Source: Pseudomonas syringae CC1557
GTDB taxonomy: Bacteria > Pseudomonadota > Gammaproteobacteria > Pseudomonadales > Pseudomonadaceae
Assembly: GCF_000452705.1 (NCBI RefSeq)
Contig: NZ_CP007014.1
Location: forward strand, 3,162,001 to 3,226,000
DNA: 64,000 nt
Direction of reading: 5' to 3'
The notes beneath the pieces are model-generated. The model was given only the letters and a program-made list of their open reading frames with translations. It had not been told where the DNA came from and did not search any database. A program made the translations under genes and the position numbers. Below are positions 1 through 64,000 of the stretch, piece by piece. The stretch's first letter is position 1, and each line of letters opens with the position of its first letter.

Positions 1-340
1 CCGACCATTGCTGCATCCAGTTCTGATACGGATAGCGCCCCAACGCTACCAGCTGGCGCACGCTGATCCCCTCGGGTGCGCTGGGCATCTGCGGCAAAAT
101 CGCCAGTTCGCGGGCGACGGTGGCGGTGGACTTCTGATGAATATCCGCACCATTGAGCAGCACGCTGCCCTGCTGCGGCTTGAGCAGGCGCGCCAGGGAC
201 TTGAGCAAGGTACTTTTGCCACAGCCGTTGCTGCCGATCAACACCGTCACCTGGCCTGCGGGCAGTTGCAGATCGAGGCTGTCGATGATCACCTGGCGCT
301 GGTAACTCAGGGTCAGGTCATGGGTTGCGATGGACGCCAT
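1..340 (-). CDS. cbrD: CbrD, ferric-achromobactin ABC transporter ATPase (3' end outside window)
   Basis: This is the cytoplasmic ATPase that powers ferric-siderophore import through the CbrB/CbrC permease. Translating the minus strand from the ATG at 340 gives [16 protein letters not shown] and then a Walker A motif GSNGCGKST near residue 38 and a Q-loop region [10 protein letters not shown] followed by [12 protein letters not shown], typical of FecE/FepC-type ATPases. About 113 codons are present; the signature motif and Walker B lie beyond the window edge. An AAGGAA ribosome binding site sits just before the start, and cbrC ends 11 bases upstream at 351, so it is the last visible gene of the acs-cbr operon. 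The family call is firm from motifs; the achromobactin assignment rests on gene order. Confidence 0.9.
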
Positions 341-350
341 CCGTAATTCC

Positions 351-1382
351 TTAATGCCGCTGGTTAATCAATAGATACAGAAAAAACGGTGTGCCCAACA
401 CCGCAACAAAAATCCCGGCTGGCAGATCCAGCGGCAGGAACAGCGTACGGCCAGCCAGATCGGCGAGCATGACCAGATTGGCACCGATCAGCGCGGCCAT
501 CAGTGCCTGACCGGTAAACCCCGGCGGCATCAGGCGCTTGGCAATGTGCGGCGCGATCAGCCCGACAAAGGCAATCGCCCCGCCCCAGGCAACCGCCAGA
601 CCGGCCAGTGCAACGCTCACCAGCAACAACCCGCCACGCAACCACTGCACGCGTACGCCAATGCCCTGGGCCAGATCGTCATCCAGTTGCTGCATGCGCA
701 CTTGGCGGGCGAGCAGTACCAGCAGTGGCAGGGTCAGCAACAGCCAGCCTGCCAGCGCGCGTGGTTCCGGCCAACTGGCACCATACACGCTCCCGGTCAG
801 CCAGACGTAGGCCGACAAGGTGGTGGTCAGCGGGCTGAACACCAGAATGAACGTGGTGACCGCCGCCAACAGCGCAGACACCCCGACCCCGATCAATACC
901 ATGCGCAACGGCGAGGCGCCCTGATTCCAGGCCAACAGGTAGATCACCAATGCGGCGAGACCCGCACCGGAAATGGCCGCCAGCGGCAGGAATTGTGCGC
1001 CCAGTGCAGCCGAAAAAAAGGACAGATACAGCACCGCCGCGGCGCTGGCACCGCTGGTGATACCCAGCAGGTCCGGCGAGGCCAGCGGGTTGCGGATGAT
1101 GCTTTGCAGAATCAGCCCGGACACCGCCAGTGCCGCGCCCACCAACGCTGCCAGTGCCAGACGCGGCATGCGCAGTTGCTCGACGATGAACACCAGGCTG
1201 GGGTCGGCGTGACCGGAAAACACACTTATCAGGGTGGCAGGCGACAGATTGATCTTGCCCACCGCCAGCGAACCCAGTGCCGTCAGCGCTGTGAGCGTGA
1301 CGGCAACCGCCAGACGCATCACCACGGTCAGGCTGAACTGCCGGGAGAAGCCGCGATAACGCAGCGTGAGGTGCTTATCCAT
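351..1382 (-). CDS. cbrC: CbrC, FecCD-type siderophore permease
   Basis: Inner-membrane permease subunit of the ferric-achromobactin importer, about 343 residues, the usual length for FecCD proteins. It is strongly hydrophobic with many membrane segments and has family signatures such as [32 protein letters not shown] (the coupling region that contacts the ATPase) and [15 protein letters not shown] at the C-terminus. The reading frame is open back to 1409, but I chose the ATG at 1382 ([11 protein letters not shown]) because it overlaps the end of cbrB by eight bases, as elsewhere in this operon; the extra upstream residues look like non-coding read-through. It would pair with CbrB as a heterodimer. 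Confidence 0.92.
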
Positions 1383-2364
1383 AACGCGCACCCCGGCGTA
1401 CCAGCGCAATGAAGAATGGCGCGCCGAACAGCGCGGTCATGACGCCGACCGGCACTTCCTGAGGCACAATCACTACCCGCGCCAGCGTGTCGGCGAGCAG
1501 CAACAGGGTGGCGCCCAGCACCGCGCAGCCGGGCAGCAGCCAGCGATGATCGATGGACAGCGTCTTGCGTACCATGTGTGGCACCAGCAGCCCGATGAAA
1601 CCGATGCTCCCCGCCAACGCCACGGCGCTACCGGCCAGAACGATGATCACCAGACTCATCAGCAAGCGAATCAGACCGGTCCGCTGGCCCAGAGCGGTGG
1701 CGATGGCTTCGCCGGTATTGAGCACGTTGACCTGCCCCGCCAGCACCCACGATCCGCCCAGAGCGAGTACCACACACACCAGCAGGGGCGCCGCCGTGGC
1801 CAGATCACGTTCCGAGAGAGAACCCGCCAGCCAGAACAGCACGGTGTCCAGACCGTCCTGATTGACCACCAGCAATGCCTGACTGAACGCTGTGAACAGT
1901 GCGGTAATGGCAGCACCTGCCAGCACGATCCGTAACGGATTGAGACTGCCCTGCCCCCGATTGCCAATCACCCAGACAAGGGTCCCCGCCACGGCCGCGC
2001 CGATAAAGGCGCACCACAGCCACTGGCTCATTGACGTCAGGCTGAGCAGCGAAGAACAGGCGATGATGGCAAACGTCGCCCCTGCATTGATCCCGAACAG
2101 CCCCGGCGAGGCCAGCGGGTTGCGGGTCAGGGCCTGCATCAGAGCGCCTGCCACTGCCAGACTTGAACCCACGGCTATGGCCATCAGGGTGCGAGTCAGC
2201 CGGGTATCGAGCAGTACATGCTGAACAGGATTCAAGACATCAGGCTGCCAGAAGCTTGCAACAATCGCAGACGGCGAGATCCAGACGGCCCCGGTTGCCA
2301 GGCTCAACCCCATGCACAGCAAAAGCAGCAAGGCACCCAATACCAGTTTTACCGATAAGGTCAT
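1375..2364 (-). CDS. cbrB: CbrB, FecCD-type siderophore permease
   Basis: Second inner-membrane permease subunit of the ferric-achromobactin importer, about 329 residues. It shows the same family signatures as Cbr[35 protein letters not shown] and [18 protein letters not shown]. The frame extends upstream to 2466, but those residues are arginine- and cysteine-rich and unlike any permease start; the ATG at 2364 ([16 protein letters not shown]) begins directly with the first membrane segment and overlaps the cbrA stop codon as ATGA (2361-2364). That overlap points to translational coupling of binding protein and permease. Confidence 0.92.
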
Positions 2365-3275
2365 GAGGTGCTGTCCGCCATCACCACACGGGAGATTTCG
2401 TCGAGCATGCGGTTGGCACCCAGGATACCGCCGGACAGGCTCCAGGCGACTGCATCGACGCGCCACACTTGGTGCTCCTGAGGAGCGCGCAACTGTTGCC
2501 AGAATGGGTGCTGGACCAGTTTGTCGTAGTTTTGCTGCGCGGTTTTACTGTCCGCGCGCTGGAAGATAAAGAACAGGTCGGCATCGACCACAGGCAAACT
2601 CTCTTTGCTGCTGAGTTTAAGGGATACGCCCTGTGCCTCGCGGGCGGCGGGCGTCCAGGCAAAACCCAGTTCGCTGAGCACCGAACCGGCAAAGCTGGCA
2701 GGCAGATAGCTGCGGATATGGTCTTCGCGAATATCGAGCACCGACACTGTGATAGGCCAGCGACCGGCAAATTTCGCCTGCAACTGGCCGCGCAGCTCCG
2801 CGACACGCTGCTGCCACTCCCCGAGCAGTTGCATGGCTTGCGACTGCCGATCAAGCGCTGCACCCATCATCGCCAGCGTGCGCTTGAATTCGAACACCTC
2901 TTCGAGCATCAGCACCGGACCTATCTGCTCCAGCAATGGCGCAATACGCTGATGGCGAAAGCGTGATGCGACGATCAGGTCCGGCTTGAGCAAGACGATG
3001 TCTTCCAGACTCGGCTGGGTTTCCAGCCCCACGTGCGGCACCGCCGCCAGCGCCGGGCGCAGGTAGCGGTACATCGGTTTTTCGCTCCAGGAATCCACAA
3101 TTCCACAGGGCGTCACGCCCAATGCCACTGCGCTGTCGGAAGCCCCCTGGAACAACGTGACTATTCTCAAAGGCCTCAACGGCGCTGCCCAGGCAAGCCC
3201 GGGCAACGCCAGTAACCCCAACGAAAGGCGCAACACCGTGCGCCGCGAAGGATGTAGGGACTGCTCAGGACTCAC
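2361..3275 (-). CDS. cbrA: CbrA, periplasmic ferric-siderophore binding protein
   Basis: Periplasmic binding protein that would carry ferric achromobactin to CbrBC. About 304 residues from a GTG start at 3275, chosen because it gives a normal export signal and overlaps acsA (stop at 3265) by 11 bases; the in-frame sequence upstream to 3344 looks non-coding. The N-terminus has a twin-arginine stretch, [21 protein letters not shown], followed by a likely cleavage site. The body matches the FecB/FhuD class III fold: [18 protein letters not shown] early, [20 protein letters not shown] in the first lobe, and [17 protein letters not shown] at the end. It is neither visibly lipidated nor truncated. 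Confidence 0.88.
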
Positions 3276-5148
3276 GGCGTAACCTGTGGAACGGGTTGAC
3301 CACCTCGCCCTTGCCGAACGGCATGCTGCCCGGCCCGCCAGCACGCTCGATCATCGGCGTGAGCAGCAGTTTCTGGGGCCAGTTCGGTGCGTCGAACAGT
3401 TGATGGCGGATCATGGCGCGAGCCTCGTCGTCGAATTCGATGGTGGTGACCAGATTATCCAGAACATCGCGCAGCACAGTCCACAACGCCGTTACCGGCA
3501 CTTCGTAAACCTGGGCAAGTGTATCCATGATTGCCCGCACGTTGACCTGAATACCCAGGGTCTGCAGCCAGAACAGCAGATCCTCGGGGCGCTCATGATA
3601 AAGGGTATTGGCATGACCTTTCTTGATTCGATATTCCGGGTCATGCATGCCATTGCGCTCCAGCCACGGCACGAAGATACGCAATGAGTCATGATCGCGC
3701 AGCAACAACCCTTGTGCCTGACCGGCTTTCCAGACCATGACTGCGTTTTGGCCATGCACCTCGCCAAGCATGCCGAGGCGGAACATGCGCAGGTTGATGT
3801 CGAAGAAACTGTGGCTCAATTCGCGGAACAGGGTCAGCACGGAGGCCTGATTGCACGGCAGGTCGCGATACTCCATCCATTCATCGAAGAAATGCCGATT
3901 GCTGCCCGGTAACGGCGTGCCCAGCGCGGCCATCGGTAGTAGACGGCACTCCGGATCGTCCAGCAAAGCCGATGGATAGCGACGGACCATTGCCGACAGG
4001 TGCCGTGGCGCCTCGTCGAACAGGGTCGCTTGCGGCGGCATGAACGCCCACCATTTGCCCTCGTCGCACAGGTGCAGCGAGCGGCTCAGGGTTTCGTCCT
4101 TGTCGACCACCTCACGCAGCAGTTTCTCGCTCAGCTCGCCGTTGATCATCTTCACGGCGGGCAGGTAACGGGACGCACCCAGGGAATAGATAGCCATCGG
4201 CAGCTTGAGGTAATCCGCGCTGTCGAAGCACGGCGTCATCGAACGCAGCGATGAAGTGGCATACACCGTTGCCTGGGTGAATGTAAGACGCTGGCACTCG
4301 CCCTTGGCGAACACATCGCCGAGTTGCGCCTCCAGAACGTGCTCGAACTGCCAGGGATGAACCGGCAGCGCCACGTGGCTGCTCGCGATGCCACGCTGTT
4401 GCAGCTCTTGCTCGAGCTCGGCTTGCAGGTTTTGCGGCAATAGATAGCGTGCCGGGAACGAGGCATTTACATCACCTACACCGCCACCGCATTGCAGCAA
4501 GTTCTTGTCGACGGCAACCCAGTTCAGCGCCACCGGTTGGGCGAACTCGGCCTGATACTGACGGTATTCCTGCTCGTTCAGCCCCTGCTTGGCCTTGGCC
4601 AGCGGATGATACGGGCGATCGCGCAGCGAGGCCCACTGTTCCATGGTGCGGAAGAAGGTTGCACCGTCCTGCGCCATCAGGTCGTGGTGGTCGACTTTGT
4701 GATCCTGTGATAGTGCGGTCTGCCAGACGCTGATTCGCAGGACGTCGAGAAACAGCGCAATGCCTTTTTCGTTTTCTTCGCGCTGGCTGGCCTGAAGCTG
4801 CGTTGCCTTGCCGGCAAACACCCACTTCATGAAATCTTCCGGGGAGAGCTGCATCCAGCGCTCATCCTGACGACCGAGCACCGGGGTGCCGGGCACTTTT
4901 TCCCACTGTTGGGTAATGCCGGGGCGCAACGCGATGCTGATGAAGCGCTGTTCGGACGCATCGCAACACCATTCCCAGACTTGCTGTGCGGCGCTTTGCT
5001 CCGCCAGTTGCGGAGCCTGCGGGTGACGCGCTTGCCAGTGAGCCGTGTCCTGCAGACTCAATGGCTCGCGGCCAAAAAAGTCTTCAGCCAGCAGGCAATC
5101 GACCAGATCCTGCATGACCAGGTCAGCGGCGAGTGAAATGAAGTTCAT
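3265..5148 (-). CDS. acsA: AcsA, NIS siderophore synthetase of achromobactin
   Basis: ATP-dependent siderophore synthetase of the IucA/IucC (NRPS-independent siderophore, NIS) family, 627 residues, the normal size. In the Dickeya achromobactin pathway AcsA acts late, adding a diaminobutyrate unit to the citryl backbone. Visible family motifs are YHPLAKAKQG (ATP-site region), ATSSLRSMTP, LPVHPWQFEH, GEVHGQNAVMVW and LLLRDHDSLRI, all in the expected order. It starts at ATG 5148, three bases after the acsB stop, and runs into cbrA. The symbol follows from the conserved order acsC-acsB-acsA-cbrABCD; the exact acceptor substrate cannot be read from sequence alone. Confidence 0.93.
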   Translation of the reverse strand: MNFISLAADLVMQDLVDCLLAEDFFGREPLSLQDTAHWQARHPQAPQLAEQSAAQQVWEWCCDASEQRFISIALRPGITQQWEKVPGTPVLGRQDERWMQLSPEDFMKWVFAGKATQLQASQREENEKGIALFLDVLRISVWQTALSQDHKVDHHDLMAQDGATFFRTMEQWASLRDRPYHPLAKAKQGLNEQEYRQYQAEFAQPVALNWVAVDKNLLQCGGGVGDVNASFPARYLLPQNLQAELEQELQQRGIASSHVALPVHPWQFEHVLEAQLGDVFAKGECQRLTFTQATVYATSSLRSMTPCFDSADYLKLPMAIYSLGASRYLPAVKMINGELSEKLLREVVDKDETLSRSLHLCDEGKWWAFMPPQATLFDEAPRHLSAMVRRYPSALLDDPECRLLPMAALGTPLPGSNRHFFDEWMEYRDLPCNQASVLTLFRELSHSFFDINLRMFRLGMLGEVHGQNAVMVWKAGQAQGLLLRDHDSLRIFVPWLERNGMHDPEYRIKKGHANTLYHERPEDLLFWLQTLGIQVNVRAIMDTLAQVYEVPVTALWTVLRDVLDNLVTTIEFDDEARAMIRHQLFDAPNWPQKLLLTPMIERAGGPGSMPFGKGEVVNPFHRLRRES

Positions 5149-5152
5149 CGGA

Positions 5153-5929
5153 TTATTTTCCTTCTGCTGAAATTTGAGTCAAACGGGCCTGCAACGCACG
5201 AAACGCGATACCGCGCTCATCACCAAGAACGAAGGCGTTGACACCGCGGGCCTGCCAGCGGGCTGCATCGCCGGGCTGACGGGGAATGCTGCAATAAGGA
5301 ATGCCTGCCGCCTGCGCCGCCTGCCAGGTGTCAAGCAGCGCCTGCTGCACCTCGGGCTGGTCGATCTGCCAAGGCATGCCCATGGACTGCGACAGATCTG
5401 CCGCACCTTCAAGGATCATGTCCAGCCCAGGAACGCTGGCGATCTCGGCGGCACGGCGCACGCCTTCGGCGCTTTCGATCATCGCCACGACCATGATTTG
5501 CTGATTGGCCGCTTCCACGTACTGCGCCAGGCTGTGTTTGCCGAACGAGCCCGGCCGACCGGCATTGAGGCTGCGTCGGCCCAGCGGGTGGTACTTGCAG
5601 GCGGCAATCGCGTCGGCCAGTTGCCCGGGGCTTTCGATCATGGGCAACACGATGCCCTGCGCGCCGCCGTCGAGCAGGCGCAACAGGGTTTTCGGGTTGA
5701 GATCGGCGACCCGCACCAAAGGCGTCAGGCCATAGCTTTCTGCCACGCGGATCATGTTCTCCACGGTTTCAGGGTTGATCAGCACGTGCTCCATGTCGAT
5801 GATCACGAAGTCGAACCCGGCCTCGGCAATCAGCTCGATGGCCGCCGGGGCAGGAATCGAACTGATCAGCCCGTACACCGTCTGGCCGCTGCCGAGTTTA
5901 TCTTTGAGCGTATTGGTCCTCAGCATCAT
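5153..5929 (-). CDS. acsB: AcsB, HpcH/HpaI-family aldolase/citrate-forming enzyme
   Basis: A 258-residue protein of the HpcH/HpaI aldolase family. Family motifs are FVIIDMEHVLINPETVENMI, GAQGIVLPMIESP, VVAMIESAEGV (metal-binding Glu) and LEGAADLSQSMGMP (metal-binding Asp). The staphyloferrin B relative SbnG is a citrate synthase of this fold, so AcsB may supply dedicated citrate for achromobactin; that role is inference from homology and operon position. The ATG at 5929 overlaps the acsC stop as ATGA, and acsA begins right after it. The alternative start, the next Met, changes one residue only. Confidence 0.9.
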   Translation of the reverse strand: MMLRTNTLKDKLGSGQTVYGLISSIPAPAAIELIAEAGFDFVIIDMEHVLINPETVENMIRVAESYGLTPLVRVADLNPKTLLRLLDGGAQGIVLPMIESPGQLADAIAACKYHPLGRRSLNAGRPGSFGKHSLAQYVEAANQQIMVVAMIESAEGVRRAAEIASVPGLDMILEGAADLSQSMGMPWQIDQPEVQQALLDTWQAAQAAGIPYCSIPRQPGDAARWQARGVNAFVLGDERGIAFRALQARLTQISAEGK

Positions 5930-7785
5930 TGCGGCCTGTAGGCGTGCAGTGGATTGGGTACTGAGCGGAAGCGCCGCTCGCCGTCACCCAGCAGGCGGCG
6001 TTTGGTCAGTTCTTCCACTTCATAGGTGGGTGCGAACACGTCGAACAGGCCGAAGCGGTCGCGGTGCTGCGGGTGAGCCTGCTGATAGCCGAGGATCACA
6101 TCTGCGGTCATTTTCCAGAACAGCGCCTCGTCCAGCTGATACTGCTGACGCAGGAAAATCGCCATTTCCGCCAGGCAGATGAAGAAGAAACAGTCACAGG
6201 AGAAATCGCGAACTGCGTTCACGTCATCGGTGATGATGAACGAGTTGCGATTGAGTTTCGCGTGGCTGGCAGGCAGCGGAACCAGTTCCGGGCATAGCTC
6301 GGGACGACCCAGATGGTCAGGCGAATAGCGCACACCGTCGTGGAAATCCTTGAGCGCGATACGCTGTGGCCAACCCTGTTTGACGATCAGCACGATGTTC
6401 TGCCCATGGGACTCCATGCCGATGCCTTCGGCGTAGAGCATGTGAATGATCGGCGGCACGGTGACCTGCAACAGCTGGCGGGTCCACTCCTTGAGGCCAT
6501 ACTGGCTGACCCAGGCGTCTATGAAAGGCGTCTGCTCACCATCGCCATAGCGATTTTCCACATGGCTCAGGCCATTGAACGGCACTGCCTGTTCATCGTC
6601 CTTGAGGTATTGATGCAGGCTTTCCCGCCAGATCGCCCCCAGCGTGCCGTAGGTCTGTGCCGAGCGCGATTCCGGCAGGTGGCGGTAGTCGTAGCTGACT
6701 CCGGCGACCTCGCCAAGAATCACGAAATCCAGCGCCTTGGCCGTGCTGTCGGTGGCAATCAGCCGGTGCAGCCAGTCAGTGATGATCGGGCCGTTGAGCA
6801 CCGTATGCCGCGCTAGAATCCGCGTGCTTGAGGTGTTGGTCATGCTCATCGCCAGCTTGACGTAAGGTCGCTGCGGCTGGCTGGCATTGGCCAGCGTGCG
6901 GATCGATTGCTGCGCTTTGTAGACATCGGCCGAAGTGCCCAGATAAATCAGCTCGCCGCTGGCCAGTTCAGGGTAAAAGGTCGACACCGTGACGTTATCC
7001 CACTGCCACGGATGGACCGGCATCAACTGATAGTCATCTATCGACTTGCCTCGTGCAGCCAGCTCGCTGGCAAACTCCTGCCAACGTTGCGCGCCCAGCT
7101 CTTCTCGAATAAATGCCTGGAAATCCATGCTGCGCGCATGCCCGACCGAAGCGCTGGAGCGGGCAACTGCCAGCCAGACCAAGGCGAACGGCGTGGCAAA
7201 TTCGGGCCCGTAGTGGCGGTTATCGGCCAGGGAAAAGCCGATCCGCGATTTGTAGCACGGGTGGTAGCTATGGGCGTCCATGAAGTGCTGTTCCAGCGCA
7301 TCCACGTCCAGCTCGTGTGCCGGTCTGGCGGGCTGATAACCCTGATTGCGTGCTTGCAGGTCCTTGAGTTGGGTCTGCTCGATTTCCTGAATGAAACGCA
7401 CCAGATGCGGGCTGTCCTTGAACGCAGCCAGCAGTTCGGTGAGGGCCAGGTGCAGGTCAGGCGTCGAGCGCTGACCTGCACTGTCGACGCGCTCAAGGCT
7501 GGCGTGATCCAGGCGGATCAGCTCGAAACTGGTGCTGAGCAGCCCGTTGCAGTGGTACTCCACGCCATCGCCGAGCGCCACGGTGAAACGGTTTTGATGC
7601 TCGCCCAGCGGCTCACAGCGGTAAGGCAGCGCAGCTTCGTACAACAGGGTTTGCAGCAGTTGCCCGATCACCCGGCGCTGTACTTTTCCGTAGCGCGCCG
7701 TGTCGATATCCGCCAGCCAGGCACCGGTGGCGTTTGTTGTTGATGAAGCGTGACGTTGCAGCGGTAAAGGGGTAGCCATGTTCAT
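5926..7785 (-). CDS. acsC: AcsC, NIS siderophore synthetase of achromobactin
   Basis: Second IucA/IucC-family synthetase of the pathway, about 619 residues. In the Dickeya pathway AcsC follows AcsD and joins diaminobutyrate to the citryl intermediate. The motifs YHPCYKSRIGFSL, NTSSTRILARH, LMPVHPWQWDN, MESHGQNIVLIV and IALKDFHDGVRY are present in order. The start could be the ATG at 7785 or, two codons later, at 7779; a GAGG element lies 7-8 bases before the second and seems too close to the first. It overlaps acsB by four bases and follows the exporter gene yhcA by 24 bases. Confidence 0.93.
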   Translation of the reverse strand: MNMATPLPLQRHASSTTNATGAWLADIDTARYGKVQRRVIGQLLQTLLYEAALPYRCEPLGEHQNRFTVALGDGVEYHCNGLLSTSFELIRLDHASLERVDSAGQRSTPDLHLALTELLAAFKDSPHLVRFIQEIEQTQLKDLQARNQGYQPARPAHELDVDALEQHFMDAHSYHPCYKSRIGFSLADNRHYGPEFATPFALVWLAVARSSASVGHARSMDFQAFIREELGAQRWQEFASELAARGKSIDDYQLMPVHPWQWDNVTVSTFYPELASGELIYLGTSADVYKAQQSIRTLANASQPQRPYVKLAMSMTNTSSTRILARHTVLNGPIITDWLHRLIATDSTAKALDFVILGEVAGVSYDYRHLPESRSAQTYGTLGAIWRESLHQYLKDDEQAVPFNGLSHVENRYGDGEQTPFIDAWVSQYGLKEWTRQLLQVTVPPIIHMLYAEGIGMESHGQNIVLIVKQGWPQRIALKDFHDGVRYSPDHLGRPELCPELVPLPASHAKLNRNSFIITDDVNAVRDFSCDCFFFICLAEMAIFLRQQYQLDEALFWKMTADVILGYQQAHPQHRDRFGLFDVFAPTYEVEELTKRRLLGDGERRFRSVPNPLHAYRPQ

Positions 7786-7809
7786 ACCTCGAACGAAAAA
7801 TTATCGGGG

Positions 7810-9207
7810 TTAGACCGCGCCAGGCTGAGCCTCGGCGCGTTCGTCGTTAAGGGGGAAACGCCAGGCACAGGGCAGTGCCAGCAGGATCAGCAGGCCGGTG
7901 ACGATGAACACTTCGCTGATGGCCGAAGGCGTGGCGAGCGGCCCGGCCGAGTTCAGGCGGAATTCCAGCCACAGCGAGGCGATGACGATTGCCAGCGAAG
8001 CGACCAGGCGGCGCGAAATGTTGTTCATCGCTGCGCCTTGAGTGACCATCGGCTCGGGCAAGGCATTGAGCCCGGCGGTGGTCACCGGCATGTAGGAAAG
8101 CCCGAGACCCGCGCCACGCAGCATCATCAGCACGAACACCACGCCAATCCCTGCGTTGGCATTGAGCATGCCCAGCGCCAGCGTGGAAACACCGGTGAGC
8201 AACAACCCGATGGCGACCACCGTGCGGGGGCCGTGACGGTCCAGCGCCTTGCCGCCCCATTGCCCGAACAGGCTGGCGAAGGCTGCGGTACACAGCAGTG
8301 CCAGGCCGGTCCAGATCGGGTTGTAGCCCAGCACGGTCTGCACCAGCAGCGGCAGCAATACCAGGCATTCGAACATGCCGACCGACTGCACCACGGCGAT
8401 GATCACGCTCAGCCGGTAACCGCGCAGGTTGAACAGACGCAAATTGAGTAGCGGTGCTTCACGCCGTAGCTCCACGCGAACAAACGCGATCAGGCAGGCC
8501 ACGGCAACCAGCACCATGCCTTGATTGAGCGGATCGAGCAGCGCTGCGGCGTGATGCATGCGGCTGATGGCGATCATCAACAGACCGATGCCCGAGGCGA
8601 TCAGCAAATAGCCGATCAGGTCGAACGGCTTGCGCTCGGCAGGTTCCGAATCCGGCAGCACGCCAATGCCCAGCAGCAATGCCAGCAGCCCGATAGGCAC
8701 ATTCATCAGGAACAGCGAGCGCCAGCTGAACCACTCCAGCAACAGGCTGCCGCACAGCGGACCCAGCGCCGGAGCGAGCATTACCGCTGCGCTCCACAGC
8801 CCGGTCACCCTGCCCCGTTCATGCTTTTCATACACGGAAAATATGATCGCCAATGACAGGGGAATCATCAGGCCGCTGGCGACGCCCTGCACCACTCGTG
8901 CGCTGATCACCATGGCAATCGAGCTGGCCAGCGCACCCAGCAGCGAACCGCCGACGAATAGCGCAACGCCCCACAGGTACAGACGTTTGCGGCCAAACCG
9001 CTGACTGAGAAAGCTGGTCAGTGGCATGGTCATGCCCATGCTGGTCATGAACCCCGCGACGATCCAGGTGGCCAGCAGCGGACCGATCCGGAAGGCTTCC
9101 ATGAAGGTCGGCAGCGCCGGGTTCAGCGAACTGTTGCTCAGGCTGACGGTGAGCGTCCCGAGCAGCACATTGATCACCACCCAACTGCGTGGGACTTTCC
9201 AGCTCAT
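7810..9207 (-). CDS. yhcA: YhcA, DHA2-type MFS exporter, probable achromobactin efflux
   Basis: Major facilitator superfamily drug/proton antiporter of the 14-helix DHA2 class, 465 residues. Visible motifs are NPALPTFMEAF in the first helix region, LTSFLSQRFGRKRLYLWG (loop 2-3 motif A), VQGVASGLMIPLSLAI (motif C region) and MNVPIGLLALLLGIGVLPD. Its place between acsE and acsC, with an ATGA overlap at 9204-9207 with acsE, suggests that it exports the finished siderophore, as proposed for the gene of this name in the Dickeya cluster. Substrate is inference from context; family membership is clear. Confidence 0.88.
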   Translation of the reverse strand: MSWKVPRSWVVINVLLGTLTVSLSNSSLNPALPTFMEAFRIGPLLATWIVAGFMTSMGMTMPLTSFLSQRFGRKRLYLWGVALFVGGSLLGALASSIAMVISARVVQGVASGLMIPLSLAIIFSVYEKHERGRVTGLWSAAVMLAPALGPLCGSLLLEWFSWRSLFLMNVPIGLLALLLGIGVLPDSEPAERKPFDLIGYLLIASGIGLLMIAISRMHHAAALLDPLNQGMVLVAVACLIAFVRVELRREAPLLNLRLFNLRGYRLSVIIAVVQSVGMFECLVLLPLLVQTVLGYNPIWTGLALLCTAAFASLFGQWGGKALDRHGPRTVVAIGLLLTGVSTLALGMLNANAGIGVVFVLMMLRGAGLGLSYMPVTTAGLNALPEPMVTQGAAMNNISRRLVASLAIVIASLWLEFRLNSAGPLATPSAISEVFIVTGLLILLALPCAWRFPLNDERAEAQPGAV

Positions 9208-10412
9208 GTCCTGACCCGTTCGCCGTTGCGCACGAAATGCTGCGGCGGCCTTGGATGGCAGAGGAAGTCAGCGTGCGAGATGTTGTAGCCATACGCCCCG
9301 GCCAACGGCAGCACCAGCAGATCGCCAATATTCACGTTTTTGAAGGGCTGGCGGCGACTCAGTACATCCTTGGGCGTACAAAGCTGGCCGACCACGGTGT
9401 ACGCCTGTTCCTGCGACGCAGGCTTTAGCGGCACATTCGGCACGTGGATCACCGGATGATCGTGTCCCTGTGCTACCGGCAGACGGAATTGATGAGTACC
9501 GCCCCGACAGACCAGAAAGTGCTCGCCGTGGCTGGTTTTGCTGTCCAGTACCTCAATAACGTAATACCCGCAATAGGCGCTGATGAAACGTCCCGGCTCG
9601 AAACGCAGGATCGGTGCGTCCTTCTGTTCGCCCAGGCGTTGTTCCAGATAGAGGCACAGGCGCTGCCAGTCGAACTGCTGGCTGTTCAGGTAATCAACGC
9701 CGATACCGCCGCCAACGTTGAAATGGGTCAGTTGCTCGGGATAGCGCGCCAGTGCTTTCCACGTTTGCCAGCGCTGTAGATAGAAGTCCAGCAATTGCTC
9801 ATGACGCTCGACCGACATCTGATGCGACATGGCGTGCACATGAAAGCCCTTGAGCGTCAGGTGCGAGGCATCGTCCACGCGGCGCACGGCATTGGCCAGA
9901 TCCGCTTCGTCGATGCCGAATGGCGTTGCTGTCCCGGCCATCGCCAGTTTGCTTGATTGCTGTGCAGGCAGCTGCGGGTTGATGCGGATGAACACCGGCT
10001 GCACGCGCCCGGCCTGTTCGGCCAATTGTTGCAGGCGCTCGATTTCGTTGAGGCTTTCCAGGTGAATGGCTTCGACCTTGTTCAGCAGCGCCGAGCGCAG
10101 GTCGGAATCGAGTTTGCCAGGGCCGGAAAACACATAGGGTTTGCGGGTCGGACAAGCCATTACCCGCTCGATCTCGCCGCCGGACGAGATTTCGAAGCCG
10201 CTGACCAGTGGCGCCAGGGTTTCCAGCATGAGTGCTTCGCTGTTGGCCTTGATTGCGTAGTACAGCTCGACGCCAGCGGGCAGCGCCGCCATGACCTTGC
10301 TGACATGTTCGCGCAGCGCATCCAGATCGTAGATGAACGCGGCCAGCGGGTCGCTTTCGAGCGCGCGGGCCTCCTGGATGGCGGCCAGTACCGTGTCTGG
10401 AATGTTATGCAT
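9204..10412 (-). CDS. acsE: AcsE, PLP-dependent decarboxylase of achromobactin synthesis
   Basis: Fold type III PLP decarboxylase of the Orn/DAP/Arg decarboxylase (LysA-like) family, about 402 residues. The PLP-binding lysine lies in ELYYAIKANSEALM; the phosphate-binding glycine loop is FNVGGGIGVDY; the C-terminal half has RFEPGRFISAYCGYYV. In the achromobactin pathway AcsE removes the carboxylate of O-citryl-serine to give O-citryl-ethanolamine. The frame is open to 10511, but the ATG at 10412 (MHNIPDTVLAAI) overlaps acsD by eight bases and begins at the normal family N-terminus; the upstream residues are arginine-rich read-through. Confidence 0.92.
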   Translation of the reverse strand: MHNIPDTVLAAIQEARALESDPLAAFIYDLDALREHVSKVMAALPAGVELYYAIKANSEALMLETLAPLVSGFEISSGGEIERVMACPTRKPYVFSGPGKLDSDLRSALLNKVEAIHLESLNEIERLQQLAEQAGRVQPVFIRINPQLPAQQSSKLAMAGTATPFGIDEADLANAVRRVDDASHLTLKGFHVHAMSHQMSVERHEQLLDFYLQRWQTWKALARYPEQLTHFNVGGGIGVDYLNSQQFDWQRLCLYLEQRLGEQKDAPILRFEPGRFISAYCGYYVIEVLDSKTSHGEHFLVCRGGTHQFRLPVAQGHDHPVIHVPNVPLKPASQEQAYTVVGQLCTPKDVLSRRQPFKNVNIGDLLVLPLAGAYGYNISHADFLCHPRPPQHFVRNGERVRT

Positions 10413-12189
10413 AACGCGCCTCCGTACCCCACGGTGACGCAAGGCGCACGTAATTCGCCTCACGATCGGCCTTGGCTGCCAGACGCACCTTGAGGTTGGT
10501 CTTGCAGGCAATCGAATGGCCTGCGATCAGCGCATCCAGCTCCGGGGCCGGACGCACCAGCTCATCGCGAATATGCCGCAGTTGCTGTTCGACTTTCTGC
10601 CACATCAACGGTGCCAGATGCGGGCGCTCCCAGCTCAGGGCCAATACGGCCTCGGACAGGTTATTGATCATCAGGCAGTAGGTAATGCGGCTCCAGCCCT
10701 GTTCGCGGCTGTAAAGCAGCGACTGACGAACCCGTGGATGCAACCCGACCTGAATGGCATCGATGCCCAGTTCATCAGTCAGCTTGACGCCTTCGAAGTC
10801 GCGCAACAACAGTTGCTGCGGCTGGCCGTTATCGTGAATCAGCACAGCGTTCTGCAGGTGCGGCTCCATCACGATGCCATGGTTGAAGAACAACGCCATG
10901 ACCGGGCGCAGCAGCAGAGCCTGATACGCGTCGAACCAGTTGATCAGGTCGTCGTCTCCCAGCTCGCTGCCTTTGAAACGCTGAAGGAAATCATGCACCA
11001 GCGGCCTGGAACGCAAGTCACGTGCGAACAGGGTGCCAGCCATCACGCTGCACTCGGCACCGGAACGGCGACAGAAGTTTTCCCGCAGAATCGCCCCGGT
11101 CTGTTCACGAAACCAGTGTCCGTCCGCTTCGCTCACACCTTTGGGAGCCCAACTCATCGAACCGGGCTCGGCAACCGTCGACAGTCCACCCAGGGTTTCC
11201 GGCCGGGTCTGCTGCAAGCGCTGGAACAAGTCGTCGATGATCAGCGTGCTTTCCAGCTCGTACCAGGCGTTCTTCCTGACACAGTTGGTAATGCGCACAT
11301 TCAGCGAGCCCTTGATGAAGTAGTCGTGGCCTTCGATGTACCAGGTGCGCATCGAGGCGGTCGGGCTGGCCAGCAGGCCGCTGGCCCCCAGATCCGAGAT
11401 ATCCCCCATTTCGAGCAGACGCTGCACACGGCGGTCCTGCATGAACAGCTGCGCCTGTACCGGGTGCATGCAGATCAACGCATGACCGGGCCGGGCTATG
11501 GACTGATCGGCGAAGCCTGACATGACTTCCGCTTCGCTCAAGCCATTGGCGGTAATGCGCAACCCCTCCAGAGGGACTTCAAAGAGGTGCAGCGCAGTCT
11601 GTGCCTGAAACTCGGGCGCGTAGGTTTCCTGAGCCAGATGCGCAGGCCACAGGCGCGCCTTGGGCGCCGGGTGGTTGGGATGGCCGAACCACAAGCCCTG
11701 CTCGCTGGCCAGATAACCACTCAGTGGCGCGGGATGCTGGCCAGTCATGTTGTGCGCCACGATGGCAGCGGTCAGGTGCTGGCTTTGCAGCACTTGGTCC
11801 AGCAATTCGTCGTTGCTGGCACGGGTCATGTGTTCACAGGCGCTCAGCAATTGCCGGGCGAATTCGGCAAACGCCAGGCAGCGCCAGGTGCCTTGACCAC
11901 TGCGCGCATAAACGTCGGAGAGGTATCGGTGACTGCCTAGACGATCCTGACGATCCACCAGCACGAAGAACTGCTGTTGATTGGGCAGGCTGATCGTCAA
12001 TGGAATACCTTTCCAGTGCCCGCCGTCGACAAAGCTGCCCGGTGCAATACCCTGCATGTCTTGCGGCCACGTGTAGTGAAGGCAGTTTTCAGGCAGTGCG
12101 AATTCTTTGATAAGGCAATTGAGTAAGGCACGTGTCGTCGCCAACTCGCTCACCATATTTGATAAAACGGTGCGATCAGTATTGGTCAT
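10405..12189 (-). CDS. acsD: AcsD, citrate-desymmetrising NIS synthetase
   Basis: IucA/IucC-family synthetase of 594 residues that in the known pathway makes the first bond, condensing citrate with L-serine through a citryl-adenylate. Motifs are GHPNHPAPKARLW (ATP site), LASPTASMRTWY, ALICMHPVQAQLF, VMEPHLQNAVLIH and LLLRDFEGVKL. HPVQ in place of HPWQ and HLQN in place of HGQN set it apart from AcsA and AcsC in this window. It follows acsF after about 200 bases without a gene, the longest gap within the biosynthetic run, so it may have its own promoter or depend on read-through from acsF. Confidence 0.93.
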   Translation of the reverse strand: MTNTDRTVLSNMVSELATTRALLNCLIKEFALPENCLHYTWPQDMQGIAPGSFVDGGHWKGIPLTISLPNQQQFFVLVDRQDRLGSHRYLSDVYARSGQGTWRCLAFAEFARQLLSACEHMTRASNDELLDQVLQSQHLTAAIVAHNMTGQHPAPLSGYLASEQGLWFGHPNHPAPKARLWPAHLAQETYAPEFQAQTALHLFEVPLEGLRITANGLSEAEVMSGFADQSIARPGHALICMHPVQAQLFMQDRRVQRLLEMGDISDLGASGLLASPTASMRTWYIEGHDYFIKGSLNVRITNCVRKNAWYELESTLIIDDLFQRLQQTRPETLGGLSTVAEPGSMSWAPKGVSEADGHWFREQTGAILRENFCRRSGAECSVMAGTLFARDLRSRPLVHDFLQRFKGSELGDDDLINWFDAYQALLLRPVMALFFNHGIVMEPHLQNAVLIHDNGQPQQLLLRDFEGVKLTDELGIDAIQVGLHPRVRQSLLYSREQGWSRITYCLMINNLSEAVLALSWERPHLAPLMWQKVEQQLRHIRDELVRPAPELDALIAGHSIACKTNLKVRLAAKADREANYVRLASPWGTEARYA

Positions 12190-12362
12190 GTCTGCTCCAC
12201 AGTCGCTGTACGCTTACTGTTTTAAGGGCGCTGCAACAGTTACTGATTTCAGTGCCTGCTGCCTGACAGCTGAACTGACTGCCTGAGGGGTAAAACGGCC
12301 AGGTGCCGATAAACCTTTCAGGTGAGTAACGCTGTCTGTTTATTAAACGTGCTTATCGAGTG

Positions 12363-12383
12363 CCGGGTATTGGCTCAACCCGG
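12363..12383 (-). terminator. Hairpin just after acsF, possible attenuator or weak terminator
   Basis: In the 202-base gap between acsF and acsD the arms CCGGGT (12363-12368) and ACCCGG (12378-12383) can pair around a 9-base loop, beginning 9 bases downstream of the acsF stop. There is no run of T after it on the minus strand, so full intrinsic termination is doubtful; partial read-through or mRNA end protection is as likely. I see no clear Fur box in the rest of the gap. Confidence 0.35.
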
Positions 12384-12391
12384 TGTCGCAC

Positions 12392-13768
12392 TTATTGACG
12401 CAATTGAAACAATGCTGCCTTGAGCGCTTCTTCAAATCGGTGAATAACCAGTTGGCATTGTTCCTCGGTAATAATCAGCGGCGGCAATAGCCTGATCACA
12501 TTACCGTTACGGCCGCCGCGCTCAAGCAACAGGCCCTGTTTGAAGCAGTGCTGTTGAATGACCACTGCCAGTTCCGGGTCTGTCGGAAAGCAGCCGAGAC
12601 GGTCTGCTGCCTTGCGCTCATCGACAATTTCGATGCCCAGCATCAGGCCGCGTCCACGCACGTGGCCCATGGCGGGATAGCGCTGTTGCAAGTCTTTCAG
12701 TTGGTCTTTCAGCCACTGCCCGCGCTTCGCGGCCTGGCCGGCAAGGTTCTGGCGTTGCAGCACTTCAAGGGTGGCAAGCCCGGTGGCCATCGCCATCTGG
12801 TTACCGCGGAAAGTACCCGCATGATTGCCGGGTGCCCACGCGTCGAACTCGCGTTTGAAGCCCAGCACTGCCAACGGCAGGCCGCCACCCACCGCCTTGG
12901 ACATGACAATCACGTCGGGTTCGATCCCGGCATGCTCAAAGGCGAACATCTTGCCGGTGCGGCCAAAACCGGCCTGCACTTCATCGAGAATCAACAGGAT
13001 GCCGTGCTTGCGGGTGACTTCACGGATCTGCCGCAGCCAGGCGGACGGAGCCGGATTGACTCCGCCCTCGCCCTGCACGGCTTCCAGAATCACGGCTGCC
13101 GGCAGCGACACGCCACTTTCGACATCTTCGATGAACTGGGTGAAGTAGTAGCTCAGCGCATCGATTCCGGCCTCGCCGCCAATGCCCAACGGGCAACGGT
13201 ATTCGTGCGGGTACGGCAGGAACTGCACGCCGGGCATCAGGTTGGCGACGGCATTTTTCGGCGCGGTGTTACCGGTCAGCGCCAACGCGCCGTGAGTCAT
13301 GCCGTGATACGCGCCGGAAAAGCTGATGACGTTGTGCCGACCGGTTGCGGTTTTCGCCAGTTTGATCGCGGCCTCGACGGCATCGGCACCCGACGGCCCA
13401 CAGAATTGCAGGCAGTAATCACGACCCTGACCCGGTAACAGACGCAGCAGCGCTTCGCTGAATGCATCCTTGACTGCCGTGGTCAGGTCAAGGGTATGCA
13501 TCGGCATGCCTGACGTCAGAAAGCTGTCGAGACTGGCCATGATCGCTTCATGGTTATGACCCAATGCCAGTGTTCCGGCACCGGCCAGGCAATCAAGGTA
13601 CGTGGTGCCTTCAACGTCCGTTACCCAAACGCCATGTGCCTTGGCAATCGCCAACGGCAACTTGCGCGGATAACTTCGTACATTGGATTCAAACTTGCTC
13701 TGTCGGTCCAGGTAGTTGGCATTGGTTTTCGGCGACGTAGTAGAGTGCAATAAGCCATCATTCAACAT
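12392..13768 (-). CDS. acsF: AcsF, diaminobutyrate-2-oxoglutarate aminotransferase
   Basis: Class III PLP aminotransferase of 458 residues that makes L-2,4-diaminobutyrate from aspartate semialdehyde, the amine building block of achromobactin. Visible landmarks are [51 protein letters not shown] (PLP ring stacking region), [16 protein letters not shown] and [16 protein letters not shown] with the Schiff-base lysine. Length and motifs match Dab aminotransferases. It is the first biosynthetic gene of the operon and has a Fur-box-like site 27-45 bases upstream of its start. Confidence 0.93.
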
Positions 13769-14108
13769 CAGTTAACCCTCGCTAAGTTCGGGATGCAAAC
13801 TATTATCATTCAGTCAAAAGTGCAACCTGTTGTGTCGAAAAAAAACATGAAACTAAAATAAATAACTTATAACGTTTCGGGTGCGCGAAAGCCCCGAAGT
13901 TTTCATCGGAGTTATTCAAAGTGCCATTAATTAAATGAGCGCTTCAAGGGATAAACAGCCACTGCCAACAGCAGTTCTGTTAAGTCTTTATTCAGTTACG
14001 CTCTACGTATTCAGCTATTTATGTATACAGGTTATCCCTCATAAAGGACTGGCCAAGTGTGATATGTCCACCCTGCGGCCCTTCCCTGGGCCGGGCAATC
14101 AACTGTAT
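13769..14108. other. Gene-free stretch between acr and acsF
   Basis: This 340-base, relatively A/T-rich gap holds the Fur-box candidate near acsF and two weak hairpins: CGGCCC/GGGCCG at 14076-14093, just after the end of acr, and TTCGGG/CCCGAA at 13876-13898. The first could be the acr terminator, though no T-run follows. A 64-codon plus-strand frame at 13935-14129 lacks recognisable features and I do not regard it as a gene. Confidence 0.5.
13795..13813 (-). promoter_or_regulatory. Candidate Fur box upstream of acsF
   Basis: On the minus strand the sequence CTGAATGATAATAGTTTGC matches the 19-base Fur consensus GATAATGATAATCATTATC at 12 positions, with the core AATGATAAT exact. It lies 27-45 bases before the acsF start, where a bound repressor would block the promoter when iron is plentiful. 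The match is by eye only. Confidence 0.6.
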
Positions 14109-16511
14109 TCAGAAACCGATGGTTGCTGACAGCAGGTAGGTCCTCGGGGTCGCCAGCGTCAAGCCGGGCTCGCTGTCATCCGAGGCTCCGGCGGAGGCCC
14201 AGTAACGCTTGTCCATGACGTTTTCGATATTAGCTCGCAGTGTGATGTCCTTCTGGTCGACCTTGAAGGCGTAACGTGCACCCACATCGAAACGCTCGGA
14301 AGAGTCGATACTTTTGCTGTTGGCCTGATCCAGATACTGCGAACTGGTGTAGATGCCCCGCCCGGTCAGGGTCAGGCCCTTGACCTGCGGCACGTCCCAT
14401 TCGGCACCCAGGTTGACGTTGTATTCGGGCGTGGCAGGTGCACGGTTGCCATCGAACTGACCGTTGACGGTATTGGTCAGCTTGCTGTCGATGTACATCA
14501 CCCCGCCCAGCAGGCGGAAGCCTTTGAGGGGTTCGCCGAACATGGTCAGCTCGGCACCGTCATTCTGACGTTTGCCATTCGGGCCGAAGACCCGCGACGT
14601 GGTATTGGTCTCGTAAGCCGGTTGCTTGATACGGAACACACTGGCGGTAAACGCATACGATCCGAGATCATACTTGGCACCGACTTCAACCTGACGACTG
14701 ACAAACGGCGGGAATATCTCGTCTTCGTTCACAGAGGTCGACGGCGCGATCTTGCCTTGGCTCAGACCTTCCATGTAGTTGGCGTACACCGAGAAGTCGT
14801 CGGTAACCTTGTACAGAATGCCACCTGAAGGCGAGACTTTCTCCTCGTCGTAAGCCGTGTCTCCCTTGACGTTGTCAGTCCAGTCATCAACCTTGACCCG
14901 CTGCCAGCGGGCACCAAGCGTCAGCAGCAGGCGGTCATCGAAGAAGCCCATGGTATCGGTCAAGGCCACACCGCTGAAACGGTTTTCGGTATAGACCTTG
15001 GAGTCAGATCGAGTCGGATTCGAGGGGGTCGGCGTCTCGATCGGGTCGTACAGGTTGCTCGGCGAGGAGGCATAGCGTGCGCCGCCATTCTCGAAGTCCA
15101 TATAGAAGTAGCTGGCAGCGAGATTGACCTCGTGACTGACCGGCCCGGTATGAAACCAGTTGCGCACCCCGACGTTGGCAGTCCGGACATTTTCGTCACG
15201 GGTGAAGTCGCGTGGCTGTACGCTGAAATCGCCCGCATCGTTGGTCACCGACACCGCATGGCGCAGGAAATCATGGTTGCTTTTCCGCGCACCGACACCG
15301 CCATAGAGCATGACCGAGTCATTGACGTCGTACTCGGCATTCACCGCACCGAAGGTGTCCCGGGTGCGCGCCTTGCTCCAGGCCTGCGCATAGTTGTCGC
15401 GCACATCGTTGGCATTGGGTACTTTGGCATTGGCGCCGACCTGCACGCGCTCCTGCGGTGCGTCGGTGTCACGTTCGGTGTGACCTATATCGGTCGACAG
15501 GCGCAAACGCTCGCCGCGAAAATCCAGGCCAAGCACGGCCATATCGCGATCAACGCTCTGATGGTCCCACTCGGTATCGCCAGACTGCTTCACGCCGTTG
15601 AAACGAATACCGAATTTGTCGTCTTCACCAAACCGGCGAGCCACATCGACTGCGGCACCGACCTGCCCCTTGGAGGCATAGCTGGTGGTGAATTCGGTGA
15701 TGGGCTTGTCGGTCGCCCGTTTCGGCACCACGTTGATCCCGCCGCCGACACTGCCGCGCGGCGAGATGCCGTTGATCATCTGGCTCGGCCCCTTGAGGAT
15801 GTCGACCCGCTCGGCCATTTCCATATCGATGGTGTAGGTAGGCAGAATGCCGTAAAGACCGTTGTAGGAAACGTCACTGTTGAACAGGCTGAAACCACGA
15901 ATGGTGAACTGTTCATAACGCCCGCCCGCCGGGTTGGTGGAGCGCACCGACGGATCACTGGCAATCAAGTCGCCCAACGTGCGGGCCTGCTGGTTTTTCA
16001 CCGCATCCTTGGTGTAGGTGGTCATGCTGAACGGCGTTTCCATGAAATCCCGCGCGCCGAGCATGCCTTGCGAGCCTTTGCGCGCAACCTGACCGCCTGC
16101 ATATTCCTGACCGTCGGTGGAGCCGCCGTCGCCGACAATCGACGTCGGCGCCAGCTGCATGCTCGTGCTTTGAACAGCAGGAATCAGCGTGTACGCCTGA
16201 TCGCCAACGGATACCAGTTGCAGACCGGAGCCCTGCAACAGTCGCGCAAAGCCTTCTTCGACTGCAAAGTCGCCCGACAGCCCGGCGCTGTTGCGTCCAT
16301 TCACCAGCGCAGGGTCTACCGACAGGTTGACGCCGGCCTGCCCGGCAAACCGGGTCAACGCTGCACTCAGGGTGCCAGCCGGTACTTCATAGGCGCGTCT
16401 GGTCGCGGTGTCGGCCCAACTGGTCGAGATGAACAGCGGACTGGAGCTCAGGGTCAGCAACAGACTGAAATGCAAAAGCGGACGTAAACGATGGGGAGAA
16501 ACTGCAGACAT
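14109..16511 (-). CDS. acr: Acr, TonB-dependent achromobactin receptor with signalling domain
   Basis: Outer-membrane ferric-siderophore receptor of 800 residues. It begins with an export signal (LLLTLSSSPLFISTSWA), then a secretin/TonB short N-terminal domain of about 70 residues (VPAGTLSAALTRFAGQAGVN through LVSVGDQAYTL), a plug domain with TLGDLIASDPSVR and YEQFTIRGFSLF, and a long barrel ending in the aromatic LLSATIGF. The signalling domain fits control by the neighbouring sigma/anti-sigma pair. It is most like the FpvA/FhuE/FoxA-type ferric-siderophore receptors. The start gives a normal signal peptide. The ligand is inferred from the adjacent acs/cbr genes. Confidence 0.9.
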   Translation of the reverse strand: MSAVSPHRLRPLLHFSLLLTLSSSPLFISTSWADTATRRAYEVPAGTLSAALTRFAGQAGVNLSVDPALVNGRNSAGLSGDFAVEEGFARLLQGSGLQLVSVGDQAYTLIPAVQSTSMQLAPTSIVGDGGSTDGQEYAGGQVARKGSQGMLGARDFMETPFSMTTYTKDAVKNQQARTLGDLIASDPSVRSTNPAGGRYEQFTIRGFSLFNSDVSYNGLYGILPTYTIDMEMAERVDILKGPSQMINGISPRGSVGGGINVVPKRATDKPITEFTTSYASKGQVGAAVDVARRFGEDDKFGIRFNGVKQSGDTEWDHQSVDRDMAVLGLDFRGERLRLSTDIGHTERDTDAPQERVQVGANAKVPNANDVRDNYAQAWSKARTRDTFGAVNAEYDVNDSVMLYGGVGARKSNHDFLRHAVSVTNDAGDFSVQPRDFTRDENVRTANVGVRNWFHTGPVSHEVNLAASYFYMDFENGGARYASSPSNLYDPIETPTPSNPTRSDSKVYTENRFSGVALTDTMGFFDDRLLLTLGARWQRVKVDDWTDNVKGDTAYDEEKVSPSGGILYKVTDDFSVYANYMEGLSQGKIAPSTSVNEDEIFPPFVSRQVEVGAKYDLGSYAFTASVFRIKQPAYETNTTSRVFGPNGKRQNDGAELTMFGEPLKGFRLLGGVMYIDSKLTNTVNGQFDGNRAPATPEYNVNLGAEWDVPQVKGLTLTGRGIYTSSQYLDQANSKSIDSSERFDVGARYAFKVDQKDITLRANIENVMDKRYWASAGASDDSEPGLTLATPRTYLLSATIGF

Positions 16512-16579
16512 AAAGGGAAGCTCTCGTAATTTTGTTCACTACCTGTAATGACCAGTGAGACGAAAAAAAGGGACAGGCT

Positions 16580-17548
16580 TCACGCGTTATTTTTTTGTGG
16601 TGTGTTTTTGCGAGGGGCCAGAGTGACCCAATAGCGGGTACGCATGTGGATCTCTACCGGCAGACTGGCGGCCAGCAGCGACAGGACCCGATCAGTGTTA
16701 TCGAGCTGAAAACTGCCGGTTATCCGCAAGGCTTCAAGCTCGTGTTCCCAGCGCAGCAGACCGGGGCGGTATCGGCTGAGTTCGCGCAGAAAAGTGCCCA
16801 GCGGCTGGTTCTGCGCAGTCAGCACGCCGTCACGCCAGCCGGGCAATTGCGCGTCGAAGGCCGTAACCGGTCCTGCGCCGCTTCGTTGCAGACTGATCTG
16901 CTGGTGCGCCTGCACGACCAGCGCAGAGCCTCGCAACGGATGGACCTGTACCGAACCGCTGACCACCGAGACCCGGCAGTCGCTCTCGTTAAGCCGCACA
17001 CAAACTTCACTCTGACTGACCACAATGCGCCCGTAAGGGCCGTCGATGGTCAACGGCGCGCTGCCCGGCACTTTGAGCGCGATCTCTCCGCGCACCAGCG
17101 TTATCTGTCGGGAACCCAGATCGACGTTGACAGCACTGTCGGTGTTCAATTGCAGGGCGCTGCCATCGGCCAGTGTCAGGCGCCGGTGTTCGCCGACGGC
17201 GGTGTGCAGGTCGGCACGCCAGACCTCCAGCGGCAACTGACGCCCCAATAGCCAGACCGCCGGAGCCAGCGCGGCAAAGCCGAATGCCCGTTTCAACGCG
17301 GCGCGGCGAGCCTGGTCAGGACGGTCCAGCGTCGCCATTGCCAGATTGGCGGGCAAGGCCGAAAAACGCTGGCGCAGTTGCTGGGCCTTCTGCCAGGCGC
17401 GCTCGTTGCCAGCCGCACTGTCGCGCCAGTGCTGAAGCATGGCGTGATCTTCATCGCTGGCACCACCGGACTCCAGCAGCGCCAGCCATTGTGCAGCTCT
17501 GCGGACCACCTCGCGCTCTTCGTTCGAGGGTGCCGAACGAATCACCAA
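16580..17548 (-). CDS. FecR-type anti-sigma/regulator
   Basis: A 322-residue membrane regulator of the FecR family. It has the usual N-terminal cytoplasmic DUF4880 segment (EEREVVRRAAQWLALLESGG, then WRDSAAGNERAWQKAQQLRQ), one likely membrane helix around residues 88-103 (AFGFAALAPAVWLLG), and a periplasmic FecR domain (HTAVGEHRRLTLADGSALQL, LDLGSRQITLVRGEIALKV-like core). It would receive the signal from the receptor's N-terminal domain and control the sigma factor encoded just upstream, with which it overlaps by seven bases. The receptor gene follows after 68 bases. Confidence 0.9.
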   Translation of the reverse strand: MVIRSAPSNEEREVVRRAAQWLALLESGGASDEDHAMLQHWRDSAAGNERAWQKAQQLRQRFSALPANLAMATLDRPDQARRAALKRAFGFAALAPAVWLLGRQLPLEVWRADLHTAVGEHRRLTLADGSALQLNTDSAVNVDLGSRQITLVRGEIALKVPGSAPLTIDGPYGRIVVSQSEVCVRLNESDCRVSVVSGSVQVHPLRGSALVVQAHQQISLQRSGAGPVTAFDAQLPGWRDGVLTAQNQPLGTFLRELSRYRPGLLRWEHELEALRITGSFQLDNTDRVLSLLAASLPVEIHMRTRYWVTLAPRKNTPQKNNA

Positions 17549-18051
17549 TCCACCAACAGGCAGTGCTCATAGGCTTGTGCCATATAGCGTTTGACGGTGC
17601 GTTCGGAAACCTGCAAGCGCTGCGCAATGTCGCGATATCCCAGGCCTTCGAGCTGGCTCCAGAGAAACGACCGGCGTACCGGTGCAGGCAGACCGTCCAG
17701 CAACTCATCGAGCGCCTGAAGGGTTTCCAGCAGCAACCAGCGTTGTTCGGGAGACGGCACGCTGTCCTCAGGCAACTGGGCCAGCGCCTCAAGATAAGCC
17801 TGTTCAAGACTGCGGCGCGTGTAGAAATTGCTGAGCAGGCGCTTACCCACGGTCAGCAGATACGCCCGTGGCTCCTGCATGTCGGCGATCTGTTGCGAGC
17901 TCGACAGCACGCGTAAAAAGGTATCCTGACTCAGGTCAGCGGCATCCCAGGCATTGCCCATACGCTTGCGCAGCCAGTTTTCAAGCCAGCCGTGATGATC
18001 GCGGTACAGGGAATGCAGGGTCTGCGGAGGTAGGGTCGCTGTGTCAATCAT
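17542..18051 (-). CDS. FecI-type ECF sigma factor
   Basis: Extracytoplasmic-function sigma factor of about 169 residues. Region 2 contains AWDAADLSQDTFLRVLSS and region 4 the helix-turn-helix GLGYRDIAQRLQVSERTVKRYMAQAY. The frame is open to 18081, but that extension would run into the Fur box; the ATG at 18051 (MIDTATLPPQTLHSLY) is the better start. It probably directs transcription of acr and perhaps the acs operon when ferric achromobactin binds the receptor, under control of the FecR-like protein. Confidence 0.9.
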   Translation of the reverse strand: MIDTATLPPQTLHSLYRDHHGWLENWLRKRMGNAWDAADLSQDTFLRVLSSSQQIADMQEPRAYLLTVGKRLLSNFYTRRSLEQAYLEALAQLPEDSVPSPEQRWLLLETLQALDELLDGLPAPVRRSFLWSQLEGLGYRDIAQRLQVSERTVKRYMAQAYEHCLLVDW

Positions 18052-18080
18052 GACAAGAGCCTTGAGCGATGGATGCGCCA

Positions 18081-18099
18081 AATGAGACTGATTCTAATT
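18081..18099 (-). promoter_or_regulatory. Fur box upstream of the FecI-type sigma gene
   Basis: AATGAGACTGATTCTAATT is a near-palindrome that closely fits the Pseudomonas Fur-box form AATGAGAATGATTCTCATT. It ends 30 bases before the sigma-factor start, so Fur with iron would shut off the regulator and through it the receptor. A second, weaker Fur-like site lies before acsF. Confidence 0.75.
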
Positions 18100-18291
18100 A
18101 GTGTTATATCCCGAGTCCATGCTCTTTTTTTCAAAAAGCCCGTTTTCATTGCGAAAACCGGCCGTCATTGGCTCGCAAGGCAGGGTTCTACGCCGCGTGC
18201 AGGCAATCTGTTAGTGCCACCGCTCGAAGACATTTATCCGCACGCCATGCTCATGACATACGTTGCCCTGGCGAGCATCCAGCCGCTGCAA

Positions 18292-19467
18292 TCAAACCCT
18301 GCGCGCAAAGCCGACTTGTGCACGCACGGGACACCTGCGCAACACGCCCACCAACAGCAGCGCTATCACTGAAAACCAAGCACTCACCAGCAGAACCGGC
18401 TGGGCGTTGTCGCCTGCAATCCATTGCGACGCCAGCAGCGGTCCAAACGCACAGCCCAGCAATTGCATGCCGGGGATAAGCCCGGCGATTCTTCCGGATG
18501 GGTCGATCTGCAATGCAATGCGCACCTGAAAAGGCGTCAGCATCAGATAGACCAGCGCGAACAAGCTGCACAGCCCGAGGAATACCGTTACACCCTGATC
18601 AGCCGCCACATACATACCTAGCGCAATGCTGGCGAGCAGGAGTGCGACAACTGCCAGCATCGAATAGTCAGGAACTCTGCGTACCAGCAAAACCCCCAGG
18701 CATCCGCTCACCACCTGCATGAACAGCATTGCCGAAACCAACAGCTGCGCCGCTTGAGGGGCAAGACCGGCATGGGTTCCCAATGGCTCCAGATACGCCC
18801 AAAGCGCGCCGATAGCCGACAGTTGCAGGAATACCAGCATCAACAGCAACACTTGCTTGAAACTCCAGCGGAAATCCGACGCATCGGTTTGTTTGTCTGG
18901 TTCGCGCGCCAGCCGTTTCGGCAGCCAGGCCACTAACAGCACTGAAACCGCCGTCAGTCCGCCCAGAAACACGAAGCCGGCATAAACGCTCTGGCCGGGC
19001 AATACCCAGAACGCCAGCGCTGCCGCTATCAGAGCCTGCGCCAGTGTCTGGACCACCATGAACACGCCCGCCACCCGGTCCGGCGCAGGCCCCTGAACGA
19101 TCAGGCTCACTGCACCCCATAGCAACAGCCCCTCCGCGAGCCCCGCCAGCGCCCTGGCGGCAGTCAAAGGACCATCGCCAGTGACATTGGCCGTCAGCAG
19201 GTCCATCCCGGCCGCCGAAAAAATAGCGATGACGGTGAGCAAACGCAGGTTCAGCCTTGATCGCAGCAGGTCGCCAAGCACCACGCCCAGTCCAAGTGCG
19301 ACGATTTCCCCCATCGCGACGAGCCCGACGCCTTCCAGTGAGACGTGACCTTGCGCGAGCAACTCACCCAACAGCAGCGGTTGCAGGCCCACCATCAGCA
19401 CCGCGACCGAGCCCAGGGCCAGTGCGGCGCACAGATGCCTGCGAGTTACAACGGAAGACGTTTGCAT
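18292..19467 (-). CDS. MFS transporter ending the uncharacterised operon
   Basis: A 12-helix major facilitator protein of about 391 residues. The frame is open to 19530, but the ATG at 19467 (MQTSSVVTRRHLCAALALGS) gives a normal MFS N-terminus. Hydrophobic segments alternate throughout; a motif-A-like loop is GDLLRSRLNLRLLTVIAIF, with a further conserved part AARALAGLAEGLLLWGA. It lies 22 bases after the aldolase-fold gene and is the last gene of the operon, so it probably moves the pathway's substrate or product. Direction and substrate cannot be read from sequence. It ends about 190 bases before the achromobactin Fur box. Confidence 0.82.
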   Translation of the reverse strand: MQTSSVVTRRHLCAALALGSVAVLMVGLQPLLLGELLAQGHVSLEGVGLVAMGEIVALGLGVVLGDLLRSRLNLRLLTVIAIFSAAGMDLLTANVTGDGPLTAARALAGLAEGLLLWGAVSLIVQGPAPDRVAGVFMVVQTLAQALIAAALAFWVLPGQSVYAGFVFLGGLTAVSVLLVAWLPKRLAREPDKQTDASDFRWSFKQVLLLMLVFLQLSAIGALWAYLEPLGTHAGLAPQAAQLLVSAMLFMQVVSGCLGVLLVRRVPDYSMLAVVALLLASIALGMYVAADQGVTVFLGLCSLFALVYLMLTPFQVRIALQIDPSGRIAGLIPGMQLLGCAFGPLLASQWIAGDNAQPVLLVSAWFSVIALLLVGVLRRCPVRAQVGFARRV

Positions 19468-19489
19468 GCCATGCGCCTCTTCGGAAGTC

Positions 19490-20110
19490 TCAATAACCGC
19501 GGGTTTCCGGCGGAATCCGGCCATCGGCAAAACACAGTGCCGCCCGCTTTTCGTCTTTCATCAGCCTCCCGTTTGCCACCAGCACCACCCACCATGGCAG
19601 TAACGTGAGTGGTTTACCGCAGGCCCTGGCCAGGGTGTAGGCCTTGGCACATTTTTCAAACAGCTCCGCGTTGAGTGCCATGCGAGCGCCAGTAGTCCCC
19701 ATGATGACTGGCGTGCCATCGATCAGCGCGCCATTTCCGCCACGCTTCAAGGTATTCACCAAGGGCTGATCCTGTTTGCCGGGCGTGCCCATATGACCGA
19801 TATGACGCGCTTGTTCATCAAAGAGCATCGGCATGACACCGCCAAAATCCACCAGACTTTTTGCGAACGTTCCGCCGCCTACCAGAATGGCGCCTACGTC
19901 CATACGTGCCCTGTAAATAGAAGCATGAGGCTGACTGCCCTCCACGGAGGAAGCGGACCAATCGACCGCCTGCGGTGCCAGGTCATCCAGTTTTCCCAGC
20001 CACATGCCCTGCTCGCCCGGCAAACGCAGGGAAATGCTGCTGTGTGAATCGACCTGACCTATCAGGCGTTCACGCAGGTCAAACCATTGCTGTCGAAGTA
20101 GATCGCGCAT
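19490..20110 (-). CDS. Class II aldolase/adducin-fold protein lacking metal ligands
   Basis: About 206 residues from the ATG at 20110 (MRDLLRQQWFDLRERL); the extra 22 codons upstream are probably not translated. The overall pattern fits a class II aldolase/adducin domain: DSHSSISLRLPGEQGMWLG resembles the glycine loop and YRARMDVGAILVGGGTFAKS occupies the place of the zinc-binding strand. The His-x-His of true aldolases (IHTHQP in the sister gene at 21599-22276) is replaced by VGGGTF, and the Asn-His-Gly motif by a region reading MGTTGARM. It is therefore unlikely to do metal-dependent aldol cleavage; it may bind a ligand or partner the active aldolase. Ten bases separate it from the aminotransferase gene. 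Confidence 0.7.
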   Translation of the reverse strand: MRDLLRQQWFDLRERLIGQVDSHSSISLRLPGEQGMWLGKLDDLAPQAVDWSASSVEGSQPHASIYRARMDVGAILVGGGTFAKSLVDFGGVMPMLFDEQARHIGHMGTPGKQDQPLVNTLKRGGNGALIDGTPVIMGTTGARMALNAELFEKCAKAYTLARACGKPLTLLPWWVVLVANGRLMKDEKRAALCFADGRIPPETRGY

Positions 20111-20120
20111 CACGCCCTCC

Positions 20121-21602
20121 TCACACCAGTTGAAATACAGCGTCGAAGCGTTCGAGGGCGTCATCGATGACCTCATCGGTGTCCGCCAGGCTGGTGTATA
20201 TCCGGCTCCCCGCCAGGGTGATCAGGCCATGAGCGGTATACGCAGCGCCCATCTCTTCCATCATGTGTTTGCGGGTCTTGGCTTCGTTGCGTGCGCGCAA
20301 CAGCTTCAGCGGGTTGCTGGTGTCGAGCAGCAATACACCGGAGGTCTGCAAATGCACGATGGAGCCCATGTTGTAAGCCACATAGGGCAAACCGCGTCGA
20401 TTGATGATTTCCTCCAGCCCGGCGCGCATGCGGTCGCCTGCCCTGCCCGCCAGTGCCGGTGCGTCCAGACGACGTGCTTCAAGCAGCGCGTAATACCCCG
20501 CAACGCATGACAGCGGGTTGGCCGACAGTGTCCCGCCGACGAACGCCCGCCGTGACGATGTACCAATGCCACCGGCAAGCAGTTGCATGACGTCTCGACG
20601 TCCGCCAATCGCGCCAGCCATGGGGTAACCACCAGTCAGGCATTTACCCAGCACAGTGATATCGGGCATGACATTGAAGTACGCCTGCGCGCCGCCCAGC
20701 CCCGCACGAAACCCGGTGACCACTTCATCGAAGATCAGCAGCGTGTCGAACTCGTTGCACAGTGCGCGCAGCTGGCGGTTGAAGTCAGCATGTACCGGAC
20801 GGGTACCGCTTTCCGGACCGAAGGGTTCGACCATCACCGCTGCGGTACCGCCTCGCAGGCGATTGATCTGCAACCGGCGACGCAAGGCGTCCAGATTATT
20901 GGGAGGGCTTTCCTGTGTGTTCGCCGTGGCGCCTCGCGGAATACCCAAGGCTTCCATACGACCGGTTCCCGGCAAACGCATGCCGTAGACAAGCTGATCG
21001 CTCCAGCCGTGATAAGCCCCGCCGATCTTGATCACCCACTTCTTGCGGGTATACGCACGCGCCAGGCGCACCGCAGCCATTACCGCTTCGGTGCCAGAAC
21101 CCAACAAGCGCACCATGTCGATACCCGGCATCAACTCGCACACCAGTTCAGCCAGCTTGACCTCGTACTCATGCAGCAGCCCGGTTACCGGCCCGCACTC
21201 GTCAAGAATGCGATTGACCTGCTCGCGGATCGCCGGATGGTTCGAGCCCAGCAAGGTCGGGCCGCCCGCCTGTAGAAAGTCGGTGTAACGATTGCCGTCG
21301 ACATCCGTCAAATGCGCACCCCTGGCCTGGGAAAAGGCCAGCGGAAACGGGTAATTGAATGCAAGGTTGTGTTGCACACCTCCCGGTATGACCTTCTTCG
21401 CAGCTTCGGACAGGCGCTTTGAACCCTGACAACGCTCATCGAAATAGCCCATGACCTTGCTCATCGCATCGCGCTTGATCGGGCGGATGGGCTGCTTCAC
21501 CAGCGCGTCGAAACGACGGTAGAGCAATTCGACGTCAGGCCACTGCGAGACGGCTGAAGTCGGGACCGGAGGCAGGCTGGCAAGATCAAGAGGTTTGTTC
21601 AT
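20121..21602 (-). CDS. Glutamate-1-semialdehyde-type class III aminotransferase
   Basis: A PLP-dependent aminotransferase of about 493 residues, closest in pattern to glutamate-1-semialdehyde 2,1-aminomutase and its relatives. Landmarks are KKVIPGGVQHNLAFNYPFP, LLGSGTEAVMAAVRLARAYT, KIGGAYHGWSDQLVYG, LLIFDEVVTGFRAGLGGAQ and ITVLGKCLTGGYPMAGAIGG with the catalytic lysine. It carries about 60 residues ahead of the typical family start. Since hemL-type enzymes of haem synthesis are shorter and stand apart from sugar genes, a role in transaminating an aldehyde or ketone from the neighbouring aldolase is more likely. The ATG at 21602 overlaps the aldolase stop as ATGA. Confidence 0.85.
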   Translation of the reverse strand: MNKPLDLASLPPVPTSAVSQWPDVELLYRRFDALVKQPIRPIKRDAMSKVMGYFDERCQGSKRLSEAAKKVIPGGVQHNLAFNYPFPLAFSQARGAHLTDVDGNRYTDFLQAGGPTLLGSNHPAIREQVNRILDECGPVTGLLHEYEVKLAELVCELMPGIDMVRLLGSGTEAVMAAVRLARAYTRKKWVIKIGGAYHGWSDQLVYGMRLPGTGRMEALGIPRGATANTQESPPNNLDALRRRLQINRLRGGTAAVMVEPFGPESGTRPVHADFNRQLRALCNEFDTLLIFDEVVTGFRAGLGGAQAYFNVMPDITVLGKCLTGGYPMAGAIGGRRDVMQLLAGGIGTSSRRAFVGGTLSANPLSCVAGYYALLEARRLDAPALAGRAGDRMRAGLEEIINRRGLPYVAYNMGSIVHLQTSGVLLLDTSNPLKLLRARNEAKTRKHMMEEMGAAYTAHGLITLAGSRIYTSLADTDEVIDDALERFDAVFQLV

Positions 21603-22276
21603 GGGTGGGTCTCCGAGAAGGTCTGAGGACTGAGTGCGTGCGGGCTGGAAAGCGCCTTGATCAGGCGGGCTACTGCGGCGCTGGACTCCGGTTTGCTGGA
21701 GGCATTGGCCTTGATCTGATTGACCAGATGGTCGCGACAAAACTTTTCCAGGTCTTCCAGTCGCGCCAGCGTGGTTTCTATGTCCGGACCGCAACACAGC
21801 ACGCCGTGGTTGCGCATCAGATAGGCGTTGTGGTCCGGGCGGATGGTCTTCTCCAGTTTGCCGGCCAGCCAGCCGGAGCCGGACGGTGCGTAACCCACCA
21901 GCGGAACGCGTTTACCCAGCGATGCCCATAACGGTGGGTATGGCACTTCCAGTGGTTTACCGAACAATGTGCATGCGCTGGCCAGTGGTTGATGGGTATG
22001 GATACTGCAATTCACATCGGGGCGGCAGCGCAGGACTCGCGCATGCAACTCGCTCTCGACCGAGGGCGAGCGCTCTCCCGAGAGCTGTTTGAGGTCCACC
22101 AGCCGTAACACGCAGACATCTTCGGCACGCATGCTGAAATAATCGGTGGCGGACGGGGTGACCGCGATGTGCTGCGCGTCGATACGCAGTGCCAGGTTGC
22201 CGCCGGTGGCGGCAAAGAAGCCACGGCGTGACAGATGCCGCGACAGTGCGACGATCTGCTGTTGAACAGAACTCAT
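21599..22276 (-). CDS. Class II (zinc) aldolase, fuculose-phosphate type
   Basis: A 225-residue class II aldolase/adducin-family enzyme with all expected active-site features: the phosphate/glycine loop FFAATGGNLALRI, a catalytic Glu followed by His-Ala in SVESELHARVLR, the zinc pair in SIHTHQPLAS and the third zinc ligand in LMRNHGVLCCG. Such enzymes split or form sugar phosphates such as fuculose- or ribulose-1-phosphate, and some relatives are dehydratases (MtnB) that give methylthio-ketopentyl phosphates. It overlaps the kinase gene upstream and the aminotransferase gene downstream by four bases each, so the three are probably made together. Confidence 0.88.
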   Translation of the reverse strand: MSSVQQQIVALSRHLSRRGFFAATGGNLALRIDAQHIAVTPSATDYFSMRAEDVCVLRLVDLKQLSGERSPSVESELHARVLRCRPDVNCSIHTHQPLASACTLFGKPLEVPYPPLWASLGKRVPLVGYAPSGSGWLAGKLEKTIRPDHNAYLMRNHGVLCCGPDIETTLARLEDLEKFCRDHLVNQIKANASSKPESSAAVARLIKALSSPHALSPQTFSETHP

Positions 22277-23901
22277 GATGTCGTCTCCTGTGATGGGTTC
22301 AATCTGCGATACAGCGGTGCCAGGCGCTTGCGAACTTCCTTGAACGTGGCGAAGCGGTCGTCATACAGGCGACGGGTTATCGTGGACGGCTCGTACAGCC
22401 GATGCGGTCGTTGCAGCGCCGGAAGGTCGGAGAACTGCAGTTTTTCCAGCGCGACGGCGGCGATCAGGGCCGCGCCACGGGCATTGGTCTGGATCGGGTT
22501 ATGCGGTTGCTGGATCACCCGCCCGCAGACATCCGCCATGATCTGGCACCACACATCCGATTGCGCACCGCCGCCGGTGGCCACGATTACGCCGCTGGAC
22601 TGGCCGATGAACTGCGAGAACGGTTCGAGCATCCAGCGCGTGTTGTGTGCAACGCCTTCCATGAAGGCGCGGATGATGTCTTCCCGGGAATGTTCGAGTT
22701 TCAGGTTGAACAGGCCCGCGCGAAGGCTGGGATCGCCAATCGGCGAACGCTCGCCGCACAGCCATGGCGTGTAGATCAGACCTCGCGAGCCAGGCGGCAC
22801 GCGGGCGGCAATCCGGTCGAGCAACGCGTAGACATCCGGTTGCTGTTCATCGCTGAGCAGTTCGTCCGGGTGGTACAACACCTTGTCGCGCAAAAACGAC
22901 AGATTCGCGCCCGCTGCCGATTGCATGGCCATCGCCAGGTAGCGGCCCTTGACCGCGCTGGGCACTGCCGCAATGTGGTGACGAACACTGGATTTCTTGA
23001 ACGGCACATGCGCACCGACCCAGGATGAAGTACCCAGATAAAGGTGCGGCGCAAAATCGCTCACTGTTGCGCCTACCGCCACTGCCGAGGTGTCCACGGC
23101 ACCTGCCACCACTGGCGTCGAGTGCGGCAGCCCCAGTGCATCGGCCAGTTCCGGCTGCAACGTCCCGATGACTTCGGTAGACCCCACCAGTTCGGGCAGT
23201 TTGCCTGCATCGATGCCCAGCGCCCTGATCAGGCTGTCGTCGTAACGGATGCGGTGCGGGTCGCGGTTATCGGTGATCCAGGCGGTCAGCATCGAGTCGC
23301 CGGTGGCACAATAACGACCTGACAGGCGCAGGTTCATGTAGTCCAGTACGTTGAGGAATTTGTGGGTCCTCTCATACCTTGCCGGATCGTGATCGAGGAT
23401 GTAGGCCATGTGCCCCGCCGAGTCCATGCCTGACAGTGAGGCCACGCCACCGGTCAGGCGCAGCGAGCGCCAGAGCTTGAGTGGTCCGTAGCCGCCCAGG
23501 TTGCACCACCCGCCGCCCATGCGCTTTTTGATGGAGTCAGCACCGCGCTTGTCCAGCCACAACAGCGCGCGCCCCAGCGCCGAGCCATTACGGTCGACGC
23601 ATACCGTGCCTTCGCTCTGAGTGGAACAACACACAGCCACCACTTGGCGTCGCCTGAGCAAATCAGCCCCCAGCAGCTCGTGGGCACCGCGCAAAAATGC
23701 ATTCCACCAGTCTTCGGGGTCCTGCTCCGCACTCAAGCCACTGACGTAAAGCGGTACGCCATGGAACGCCCAGGCCCGAATGTCACCCTCCATGGAGACC
23801 AGTGCACACTTGCAGCCAGACGTTCCGAGGTCGATGGCGAGGACGAGTTGCTCCAGACCGGTGACCGCCTCAGGCGTCCGGGAGATGAAAAGCGAAGTCA
23901 T
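22273..23901 (-). CDS. FGGY-family carbohydrate kinase
   Basis: A 542-residue sugar kinase of the FGGY family (xylulokinase, ribulokinase, AI-2 kinase group). The N-terminal phosphate loop is LAIDLGTSGCKCALVS; other landmarks are VCCSTQSEGTVCVD, ALLWLDKRGADSIK, VVAGAVDTSAVAVGATV, YLGTSSWVGAH and the C-terminal VIVATGGGAQSDVWCQIMAD with KLQFSDLPAL close to the end. It would phosphorylate the substrate of the aldolase encoded next (ATGA overlap). It begins 10 bases after the porin gene. The sugar or polyol used is unknown; the residue pattern does not let me choose between the subfamilies. Confidence 0.88.
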   Translation of the reverse strand: MTSLFISRTPEAVTGLEQLVLAIDLGTSGCKCALVSMEGDIRAWAFHGVPLYVSGLSAEQDPEDWWNAFLRGAHELLGADLLRRRQVVAVCCSTQSEGTVCVDRNGSALGRALLWLDKRGADSIKKRMGGGWCNLGGYGPLKLWRSLRLTGGVASLSGMDSAGHMAYILDHDPARYERTHKFLNVLDYMNLRLSGRYCATGDSMLTAWITDNRDPHRIRYDDSLIRALGIDAGKLPELVGSTEVIGTLQPELADALGLPHSTPVVAGAVDTSAVAVGATVSDFAPHLYLGTSSWVGAHVPFKKSSVRHHIAAVPSAVKGRYLAMAMQSAAGANLSFLRDKVLYHPDELLSDEQQPDVYALLDRIAARVPPGSRGLIYTPWLCGERSPIGDPSLRAGLFNLKLEHSREDIIRAFMEGVAHNTRWMLEPFSQFIGQSSGVIVATGGGAQSDVWCQIMADVCGRVIQQPHNPIQTNARGAALIAAVALEKLQFSDLPALQRPHRLYEPSTITRRLYDDRFATFKEVRKRLAPLYRRLNPSQETTS

Positions 23902-23911
23902 AAAGGTCTAC

Positions 23912-24793
23912 TCAGAATGTGCGGGAAATCGACGCTACCCAGCGATTGTCATCCGTGGCCCGCACATGCCCGTCGTCTTCGGCCATGTACAGTTCGCGGG
24001 CCCGGGTCTTGGTGGTCACCCAGTCAAGCCCCCAGTCAAAACCCCACCAGCGATGCACCAGGCCTGCGCCATAGTCGGCAAAGTCGGCTTCCGAGAAGTT
24101 TTCGATCTGTTGATAGCCGGCATGCACCTTCAGGTTGGTGTTGATGCCCAGCGCGTACTTGTAGTCCAGGTCGTAAAGCAGGCTGCCGCGCGAGTTACGG
24201 TCGCCCTTGGCGTAGCATTCCAGGCCTTTGGTCGGATCGTCGCGGAACTGCAGTTGCGCGCCGCACACCCCGCCACTATTGGCCCCCCGGTAGTTTTTCG
24301 AGAGCACTCTGGCGACTCGGCCTTCGAGCGCGCCATAACCTATTTCGAGCACGGCAAACTGACTGTTGTAATGGGTGGAGTGCTCTTCACCCGGCGTGAA
24401 GGTCTGGAAATCGAAGCTATTCGGCGCCTTGAATTGCGCGCCAGGGAACATCTCTGCAGCAAGCCCCACACCGTAGTGCCAGGCGTCTGGATCACCAAAG
24501 CGATAGCCGCCGGCAAGCAGCACGCCTGCGCCATCGCCGTCGAGAAACTGCTTCTTGCTGACCGTGGTAAATTCGGCGAGCGCCACCAGGCCTGATTCAT
24601 GAGCGACCTGAAGGGTGACTTTGGCACCGGGGCGATTCAACGAATCGGAGATACCCCGGGTACGAATGTCTGAACTGGCCTTGGCCGTGACATCCACCGC
24701 ATAGCTGGACATTTCATCTGCCAGTGCCAGCGTCGGACAGGCTATGGAGCACAGGGTGACCGCCAGTGCACAACGGGTTGTATGAGTACGCAT
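23912..24793 (-). CDS. TorF-type putative outer-membrane porin
   Basis: A 293-residue exported protein with an N-terminal signal (CALAVTLCSIACPTLALA) and a body of alternating short strands ending in the aromatic RWVASISRTF, as for outer-membrane barrels. The early SSDIRTRGISDSLNRPG matches the TorF family signature, in which a strand after the signal reads similarly. It likely lets the operon's substrate or product across the outer membrane. It lies 28 bases after the DUF2147 gene and 10 before the kinase gene. Family call moderate; function is inference. Confidence 0.75.
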   Translation of the reverse strand: MRTHTTRCALAVTLCSIACPTLALADEMSSYAVDVTAKASSDIRTRGISDSLNRPGAKVTLQVAHESGLVALAEFTTVSKKQFLDGDGAGVLLAGGYRFGDPDAWHYGVGLAAEMFPGAQFKAPNSFDFQTFTPGEEHSTHYNSQFAVLEIGYGALEGRVARVLSKNYRGANSGGVCGAQLQFRDDPTKGLECYAKGDRNSRGSLLYDLDYKYALGINTNLKVHAGYQQIENFSEADFADYGAGLVHRWWGFDWGLDWVTTKTRARELYMAEDDGHVRATDDNRWVASISRTF

Positions 24794-24821
24794 GATTCTC
24801 TCCCACGCTAAAGGGCCGGAC

Positions 24822-25247
24822 TTACAACGTGCAAACCGGAGCAGGAGGCAGTGTGTCGATACGTTCGAACTGCTCTGTCTTGCCGAGTATCTCGGTGCCG
24901 ACGAAAGCCCTCACATTGAGGCGACCGTCCTTGACGCGAACAGCGCCCTTGTATTTTTTCTGGTCACGCGGGTCATACACCCAGCCATCGCGCCAGGCAT
25001 CCTTGTCATAGCGGGTCAGCTGCAGGATTTGCACACCGCAGTCGCTGGACGCCGAGGTAACATCCTTGACCCAGACCACCTGTCCGCAGATGGCGCCTGC
25101 CTGATCCTTGCAATCGTCCAGTCTGACCACTGCATCTTTTTCCGCAGTCAGCCAAAGGCCCTTGGCCTCCAGAGGACCTGTTGCAGCATGAATGCCGGTG
25201 GAGCACATCAGAACCGAGGAGAAGAAAAGCCATTGCTGTACGTTCAT
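24822..25247 (-). CDS. Exported DUF2147-domain protein
   Basis: A small secreted protein of 141 residues, first gene of the operon. It has a short export signal (MNVQQWLFFSSVLMCSTGIHA) and a DUF2147 pattern: EAKGLWLTAEKDAVVRLDDC, GAICGQVVWVKDV, then DQKKYKGAVRVKDGRLNVRA and EILGKTEQFERI. Members are periplasmic or secreted beta-barrel proteins, about 120 residues long when mature, of unknown role. Four cysteines remain in the mature part, allowing disulphides. Its gene faces the TetR gene across 151 bases. Confidence 0.78.
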   Translation of the reverse strand: MNVQQWLFFSSVLMCSTGIHAATGPLEAKGLWLTAEKDAVVRLDDCKDQAGAICGQVVWVKDVTSASSDCGVQILQLTRYDKDAWRDGWVYDPRDQKKYKGAVRVKDGRLNVRAFVGTEILGKTEQFERIDTLPPAPVCTL

Positions 25248-25301
25248 AGCGGCACCTTTTTATTTTTTTTAACAGACCGTCACATTAACGACGCTTCAGT
25301 T

Positions 25302-25338
25302 ATGATAGTCATCGCTACACAGTAGTTATAACTATCAT
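25302..25338. promoter_or_regulatory. Inverted repeat, candidate TetR operator
   Basis: ATGATAGT at 25302-25309 is repeated inverted as ACTATCAT at 25331-25338; extended, the two halves read ATGATAGTCAT and, on the other strand, ATGATAGTTAT. A 10-base palindrome AGTTATAACT (25324-25333) overlaps the second half. It sits in the divergent gap between the DUF2147 operon and the TetR gene, where a regulator could act on both. Confidence 0.5.
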
Positions 25339-25398
25339 TTTAAAGCGCAGCAACTTTTATTTCGCCACACAGGCACCTCACCCTTTCGACAGGTACGT

Positions 25399-26079
25399 AT
25401 GGCCAGGCTGAAAACTGAAACAGATCCAGCACAGATCGCGGGAAAAACCGCAGAGCGCAAGAAACTGCCCGCGCAGCAACGCGCCACTGAAACCTACGAG
25501 CGCATTCTCGTGGCCACCGCACAGACCCTGTGTGACGTCGGAGTGGAGCGCTTGTCCACTAATCTGGTCTGCGAGCGTGCAGGTCTTACACCGCCTGCGC
25601 TGTATCGCTATTTCCCCAATAAATACGCGCTGTTGACGGTGCTGGGTGAGAGGCTGCTGGAAAAGCAGAACGAGCGGATCGATTACTGGATCACGGCGGA
25701 GCTGCTCACCGGCACGCCGCAGGCTTTGGAAAAGGCGCTTGCCGATCTGATTCTGGACACTTATGAGGTCACCGAGGCAACGCTGGGCGGCATGTGGACG
25801 CTCAAGGCGTTAAGGGCCGTTCCGGCTTTGGAGCACGTGAGGCTCGACTCGCACCGCCGGGTGGCCACCGCTCAGGCTGCAATCATGACCAGTGCGTTCC
25901 CTGAGGCTGATCCCCAGCGCATCGCCATGGTTGCGCGAGTCGCGGTAGAAATGATTCACGCGACAATCGAGCTGCTGTTCGACGAGCCCATGGCCCCTGA
26001 ACAGGTCTGCGCAATGGTGGCGGCGATGATCGTCAGCCATCTGGATCGTTTGAGCCCGCTGCCTGAAGCCGGCGATTAA
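25399..26079 (+). CDS. TetR-family transcriptional regulator
   Basis: A 226-residue repressor-type regulator. The N-terminal DNA-binding domain is clear: TYERILVATAQTLCDVGVERLSTNLVCERAGLT with the recognition helix PPALYRYFPNKYALLTVLGE. The C-terminal ligand domain is divergent, as is normal. The ATG at 25399 follows a modest purine-rich stretch. It is followed after about 90 bases by an aldehyde dehydrogenase gene on the same strand, and faces a seven-gene operon, so it may control one or both in response to an aromatic aldehyde or related ligand (inference). Confidence 0.88.
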   Translation: MARLKTETDPAQIAGKTAERKKLPAQQRATETYERILVATAQTLCDVGVERLSTNLVCERAGLTPPALYRYFPNKYALLTVLGERLLEKQNERIDYWITAELLTGTPQALEKALADLILDTYEVTEATLGGMWTLKALRAVPALEHVRLDSHRRVATAQAAIMTSAFPEADPQRIAMVARVAVEMIHATIELLFDEPMAPEQVCAMVAAMIVSHLDRLSPLPEAGD

Positions 26080-26170
26080 CCGGCCTGGCTTTATTTCCGG
26101 GCTTTACTTGCCTCCTTACACAGACAGTCCGTCTCCACTCATTATAAAAAGCAGCTACAGGGGCATTGTC

Positions 26171-27607
26171 ATGAACCAGCAAGCACAGATTCAGCCTCCC
26201 ACGACGTCTTCCGCTGCGGCGCTCACCGAGCTGTTGGCAGCTCAGCAGGCGGCGGTTCGCGTTCAGGGCGTGCCCGGCTATGCACAACGGATTGCCAGCC
26301 TCGACGCCGTTTTGCGCATGGTAAGCAGCAATCAGGACCGCTTGCTTGAGGCCGTCTGTGCAGACTTCGGCAACCGCTCCTTCGCCGAAACCAGGCTTGG
26401 CGAGTTGATGCCGATCATTAACGGCATCAAGCACATCCGCTCGCACCTGAAAGCCTGGATGCGTCCTGCACGGCGCAAGGCAGGGATCGTGTTCAGACCT
26501 GCGAGTGCCAGGGTGATCTACCAGCCGCTGGGTGTGGTCGGCATTCTTGCGCCCTGGAACTACCCGCTGACATTGACCCTGGTGCCGTTGATCGAAGCAC
26601 TGGCGGCTGGCAATCGGGTGATGATCAAACCGTCGGAACTGACACCGAGAACCTCCGAACTGCTCAGGCAACTGCTCGGCGAAACGTTCCCGGCAGACCA
26701 GGTGACTGTGGTCACCGGCGACGCCAGGCTGGCCAGCCAGTTCAGCGAGCTGCCCTTCGACCACCTGCTGTTCACCGGTTCGACCCAGGTAGGCCGTCAG
26801 GTCATGGCCGCCGCAGCGCGCAACCTGACGCCAGTGACCCTGGAACTGGGAGGCAAGTCACCGGTAGTGGTCTGCGCCGACTTTCCGCTCAAGAAGGCCG
26901 CGCGAATCATCGCGATCGGCAAGCTGTTCAATGCCGGCCAGACCTGCGTAGCCCCGGATTATGTACTGGTGCCGCGCAACCTCGTGGACCACTTCGCCAG
27001 CGAGTGGCTGGCGGCCGCGAAAAAGCTCTACCCGACACTGGACGGCAATCCGGACTACACCTCGATCATTTCGCCACGTCATTACGATCGACTGTTGGCC
27101 ATGGTCAACCAGGCTGTCGCAGCCGGTGCACGAGTCTGGCAGCACGATGCGCTGCCAGCGAAAAACGATCGCAGGATCGCGCCAGCAGCGTTTACTCAAG
27201 TGCCACTGACTGCGGACATCATGCAGGAAGAGATTTTTGGCCCGTTACTGCCCATCCTCGCTTACGACACACTGGATGAAGCCATCGCCTTCATCAACGC
27301 CCGGCCGACACCGCTTGCCCTGTACTGTTTTTCCAATCAGCAGGCGTCCGTGGACCATGTAGTGAACCGGACGCGCTCTGGCGGCGTAACCGTCAATGGC
27401 ACCATGCTGCACGCCACTCAGGATGATCTGCCTTTTGGCGGCGTCGGAGAAAGTGGCACCGGTGCTTATCACGGTTACGAAGGCTTCGTCCGTTTATCCC
27501 ATGCACGCAGTGTGCTCACACTGAGTCGCTTCAACCTGTCCGATAAAGTCTCGGCACCCTACGGGCGGCTGACGCGGCTAGTGACACGGCTAATGCTCGG
27601 TAAATAA
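26171..27607 (+). CDS. calB: Coniferyl-aldehyde-type dehydrogenase
   Basis: An NAD(P)-dependent aldehyde dehydrogenase of 478 residues. The cofactor-binding GVVGILAPWNYPL, glycine turn FTGSTQVGRQVM, catalytic Glu in TLELGGKSPVVV and catalytic Cys in FNAGQTCVAPDYVLVP are all present. The short length and FNAGQTCVAPDY pattern fit coniferyl aldehyde dehydrogenases, which oxidise lignin-derived aldehydes to ferulate; fatty-aldehyde relatives share much of this. I chose the ATG at 26171 (MNQQAQIQPP) over the open frame from 26108, which has no family similarity. The symbol is tentative. Confidence 0.85.
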   Translation: MNQQAQIQPPTTSSAAALTELLAAQQAAVRVQGVPGYAQRIASLDAVLRMVSSNQDRLLEAVCADFGNRSFAETRLGELMPIINGIKHIRSHLKAWMRPARRKAGIVFRPASARVIYQPLGVVGILAPWNYPLTLTLVPLIEALAAGNRVMIKPSELTPRTSELLRQLLGETFPADQVTVVTGDARLASQFSELPFDHLLFTGSTQVGRQVMAAAARNLTPVTLELGGKSPVVVCADFPLKKAARIIAIGKLFNAGQTCVAPDYVLVPRNLVDHFASEWLAAAKKLYPTLDGNPDYTSIISPRHYDRLLAMVNQAVAAGARVWQHDALPAKNDRRIAPAAFTQVPLTADIMQEEIFGPLLPILAYDTLDEAIAFINARPTPLALYCFSNQQASVDHVVNRTRSGGVTVNGTMLHATQDDLPFGGVGESGTGAYHGYEGFVRLSHARSVLTLSRFNLSDKVSAPYGRLTRLVTRLMLGK

Positions 27608-27793
27608 CTGATTTCTACCGGTCACTTACTCTGATGAACAGGCATCACCGGGTTTGGTTTTGCCTGCCAGAACAGCTTATTCAGTGATAATCACTGCTTG
27701 TGATGACGAAGTATTTAGGTAACATCAAGCCGTTATGATTTGCTGTAGTTAATACTAGTCGTGCTCTAAGCGCTCATCTAACGTCACTGTTCA

Positions 27794-27813
27794 GTCGTAA
27801 CAATCCTTACGAC
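27794..27813. promoter_or_regulatory. 20-base palindrome, lux-box-like site
   Basis: GTCGTAACAATCCTTACGAC has perfect 7-base arms (GTCGTAA / TTACGAC) around a 6-base centre. Its size and symmetry are those of a LuxR-family operator, and it ends 62 bases before the start of the LuxR-type gene at 27876. The rest of the 268-base gap after the dehydrogenase gene holds nothing I recognise. Confidence 0.5.
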
Positions 27814-27875
27814 CAAGTTGATGTGACTGACTTGCTTTTGCCGCGTCTACACTGCAGTCAACAGCTTTTGATCTC

Positions 27876-28556
27876 ATGGACGACCTCATGCCTCATACAC
27901 TACTGCCCCACATTGGCCGGGCCATTGCCAGCATTGGCAGCGGCCATTTTTCCAGCCTGTTTCACACCTTGATCGACAAGCAGCTTGCAGTGGATGCCAC
28001 GCACCTCTCTTCGCTGCCGCAGCCCTGGCAATCGCCGCCTGCCTCGGAAGTACCGGTTTTCAACGAAACGGTGACGTCGTCGCGTGGCACGCTGTTGCTG
28101 AGTGACTCGATCCACCTTTACCCGGTTCAGGCATCGGAAAGTTTCTCCTGCAAGATCACGGTGTTCCGCGCCCTGCCCGCTCAGGCATTTTCGCCCAGCG
28201 AGCGTCGGCAACTAAGCGATATCACCCCCTTGCTGTTCTCGATACTCGAAAAACACGTCAATGCGCTGCAACTGGCGATGCCCAGTAGTGAACTAAGAAA
28301 AACCGAAAGCCTGGAGGAGCGCTTTCAGGAACGACTGCGCGAAACCGGCCTTTCGCTGTCCGAGCGGGAAACCCAGGTCTGCCTCGGGTTGCTCGCCGGG
28401 CATACCGCCCTTGAGCAGGCCGAGCGGCTGATGCTTAAGGTCAACACGGTCGGCAGCTACCAGCGCAGGGCAGCCATCAAACTTGGAATCAGCGGTCGAA
28501 ACTCGCTGATGCGCTGGATGTACGCCTCTTCCGAAGGCGTCTTTTCGGCCTGTTGA
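27876..28556 (+). CDS. LuxR-type regulator downstream of the syringafactin genes
   Basis: A 226-residue regulator with a C-terminal LuxR helix-turn-helix: LSLSERETQVCLGLLAGHT, EQAERLMLKVNTVGSYQRRA, IKLGISGRNSLMRWMY. The N-terminal 150 residues show no autoinducer-binding signature, as in the LuxR regulators that flank Pseudomonas lipopeptide clusters. It resembles the upstream regulator at 56243 in its last 60 residues. It runs toward syfB and the two genes end within 98 bases of each other. Start could also be the Met four codons later. Confidence 0.85.
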   Translation: MDDLMPHTLLPHIGRAIASIGSGHFSSLFHTLIDKQLAVDATHLSSLPQPWQSPPASEVPVFNETVTSSRGTLLLSDSIHLYPVQASESFSCKITVFRALPAQAFSPSERRQLSDITPLLFSILEKHVNALQLAMPSSELRKTESLEERFQERLRETGLSLSERETQVCLGLLAGHTALEQAERLMLKVNTVGSYQRRAAIKLGISGRNSLMRWMYASSEGVFSAC

Positions 28557-28599
28557 TTGCCGGTCTGCCGTCCCTGGCAATAACCGCAGCCAACGCCAT

Positions 28600-28629
28600 T
28601 GCTGCGATATCCATAGCGATATCGCAGCA
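28600..28629. terminator. Bidirectional hairpin between the LuxR gene and syfB
   Basis: TGCTGCGATATC (28600-28611) and GATATCGCAGCA (28618-28629) form a perfect 12-base-pair stem with a 6-base loop, in the 97 bases between two converging genes. It can fold on transcripts from either side. No T-run is adjacent, so it may act as a terminator with help or as an mRNA end stabiliser. Confidence 0.65.
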
Positions 28630-28653
28630 GTGGAGCCGCTGACTAAAACCGCC

Positions 28654-34646
<5,993 letters not shown>

Positions 34647-36272
34647 GCGCATCGAGCTGCTCGTTGCCGATGTCTGCTGGCGGCAGGTGCAACGTCGCAC
34701 CGACGCACAAGGCAGGCCAGATTTCCCAGGCCATGGCATCGAAACCGAAGCCGGCCACGCTGGCGGTGTGACTGCCTGCGTGCAGAGCAAACGCCTCACA
34801 GTGCCAATGCACCAGATTGGTCAGGGTGCGGTGTTCGACCATGACGCCTTTCGGTTGTCCGGTCGAGCCCGAGGTGTAGATGACGTAAGCCAGGTGGGCA
34901 GCATTCAGGCCCGACACCTGGGGATTGTGCTCCAGCGCTGGCCAGTTCGGCTGGTCCAGCGCAACCACCGGCACAGCCAGCGGCGGCAGCCGTCCGATGA
35001 CAGCCTGCTGGGCCAGCACCACCACCGGCGCACTGTCGCTCAGCAAGTAGGCAATGCGTTCATCCGGGTGCGCGGGGTCTACCGGCACATAGCAGGCACC
35101 GGCCTTGAGTACGGCCAGCAAACCGGTCAGGGTTTGCAACCCGCGCCGTGCAACCACCGCCACCCGATCATCCGGGCGCACGCCGAGGCTGATCAGATAA
35201 TGAGCAAGCGCATTGGCGTGTCGATTCAGTTCGGCGTAGCTCAATGAATGGTTGCCCACCTGTGCAGCGATGGCGTGAGGGGTACTGATCGCTCGCGCTT
35301 CGATGAGGGCATGCACCGTCTGGCCTTGCGCAACGTGCTGCGCAGCGGGGTTGAGATGATCAAGCAGATACTGACGTTCCTGCTCGCCCACCAGCGGTAT
35401 CTGGTCGATCACCACCTGTTCGTTGTTCACCAGCGCGTGCAACAACTGCTCGAAATAGCCGCAGTAGCGCTTCACCGTCGCTTCATCGAACAACGCTGTC
35501 GCGTAGTCCAAGGTGCCGACCAGCGCATCACCGTGCTCGCCGAGGTTCAGCGACAGGTCGAATTTGGCGGTCTGAGTGCTCTGCTCCACCAACGCCAGCG
35601 ATAATCCATCCATGTCCGGCAGCGAAGTATCCCCGGCCAACCAGTTGAGCGTGGTCTGGAACAGCGGCGCGTGCGCCAGGCTGCGTGCCGGACGAACAAT
35701 TTCCACCACCTGCTCGAATGGCAGGTCCTGATGATCCTGAGCCTCCAGCACCCGACTCCTGACCTGGGCCAGCAATGCTTCACCGGTCGCGGCCGAAGAC
35801 GTGTCGATACGCACGGCCAGCGTATTGACGAACAGCCCGATCAGCCCTTCCAGTTCAGCGCGACCACGCCCCGCAATCGGGCTGCCGATCACAACCTCGG
35901 CCTGCCCGGAAAGACGCGCCAGCAGCGCTCCCCAGGCGGTCATCAAGGTCATGTACAGCGTCACGCCCTGGCGTTGCGCCAGGGCACGCAAGCCTGCGGT
36001 CAGATGAGCATCCAGTCGGATCGCCAGGCTGGCACCGGCAAAGTCCTGATGCACCGGACGTGGCCGGTCGGTGGGCAGGGTCAGCAGCGTCGGCGCGCCG
36101 TCCAGGGTCTGACGCCAGTAGGCGGCCTGGTGTTGCAGACGCTCGCCACTCATCCAGCTTTGCTGCCAGACCGCATAGTCTGCGTACTGAATGGCCAGCT
36201 CGGGCAGCGGATCGGCCTTGCCCTGCCGTAACGCCGGATACAGCGCCAACAGCTCGCGAGTCAGCACGCCCA

Positions 36273-36782
36273 TCGACCAGCCGTCGGCGACGATGTGGTG
36301 CACGGTCAACAACAACACATGACGCTCGTCCTCCACCTGCAACAGGCAGCCGCGTATCAGGGGGCCGCGTGCCAGATCGAAAGGGACTGTGGCCTCTTTC
36401 ATCACGCGCTGTGCCAGTGTTTGCGGATGCAGACGCAGATCCTCGATGTGCAACAGCGAGCTGCCAGGCAGCGCAGTGAAGACCACCTCGGCCCCTCCTC
36501 GCAGGCAATGAAACGGCTGCGCAGGGTCGACCAGCCGTCGGCGACGATGTGGTGCACGGTCAACAACAACACATGACGCTCGTCCTCCACCTGCAACAGG
36601 CAGCCGCGTATCAGGGGGCCGCGTGCCAGATCGAAAGGGACTGTGGCCTCTTTCATCACGCGCTGTGCCAGTGTTTGCGGATGCAGACGCAGATCCTCGA
36701 TGTGCAACAGCGAGCTGCCAGGCAGCGCAGTGAAGACCACCTCGGCCCCCTCCTCGCAGGCAATGAAACGGCTGCGCAGGGT
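36273..36782. repeat. 255-base direct tandem duplication in C7
   Basis: The stretch from 36273 to 36527 recurs at 36527 to 36782, identical by eye except that GGCCCCTCC in the first copy is GGCCCCCTCC in the second. It encodes TLRSRFIACEEG through HHIVADGWS of C7. Removing one copy restores a normal condensation domain. Confidence 0.9.
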
Positions 36783-37256
36783 TTCGTGACGTTCGACGAT
36801 CCGCGCCAGTGCAGCGGTCAGCGCAGTAACGTCCAACTGGCCGCGCAGGCTCAGGGCCAGCGGGATGTTGTACGCCTCGCTACCACCTTCAAGCTGCGCC
36901 AGGAACCACAAGCGTTGCTGGGCAAACGACAGTGGCAACGACTGGTCACGCGGCGCCGGCAGGATCAGCGACAGTTCGCTGCGTCCGGCACCCGCCAGCG
37001 CCGCAGCAACGGCTGCCAGTTCACCCAGTGCAAAGAGTTCGCCGAGCGGCAGCTCCATACCCAATTGCTGGCGAACCTGCGACACCATGCGCATGGCCAG
37101 CAGGGAATGCCCGCCCAGATCAAAAAAGTGATCGTGGCGGCCTACCCGCTCGACCTGCAACACCTCGGCCCAGATCTGCGCCAGCGCGACTTCAATATCA
37201 CCCTGCGGCGGTTCGTAGGCCAGACCGAGCAGCGACGAGTGATCCGGTTCCGGCAA
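36402..37256 (-). CDS. syfB: SyfB fragment 3: T6 and N-terminal part of C7
   Basis: A 284-codon frame. After PEPDHSSLLGLAYEPPQGD comes T6 (FFDLGGHSLLAMRMVSQVR) and C7, a standard L,L-type condensation domain (LPLSFAQQRLWFLAQ, HHIVADGWS). Right after HHIVADGWS the sequence jumps back and repeats from TLRSRFIACEEG, because a 255-base segment is duplicated; a one-base difference in the second pass then puts the last 30 codons out of frame. The true protein would continue from GWS into MGVLTREL of the next fragment. Confidence 0.82.
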   Translation of the reverse strand: MPEPDHSSLLGLAYEPPQGDIEVALAQIWAEVLQVERVGRHDHFFDLGGHSLLAMRMVSQVRQQLGMELPLGELFALGELAAVAAALAGAGRSELSLILPAPRDQSLPLSFAQQRLWFLAQLEGGSEAYNIPLALSLRGQLDVTALTAALARIVERHETLRSRFIACEEGAEVVFTALPGSSLLHIEDLRLHPQTLAQRVMKEATVPFDLARGPLIRGCLLQVEDERHVLLLTVHHIVADGWSTLRSRFIACEEGPRWSSLRCLAARCCTSRICVCIRKHWHSA

Positions 37257-40200
37257 TGCACGGCGATGCGGAAACCACGAATCTTGACCTGATCGTCGTT
37301 ACGGCCCAGGCATTCCAGTTGCCCGTCTTCCAGCCAGCGTCCCAGATCGCCCGTGCGGTACATCATGGCACCGGGCTGATCGCTGAACGGGTCGGCAATA
37401 AATTTCTCGTCGTTCAGCTCCGGGCGGTTCAGATACCCCAGAGCCACGCCGTCGCCACCGATGTACAGCTCGCCGATGACACCCAGCGGCGCCAGACGTC
37501 GATGAGCATCGAGTACGTAGACCCGAGTGTTGCCGATGGGGCGTCCGATAGGCACTGATTCTGCGCTGTCTGCCAGCACCCGAACATTGCAGACGGTGGC
37601 AAAGGTCGTAGTCTCGGTTGGGCCGTAACCGTTCAGCAGTTGCAGCCCAGGTGCCTGGGCCAGCATTGCCCGGAAGCTGACGGGATCGGCACGCTCGCCG
37701 CCAGAGAGCAGCAGCCGCAAGCCAGTGAGCGCTTCAGGAATCAGTTGCACGTACTGGTTGAACAGCGCTGTGGTGAGAAACAACACACTGACATTGCCAT
37801 GACGCAAGGCTGCGCTGAAACGTGCCGGGTCGATCAGCGTCGTGTGCTCGATCACAAACAGCTGCCCACCGTTCAGCAAGGCACCCCAGACTTCCATCGT
37901 GCTGGCATCGAACGCCGCGTTGGAGGCAAAGGCGATGCTGTCCTGTTCGTTGAAATCGGCATAGCCGTTATTCAGCACCAGGCGCGCAATGCCGCGATGG
38001 GCGACGCGCACACCTTTTGGCGCCCCGGTGGAACCCGAGGTGTACATGACGTAAGCCGCGGTGTCCGACGCCTGCGGCAGGCCCGGGTCATGAGCAGGCT
38101 GGTCATCGAGCTGCAGTTGGTCCATATCGATGCGCCGCACGGACGGGGCAATCAACATGGCGCTCTGCGTCAATACGAATTTCGCCCCGCAGTCATCGAT
38201 CATGTAGTGCTGCCGCTCGGCGGGCGCATTGACATCCAGCGGTACATAAGTCGCCGCGCATTTACCGATGGCCAGTTGGCTGATCAGCAGTTCCAGCGAG
38301 CGTGGCAGCAGAATCGCCACATGCTCATTGGGCCGTACGCCCTGCCCCATCAGGTAATGCGCAAGGTGGTTGGCACGTTCGTTCAATTCGCCATACGTCA
38401 GCGAGCGTCGGCCGTGCACAGCAGCGATGGCATGCGGATGAAGCGCCGCACGACGCTCGAACAGGCGGTGCACGGTTTGCTCGCGAGGGTAGTCACGACG
38501 GGTATCGTTGAACGAGGCCAGCAGTTGCTCGTGCTCAGCCTGCGGTACTACGGACGATTCTATCAGGGCTGTTTCCGATTGCTGCTCCAATGCCTGCACC
38601 AGATGAGCAAGGGCCTGTTGCAGATAGGCGCAGATCCGCTGCGGATCAATACCCGGTGCAGCCTGGACAGTCAGGCCGAAATCATCGCCAAAGTCATCGA
38701 CGCTCAAGGTCAGCGGGTAATTGCTACGCTCTTCTGCGTGAATGACCTCAATGCCTTGCCATGCGGCGCTGCTCGCCGGGTCATCAACCCTGGCTGCGGC
38801 GCTGTGCCGGTAATTGAGCAACGTATTGAACAGCGGCGCGCCAGCCGGCAAGGCACTGCAACGCTGGGCAAGCGCCAACTGAGCATGCTCGTGGGCAAGC
38901 ATCCCGACCAGACGGTCATGGACGTCGAGCACCGCGCTGCGCGCGCAATGCACACCCAGATCCATGCGCAGTGGCAAGGTATTGATAAACACACCCAGGG
39001 CGCGCTCACCCCCTTCACCCCCGCGCAAACGTCCAAACAGCACAGTGCCGAACACCACGCTGTCGCGCCCGGACAACTGCCCCAGCACCTGAGCCCAGGC
39101 CAGGTGCATCAAGGTGGCGGCGCTGACACTCAACTGCCGTGCCTGATCGCGGACCTGACTGCACAGGTCGCTGTCCAGTGTGAGTCGGGCCTCGCCAGGA
39201 ATCTGCTCGGCGGAAGCCGTTGCCAGACCGTAAGGCAAGGTCGGCTCGTCCACATCGCCCAACTGCTCGCGGAAGAACGCTTCATGGGCGTCATCGCCAG
39301 GCCCTTGCAGGACGTGGGCGATGTAGTTGCGGTACGGCACGGGCGCTGCGAGCCCGGCTTCGTTGTCCAGCAGTATGGCCTGCAACTCATGACTCAGTAC
39401 GTCGAGCGCAATATGATCCATGATCACATGGTGGTAGCGCAGTACCGCGGTAATCCTTTGGTTGTCCGGGTCATGGGCGTAGACCAGATGCAGCAGCGGT
39501 GCCTGAGTCAGAGCCATGCGCGGTGCGTTGAAAAGGTCCGGCAATGCCGTCTCTTGAACGCGCAGCGGGGCCTGACGCCAGACCACCTGAACCGGTGCTT
39601 GCAAACCTTCCCAGAACAACGCGGTGCGCAGAATATCGTTGCGCTCGATCACTCGCTGCAGTGCATGGCAAAAAGCGTCCAGACGCGACGCATCGGCGAA
39701 CGCGAACTGCGGCTGCAACAGGTAGGGATCGCTGCCCACGGCGGTCAGGTGGTGATAAAGAATGCCGGTCTGCAAGGGACCCAGCGGATAGATATCCTGC
39801 ACATTGGCGGTACCGCCTGGTACCTGCGCGACAATGCGGTCAATGGCTGGTTGATCCAGCGCTACCAAGGGCAGCAGCTCGGGTGTGATGCGCTGGCAGT
39901 GCGCATCAATCAGGTTGGCTGGCACGTTGATTTCGGTGTCGCGACCGACCGCCTCAGCCAGCGCCGCCAGTGTTGGCTGGACAAAAAGAACGCGAATGTC
40001 CGCCCGCATGTCCAGACGACGCATGCGCGCAATCAGGGTGACAGCGAGCAATGAGTGGCCGCCCAGCTCAAAGAAATTATCCTGACGACCGACCTGCTCC
40101 ACTTGCAGCAGCTCTGCCCAGAGGCTGGCCAGGGCGATTTCGATCGCACCCTGCGGCGCCTCATAGGCCCGGCTGGCGATACTGTCGCGATCCGGTGCCG

Positions 40201-43200
40201 GCAGGCTTTTGCGGTCCAGCTTGCCGTTCGCCGTCACCGGCAGGTGGGCAAGCCGTACGAAGGCCGCAGGCACCATGTATTCGGGCAGCAGCCCCGACAA
40301 CCAGGCACGCAACTGTTCGATATCCAGCCCGGTCTTGTCTTCAGCGCAGGTGTAGTAGCCAACCAGGCGCTTGTCTCCGGGCACATCCTCGCGCGCCACT
40401 ACCACTGCGTCGAGCACATCCGGATGATCATTCAGGCGAGACGCGATCTCACCCAACTCAATGCGGAAACCGCGAATCTTGACTTGTTCGTCGTTACGGC
40501 CGAGGTACTCCAGGCTGCCGTCGGCCATCCAGCGAGCCAGGTCACCGGTACGGTAAATACGCGCATCTGCTGCCTGGCTAAACGGGTTGTCGAGGAAACG
40601 TTCGGCCGTCAGCGCTTCACGGTTCAGGTAGCCCCGCGCCACACCGGCGCCGCCGATGTAGATCTCGCCGGCAACGCCCAGTGGCACAGGCTGCTGTTGC
40701 TCGTCGAGCAGGTAAAACTGCGTGTTGCCCACCGGTTTGCCGATGTGAGCGGCGAAGCCCTCTTTGGCGTCTTCAGGCTGCACCGGGTAATAGGTCACAT
40801 GCACGGTGGTTTCGGTGATGCCATACATGTTCACCAACTGTGTACCGGCATTCACGTTGCGGGCATACCACGGCTTGAGCATCGCGGTTTCCAGCGCTTC
40901 ACCGCCGAAAATCACCTGGCGCAGCGAATGCGCCTGTGGGTTTTCGCCCTGCGCAGCAATCAGTTGGCGGAACGCACTCGGCGTCTGGTTGAGCACCGTC
41001 ACTCCGGCGCTGCACAGCAGGTTATAGAAGTCTTCGGGCGAGCGGCTGACCAGTTGCGGCACGATCAACAGACGTCCGCCGTGCAGCAACGCGCCCCAGA
41101 TTTCCCAGACCGAGAAATCGAAGGCAAACGAGTGGAACAACGACCAGACATCCTGTTCGTTGAAACCAAACCAGTCTTCGGTGGCCGAGAACAGCCGCGC
41201 AACGTTGCGGTGTTCGATCATCACACCCTTGGGCAGGCCGGTGGAGCCTGAGGTGTAGATCACATAAGCCAGGCTCTCCGGCTTTACCGGGACCTGCGGG
41301 TTACAGTCGGATTCGTCCTGCAACCCGTCATCGTCGAGACTGATGACCGGTACTGCCGAGACCGGCAAGGCGCCCTGCACCGAGCGCTGGCTCAATAACG
41401 CCACCGGCGCGCTGTCGCCGAGGGTGTAGGCCAGGCGTTCCATGGGATAAGCAGGATCAAGTGGCACATAGGCGGCACCGGCCTTGAGAATCCCCAGCAG
41501 GCCCGCGATCATCTGCACGCCACGATGTGTGCAGATGGCGACACGATCATCCACACCGATGCCCAGGCCGATCAGGCGATGCGCGATCCTGTTGGCCTGG
41601 GCGTTGAGCGTCGCGTAGCTCCACGATACATCCTCAAAGCTCACGGCAATCGCATCCGGCGTGCGCTGCACTTGCGCTTCAAACTGGCCGTGCAAAGTCT
41701 GCCCTTGCGGATAAACCATGCCAGGTGCATTGAAACCGTCGGTCAACTGCCGGCGCTCGGCCTCAGACAAGAGCGGAATGTGGTTCACCTGCGTCTGGCT
41801 GTCGGCGACCATGCCACGCAGTATCGCCTCCAGATAACCCAGATAGCGTTCGACGGTGCCATGGTCAAACAGCGCGGTGGCGTATTCCACGATGCAGCGG
41901 AAATTATCGGCGCTGTCGCTGACGCTCAGCGCCAGGTCGAATTTTGCGAAAGCGGCCTGCTCCTCCAGAGGCTCCAGCAGCAGATCCCCCAGCTGCAAGT
42001 CCAGCCCCTGGCTGCCATCCCAGGTCAGGGATACCTGGAATAAAGGGCTATGCGCCAGGCTGCGGGGCGGCCGCAGGCGTTCAACCACTTGCTCGAAAGG
42101 CAGGTCTTGATGGTCTTGGGCTTGCACCACGCGGGCCTTGATGCGGGCCAGCAGCGTCATGGCATCCGGCTCGTCCGACGTATCGATACGCACGGCCAGG
42201 GTATTGACGAACAGACCGATCAAGCCTTCGATTTCTGCACGACGACGGTTGGCAACCGGCATGCCGACGACGACCTCTTCCTGGCCGGACAACCGCGCCA
42301 GCAATACCGCCCAGGCGCCCATGAACAGCATGAAAGGTGTCACCGACTGCGCCTGGCAGAAAGTCCTGAGGTCGGCGCTCAGACGCGCATCCAGATTCAA
42401 CGCGACGCTGGCGCCGGTGTAGTCCTGATGCGCAGGACGTGGACGGTCGGTAGGCAACGTGAGCAATACCGGTGCTCCCGCCAGTGCCTGCTGCCAGTAA
42501 TCGGCCTGCTGGCTCAGCCGTTCGGCGTCCAGCCAGTTGCGTTGCCACACGGCGTAATCGCCATATTGCAGCGTCAGCGCGGGCAGCGGATCATCCAGCC
42601 CTTGACTGAACGCCTGATACAGCGCGGTCAGTTCGCGGGTCAGAACACCCAGCGACCAGCCGTCAGCAACGATATGGTGCACGGTCAGCAGCAGTACGTG
42701 CCGGTCTTCGGCCAGGCACAGCAAACGACCACGAATAGGCAGGTCGTGGCGCAGATCGAAGGGCTGCGCGGCTTCTTCCCTGGCTACCACGCGCAAGGAA
42801 TCTGCGTCCTGACCGCGCAAATCCTGCAAGCGGATGTCCGGTACTTCGCTGACGGATGCGGCCTGCACCCACGCGTTATCGTCTTCCTGGCTGAAGCGAC
42901 TGCGCAGGCTGTCGTGGCGGGCCACAATGCGTTCCAGCGCACGCTTCAAGGCCCGGCTGTCCAGCGGACCGCTCAGTTTCAGGCCCAACGAAATGTTGTA
43001 AGCGCTGTTGGCGTCTTCCATCTGCGCCATGAACCAGATGCGCTGCTGCGCAGAAGACAGTGGCAGCGGCCCGCTGCGGGGCTGCACGTCAATGCCAGGT
43101 AACTGACTGCGACCGGCAGCGGCCAGGCAGCGCGCCACGGCGCTCAACGAGCTGTCGGCGAACAGCTCGCCCAGCGCCAGCTCCAGTGACAGGCGCTGGC

Positions 43201-44245
43201 GCACTTGAGAGACCATGCGCATCGCCAGCAGAGAATGGCCGCCCAGCTCAAAGAAGCGGTCGTCGCGCCCTACTCGCTCGACCTGCAGTAATTCGCTCCA
43301 GATACCGGCAAGCGCTGTTTCCAGCTCACCTTGCGGCGCCTGGTATTCGCCCGTCGACAATGCGTCGCGGTCGGGCACGGGCAAGGAGCGGCGGTCGACC
43401 TTGCCGTTGGCCGTCAGCGGCCAGGCGTCCAGACGCACCAGCGCGCTGGGCACCATATAGGCTGGCAGGCGGGCCAGCAGTGCAACGCGTAATTCATCCA
43501 CTGAAGTGGGCGTAGCGTCGGCGCGTTCAGTGAAGTAACCCACCAGTCGCGGCTGTCCCGGCTGATCTTCGCGGGCCAGCACCAGTGCTTCTTCGATGCC
43601 AGGCAATTGACTGAACTGGCTTTCGATTTCACCCAGCTCGATGCGCACGCCGCGAATTTTCACCTGATCGTCGTTACGGCCCAGGTATTCCAGGGTGCCA
43701 TCCACATTCCAGCGTGCCAGGTCACCGGTGCGGTACATGCGTGCCTGTGGCTGATCGGCAAACGGATCATGCAGAAAGCGTTCGGCGGTCAGTTGCGGCT
43801 GGTTCAGATAACCTCGTGCCACGCTGTCGCCGCCGATGTACAGCTCACCGGCAATGCCGAACGGGACCAGACGCTGCTGCTCGTCGAGCAGGTATACGGC
43901 GGTGTTGGCAATCGGCTTGCCGATGTCCAGGCTGCCGTTGGGCAGCAAGGGCCCCGAGGTCGCCACCACGGTGGTCTCGGTGGGCCCGTAGTTGTTGATC
44001 ACGGCAAAGCCCGGATCACGGTGGAACTGACGCAGGCGGTCGCCGCCGATCAGCAGCGTGCGCAGGGTCGGGTGACGCAGGTCGCGGCTGAACGCATATT
44101 CAGCGACCGGTGTTGGCAGAAAAGCCACGTGCAGCGGCTGCGCCAGCCACCAGTCCAGCAGCGCATCGAGTGCCGATTTCAGCAGGTGGCAGGTGCAGGG
44201 TCGCGCCAGCGCACAGGGCGGGCCAGACCTCCCAGGCCATGGCAT
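37142..44245 (-). CDS. syfB: SyfB fragment 2: rest of A4, T4, C5-A5-T5, C6 and most of A6
   Basis: The longest intact frame, 2367 codons. It resumes A4 at DALLDWWLAQPL (Leu code completed by FLPTPVAE, LLIGGD, NNYGPTETTVV), then T4. C5 is a standard L,L-type condensation domain (LPLSSAQQRIWFMAQ, HHIVADGWS). A5 has LFHSFAFDFSVWEIW and VNMYGITETTVH, the Thr code. T5 and C6 (HHLTAVGSD, HHVIMDH) follow, then A6 with SNAAFDASTMEVWGAL, LFLTTALFNQY and LNGYGPTETTTF, Val/Ile-like. The frame fails after VKIRGFRI because about 247 bases encoding the end of A6 are missing. The nominal start at 44245 is not real. Confidence 0.9.
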   Translation of the reverse strand: MPWPGRSGPPCALARPCTCHLLKSALDALLDWWLAQPLHVAFLPTPVAEYAFSRDLRHPTLRTLLIGGDRLRQFHRDPGFAVINNYGPTETTVVATSGPLLPNGSLDIGKPIANTAVYLLDEQQRLVPFGIAGELYIGGDSVARGYLNQPQLTAERFLHDPFADQPQARMYRTGDLARWNVDGTLEYLGRNDDQVKIRGVRIELGEIESQFSQLPGIEEALVLAREDQPGQPRLVGYFTERADATPTSVDELRVALLARLPAYMVPSALVRLDAWPLTANGKVDRRSLPVPDRDALSTGEYQAPQGELETALAGIWSELLQVERVGRDDRFFELGGHSLLAMRMVSQVRQRLSLELALGELFADSSLSAVARCLAAAGRSQLPGIDVQPRSGPLPLSSAQQRIWFMAQMEDANSAYNISLGLKLSGPLDSRALKRALERIVARHDSLRSRFSQEDDNAWVQAASVSEVPDIRLQDLRGQDADSLRVVAREEAAQPFDLRHDLPIRGRLLCLAEDRHVLLLTVHHIVADGWSLGVLTRELTALYQAFSQGLDDPLPALTLQYGDYAVWQRNWLDAERLSQQADYWQQALAGAPVLLTLPTDRPRPAHQDYTGASVALNLDARLSADLRTFCQAQSVTPFMLFMGAWAVLLARLSGQEEVVVGMPVANRRRAEIEGLIGLFVNTLAVRIDTSDEPDAMTLLARIKARVVQAQDHQDLPFEQVVERLRPPRSLAHSPLFQVSLTWDGSQGLDLQLGDLLLEPLEEQAAFAKFDLALSVSDSADNFRCIVEYATALFDHGTVERYLGYLEAILRGMVADSQTQVNHIPLLSEAERRQLTDGFNAPGMVYPQGQTLHGQFEAQVQRTPDAIAVSFEDVSWSYATLNAQANRIAHRLIGLGIGVDDRVAICTHRGVQMIAGLLGILKAGAAYVPLDPAYPMERLAYTLGDSAPVALLSQRSVQGALPVSAVPVISLDDDGLQDESDCNPQVPVKPESLAYVIYTSGSTGLPKGVMIEHRNVARLFSATEDWFGFNEQDVWSLFHSFAFDFSVWEIWGALLHGGRLLIVPQLVSRSPEDFYNLLCSAGVTVLNQTPSAFRQLIAAQGENPQAHSLRQVIFGGEALETAMLKPWYARNVNAGTQLVNMYGITETTVHVTYYPVQPEDAKEGFAAHIGKPVGNTQFYLLDEQQQPVPLGVAGEIYIGGAGVARGYLNREALTAERFLDNPFSQAADARIYRTGDLARWMADGSLEYLGRNDEQVKIRGFRIELGEIASRLNDHPDVLDAVVVAREDVPGDKRLVGYYTCAEDKTGLDIEQLRAWLSGLLPEYMVPAAFVRLAHLPVTANGKLDRKSLPAPDRDSIASRAYEAPQGAIEIALASLWAELLQVEQVGRQDNFFELGGHSLLAVTLIARMRRLDMRADIRVLFVQPTLAALAEAVGRDTEINVPANLIDAHCQRITPELLPLVALDQPAIDRIVAQVPGGTANVQDIYPLGPLQTGILYHHLTAVGSDPYLLQPQFAFADASRLDAFCHALQRVIERNDILRTALFWEGLQAPVQVVWRQAPLRVQETALPDLFNAPRMALTQAPLLHLVYAHDPDNQRITAVLRYHHVIMDHIALDVLSHELQAILLDNEAGLAAPVPYRNYIAHVLQGPGDDAHEAFFREQLGDVDEPTLPYGLATASAEQIPGEARLTLDSDLCSQVRDQARQLSVSAATLMHLAWAQVLGQLSGRDSVVFGTVLFGRLRGGEGGERALGVFINTLPLRMDLGVHCARSAVLDVHDRLVGMLAHEHAQLALAQRCSALPAGAPLFNTLLNYRHSAAARVDDPASSAAWQGIEVIHAEERSNYPLTLSVDDFGDDFGLTVQAAPGIDPQRICAYLQQALAHLVQALEQQSETALIESSVVPQAEHEQLLASFNDTRRDYPREQTVHRLFERRAALHPHAIAAVHGRRSLTYGELNERANHLAHYLMGQGVRPNEHVAILLPRSLELLISQLAIGKCAATYVPLDVNAPAERQHYMIDDCGAKFVLTQSAMLIAPSVRRIDMDQLQLDDQPAHDPGLPQASDTAAYVMYTSGSTGAPKGVRVAHRGIARLVLNNGYADFNEQDSIAFASNAAFDASTMEVWGALLNGGQLFVIEHTTLIDPARFSAALRHGNVSVLFLTTALFNQYVQLIPEALTGLRLLLSGGERADPVSFRAMLAQAPGLQLLNGYGPTETTTFATVCNVRVLADSAESVPIGRPIGNTRVYVLDAHRRLAPLGVIGELYIGGDGVALGYLNRPELNDEKFIADPFSDQPGAMMYRTGDLGRWLEDGQLECLGRNDDQVKIRGFRIAVHCRNRITRRCSVWPTNRRRVILKSRWRRSGPRCCRSSG
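37255..37275 (-). other. Deletion of about 247 bases at the end of A6
   Basis: VKIRGFRI of A6 runs straight into the region after the A10 motif. Comparison with A7 (33893 to 34140) gives a loss of about 247 bases, including the A8 to A10 segment and its catalytic lysine. A CGAT microhomology sits at the join near 37264-37267. Confidence 0.8.
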
Positions 44246-46472
44246 CGAAACCGAAGCCCGCTACACTGGCGGTGTGGCTGCCAGCGTGCAGATCGAATGC
44301 CCGACAGTGCCAGTCCACCAGATTGTTCAGTGTCCGGTGTTCGACCATCACGCCTTTGGGCTGGCCGGTGGAGCCGGAGGTATAGATGACGTAAACCAGA
44401 TGCGACGCATCCAGCCCGTCGACCTGCGGATTGCTCTGTTGTTCTGGCCAGTGCGCGTGTTCAAGATCGATCAGCGGGGCTGTTGCCTCCCCACCAGACA
44501 GGCCCTGAAGACGTTCCAGCAACGACGCCTGGGTCAATACGGCAACCGGCGCGCTGTCGGCGAGCAGATAGGCAATGCGTTCGTCCGGGTGCGCCGGGTC
44601 GACCGGCACGTAGCCCGCACCGGCTTTCAGTACCGCGAGCAGGCTGACCAGTGTTTCCAGGCCTCGGCGTGCCACCACCGCCACGCGATCATCGGGGCGT
44701 ACGCCGAGGCTGATCAGATAATGCGCCAGACCGTTGGCACGCTGATTAAGCTCGCCATAGCTCAGGCGTTGCTCGCCCACCTGCGCGGCGATGGCATCGG
44801 GACGCAGCGCGGCCTGTTGCTCGATGCGCTGATGGATCGTCAGTTCGCGCTGATACTCGGCACGCTGATTATTGAAATCACTCAGCAATTGCGTGCGCTC
44901 GCTGGCGGGCACGATGCCAAGTTGATCGACCGGGGTCTGCGGTGCCTGCTCCAGGGCGTCGAGCAACGCTTCCATCGTCCGTTGCAGGTAGGCGCAGATG
45001 CGTTGCGGATCGATGCCGGGGCTGGTTTGCGCCGTCAAGCCGAACGCTTCGCCCAGATCGTCGACGCTCACCACCAGCGGGTAGTTGCTGCGTTCCTCGG
45101 CGTGCAGCACTTCGATGCCTTGCCAGGTTTCGCCGGAGGCATGGCTCGGTGAGCTGTGACGATAATTGAGCAGTGCATTGAACAACGGCGTCGGTGCGGT
45201 AACACCGCTGCAACGCTGGGCCAGCGCCAGTGGCGCGTGTTCATGGCGCATCAGAGTGGTCAGGCGCACATGCGTAGCGCGCACTGCGGCGCACACGTCC
45301 TGATCGTCCAGATTGATGCGCAATGGCAAGGTGTTGATGAAGATACCCAAGGCGCGCTCGGTCGCCTCGGCGCCCAGCAAACGGCCCATCAGCACCGTGC
45401 CGAACACCACGCGCTGGCGGCCAGTCAGGCCTGCCAGCACACACGCCCAGCCCAGATGAAACAGGCTGGCGACACTCACGCCGAGGGTCCGTGCCTGGGC
45501 GCGCAGGCCTTGGCACAGCGCCAGATCCAGAGTCAGCCCAGTTTCCTCGACGCAGTCGCCATCGCCACTCAGGTCTTGCAGATCGTAAGCCAGCGTCGGT
45601 TCGTCGAGGTCGCCAAGCATGTCGCGGAAGAAGACTTCGTGCTCCTCCTCGCTGACGCCCAGCAGCGCCTGCCCCACGTAGTTGCGGAACGGCACCGGTG
45701 TACCCAGCAGCTCGGCCTGGCCTGACAGGCAGGCCTGTATTTCATGGCGCACCACTTCGAGCGCGCTGTGGTCCATGGCAATGTGGTGAAACAGTAACGT
45801 GGCCTGTACCCGCTCATTGCTCGACGACTCGATGCAGATCAGCCGCATCAGCGGCGCCTGACCAAGATTCAGGGTGATGCCGGCAGCGCTCGACAAGGTA
45901 TCGACTTGCAGTTGCGCGTGACGCCAGACCACCTGCACCGGGGTTTCAAGCCCCTCCCAATGCACCGAGGTGCGCAGGATGTCGTGCCGGGCAATGACCG
46001 TTTGCATGGCCTCGGCGAAGGCCAGCAGACGCTCGCGATCAGCGAAAGCGAACTGTACGTGCATCACATACGGGTCACCCTGGGTCGCGGTAACGTGGTG
46101 GTACAAAATACCTTGCTGCAGCGGGGCCAGCGGGTAAATGTCCTGCACGTTGTCGGCACCGCCAGGGATCGAGTCGATCAGACGGTCAATCGTGTCTTGA
46201 TCCAATTGCACCAGCGTCAGCATCTCGGGCGTGATGCGGGTGCAGCCCGGTGCGATACCGTTGGCTGGCAACACCAGCGCCACGCGCTTGCCGGTCTGGT
46301 ATTGGCCCTGCCCGATCAGCTCGATCAACGCAGGTTTATGCTCGCGCAGGTGATCCAGCAAGCCGTTGTCGGTCAGCGCACGACGGTTGCCCTGCACCAC
46401 CAGTTGTCCGTCCTTGACCGTCAAGTGGATGCCGTGGGCTTTCAGTGTTGCCAAGAGTTCGTTGATGCTCAC
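44100..46472 (-). CDS. syfB: SyfB fragment 1: docking domain, C4, first part of A4
   Basis: True N-terminus of SyfB. The first 55 residues (MSINELLATLKAHGIHLTV, then LREHKPALIELIG) form a TubC-type docking domain, which would receive the tripeptide from SyfA. C4 follows with YPLAPLQQGILYHHV, HHVTATQGD and HHIAMDH, a dual C/E pattern that would epimerise Gln3. A4 has YVIYTSGSTGQPKG and GFGFDAMAWEVWPAL and is open to LPPAEIG, where an 8-base deletion at 44170/44171 breaks the frame; the last 25 residues of this frame are out of register. Confidence 0.9.
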   Translation of the reverse strand: MSINELLATLKAHGIHLTVKDGQLVVQGNRRALTDNGLLDHLREHKPALIELIGQGQYQTGKRVALVLPANGIAPGCTRITPEMLTLVQLDQDTIDRLIDSIPGGADNVQDIYPLAPLQQGILYHHVTATQGDPYVMHVQFAFADRERLLAFAEAMQTVIARHDILRTSVHWEGLETPVQVVWRHAQLQVDTLSSAAGITLNLGQAPLMRLICIESSSNERVQATLLFHHIAMDHSALEVVRHEIQACLSGQAELLGTPVPFRNYVGQALLGVSEEEHEVFFRDMLGDLDEPTLAYDLQDLSGDGDCVEETGLTLDLALCQGLRAQARTLGVSVASLFHLGWACVLAGLTGRQRVVFGTVLMGRLLGAEATERALGIFINTLPLRINLDDQDVCAAVRATHVRLTTLMRHEHAPLALAQRCSGVTAPTPLFNALLNYRHSSPSHASGETWQGIEVLHAEERSNYPLVVSVDDLGEAFGLTAQTSPGIDPQRICAYLQRTMEALLDALEQAPQTPVDQLGIVPASERTQLLSDFNNQRAEYQRELTIHQRIEQQAALRPDAIAAQVGEQRLSYGELNQRANGLAHYLISLGVRPDDRVAVVARRGLETLVSLLAVLKAGAGYVPVDPAHPDERIAYLLADSAPVAVLTQASLLERLQGLSGGEATAPLIDLEHAHWPEQQSNPQVDGLDASHLVYVIYTSGSTGQPKGVMVEHRTLNNLVDWHCRAFDLHAGSHTASVAGFGFDAMAWEVWPALCAGATLHLPPAEIGTRCAAGLVAGAAAARGFSANTGR
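44161..44180 (-). other. 8-base deletion breaking syfB in A4
   Basis: GCGCATCGAG is followed directly by TGCCGAT, whereas the matching place in A8 (31461-31485) has CTGTTCGT between them. The join is at 44170/44171. Confidence 0.85.
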
Positions 46473-49400
46473 AGGGTAATCTCCATGTTCTCTGTGATGG
46501 ACGCGTAGCCCGCCAGCGTAGGGTGTTCGAAGAGCGTCCGGACATCGGCCTCAATACCTTCCTGGCGCAGACGCGCCGTCAGGCTTACCGCCAGCAGCGA
46601 ATGGCCGCCCAGTTCGAAAAAGTTGTCATGCCGGCCAACCTGCTCGACCCCGAGCAGGTCGCTCCAGAGTCTTGCCAGCAGGGTTTCGGTCTCGCCTTCA
46701 GGCGCTTCGTAGGGCCGGGTCGCGAGGGCGTCGACGCCCGGTGCAGGCAAGGCCTTGCGATCAAGCTTGCCGTTGGGGCTCAGCGGCATGGCGTCCAGGT
46801 GCACGAACAGCGCTGGCACCATGTAATCCGGCAATTGCGCACGCACTGCATCGCGCAGTGTTTCGACCGACAGTCGCGTGCCGGTGTACCAGGCCACCAG
46901 TCGCTGACCACCTGGTGGCTCGTCGCGGACCAGCACCACTGCCTGTTGAATCGCTGGGTGAGCAATCAGGCAAGACTCGATATCGCCCGGCTCGATGCGC
47001 AGACCGTGGATTTTCACCTGATCGTCATTGCGGCCGAGGAATTCGAGGTTTCCGTCCTCGCACTGGCGTACCAGATCGCCACTGCGGTACAGGCGGTCGC
47101 CCGTCACGAAGGGGCTGGCGATGAAGCGTTCGGCATCTGCCTGCGGCAGGTTCAGGTAGCCACGCGTCACGCCGCTGCCGCCGATGTGCAACTGACCGAT
47201 CACGCCCAGCGGCACCGGTTGGTCATAGGCATCCAGCACATACAGACGCGTGTTGCTGATCGGCCGACCGATGGGTAACTGGCCGTGCGGCACCGGCTGC
47301 TCGGGCTCCAGCGTCCAGACGCTGCAATCTACTGTGGTTTCGGTCGGGCCATAGACGTTATGCAGGCGTACCTGCGGCAAACGCTGGCGGACTTTTGCGG
47401 CGAGTGCGGCAGTCAACTCGCCACCGCCGCAGACAATGTCGGTCAGGCTGTCGCATTGAATGCTGTGCGGCAGTTCGATGAATTGTTGCAGCAGCACCGG
47501 CACGAACTGCACGACGCTGATCTGGCGTTCCTGAATCACCTGCGCCAGATAGGCCGGATCGCGCTGACCGTCAGGGCGCGCCAGCACCAGTGGAATGCCG
47601 CTGCTCAGGGGCCAGAAAATCTCCCAGACCGAGGCGTCAAAGCTGATCGGCGTTTTTTGCAGCAGCACGGTAGCGGGGGTCGGTGGGCAGAGCAGTGAAC
47701 TCCACTGCACAAGGTTGCTCACGCTGCGATGCTCGACCATCACGCCTTTGGGCGTTCCGGTGGAGCCCGAGGTGTAGATCACGTACGCCAGATGGTTCGG
47801 CGTGAGGCCCTGAACACGTGGGTTTTCGATGCGCTGCGGGTCCCAGCCGGGGGTGTCCAGATCGATCCGGGCGGTACGCTGATCATCGATCAGAGCACGC
47901 GTGGCGCTGTGCATCAGCAAGGCGACCGGAGCGCTGTCGTTGAGCATGTACTGGATACGTTCGCGCGGGTAGCCCGGATCAAGCGGCACATAGGCTCCGC
48001 CGGCTTTGAGGATCGCCAGCAGGCCAACCACCATTGACACGCCGCGCTCGACACAGATTGCCACGCGGTCGTCGGGTTTTACGCCCAGACTGATCAGGTG
48101 GTGAGCCAGGCCGTTAGCCTGCTCGTTGAGCTGTCGATAGCTCAACTGCGAGCGCCCGGCACGTAGCGCAACCGCCTGCGGCGTGCGGCAAACCTGCGCT
48201 TCGAACAGCCCTTGCAGGGTTTGCTGCAGGTCGTGATGAACCGTAGTGGCATTGAATTCGACCAACAGACGCTGGCGCTCGTCGGCATCCAGCACCGGCA
48301 GGCGTTGCAGCGGCAGATCAGGGCAGGATTCCAGTGCGTCGACCAGCCCGGTCAGTGTCTGTTGCACATAGCCACAGATACGCTGCGCGCCGACATGCGG
48401 CGGCACCGTGACGCCAAGGCGCAATCTGTCGCCCAGATCATCGACATTGAGGCTCAAGGGATAGTTGGTGTGCTTCTCGCTGGCGAGGATTTCCAGCCCG
48501 TGCCAAGCGCCCTGCTGTGCATCCTGTCGCGCCTGACCGGCAGCATGCCGGTAGTTGAGAATCGCGCTGAACAACGGCAGCGGCGCAGCCACCCCGCTCC
48601 AGCGCTGAGCCTGAGCCAATGAAGCGTGCTCGTGCCCCAGTAACGCGGCCAGATGCGCGTGAGTGGCACGCGCCGCATCGCGCACGCCGACCTCGTGCAG
48701 ATCGATGCGCAACGGCAAGGTATTGATGAACATTCCCATGCCACGGTCAGCACCCACCCCGCCTTGCAAGCGGCCCAGCAAAACAGTGCCGAACACCACA
48801 CGTTCATGGCCGGTCGCGGCCGCCAGTACTCGGCCCCAGGCCACGTGCAGCAGGCTGGCGACGCTGACACCGAGTTGCCGAGCCTGGCTGCGCAAACGCC
48901 GTAACACGTCGTCGGGCAAAAGCTGTTGCGCTTCCTCTATCGAGCGGCCATCGCCCTGCACATCCAGGAGACCGAACGGCAGGGTCGGTTCATCGATATC
49001 TCCGAGTTGCTCACGGAAATAAGCTTCGTGTTCTGCTTCGCCGACACCCAGACGTGCCTGAGCCACGTAGTTGCGATAAGGCACGGCAGGCTGCACGGGG
49101 CCTGGCTCGCCGCGCAGGTGGGCGAGCATTTCCTCGCGCATCACTTGCAGCGACGTGGCGTCCACCACGATATGGTGAAACAGCAGCGTCGCCGCCAGGC
49201 CCTGGCCCACTACGTCCGGGCTGTAGATCAGGCGGATCAGTGGCGCGCGACTCAACTCCATGCGGGCCGAGCCTGCTTCGGCATCGATATGCGCAAGGGG
49301 CACTCGCTCGACCACCAGCGCGGCCTCGCGCCAGACGACCTGCTGCGGTGTTTCGAGACCTTCCCAGACCACCGCGGTACGCAGGCTGTCATGCCGTGCA

Positions 49401-50575
49401 ATGACTTTGCGCAAGGCATCGGCCACTGCGCTCAGGCGCTCCAGACTGTCGACGTTGACGCGCAATTGCAGCAGGTACGGGTCGCCCTGCTCAGCGGTCA
49501 GGTGGTGATAGAGGATGCCCTCCTGAAGCGGTGCCAGCGGATAGATTTCCTGCACATTGGCCGCGCCGCCCGGCACGCTGGCGACAATCCGGTCGATGGT
49601 CGGCTGATCGAGCTGCGTCAGGCTCAACAGCTCAGGGCTGATGTGTGTGCAGCCGCTCGGGACACGATTCAGCGGTGCGACGATCTCGCGACCGCTGCCC
49701 ACCGATGCCGCCAGTGCTGCGACGGTTGGCTGCCCCAGCAGCACCCGCACGTCGACACTCAGACCGGCAGTGCGCAGGCGCTCGACGAGGCTGACTGCCA
49801 GCAGCGAATGACCGCCCAGTTCAAAGAAGTTGTCATGACGACCGACTTTTTCCAGACCCAGCACCTGCGCCCAAAGCTCAGCCATGAGGATTTCGACGTG
49901 ACCCTGTGGCGCTTCATAGGCCTGTCCGGTCAGTTCTTGCAGGTCGGGGTCTGGCAAGGCGCGTCGATCAAGCTTGCCGTGACTGGTCAGCGGCAGCACA
50001 TTCAGACGCGTGAATGCCAGCGGTACCATGTAGGCCGGTAGCCGTTCACGGAGTGCCTGGCGCAGCGCTTCAGGCTCGACAGCGGTGTTTTCGGTGTACC
50101 ACGCCAGCAAGCGCTCACCGCGAACCAGCACCACCGCGTCATTGACTTCGGTCTGTCCGGCCAGCGCCGCTTCGATTTCGCCCAGCTCGATGCGCATGCC
50201 GCGAATCTTCACTTGGTCGTCATTGCGGCCCAGATAGTCCAGCGTGCCGTCGGCATTCCAGCGCACCAGATCACCGCTGCGGTACATGCGCGCCTGCGCC
50301 TTTTCGCTGAACGGATCGGCGACAAAACGTTCTTCGGTCATCTGAGGCCGATTCAAGTAGCCGCGAGCGACGCCTTCACCACCGATATACAGCTCACCGA
50401 TGGCCCCCACCGGCACGGGATGCAGCTGTTCATCGAGCACATACACACGGGTGTTGGCGACCGGTCGGCCGATGTCCAGAGCCCCGCCGGGCAAGACCGC
50501 TCCCGACGTGGCGACCACGGTGGTTTCGGTCGGGCCATAGTTATTGATAACGGCAAAGCCTGGGTCGGCGGTCAC
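46469..50575 (-). CDS. syfA: SyfA C-terminal fragment: end of A2, T2, C3-A3-T3
   Basis: The 1368-codon frame that continues syfA after a 17-base deletion. It resumes in A2 at DPGFAVINNYGPTETTVV and completes the Leu code, then T2 (NFFELGGHSLLAVSL), C3 (HHLTAEQGD and HHIVVDA; dual C/E type), A3 (ISFDASVWEIFWPL, VVQFVPVLLQQF, HNVYGPTETTVD; Gln code) and T3. It ends without a thioesterase at NMEITL, so the chain passes to SyfB; the stop overlaps the syfB start. The nominal start codon at 50575 is a by-product of the break and not a real initiation site. Confidence 0.9.
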   Translation of the reverse strand: MTADPGFAVINNYGPTETTVVATSGAVLPGGALDIGRPVANTRVYVLDEQLHPVPVGAIGELYIGGEGVARGYLNRPQMTEERFVADPFSEKAQARMYRSGDLVRWNADGTLDYLGRNDDQVKIRGMRIELGEIEAALAGQTEVNDAVVLVRGERLLAWYTENTAVEPEALRQALRERLPAYMVPLAFTRLNVLPLTSHGKLDRRALPDPDLQELTGQAYEAPQGHVEILMAELWAQVLGLEKVGRHDNFFELGGHSLLAVSLVERLRTAGLSVDVRVLLGQPTVAALAASVGSGREIVAPLNRVPSGCTHISPELLSLTQLDQPTIDRIVASVPGGAANVQEIYPLAPLQEGILYHHLTAEQGDPYLLQLRVNVDSLERLSAVADALRKVIARHDSLRTAVVWEGLETPQQVVWREAALVVERVPLAHIDAEAGSARMELSRAPLIRLIYSPDVVGQGLAATLLFHHIVVDATSLQVMREEMLAHLRGEPGPVQPAVPYRNYVAQARLGVGEAEHEAYFREQLGDIDEPTLPFGLLDVQGDGRSIEEAQQLLPDDVLRRLRSQARQLGVSVASLLHVAWGRVLAAATGHERVVFGTVLLGRLQGGVGADRGMGMFINTLPLRIDLHEVGVRDAARATHAHLAALLGHEHASLAQAQRWSGVAAPLPLFSAILNYRHAAGQARQDAQQGAWHGLEILASEKHTNYPLSLNVDDLGDRLRLGVTVPPHVGAQRICGYVQQTLTGLVDALESCPDLPLQRLPVLDADERQRLLVEFNATTVHHDLQQTLQGLFEAQVCRTPQAVALRAGRSQLSYRQLNEQANGLAHHLISLGVKPDDRVAICVERGVSMVVGLLAILKAGGAYVPLDPGYPRERIQYMLNDSAPVALLMHSATRALIDDQRTARIDLDTPGWDPQRIENPRVQGLTPNHLAYVIYTSGSTGTPKGVMVEHRSVSNLVQWSSLLCPPTPATVLLQKTPISFDASVWEIFWPLSSGIPLVLARPDGQRDPAYLAQVIQERQISVVQFVPVLLQQFIELPHSIQCDSLTDIVCGGGELTAALAAKVRQRLPQVRLHNVYGPTETTVDCSVWTLEPEQPVPHGQLPIGRPISNTRLYVLDAYDQPVPLGVIGQLHIGGSGVTRGYLNLPQADAERFIASPFVTGDRLYRSGDLVRQCEDGNLEFLGRNDDQVKIHGLRIEPGDIESCLIAHPAIQQAVVLVRDEPPGGQRLVAWYTGTRLSVETLRDAVRAQLPDYMVPALFVHLDAMPLSPNGKLDRKALPAPGVDALATRPYEAPEGETETLLARLWSDLLGVEQVGRHDNFFELGGHSLLAVSLTARLRQEGIEADVRTLFEHPTLAGYASITENMEITL

Positions 50576-53500
50576 CGCCGATCAGCAGCGTACGCAGCGT
50601 CGGGTGCTGACGCGGCCGGCGCAAGGCCTGTTCGGCCACCGGCGTTGGCAGGAAACTGACCTGAAGCGGTTGTTCCAGCCACCAGTCAAGCAGCTCGTCG
50701 ACATGCTCGTTGCCAACGTCGGCAGGTGGCAGATGCAGCACTGCACCGGCACACAGCGCTGGCCAGACTTCCCAGGCCATGGCGTCGAAACCGAAGCCCG
50801 CCACGCTGGCAGTGTGACTGCCCGCGTGCAGATCGAATGCCTGGCAGTGCCAGTGAACCAGATTGGCCAGCGTGCAGTGTTCGACCATTACGCCCTTCGG
50901 CTGGCCAGTCGAGCCGGAGGTATAAATGACGTAGGCCAGGTCGTGCTCGTCGAGGCCTGGCACCTGTGGGTTGGCCGCTGAGTGCAGGTGCCAGTCGGCC
51001 TGCTGGATATTCAACTGGCGAGTATCGCCAACCAGTTCCCAAGTGGCAGTCTCGGTGAGCACCACGCGGGGCGCGCTGTCCTGCAACAGATAAGCGATGC
51101 GCTCTGCCGGGTAAGCCGGATCTACCGGCACGTAGGCAGCACCGGCCTTGAGTACCGCGAGCATGGCGATCAGCCGCTGCGGACCACGACTCAGACACAG
51201 GGCGACTCGCTCATCAGGCGTCACGCCAAGACCGATCAGATGGTGAGCCAGACGATTGGCCTGCTGATTGAGTTCAGCGTAACTCAGCACCTGCTCACCC
51301 TGAATGACCGCAGGGTTTTGCGGACTATTCGCTGCCTGCGTTTCGATCAGAGCATGCACGGTCAGATTCTGCGCAAAAGTCTGTTCGCTGGCGTTGAAAT
51401 CGACCAGCAACTGGCTGCGCTCTTCAGCGTCGAGGATTGAAACACTGTGCAGCGTGAGCGGCTGAGCCTGCTCCAGCGTCTCGACCAGATGCCGGAGCGC
51501 GTTGACCATCCAGCCGCCGATACGCTCTGCGCCCATGCCTTGCACGGCGAGCACATGCAGATCGAAGCTTTCGCCCATGTCATCCACGCTGAGCGTCAAC
51601 GGGTAATTGCTGCGCACATCGCCGCCGAGTATACGAACGCCCTGCCACGGGCCTTCACCGTCATGCGGTCGCACGTCAGCGCTGTGGCGGTAGTTGAGCA
51701 ATGCGCTGAACAGCGGCGAACCTGCGGCCACAGCGCTGCAGCCCTGGGCGAGTACCAGCGATGCCTGTTCATGGGCGATCAGCGCGGTCAGCCGCGCATG
51801 AGTCGACTTTACTGCTGCCCGGGCGTCATCTTCGGTATCGACCCGTAGAGGCAGGGTATTGATGAAGACACCGAGCGTGCGCTCAGCGCCTTCGCCACTC
51901 ATGCGTCCCAGCAGCACAGTGCCAAACACGACGTCACTGCGGTTGGCCAGCACGCCCAGCACCCGCGCCCAGGCGACATGCATCAGGCTGGCGGCGCTGG
52001 CGCCCAGTTGTCGAGCCTGTTCACGCAGGCGTGAGGCCAGTGCGCTATCGAGCGTGCGGCGATCCTCGTCGATCGCAATGCCATCGTCACGCACATCCTG
52101 CACGCCGAACGGCAAGGTCGGTTCATCGACATCGCCGAGCATTTCGCTGAAAAAAGCCTCGTGGGCAGCGTTGTCGTTGTCCAGACGTACCTGGGCCACA
52201 TAGTTGCGATACGACACGGGTGTAGTCAGGGCATCAGGTTGATCGAACAGCAACGCCTGCATTTCGCGGCTAACCAGCTCCATGGCGGTGTTGTCCAGCA
52301 CCAGATGATGGAATAGCAGAATCGCAGTCACTTCACCGCTGGACGGGTCATCGGCGTGCACCAGGCGCATCAACGGTGCCTGAGCCAAGTCAAGGCGATG
52401 GTGACGGGCGTCGAATCGTTGCTGCAAACGCTCGATGGTCGGCATGTCGGTCGCACCGGCCTCGATGCTGATCGCTTGCACCGCCAGTTCGGCATGGCGC
52501 CAAACCACTTGCAGCGGGTTTTCCAGGCCCTCCCAGACGATCGAAGTGCGCAGAATGTCGTGGCGGTCGATGACTTTTTGCAGGGCACCGGCCCAAGCGT
52601 GCAGGCGCTCGGGGCTGTCGAACGCCAGACGCCATTGCAGCAGGTACGGATCGCCCTGCTCGGCGGTCAGGTAGTGATAGAGAATGCCTTCCTGAAGTGG
52701 TGCCAGCGGATAGATTTCCTGCACATTGGCTGCACCGCCCGGCACGCTGGCGACGATGCGATCGATTTCCGGCTGATTGAGGCTCACCAGCGTCAGCATC
52801 TCTGGGGTGATCCGCGTACAGCCTGCCAGCACCGCATTGGCCGGTACTTGCAGCGCCTGACGGGAACCCTCGCAGGCGGCCAGTGCCGCCAGGGTCGGCT
52901 GTGCCAACAGCGCATGTACGTCGGCTTTCAAGCCTGCCTTGCGCAGTTGCTCGACCAGGTTGACGGCCAGCAACGAATGGCCGCCCAGTTCAAAGAAGTT
53001 GTCGTGCCGCCCTACCCGCTCCACGCCGAGCACGTCTGCCCAGATGGCGGCCATGGCCACTTCAACTTCGCCCTGTGGAGCTTCATAGGCGTGGCCGAGC
53101 AGGTACGCAGGGTCCGGGTCTGGCAGCGCCCGACGATCAAGCTTGCCATGGCCGGTCAGTGGCAACGCGTCCAGACGGGTGAAGGCGCGTGGCACCATGT
53201 AGCCCGGCAGTATCGCGCGCAGTGCATGGCGCAAGGCGTCGGTATCGACCGGTGAGGTTTCGGTGAACCAGGCCAGCAGATGCAGATCACGAACCAGCAC
53301 AACGGCGTCCTGCATCCCGTCCTGAAGGGTCAGCGCGGCCTCGATTTCGCCCAGTTCGATGCGCATGCCGCGAATCTTCACCTGATCGTCATTGCGGCCC
53401 AGATAATCCAGCGTGCCGTCGGCGTTCCAGCGCACCAGGTCACCGCTGCGGTACATGCGCGCCTGCGCCTTTTCGCTGAACGGGTCGGCGATGAATCGCT

Positions 53501-55949
53501 CGTCGGTCAGTTGTGGCTGGTTCAGATAGCCACGGGCGACACCCGAACCACCGATGTACAGCTCACCGCTGATGCCCACCGGCATGGGCTGCAAGTGCTC
53601 ATCCAGCACGTACACATGGGTATTGGCGATGGGGCCGCCGATGTGCAGGGTACCGTTGACCAGCACTTGGCCGGAGGTGGCGACCACCGTGGTCTCTGTC
53701 GGTCCATAATTGTTGACCACCGCGTAGCGGCGGTTATGGGCAAACTGGCGAAGGCGGTCGCCGCCGATCAGCAGGGTTCGCAGGGTCGGGTGGTCGTCCG
53801 CCTGGCTGAACGCATATTCGGCCACGGGCGTCGGCAGGAAGCTGACGTCCAGCGGTTGCGCACGCCACCATTGCAGCAGGGCTTCGATGTCTTCGCCGCC
53901 CTCTTGAACCGGCGCCAGGTGCAAGGTCGCACCTGCGCACAGGGTCGGCCAGACTTCCCAGGCCATGGCGTCAAAACCGAAACCGGCGAGGCACGACGTG
54001 TGTCCGCCTGCTTCGAGCCCGAAAGCATCACAGTGCCAGTCGACCAGATTGGCCAGCATGTGGTGCTCGACCATCACGCCCTTCGGCTGGCCGGTGGAGC
54101 CGGAGGTGTAAATCACATAAACCAGATTGGCACTGCTCAGGCCAGCCACCTGCGGGTTGCTGTCGCTGCCCGAAGCCTCAAGACAGTGATCCAGTTCGAT
54201 CAGCGGCACCGCCAATGACGGCAGACGTTCGACCAGCGCCGAGAGCGTCAGCACCGCAACCGGGGCGCTGTCAGTCAGCAGATAGGTCAGACGCTCGCGG
54301 GGATGGGACGGGTCAATGGGCACGTAAGCTGCGCCTGCCTTGAGCGTGGCCAGCAGCCCCACCAAGGTTTGCAGGCTGCGCCGGGAAACCACAGCGACGC
54401 GGTCGTCCGGGCGTACGCCCGCCTCGATAAGACGCTGGGCCAGCGCATTGGCCTGACGATTGAGCTGTGCATACGTCAGCTGTTGCCCTTGATGGACGGC
54501 TGCGAGCATGTCTGGGCGCACGCGCGCCTGTTGTTCAATGCGCCGATGAATCAGTGGCTCCTCGCCAGCGTCCATCGCCGTGGCGTTCCATTGCTGAACG
54601 TCAAGCCGCTCGACGTGTGTCAGCAGATCAAAGTCCTTGACCTGCAATGCAGGATTTTCCAGGCCCTGCTCCAGTATCCGCAGCAAGCGACAGGCGATGG
54701 CCTCGGCCTCGGCGTCACTGATCCAGGCGCGATGATGAACCATGTGCAGCGATGCCTCGTCGCTGTTCAGATTGCTGCGCATGTGAATGGCCAGCGGCGT
54801 GGCTTCGTAACCATTGGAGACTTTTACAGCCCGGGCCTGAGCCGCTCCGTAGCGGTAATCATGACCTTCCTGTTCGTAGGACACCGAAACCTCGAACAGC
54901 TGCGCCCTTTCATCGCGTGATACACCCAATGTGCGATTCAGCTCGCTCAGCGCAAAGCGCTGGTGCCGGAAGTCGCGCTTGAGTGCATCACGTACTTCGC
55001 TGACCAGCGTCGCGAAATCCGCGCCTTCCGCGAAAGCCATGCGCACCGCACTGACCTGCGCGAAGTGGCCCAGGGTTGCCTTGAATCGCGCCCCGGTGCG
55101 ATTGAGCAATGGCAGGCCGACCACCCATTCTTCACGCTGGGTGGTGCGGCTGAAGTAGACATGCAACACCGCCAGCAATACGTGGAATGTCGAAGCACCC
55201 TGCTGCTTGGCAAAGTGTTTCATACGCACATGCAGGGCTTCCGGGAAAGCCTGCACCCAGGCATGCGCAGGCGCCGGATCCGTCATCCGCCGATTGTGAT
55301 AACGGGAGACCAGCAGTGGCTCCGGCAAGTTGCGGTATTTTTCCAGCCAGTATTGCTTGTCGCGCAGGTAGCGCTCGGAAGCCTGATAGCGTGCATCCTC
55401 TTCGATAAAGTCGCTGTAGCGCGGCGCTTCGAATATCGGACTGTCGCCGTGCATCAAGGCCGAGTAAATATCCCCCAGCGACTGCATCATCTGCCCGAAG
55501 CCCCAGCCATCCAGAATCAGGTGATGAGCCTGACTGGCCAGCCAGTAATGGTCAGCCGTCAGGCGAATGAGGCTGAAGCCGAACAATGGGCTGCCATCAA
55601 ATACATACGGACGGCGCATCCGCTCGATCACCAGTGCCTGAGCGGCCAGTTCGGGTTGCTCATGATCGCTGAAGTCATGCAACGCCAATGGCATGGGCAT
55701 GCTGGTCACATATGTCTGAAGCGGCAGACCGTCTGTCCCGGCACCGGCCAGAAACACGGTGCGCAAGCCTTCATGCGTCGCGATCAACAGTTCCAGAGCA
55801 CGCTGCAAGGTCGCTGCGTCCAGCGGACCGTCAACATCCATATAGCCGCCGATGTTGTACAGAGGAGAATCACCACGGCTGATCTGGTCGAGCCAGACAT
55901 CACGTTGTGCGGCAGTCAGAGGGAAGTGTGCGGCGGCAGAGACGAGCAT
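50541..55949 (-). CDS. syfA: SyfA N-terminal fragment: C1-A1-T1-C2 and first part of A2
   Basis: The first 1802-codon frame of syringafactin synthetase A. C1 (about residues 8-430) begins FPLTAAQRDVWLDQ and has the active-site HHLILDGWG near residue 145; as the first domain of the line it would join the fatty acyl chain to residue 1. A1 has YVIYTSGSTGQPKG and Leu-code residues. T1 carries FFELGGHSLLA. C2 has the extended motif HYLTAEQGD and the variant HHLVLDN, typical of dual condensation/epimerisation domains. A2 is open to LLIGGDR and then shifts frame at 50566/50567. The ATG at 55949 is the first in the frame and begins at the normal C-domain edge. Confidence 0.9.
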   Translation of the reverse strand: MLVSAAAHFPLTAAQRDVWLDQISRGDSPLYNIGGYMDVDGPLDAATLQRALELLIATHEGLRTVFLAGAGTDGLPLQTYVTSMPMPLALHDFSDHEQPELAAQALVIERMRRPYVFDGSPLFGFSLIRLTADHYWLASQAHHLILDGWGFGQMMQSLGDIYSALMHGDSPIFEAPRYSDFIEEDARYQASERYLRDKQYWLEKYRNLPEPLLVSRYHNRRMTDPAPAHAWVQAFPEALHVRMKHFAKQQGASTFHVLLAVLHVYFSRTTQREEWVVGLPLLNRTGARFKATLGHFAQVSAVRMAFAEGADFATLVSEVRDALKRDFRHQRFALSELNRTLGVSRDERAQLFEVSVSYEQEGHDYRYGAAQARAVKVSNGYEATPLAIHMRSNLNSDEASLHMVHHRAWISDAEAEAIACRLLRILEQGLENPALQVKDFDLLTHVERLDVQQWNATAMDAGEEPLIHRRIEQQARVRPDMLAAVHQGQQLTYAQLNRQANALAQRLIEAGVRPDDRVAVVSRRSLQTLVGLLATLKAGAAYVPIDPSHPRERLTYLLTDSAPVAVLTLSALVERLPSLAVPLIELDHCLEASGSDSNPQVAGLSSANLVYVIYTSGSTGQPKGVMVEHHMLANLVDWHCDAFGLEAGGHTSCLAGFGFDAMAWEVWPTLCAGATLHLAPVQEGGEDIEALLQWWRAQPLDVSFLPTPVAEYAFSQADDHPTLRTLLIGGDRLRQFAHNRRYAVVNNYGPTETTVVATSGQVLVNGTLHIGGPIANTHVYVLDEHLQPMPVGISGELYIGGSGVARGYLNQPQLTDERFIADPFSEKAQARMYRSGDLVRWNADGTLDYLGRNDDQVKIRGMRIELGEIEAALTLQDGMQDAVVLVRDLHLLAWFTETSPVDTDALRHALRAILPGYMVPRAFTRLDALPLTGHGKLDRRALPDPDPAYLLGHAYEAPQGEVEVAMAAIWADVLGVERVGRHDNFFELGGHSLLAVNLVEQLRKAGLKADVHALLAQPTLAALAACEGSRQALQVPANAVLAGCTRITPEMLTLVSLNQPEIDRIVASVPGGAANVQEIYPLAPLQEGILYHYLTAEQGDPYLLQWRLAFDSPERLHAWAGALQKVIDRHDILRTSIVWEGLENPLQVVWRHAELAVQAISIEAGATDMPTIERLQQRFDARHHRLDLAQAPLMRLVHADDPSSGEVTAILLFHHLVLDNTAMELVSREMQALLFDQPDALTTPVSYRNYVAQVRLDNDNAAHEAFFSEMLGDVDEPTLPFGVQDVRDDGIAIDEDRRTLDSALASRLREQARQLGASAASLMHVAWARVLGVLANRSDVVFGTVLLGRMSGEGAERTLGVFINTLPLRVDTEDDARAAVKSTHARLTALIAHEQASLVLAQGCSAVAAGSPLFSALLNYRHSADVRPHDGEGPWQGVRILGGDVRSNYPLTLSVDDMGESFDLHVLAVQGMGAERIGGWMVNALRHLVETLEQAQPLTLHSVSILDAEERSQLLVDFNASEQTFAQNLTVHALIETQAANSPQNPAVIQGEQVLSYAELNQQANRLAHHLIGLGVTPDERVALCLSRGPQRLIAMLAVLKAGAAYVPVDPAYPAERIAYLLQDSAPRVVLTETATWELVGDTRQLNIQQADWHLHSAANPQVPGLDEHDLAYVIYTSGSTGQPKGVMVEHCTLANLVHWHCQAFDLHAGSHTASVAGFGFDAMAWEVWPALCAGAVLHLPPADVGNEHVDELLDWWLEQPLQVSFLPTPVAEQALRRPRQHPTLRTLLIGGDRRPRLCRYQ
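50561..50573 (-). other. 17-base deletion breaking syfA in A2
   Basis: Compared with the same place in the other Leu A domains, the bases that encode LRQFHR after LLIGGDR are missing; the join lies between 50566 and 50567. Loss of 17 bases shifts the frame by one. Confidence 0.8.
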
Positions 55950-56242
55950 GGTTCAAGATCCTTCTTGACAGATAAGACCCGGATTAGGCCCTCGCACTCT
56001 TGTCACTGTATGGCCCCTTAAACCCGGACACTGGCGTATCGCTACTAATCACTGGGAGTTAGTTCAATTCAGGGTTTAATCGTGTCCCTGTTTTTCGTTA
56101 CAGACGCAGGCGCAATCCTTAGGCTGAATACCCAAAGAATCAGTGACCTATCGATTTTTATAAGTAATGGTTATCAGTAGTCGCCGCGAAAGGAGCTGAA
56201 CACGATCCTCTTTTCGCAGGGTTGAAATCGGGAAGGATCAAG
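55950..56242. promoter_or_regulatory. Divergent control region of syfA and syfR
   Basis: This 293-base gap separates the outward-facing syfA and syfR genes and must hold both promoters. It is A/T-rich around 56140-56180. CAATCCTTA at 56113-56121 is the same nine bases as the centre and right half of the palindrome at 27794-27813, but the left half is not conserved. A GGAAGGATCAAG ribosome binding site precedes syfR. Confidence 0.5.
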
Positions 56243-57016
56243 ATGAACACGGCGCAACACTTCGAATACAGCGACGATCCGCGCTTTTACCTGCAACTTG
56301 CCAGCCTGGTTTCCAGCACCGGCTGCACTACATTTGCCGGACGCATGCTGCAATTGGTCCATTCTGTAGTGCCGATTCACGGGCTCGACCTCAGCGAATT
56401 GACGCTGGACCTGCGCCAGGGCAGCGTCAGCCGTATCAATCTGCTCGGCGGCGCCGGCCTGCAGCATGCAAATACCGACATTGACTCAACGGGTCATCCA
56501 CTGCTGGCAAGCATTCTGCATATGCAGGACCCGCTACTGATCCAGCTCAAGCCGCCTTCGAGCATGCAACATCCGCAACGCAATACTCATCAGTGCAACC
56601 TGGTTTCCAGCCACGGCGAGCTGCGCCGGATAATCTGCTTTTACCGGTTGACCACCTTGCGCGCGTTCTCGCTGACCGAGCTGTCACTGCTCAAAAGCCT
56701 GTCGGATACCCTGTTGCCACTGGTTGAACAGCACGCCTATGGCCTTGCTCAAGCCAGTGTTCGAGGGGCGCGAGTCGAACCGGAGCCTGGTTCGTTGGAT
56801 CAGGCGTTCAGCGGCAGGCTGGCGCAGGACGCTATTACCTTGTCTGCACGAGAGCAGGAAGTCTGTCTGGGCTTGCTGACAGGTGGCACTGTGGCCGAAC
56901 TGGCACAGCGACTGAAGGTCAAGAACAGCTCGGTGGAAACTTACCTGAAGCGTGCCACGACAAAACTGGGCGTCAGCGGCAGGCATGGCCTGGCGCGCTG
57001 GATGGCGGGGAATTGA
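56243..57016 (+). CDS. syfR: SyfR, LuxR-type activator of syringafactin genes
   Basis: A 257-residue regulator transcribed away from syfA. The C-terminal LuxR domain reads LSAREQEVCLGLLTGGT, VAELAQRLKVKNSSVETYL, TTKLGVSGRHGLARWM. The N-terminal part has no autoinducer-binding signature. A LuxR gene in this place is required for syringafactin production in P. syringae pv. tomato DC3000, which supports the symbol. I chose the ATG at 56243 (MNTAQHFEYSDD), preceded by GGAAGGA, over the TTG at 56222 that opens the frame. Confidence 0.9.
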   Translation: MNTAQHFEYSDDPRFYLQLASLVSSTGCTTFAGRMLQLVHSVVPIHGLDLSELTLDLRQGSVSRINLLGGAGLQHANTDIDSTGHPLLASILHMQDPLLIQLKPPSSMQHPQRNTHQCNLVSSHGELRRIICFYRLTTLRAFSLTELSLLKSLSDTLLPLVEQHAYGLAQASVRGARVEPEPGSLDQAFSGRLAQDAITLSAREQEVCLGLLTGGTVAELAQRLKVKNSSVETYLKRATTKLGVSGRHGLARWMAGN

Positions 57017-57087
57017 AGCGCTTTCATGTCGTCTGAGCAGCACCCTCAAAGAGGCCGTCCATGGCCCCGGTCAGGATGCGCCGGATA

Positions 57088-59463
57088 TCAGTCCATACGG
57101 AACGCAATCACGCTGTCGCCCAGCGTAGTCCCCAGCGATCCGTGACCACCGGCGGCGATGATCACGTACTGCTTGCCGTCCTTGCCGGTATAGGTAGACG
57201 GCGTGGCCTGACCGCCAGCCGGCAGTTCATGCTCCCAGAGCACTTCCCCGGTATTGACGTCGTAGGCACGGAAGAAGTTGTCTGCGGTTGACCCGTGAAA
57301 GATCACCCCACCAGCGGTCACCAGCGGACCGCCGTGGGCGACCATGCCCATCGGGAAGCCGACAGGAAAGCGCGCCTGCATGAAATTGGTCTTCAGGTTT
57401 TTGGTGGTGCCGACCCGTCGGGTCCATTCAGTTTTGCCGGTGCTCAGATCGACGCCGACCATGCTTCCCCAGGGCGGCGCAGTACACGGAATTCCAAGAC
57501 TGGACGCGAGCCGTGAAATACGGATGGCGTAGTCACCCTTGAAGTTTTCATTCCAGTACGGCTTGCCGTCTTCGGTGAACAGCCGTTTCTCTTCTGCCTG
57601 CGCAGGACGCTTGATCAGGTTGTAGATGTACGCCAGATGTACGGGTGTTGCGACGAGTATCTGCCGGTCCGGATCGACAGCCACCGAGCCCCAGTTAAAC
57701 ACCCCGATATTGCCCGGATAGATCAGCGAGCCTTTCTCGGTAGCGGGCGTCCACGGGTTACCGTCATAACGCAGCGTGTTGTAGGTGATCCGGCAAGCCA
57801 TCTGATCGAACGGCGTCACGCCCCACATGGATTTCTCGGTCAGCGCTGGCGGGATGAAGTTGAGCCTGGAAACCGGCTGGTTCGGCGCAAAGCGTTCACC
57901 GGGCACACCGCCTTCGGTAGACACGCTGGCCTGATCGATCGGCACAATCGGCTCGCCGGTCAGGCGGTTGAGGACGAAGATATTGCCAACCTTGGTAGGC
58001 ACCAGGATGGCCGGTTGTTTGCTGCCCTCCTTGCCCAATTCCAGCAGCGACGGCTGCGAAGGGTTGTCGCGGTCCCACAAATCGTTGTGCGAAGTCTGGA
58101 ATTTCCAGCGCAATGCACCGCTTTTCAAGTCCAGCGCAACCAGCGCGTCACGGAATTGTTCGGTGTTGCTTTCAGGGTCCCGCAACGTGCCGGTCTCGTC
58201 AGGCGAAGCGTTGCCGAACGGTACATACACCAGACCGTTTTTGACGTCTGCACTCAGAGTGGCCCATGCAACAGGCGTGTCCTGCGGGTAGCTCTGGCCC
58301 GCTGCGATGGGTCGGGTGTCATGTGGATGGTATGGATCGAAGTTCCACACCAGTTGCCCGGTGAGCACGTTATAAGCGCGAATCACGCCGGACGGATTGC
58401 CGTTGTTGTAGCCGTTATCCATCACCGAACTGCCAATTACGATCAACTCACCGGCAATCAGCGGCGCGGAGGTCTGCATCAAGGCGTGGGGACGAACTTC
58501 ACCCATATTGACGCTCAGGTCGATCACGCCAGCGTCGCCGAAATTGCTGCACAGCTTGCCGGTGTCGGCATCCAGCGCCACCAGCCGAGCATCGGCGGTT
58601 GCGGTGATGACGCGTTTTGCGCAGAGCGCTGGCGTGGGCTGAGCATCCGCAGTGCCGCTTGCCGCCGAGTAATAGCTGACACCCCGGCAGGTCTGGTGCT
58701 GTTGCAGGTATGAACGTTTTTTCTCCGGCGTGTACTTCCAGGTCAGTTCGCCGGTCTGCGGGTTCAGGGCATGCACTTCGTTGTGCGGAGTGCACACATA
58801 AACCCGGTCATTGACCTTCAGTGGAGTGGCTTCGAAGGTGTACTCGCCTGCATCCTTGTCCGCGTCGCGCAGGTCGCCGGTGTGGTATTCCCAGGCGACC
58901 GACAGCTTGCCAACGGTTATCGGCGTGATCTGATCAAGGCGGGAGAAGCGCTGACCGGCGCTGGTTCCGCCATACGCAACCCAGTCGTTACCGGCTGTTT
59001 CAGTACTGCGAGCTGTCCCGGCCGCGTTGATCTGTCCGCGCTGCGGGTACGGATCGTAAAACATCATTGCAACGACAATGACCAGCATCACGCCGAGCGT
59101 GCCACTCAGAAACGGATGAAAGTGACGTCGGTCATCGCCGGCCTGCGCGCGATACAGCGGGCGTACCACCCAGGGCAGCGCCAGCCACAGCCCGACCAGA
59201 GCAAAGACGTCACCTCGGGGGATCCATTGCCACTTATCGAAGCCGACTTCGGAAACGATCCAGATCAGGATGGCCCACAGAATCAGCGCATACAGCGTCA
59301 GTGCAGATTTCTTTTTCAGAAACAGCAGGACCGCCGTCGCCAGCACGCCAAGGGCGATAATCGAATAAGCGGAAGAGCCTCCGACGGCCACCAACTGCGC
59401 GCCCATGTACAGCAGGGCCATGCTCAGCATCGCCATCGCGATACTCGTCACTTTCAGAATCAT
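57088..59463 (-). CDS. gcd: Membrane-bound PQQ glucose dehydrogenase
   Basis: Quinoprotein glucose dehydrogenase of 791 residues, which oxidises glucose to gluconolactone in the periplasm and passes electrons to ubiquinone. The first 140 residues form about five membrane helices (MALLYMGAQLVAVGG, AVLLFLKKKSALTLYALIL and others). The rest is a PQQ propeller: VAYGGTSAGQRFSRLDQITP, KRVITATADARLVALDADTG, WDRDNPSQPSLLELG and the end GGHGSLGTTLGDSVIAFRMD. Length and pattern match the E. coli/Pseudomonas Gcd family. No pqq synthesis genes are in the window. The start at 59463 is supported by the hydrophobic N-terminus. Confidence 0.93.
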   Translation of the reverse strand: MILKVTSIAMAMLSMALLYMGAQLVAVGGSSAYSIIALGVLATAVLLFLKKKSALTLYALILWAILIWIVSEVGFDKWQWIPRGDVFALVGLWLALPWVVRPLYRAQAGDDRRHFHPFLSGTLGVMLVIVVAMMFYDPYPQRGQINAAGTARSTETAGNDWVAYGGTSAGQRFSRLDQITPITVGKLSVAWEYHTGDLRDADKDAGEYTFEATPLKVNDRVYVCTPHNEVHALNPQTGELTWKYTPEKKRSYLQQHQTCRGVSYYSAASGTADAQPTPALCAKRVITATADARLVALDADTGKLCSNFGDAGVIDLSVNMGEVRPHALMQTSAPLIAGELIVIGSSVMDNGYNNGNPSGVIRAYNVLTGQLVWNFDPYHPHDTRPIAAGQSYPQDTPVAWATLSADVKNGLVYVPFGNASPDETGTLRDPESNTEQFRDALVALDLKSGALRWKFQTSHNDLWDRDNPSQPSLLELGKEGSKQPAILVPTKVGNIFVLNRLTGEPIVPIDQASVSTEGGVPGERFAPNQPVSRLNFIPPALTEKSMWGVTPFDQMACRITYNTLRYDGNPWTPATEKGSLIYPGNIGVFNWGSVAVDPDRQILVATPVHLAYIYNLIKRPAQAEEKRLFTEDGKPYWNENFKGDYAIRISRLASSLGIPCTAPPWGSMVGVDLSTGKTEWTRRVGTTKNLKTNFMQARFPVGFPMGMVAHGGPLVTAGGVIFHGSTADNFFRAYDVNTGEVLWEHELPAGGQATPSTYTGKDGKQYVIIAAGGHGSLGTTLGDSVIAFRMD

Positions 59464-59528
59464 CGTCCTTGCCCTGTCATTATTTTTGGATGCAGGTCAT
59501 GCGACAACGCCTAAGGCCGGGTGTTGCG

Positions 59529-60509
59529 TCAGCTTTTGCGGGTCGCATCATCCAGGGCAAGGATGGTGTGCGCATTGGTCACGGTGGTCGCAAGCGTGTT
59601 GATCACGCCTGAACGCAGCGCGCCCAGCGTGGCGGCCGCCTTGGTGTTTTCACTGGCGATGGCGACCACATCCGGAATGCGGAAAAGCTCTTGCACGGTC
59701 AGGCCGATGACCCTGCCCTGTATGGCGTTGACCGCTGGCTGACCATGAATGTCGATGAAGTCGTAACCCATCATGTCGCCGACTGTCCCGGATAAACGTG
59801 CCTGAGCGATTTCCTGCGGAGAGAACCAGCCCATGCGCACCATGTTGCTGTTCTCACTCATGTCACCTATACCGATCAACGCCATGTCGGCACGGCGAGC
59901 TCGGTCCAGAGTGGAGCGCACCGTGTCGTTGCTGATCAGAATGCTGCGCAGTTCCGGGTTGGCGACCAGCGCCGGGGCATACAGGCTTTCGCTTTCACCA
60001 CCGAAACGCAGTGCCAGACGGCGACAGATGTGGTCGGGGTTCATGTATTCCCCCGCCTTGAGCGAACCGCCAATCGCACAGACAAATGTGCAGTTGCGCG
60101 TGACTGGCAGGAATACGTTATCGGCCACGGCCCCCACATTGCGGCCCATGCCGACAGCGACGATCACACCGTCGCCCAAAGTCTTGTTCAGGTAGTTGGC
60201 CACCAGGCTGGCGACCGCCGAGCGCTGGGTATCGGGATCGCTGTGGTCGACCGCAATCAGCGCTCTGTCGAGCTGAAAGCGTTCTGTCAGCGCCAGCTCA
60301 AGCTCGTTGTTCATGGCCGGATGCTGCAAGACCCGCACCTCGACGATGCCTTCATCACGTGCGCGTTTGAGCAGCCGGCTGACTTTTGCTCGCGACAAGT
60401 CGAAACGCTTGGCGATGGCTTCCTGAGTGACATTCTCAAGGTAATAAAGCATCGCGACTTCAGTCATCAGGTCGATGTCGCTGGCCATGCGCTGGCTACT
60501 GTCACTCAT
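59529..60509 (-). CDS. SorC-family sugar-responsive regulator
   Basis: About 326 residues from the ATG at 60509 (MSDSSQRMASDIDLM); the open frame to 60536 begins with TTG and adds a basic stretch. The N-terminal helix-turn-helix is YLENVTQEAIAKRFDLSRAKVSRLLKRARDEGIV, followed by a sugar-phosphate-binding domain (VIVAVGMGRNVGAVADN, ALIGIGDMSENSNMVRMG, GYDFIDIHGQPAVNAIQGRV). Proteins of this family sense phosphorylated sugars. It follows rpiB by 63 bases on the same strand and lies near two inverted 18-base repeats in the divergent gap. Confidence 0.88.
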   Translation of the reverse strand: MSDSSQRMASDIDLMTEVAMLYYLENVTQEAIAKRFDLSRAKVSRLLKRARDEGIVEVRVLQHPAMNNELELALTERFQLDRALIAVDHSDPDTQRSAVASLVANYLNKTLGDGVIVAVGMGRNVGAVADNVFLPVTRNCTFVCAIGGSLKAGEYMNPDHICRRLALRFGGESESLYAPALVANPELRSILISNDTVRSTLDRARRADMALIGIGDMSENSNMVRMGWFSPQEIAQARLSGTVGDMMGYDFIDIHGQPAVNAIQGRVIGLTVQELFRIPDVVAIASENTKAAATLGALRSGVINTLATTVTNAHTILALDDATRKS

Positions 60510-60572
60510 GTGGGCGGGCTTCCGTTTCGACGTCAAAGGCCCATTCTCCCTACTCCTGCCCTGTTCCGTCCA

Positions 60573-61034
60573 CTATTGATGCCCGTCACGCTCAATCGCA
60601 TTGATGCGCTCGACCTTGGCCCCGGAGCGCGCCGCTTCAAACTCTGATTCCAGAAACGATTTGACGATACTTTTCGCCAGCTCCGTACCGATCACCCGCG
60701 CTCCGATGGAAAGGATCTGCGCATCGTTGCTCTTGCGCGCCCGCTCCGCCGAATAAGTGTCATGCGCCTGCGCTGCACGGATGCCGAATACCTTGTTCGC
60801 GGAAATGGCCATGCCGATGCCCGTGCCGCAGACCAGAACCCCGAGCCGCTGCTGCCCGGCATTGATGGCGGTTGCGACCGCCAGCGCTATATCCGGATAA
60901 AGCACTGGTGCGGTGGAGTGGGTGCCGAAGTCAGTGACTGGATAGCCCAGTGCCTCGATATGACGTTTGAGCAGTTCCTTGAGTTCGTAACCCGCTTCAT
61001 CGCATCCAATAGCCACCGGAAAAGGTGTGTTCAT
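60573..61034 (-). CDS. rpiB: RpiB-type sugar-phosphate isomerase
   Basis: A 153-residue RpiB/LacA/LacB-family isomerase. Motifs are GCDEAGYELKELLKRHIE, VTDFGTHS, PVLYPDIA, LGVLVCGTGIGMAISANK with the catalytic cysteine, and RAAQAHDTYSAERARKSNDA. RpiB interconverts ribose- and ribulose-5-phosphate, but relatives near sugar or polyol transporters act on allose-, galactose- or tetrose-phosphates, so the natural substrate here is open. It is the first gene leftward from the divergent gap, ahead of the SorC gene. Confidence 0.9.
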   Translation of the reverse strand: MNTPFPVAIGCDEAGYELKELLKRHIEALGYPVTDFGTHSTAPVLYPDIALAVATAINAGQQRLGVLVCGTGIGMAISANKVFGIRAAQAHDTYSAERARKSNDAQILSIGARVIGTELAKSIVKSFLESEFEAARSGAKVERINAIERDGHQ

Positions 61035-61087
61035 GGCGTCTGGCTCCGCTGCTGAGGTCGCATAATGCTGACCAAATGTTCATTCTG

Positions 61088-61243
61088 TGAAATTCCGATC
61101 AGTCATTTCTCGGATATTAGATCTGCTCTGTCAAGCAGGAATTAAAGAAAACCTCTCAAAAACTGCCTACACCTCCATTTCTGCTAGGTAGCGCAGCGTC
61201 GTTTGAAGTTTTTCTTGAAAGAGATTGACTGATCAGAATTTCA
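61088..61243. promoter_or_regulatory. Inverted 18-base repeats in the rpiB/ABC gap
   Basis: TGAAATTCCGATCAGTCA at 61088-61105 and TGACTGATCAGAATTTCA at 61226-61243 are inverted copies matching at 17 of 18 positions. One lies 54 bases before rpiB, the other 74 before the ABC ATPase gene. They look like paired operators for the SorC regulator, able to control both directions and perhaps form a loop. Confidence 0.6.
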
Positions 61244-61316
61244 TTTGGTAAACATATGCTCACTGAGCAACACATCAGTGCATCTAATAAGAAATTCACA
61301 GCACGAGGACACGCCA

Positions 61317-62804
61317 ATGGCTACGCCATTACTGCTCCAGGCTGAACACGTCGCCAAGGCTTATGCCGGTATCCCAGCCCTGCGCGACGGCCGCCTCTCA
61401 TTGCGGGCTGGCAGTGTGCACGCCTTGTGTGGCGGCAATGGCGCCGGTAAATCGACTTTCCTGAGCATCCTGATGGGCATCACGCAGCGTGATGCGGGCA
61501 GCATTCTGCTCAACGGCCAGCCCGTGCAATTCAGCCGTCCGGTTGAAGCGCTGACGGCAGGGGTTGCGATGATCACTCAGGAACTCGAGCCCATCCCCTT
61601 CATGACCGTTGCAGAAAACATCTGGCTGGGCCGCGAACCACGCCGGGCCGGCTGCATTGTCGACAGCAAGGAGCTGAATCGCCGCACACGTAAACTGCTG
61701 GAAGAGCTGGAGTTCGATGTCGACGCGACCAGCCCCATGCACCGTCTGAGCGTGGCGCAGATACAGCTGGTCGAAATTGCCAAGGCGTTCAGCCATGACT
61801 GCCAGGTAATGATCATGGACGAGCCGACCTCGGCCATTGGTGAGCGCGAGGCGCAAACCCTGTTCAAGGCCATTCGCAGGCTGACCGCACGCGGTGCCGG
61901 CATCATCTATGTGTCCCACCGCCTCAGCGAACTGGCGCAGATCGCCGACGACTACAGCATTTTTCGCGACGGCGCCTTTGTCGAAAGCGGACGCATGGCA
62001 GATATCGACCGGGCGCATCTGGTGCGCGGCATCGTTGGCCAGGAGTTGCAGCGTATCGACCACAAGGCCGGTCGTGAATGCACCACCGAATGCTGCCTGA
62101 GCGTCGACGGCCTGAGCCGCAACGGCGAGTTCGAAGACATCAGCCTGCAACTGCGGCACGGTGAAATTCTCGGTATATACGGCTTGATGGGCTCTGGCCG
62201 CAGCGAGTTTCTCAACTGCATCTACGGCCTGACTACCCCGGACGCCGGCAGCGTCACGCTGCGCGGCAAGCCGATGCCGATCGGCCTGCCCAAAGCGACC
62301 ATTCGTGCTGGCATGTCGCTGGTCACCGAAGACCGCAAGGACAGCGGCCTGGTGCTGAGCGGCAGCATTCTTTCCAATATCGCACTCTCGGCCTACAAGC
62401 AGTTGTCACGCTGGTCGCTGATCAATGCGCGCAAGGAACAGCAACTGGCCGAAGACATGGTCAGGCGGCTGCAGATCAAGACCACGTCGCTGGACCTGCC
62501 AGTGTCATCCATGAGCGGTGGCAACCAGCAGAAAGTAGTGCTCGCCAAATGCCTTTCTACCCAGCCGGTCTGCCTGTTGTGTGACGAGCCCACGCGGGGT
62601 ATCGACGAGGGTGCCAAACAGGAGATCTATCACCTGCTGGATCAGTTCGTGCGCGCAGGTGGTGCAGCTATTGTGGTGTCGTCGGAAGCTCCGGAACTGC
62701 TGCGCCTGAGTGACCGGATCGCCGTATTCAAGGGTGGCAGGCTGGTGACCATCAGCAGCGATGCCGACCTTTCCCAGGAAGCCTTGCTGAGTCTTGCCTC
62801 ATGA
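61317..62804 (+). CDS. Sugar ABC importer ATPase (RbsA type)
   Basis: A double-domain ATPase of 495 residues. The first half has GGNGAGKSTFLSILMG (Walker A), LSVAQIQLVEIAKAF and VMIMDEPTSAIGE (Walker B). The second half has the degenerate loop GIYGLMGSGRSEFLN, the signature MSGGNQQKVVLAKCL and CLLCDEPTRGIDEG, as usual for the RbsA/MglA class. I chose the ATG at 61317 (MATPLLLQAEHVAKAY) behind a GAGG ribosome binding site; the frame is open from 61245. It overlaps the permease gene as ATGA. Confidence 0.92.
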   Translation: MATPLLLQAEHVAKAYAGIPALRDGRLSLRAGSVHALCGGNGAGKSTFLSILMGITQRDAGSILLNGQPVQFSRPVEALTAGVAMITQELEPIPFMTVAENIWLGREPRRAGCIVDSKELNRRTRKLLEELEFDVDATSPMHRLSVAQIQLVEIAKAFSHDCQVMIMDEPTSAIGEREAQTLFKAIRRLTARGAGIIYVSHRLSELAQIADDYSIFRDGAFVESGRMADIDRAHLVRGIVGQELQRIDHKAGRECTTECCLSVDGLSRNGEFEDISLQLRHGEILGIYGLMGSGRSEFLNCIYGLTTPDAGSVTLRGKPMPIGLPKATIRAGMSLVTEDRKDSGLVLSGSILSNIALSAYKQLSRWSLINARKEQQLAEDMVRRLQIKTTSLDLPVSSMSGGNQQKVVLAKCLSTQPVCLLCDEPTRGIDEGAKQEIYHLLDQFVRAGGAAIVVSSEAPELLRLSDRIAVFKGGRLVTISSDADLSQEALLSLAS

Positions 62805-63778
62805 ATAGCAAAACTGTTATCGCCCCTGCCACCGTTGAGCCGCGCAGCCGTTTGCGCCTGTCCTTCGACCGTTTTGGCCTGCCGCTGGTGTTCATTCTGC
62901 TGTGCCTGGTCATGGCGTTTGCCAGCGAATACTTCATGACCTGGCGCAACTGGATGGACATTCTGCGCCAGACCTCGATCAACGGCATCCTTGCGGTTGG
63001 CATGACCTACGTGATCCTCACCAAAGGCATCGACCTGTCGGTGGGCTCGATTCTGGCCTTCGCCGGGTTGTGCAGCGCCCTGGTGGCGACCCAGGGTTAC
63101 GGCCTGCTGGCAGCAGTCAGCGCGGGTATGTTCGCCGGTGCCATGCTCGGGGTGGTCAACGGCTTCATGGTCGCCAACCTGTCAATTCCGCCATTCGTGG
63201 CCACGCTGGGCATGCTCAGTATTGCCCGCGGCATGACGTTTATCCTCAACGACGGCAGCCCGGTTACCGACCTGCCTGAAGAATACCTGGCGCTGGGCAT
63301 CGGCAAGATAGGCCCAATCGGTGTGCCGATCATCATCTTCGCTGTGGTCGCACTGATCTTCTGGATGGTGCTGCGCTACACCACCTACGGCCGCTATGTG
63401 TACGCCGTGGGCGGCAACGAAAAAAGCGCACGTACCTCGGGCATCGGCGTGCGCAAGGTGATGTTTTCGGTGTACGTGGTATCCGGGCTGCTGGCGGGAC
63501 TGGCAGGCGTGGTGCTGTCGGCGAGAACCACTTCCGCCCTGCCCCAGGCCGGCATGTCGTATGAACTGGACGCGATTGCTGCTGTGGTGATCGGGGGCAC
63601 CAGCCTGTCTGGTGGCACTGGCAGCATCGTCGGCACGCTGTTCGGCGCGCTGCTGATCGGCGTCATCAATAACGGCCTCAACCTGCTGGGTGTGTCTTCG
63701 TATTACCAGCAGGTAGCCAAGGGCCTGATCATCGTGTTCGCAGTACTGATTGACGTGTGGCGCAAGAAGAAACGCTAG
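62801..63778 (+). CDS. Sugar ABC importer permease (RbsC type)
   Basis: Inner-membrane permease of 325 residues with the hydrophobic pattern and signatures of the RbsC/BPD_transp_2 family: TYVILTKGIDLSVGSILAFA, VNGFMVANLSIPPFVATLG, VYAVGGNEKSARTSGI and IGGTSLSGGTGSIVGTLFG. A single permease gene implies a homodimer. It starts within the stop codon of the ATPase gene (ATGA, 62801-62804) and is followed after 51 bases by the binding-protein gene. The transported sugar is not evident from the permease alone. Confidence 0.92.
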   Translation: MNSKTVIAPATVEPRSRLRLSFDRFGLPLVFILLCLVMAFASEYFMTWRNWMDILRQTSINGILAVGMTYVILTKGIDLSVGSILAFAGLCSALVATQGYGLLAAVSAGMFAGAMLGVVNGFMVANLSIPPFVATLGMLSIARGMTFILNDGSPVTDLPEEYLALGIGKIGPIGVPIIIFAVVALIFWMVLRYTTYGRYVYAVGGNEKSARTSGIGVRKVMFSVYVVSGLLAGLAGVVLSARTTSALPQAGMSYELDAIAAVVIGGTSLSGGTGSIVGTLFGALLIGVINNGLNLLGVSSYYQQVAKGLIIVFAVLIDVWRKKKR

Positions 63779-63829
63779 TCCTTTTTCTCTGAATGACCGA
63801 CTGACTACAACAATAACGAGGTGCTCATC

Positions 63830-64000
63830 ATGAAATTCGGTAAATCCCTGGCCGCTGTCGCGGCGCTCACCCTGCTTGCCAGCAGCATCGCTCTGGCGGC
63901 CGACAGCAAGACCTACAAGATCGGCGCTGCGGTGTATGGCCTCAAGGGCCAGTTCATGCAGAACTGGGTGCGTGAGCTAAAGCAGCACCCGGCGGTCAAG
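63830..64000 (+). CDS. Periplasmic sugar-binding protein (5' part only)
   Basis: The first 57 codons of a periplasmic binding protein: an export signal KSLAAVAALTLLASSIALA, a cleavage site after ALA, and the mature start DSKTYKIGAAVYGLKGQF, which fits the first strand of a Peripla_BP_4 (ribose-binding-like) domain. The start has a good ACGAGG ribosome binding site nine bases upstream. It completes the ABC importer; the rest is beyond the window, so ligand residues cannot be judged. Confidence 0.88.
   Translation, partial: MKFGKSLAAVAALTLLASSIALAADSKTYKIGAAVYGLKGQFMQNWVRELKQHPAVK

Follow-up and report, generated by a model that had tools for sequence, protein, structure and literature searches.

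Gene content and layout

The window analysed here, a stretch of 64,000 nucleotides from Pseudomonas syringae CC1557 (NZ_CP007014.1), carries a run of seven genes on the minus strand. The first of these specifies an exported DUF2147 protein (24822–25247, E 6.9e-18) and is followed by the gene for a TorF-family (Gcw_chp) outer-membrane protein, probably an entry channel (23912–24793), which scores 48.1 bits against a cut-off of 47.15 for TIGR02001. Next come a kinase with FGGY_N and FGGY_C domains (22273–23901), a class II aldolase, hereafter ALD1 (21599–22276; Aldolase_II), a class III aminotransferase of the glutamate-1-semialdehyde type (20121–21602; Aminotran_3), a degenerate aldolase-fold protein, ALD2 (19490–20110), and an MFS transporter (18292–19467; MFS_1, 37.9 bits). 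The DUF2147 and TorF genes are separated by 28 bases, and the TorF and kinase genes by 10; the kinase/ALD1 and ALD1/aminotransferase junctions are 4-base overlaps, and gaps of 10 and 22 bases precede the ALD2 and MFS genes, respectively. The spacing, together with one conserved operator-like site upstream, suggests that the genes are co-transcribed.

All seven genes lie in the order and at the positions given in the original prediction, and the families that it had named (DUF2147, Gcw_chp/TorF, FGGY, Aldolase_II, Aminotran_3 and MFS_1) were all matched. Its view of a single operon, with outer- and inner-membrane proteins of its own and a chemistry of kinase, aldol-type and transamination steps, is likewise supported.

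On the plus strand, divergent from this run, are the genes for a TetR-family regulator (25399–26079; TetR_N) and a class-3 aldehyde dehydrogenase (ALDH; 26171–27607; Aldedh). An inverted-repeat, operator-like site (25302–25338) lies between the TetR and DUF2147 genes.

Distribution and conservation of the core

We define the core as the genes for the FGGY kinase, ALD1, the aminotransferase and ALD2. In a class-wide search at E 1e-130 the only match among 369 genomes was the genome itself, and relatives were therefore drawn from a scan of genome contigs, of which the best 80 of at least 580 were kept (53 non-Chloroflexi and 27 Chloroflexi loci). Neighbour counts cover these loci (L055–L134), with query genes picked after some loci had been seen and with several contigs that stop near the core. 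Among these best 80 the four core genes occur together in all 53 non-Chloroflexi loci, from Proteobacteria, Acidobacteria and Spirochaetes, and aminotransferase identity is 64–96%. The Chloroflexi have one aldolase instead of two; the kinase was counted in 19 of their loci, four of which (L105, L124, L127 and L129) match at only 30–35% identity. Within the same best 80, the 53 non-Chloroflexi loci have near the core an MFS transporter in 33, a TetR regulator in 31, an ALDH in 28, a DUF2147 protein in 27 and a TorF protein in 26.

Co-occurrence across Pseudomonas, proposed as a check by the original prediction, was found. In a sample of 398 genomes from the genus, our own among them, ALD2 is present in 25 (E 0.001) and the aminotransferase in 24 (E 1e-150), the two sets of genomes being identical except for G229. 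The gene arrangement is therefore not due to chance. Literature searches aimed at the gene set returned no description of it among the matches listed, in agreement with the earlier statement that no characterised system of this composition was known.

The aldolase pair

All 103 ALD1 sequences in the alignment, a set in which some loci appear twice, have the catalytic Glu and the three zinc-binding His residues. The phosphate-binding residues of FucA-type aldolases are Asn29, Thr43, Gly44, Ser71 and Ser72 according to PMC11841055. In the same 103 ALD1 sequences, with the same duplication, the first position is always Asn and the second always Ser; position 71 is Ser (92) or Thr (11), whereas Gly44 and Ser72 are mostly replaced, by Ala and by Val or Ile, respectively. 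The best NCBIfam model for ALD1 is ribulose-1-phosphate aldolase, with a score below the cut-off. MtnB of methionine salvage was considered and rejected (84.8 against a cut-off of 226, and 83.5 against 137.05), as were the L-fucose and rhamnose pathways, the models of which score below cut-off and the isomerase of which is absent from the operon.

ALD2 has no Pfam or NCBIfam match at E 0.001; a few of its database relatives do carry an Aldolase_II domain. Its predicted structure (mean pLDDT 89.6) has the fold of E. coli FucA (TM 0.74), but the zinc His residues and catalytic Glu are missing, the first zinc column having no His in any of 76 rows (some loci fetched twice), and by itself ALD2 is not classed as an aldolase. 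What ALD2 retains is an acidic FDEQ motif and a C-terminal Tyr, each in 55 of 55 sequences in a set free of duplicate loci. This motif occupies the place of the catalytic tyrosine that acts across subunits in fuculose aldolase. In the single aldolases of the Chloroflexi, zinc site and acidic motif are both present in 26 of 27.

To judge from their residues, ALD1 and ALD2 look like halves of one enzyme. We infer a heteromeric ALD1–ALD2 aldolase, in which the degenerate protein is probably a subunit rather than a leftover.

The kinase and aminotransferase

The best model for the FGGY kinase is XylB, at 235 bits, below the cut-off of 380.25, and identity as a xylulokinase is thus not indicated. 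To our knowledge the substrates of FGGY kinases are limited to small polyols and sugars.

The aminotransferase scores 280.8 bits against HemL (TIGR00713, cut-off 527.3) and 295.4 against NF000818 (cut-off 398); with HemL below its cut-off, the haem-pathway glutamate-1-semialdehyde aminomutase was rejected as its identity. Guanitoxin-type biosynthesis was also rejected (GntE, 216.2 against 525). A strict pattern for the lysine motif matched 86 of 103 sequences, some loci being represented twice. FumI is among the PDB matches, but the protein is nearest to glutamate-1-semialdehyde aminomutases and not to FumI.

Regulation and flanking genes

The core of the operator-like site was found with up to four mismatches in 27 of 104 scanned sequences. 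The whole genome has one such site at up to three mismatches, and a reversed control none. In Albitalea (L071) a site with three mismatches lies upstream of SphC. We infer that the TetR protein represses the operon from 25302–25338. Among the solved relatives of the ALDH are a steroid aldehyde dehydrogenase (7.6e-100) and the fatty aldehyde dehydrogenase 4qgk (3.3e-92), which makes it a candidate fatty-aldehyde oxidiser. A tie to the adjacent iron genes was discarded, a FecI-like gene being near the core in only 4 of the 53 non-Chloroflexi loci among the best 80 of at least 580.

Lipid-metabolism genes near the core in relatives

Among the best 80 of at least 580 relatives, 11 of the 53 non-Chloroflexi loci, with seven genus labels, have two or all three of the sphBCD homologues within 10.5 kb of the core. 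A ceramidase-family gene is near the core in 7 of the 53 and a FadL-type channel in three loci; none of the three lipid markers is nearby in 37 of the 53 and in all 27 Chloroflexi loci. Albitalea L071 has a co-directional run of DUF2147-TorF-kinase-ALD1-aminotransferase-ALD2-MFS plus SphC-SphD, and in Marinobacterium L072 and Pseudoduganella L085 the same seven-gene set is joined in a co-directional run by ALDH-SphB-SphC-SphD. In seven divergent-type Pseudomonas genomes that have SphC, the sole SphC match is 3.0–4.1 kb from the aminotransferase gene, and in each of five core-positive genomes with a ceramidase the latter is 6.6–6.8 kb from it. SphC of locus L088 shares 74% identity with a P. 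aeruginosa FAD-linked oxidoreductase cluster (957 members); SphC-like proteins outside Pseudomonas are only 36–48% identical to it. The ceramidase-like proteins score 512 and 268 against the NCBIfam neutral-ceramidase cut-off of 1200 and are above the Pfam cut-off.

Whole-genome searches of our own strain found neither a ceramidase of this family nor SphC (at 1e-60), and the link to sphingolipids therefore comes from relatives. Ceramidase is absent from 20 of 25 core-positive genomes and SphC from 16 of 25, including 5 of the 12 divergent-type genomes with a whole core.

The neighbours that recur, among those counted, are sphBCD, ceramidase, ALDH, SDR, MFS, regulators and outer-membrane proteins. 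No sugar isomerase recurs among the annotated part of the neighbours. A glycosidase-like neighbour is common to two Acidobacteria loci, and L102 has a LacI-like neighbour with a score below cut-off. An SDR adjoining ALD2 in L099 matches the 3-ketodihydrosphingosine reductase model weakly (91 against 400 bits) and was given no weight. A suspected serine palmitoyltransferase beside the spirochaete core was dismissed, the gene scoring as a valine-pyruvate transaminase.

A proposed route for sphingoid-base degradation

The occurrence of sphingosine genes, ceramidase-family genes and FadL-type channels near the core points to the breakdown of a long-chain amino-polyol lipid. From the gene content and these linkages it appears quite probable that the operon acts on a sphingoid base. 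A complete route for the degradation of phytosphingosine (4-hydroxysphinganine) is our preferred reading, at a probability of about 0.6. Both the substrate and the order of steps are deduced from the observations above.

The TorF and MFS proteins would import the base. The aminotransferase, as candidate remover of the C2 amine, would yield 1,3,4-trihydroxyoctadecan-2-one, which resembles a ketose that carries an alkyl chain, and the kinase would phosphorylate the C1 hydroxyl of this, giving an analogue of D-ribulose-1-phosphate; these two steps could be swapped. A precedent for the first of them is FumI, also of class III, which takes the C2 amine off a sphingoid-like substrate (PMC2933618). 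Cleavage between C3 and C4 by the two-protein class II aldolase would then release dihydroxyacetone phosphate (DHAP) and pentadecanal. ALD1, the predicted catalytic subunit, would supply zinc and the catalytic Glu, and ALD2, as candidate partner in the neighbouring position, the catalytic acid (FDEQ) and the C-terminal tail. The ALDH would oxidise the fatty aldehyde to a fatty acid for beta-oxidation.

Phytosphingosine is preferred over other sphingoid bases because cleavage between C3 and C4 requires a C4 hydroxyl. Its stereochemistry is 2S,3S,4R, and transamination of such a base leaves 3R,4R, with the ranking coded by hand. The predicted ketone thus fits fuculose-type aldolases, since the FucA product is given as 3R,4R in PMC11274987. 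Points against the route are the absence of SphC and this ceramidase from our own genome, the many loci with no lipid marker nearby, the low scores of the ceramidase-like proteins and the low identity of the SphC-like ones, the kinship of the aminotransferase with aminomutases, the glycosidase-like and LacI-like neighbours and the small substrates known for FGGY kinases. Phytosphingosine kills P. syringae pv. tomato, more than half of the cells being lost at 25 µM and over 95% at 50 µM according to PMC8776846, which would count against degradation should that strain carry the operon.

Phytosphingosine degradation has to be weighed against several other readings. The operon might take sphingoid bases of any kind, sphingosine and sphinganine included, or might mainly detoxify them, with the aldolase pair isomerising or dehydrating a substrate that has no C4 hydroxyl. 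Dehydratases, epimerases and decarboxylases do exist among the listed models of class II aldolase-fold proteins, and PMC11893366 describes sphBC, members of the adjacent sphBCD set, as important to growth whichever of sphingosine, sphinganine and phytosphingosine is present. We think this rather unlikely: the retro-aldol Glu and the zinc ligands are invariant in ALD1, and a kinase with a fuculose-type aldolase is a known pattern for cleavage of 3,4-dihydroxy-2-ketone-1-phosphates (PMC6079011). Aldolase, aminotransferase and kinase are not mentioned in the available text of PMC13293705, on Cupriavidus and sphingosine.

The original prediction envisaged uptake of a sugar or polyol and its catabolism or conversion, with transamination last, to an amino-sugar or amino-acid-like product. 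The enzymes of the operon do belong to families of sugar metabolism, and there are the two glycosidase-like genes of the Acidobacteria, but among the neighbours annotated or counted it is sphBCD, ceramidase and ALDH that recur beside the core and not a sugar isomerase. The sugar or polyol substrate was not borne out, the neighbours in relatives being genes for sphingosine metabolism, ceramidase-family proteins and FadL-type channels, and we regard this reading as improbable. Nor does the direction hold up, removal of the amine as a first step to a ketose-like substrate being more likely than its addition at the end. The chance is slighter still that the target is a fumonisin-like or other long-chain amino-polyol toxin instead of a natural sphingoid base. 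Hydrolysed fumonisin B1 is the sphingoid-like compound that FumI deaminates (PMC2933618), but it is described there as a 2-amino-3,5,10,14,15-pentol and hence offers the kinase no hydroxyl at C1; moreover, our aminotransferase is nearer to the aminomutases than to FumI, and ceramidase-family neighbours favour sphingolipids.

Comparison with known systems

The operon shares with the sphBCD/SphR/cerN regulon of P. aeruginosa a probable role in sphingoid-base metabolism, and homologues of SphB, SphC, SphD and ceramidase are near the core in some relatives. The enzymes differ, being a periplasmic oxidase, a cytochrome c and a threonine-aldolase-like protein in P. aeruginosa and an aminotransferase, a kinase and an aldolase pair here; the regulator is AraC-type there, whereas a TetR-type gene adjoins this operon. 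Our strain does not belong to that system, SphC and neutral ceramidase not having been found in its genome.

In the eukaryotic sphingosine-1-phosphate route a kinase is followed by a PLP lyase, which cuts C2-C3 to give phosphoethanolamine, and by a fatty aldehyde dehydrogenase. Kinase, C-C cleavage and aldehyde oxidation would be common to both, but the cut proposed here is at C3-C4, by a metal aldolase, and gives DHAP after loss of the amine.

Kinase action followed by class II aldolase cleavage to DHAP and an aldehyde is also the pattern of the L-fucose and 5-deoxyribose (drd) pathways (PMC6079011). The drd kinase is of the methylthioribose-kinase type and that here FGGY, and the aldolase here is split over two genes; the operon lacks the isomerase of the drd kinase-isomerase-aldolase trio, and the aminotransferase would make the ketose instead. 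FumI of Sphingopyxis is of the same class as our aminotransferase, for which a like reaction is proposed, loss of the C2 amine from a long-chain amino-polyol; it belongs to another subfamily, and the available text of PMC2933618 on fumonisin degradation mentions neither a kinase nor an aldolase. The adducin alpha/beta heterotetramer likewise unites paralogous chains of the class II aldolase fold (PMC12599920). Adducin is not an enzyme, and here one chain, ALD1, keeps the whole zinc site.

PMC11893366 leaves open the identity of the systems by which pseudomonads deal with sphingoid bases independently of sphBC, and the operon is a concrete, testable candidate for one. Phytosphingosine kills P. 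syringae, its phosphate gave no growth reduction, and its level increases in Arabidopsis once an avirulence protein is recognised (PMC8776846); a bacterial breakdown route would thus bear on plant immunity. At roughly even odds, we might suggest that the operon represents a route not described before and present in at least four phyla of bacteria, in which a sphingolipid backbone is turned into a ketose phosphate and cut by a heteromeric aldolase, and by which plant-associated pseudomonads disarm phytosphingosine, an antimicrobial lipid of plants, and gain carbon. The active site would have been divided by complementary loss, zinc and base staying with one paralogue while the other kept just those residues that extend into the site of the adjacent subunit. 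If true, ALD1 and ALD2 would be a clear example from nature of two genes that share one active site between them, the undivided form of which persists in the Chloroflexi.

Organization and Regulation of the Operon

The seven-gene run described in the original prediction was confirmed, in the order given there, at 18292–25247 on the minus strand. Its tight spacing also held: there are 4-base overlaps between the kinase and aldolase genes and between the aldolase and aminotransferase genes, and the other gaps measure 10–28 bases. The families represented are, in order, DUF2147, Gcw_chp/TorF, FGGY kinase, Aldolase_II, Aminotran_3, a protein lacking any Pfam or NCBIfam match, and MFS_1. The class II aldolase is here termed ALD1, the unmatched, degenerate aldolase ALD2 and these two, together with the kinase and the class III aminotransferase, the core. 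The named sequence nearest to the ALD2 of the window (94% identity) is from Pseudomonas viridiflava, which makes an origin in the P. syringae group probable.

Divergent from the operon are a TetR gene (from 25399) and an aldehyde dehydrogenase gene (from 26171). The TetR and DUF2147 genes are separated by an inverted repeat (25302–25338) which is presumably bound by TetR. When 104 sequences (loci L034–L136 from other genomes or contigs, and the window) were scanned for the operator-like core at up to 4 mismatches, it was found in 27, namely the window, all 23 loci of L034–L044 and L055–L066, and L071, L078 and L085; it was not matched at this threshold in other TetR-bearing lineages, e.g. L067, L070, L072 and L073. 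At up to 3 mismatches a single site was found in the genome of the window, and none with a reversed control.

Distribution of the Core Genes

Co-occurrence across Pseudomonas, a check which the original prediction had called for, was borne out: in a sample of 398 genomes of this genus ALD2 is present in 25 and the aminotransferase (E 1e-150) in 24, the two sets differing by genome G229 only. Twelve genomes possess the whole seven-gene set (type 1; ALD2 identity at least 57%). The other 13 ALD2-positive genomes are of a divergent type 2 (ALD2 identity 40–43%), and the nine regions of this type that were read (L045–L053) contain, of the seven, the core genes only, with the exception of G229 (L045). 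Here an ALD1–ALD2 pair stands alone (8449–9710), without kinase or aminotransferase homologues across the 19 kb read. The aminotransferase gene of L034 (genome G313) and the kinase gene of L035 (genome G094) each consist of two matching pieces in different frames and may be broken or mis-sequenced.

A profile scan with the aminotransferase, covering one genome per species (84,980 species), gave at least 580 relatives, of which the best 80 were kept (L055–L134; 53 non-Chloroflexi and 27 Chloroflexi loci). Among these best 80 are Proteobacteria, Acidobacteria, Spirochaetes and Chloroflexi. The four core genes are mutually close in all 53 non-Chloroflexi loci, and kinase, aldolase and aminotransferase occur together in 71 of the 80; the nine loci missing a member of this trio are all from Chloroflexi, eight being without a matching kinase nearby and one without ALD1, and several of the contigs end close by. 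ALD2 was found in none of the 27 Chloroflexi loci. A Butyrivibrio plasmid carries kinase, aldolase and aminotransferase genes, with an aldehyde dehydrogenase gene approximately 5 kb further. The gene set is also carried by a Burkholderia ambifaria plasmid typed as conjugative (L135, NZ_CP152372.1), where IS5 transposase genes are found within the set and next to it, and a gene for a Tn3-family transposase adjoins; because of the plasmid type and these transposase genes, this copy is probably mobile.

A Probable Divided Aldolase

ALD1 retains the Glu and three zinc His residues in 103 of 103 aligned sequences, and His is found at the first zinc column in none of 76 ALD2 rows (some loci are included twice). 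The predicted model of ALD2 has the FucA fold (pLDDT 89.6, TM 0.74). Motifs were counted without repeated loci in 55 ALD2, 55 paired ALD1 and 27 single aldolases, the last comprising 26 from Chloroflexi and that of Butyrivibrio. FDEQ is present in 55/55 ALD2, 0/55 paired ALD1 and 26/27 single aldolases, the exception being Butyrivibrio. The zinc motif HTH is present in every paired ALD1 (55/55) and single aldolase (27/27), and the tripeptide also occurs in one ALD2 (L055). The C-terminal residue is Tyr in 55/55 ALD2. Across 76 ALD2 sequences the median score was 59.3 bits against the single-aldolase profile versus 2.3 bits against that of paired ALD1.

When the single aldolase of L106 is aligned with E. 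coli FucA, Tyr113 is matched by the Asp of FDEQ, and with the solved aldolases 4c25, 4c24 and 6btd a one-residue gap brings the Glu to this place (both counted by eye). The active sites of FucA are built from residues of two adjacent subunits (PMC11274987); Tyr113 is supplied by the neighbouring subunit, as likewise is the acid Glu171 of rhamnulose-1-phosphate aldolase (PMC11841055, PMC6202814). Since the zinc residues and FDEQ are split over ALD1 and ALD2, and the FucA site spans two subunits, it seems, judging from sequence, that an ancestral aldolase was duplicated, one copy losing its neighbour-side and the other its zinc-side residues. The resulting enzyme would be expected to form a mixed tetramer having half as many active sites as usual.

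Association with Sphingosine-Metabolism Genes

The conserved neighbours of the core in relatives were grouped into clusters, part of which were annotated. Recurring neighbours include regulators, SDRs, aldehyde dehydrogenases, a ceramidase-family gene and outer-membrane proteins of the FadL, DUF1302 or TonB kind. Also recurring, in a row, are an Ala_racemase_N protein, an ALO-type FAD oxidase and a cytochrome c, which fit the descriptions of P. aeruginosa SphD, SphC and SphB, respectively (PMC3900636, PMC11893366). Aligned over 99% of its length, the SphC of L088 (Pseudomonas) is 74% identical to a 957-member FAD-linked oxidoreductase cluster from P. aeruginosa, which we infer to be PA5327 itself; the L088 protein begins with a twin-arginine start, and SphC is published as Tat-secreted (PMC11893366). 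The ceramidase-like proteins exceed the Pfam cut-off (L108, 369 bits, plus six from Pseudomonas) and fall under that of the NCBIfam neutral ceramidase model (268 and 512 bits versus 1200).

Of the 53 non-Chloroflexi loci among the best 80 of at least 580 relatives, 11 (7 genus labels) have two or all three of the sphBCD homologues within 10.5 kb of the aminotransferase, 7 (3 genus labels) have a ceramidase there and 3 a FadL-like gene. Any such marker is present in 16 of the 53 and none in 37, and none was found at this distance in the 27 Chloroflexi loci.

Gene arrangements vary from lineage to lineage (gene starts are rough). In Albitalea (L071) the genes SphC-SphD-DUF2147-TorF-kinase-ALD1-aminotransferase-ALD2-MFS share a strand and either overlap or leave short gaps, and the operator-like site (3 mismatches) between the TetR gene and SphC again ties the operon set to the sph set. 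Marinobacterium (L072) and Pseudoduganella (L085) display DUF2147-TorF-kinase-ALD1-aminotransferase-ALD2-MFS-ALDH-SphB-SphC-SphD, and Rhodoferax (L073) has nearly the same layout plus one dehydrogenase, with gaps of at most 175 bases. Roseateles (L079) and Pseudomonas (L088) have the sph genes oriented towards the core.

In whole Pseudomonas genomes the ceramidase occurs in 5/25 core-positive versus 1/50 core-negative genomes, all five genes of the former lying 6.6–6.8 kb from the aminotransferase gene. SphC (1e-60) occurs in 9/25 versus 4/25. Seven divergent-type genomes have a single SphC match 3.0–4.1 kb from the aminotransferase gene, one with an inner stop; five others of this type have none at 1e-60, and in two seven-gene-type genomes SphC is located away from the core. 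A whole-genome search revealed neither SphC nor a ceramidase of this family in the window's own genome, so the operon there would have to act on free bases or on bases released by other enzymes.

Loci of both Pseudomonas types (L039–L041, L058, L059, L061, L062; L047, L050–L053, L088, L090, L094–L096) have a flavin-containing monooxygenase gene close to the core, in most cases accompanied by an SDR and an AraC-type regulator. In Pseudomonas relatives L039, L041–L043 and L058–L062 the TetR and aldehyde dehydrogenase genes flank a SphD-like Ala_racemase_N gene, for which the window gave no match.

Proposed Pathway and Role

We propose that the substrate is a sphingoid base, most likely phytosphingosine. 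Loss of its C2 amine would give a 1,3,4-trihydroxy-2-ketone; phosphorylation at C1, then aldol cleavage at C3–C4, would yield DHAP and a C15 aldehyde. Because this cut needs a C4 hydroxyl, we favour phytosphingosine as the substrate over sphingosine and sphinganine. Phytosphingosine is 2S,3S,4R, and by a hand-coded CIP ranking the ketone from such a base is 3R,4R; D-ribulose is 3R,4R. The top NCBIfam model for ALD1 is ribulose-1-phosphate aldolase, at 92.5 bits far below the cut-off of 300. The products of E. coli FucA are 3R,4R (PMC11274987), and fucose and 5-deoxyribose breakdown follows the same kinase-then-aldolase logic (PMC6079011).

In PDB comparisons the glutamate-1-semialdehyde aminomutases are much closer to the operon aminotransferase than is another of its matches, the aminopentol aminotransferase 6hbs (2.9e-26). 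We take 6hbs to be FumI. This class III aminotransferase moves the C2 amine of hydrolysed fumonisin B1 to pyruvate, and is thus a precedent for action on a long-chain amino-polyol (PMC2933618). The divergently encoded aldehyde dehydrogenase belongs to class 3; a steroid and a fatty aldehyde dehydrogenase are among its solved relatives.

In P. aeruginosa, sphBC play an important part in growth with phytosphingosine, and the Discussion of the paper reporting this holds that further, unidentified sphingoid-base systems must exist in pseudomonads (PMC11893366). The operon is a candidate for one of these. Phytosphingosine rises in Arabidopsis after avirulence-protein recognition; at 25 µM it cuts the survival of P. 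syringae pv. tomato by more than 50% and at 50 µM by more than 95%, and its phosphate at 100 µM does not reduce growth (PMC8776846). The sensitivity of the tested strain, which may or may not carry the operon, argues against the candidate role. Among the titles and opening lines of abstracts listed from the open-access literature (preprints apart) there was no account of the gene set and no aminotransferase-kinase-aldolase route for sphingoid bases, and other gene names could hide some accounts. The enzyme families and the type of pathway are known; the novelty would lie in their combined use on a lipid and in an aldolase that is, unusually, divided.

Other Features of the Window

Directly downstream of the operon (14109–18081) are genes resembling those for a TonB-dependent receptor, a FecR-like regulator and a FecI-like sigma factor. 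Four of the 53 non-Chloroflexi loci (best 80 of at least 580 relatives), all Pseudomonas, have such a run close to the core. The stretch 28654–55949 contains several minus-strand frames of great length (1802–2367 aa in three cases), which appear, from one translation, to be of the NRPS type. A LuxR-type regulator lies beside them at 27876, with a related stretch at 56633.
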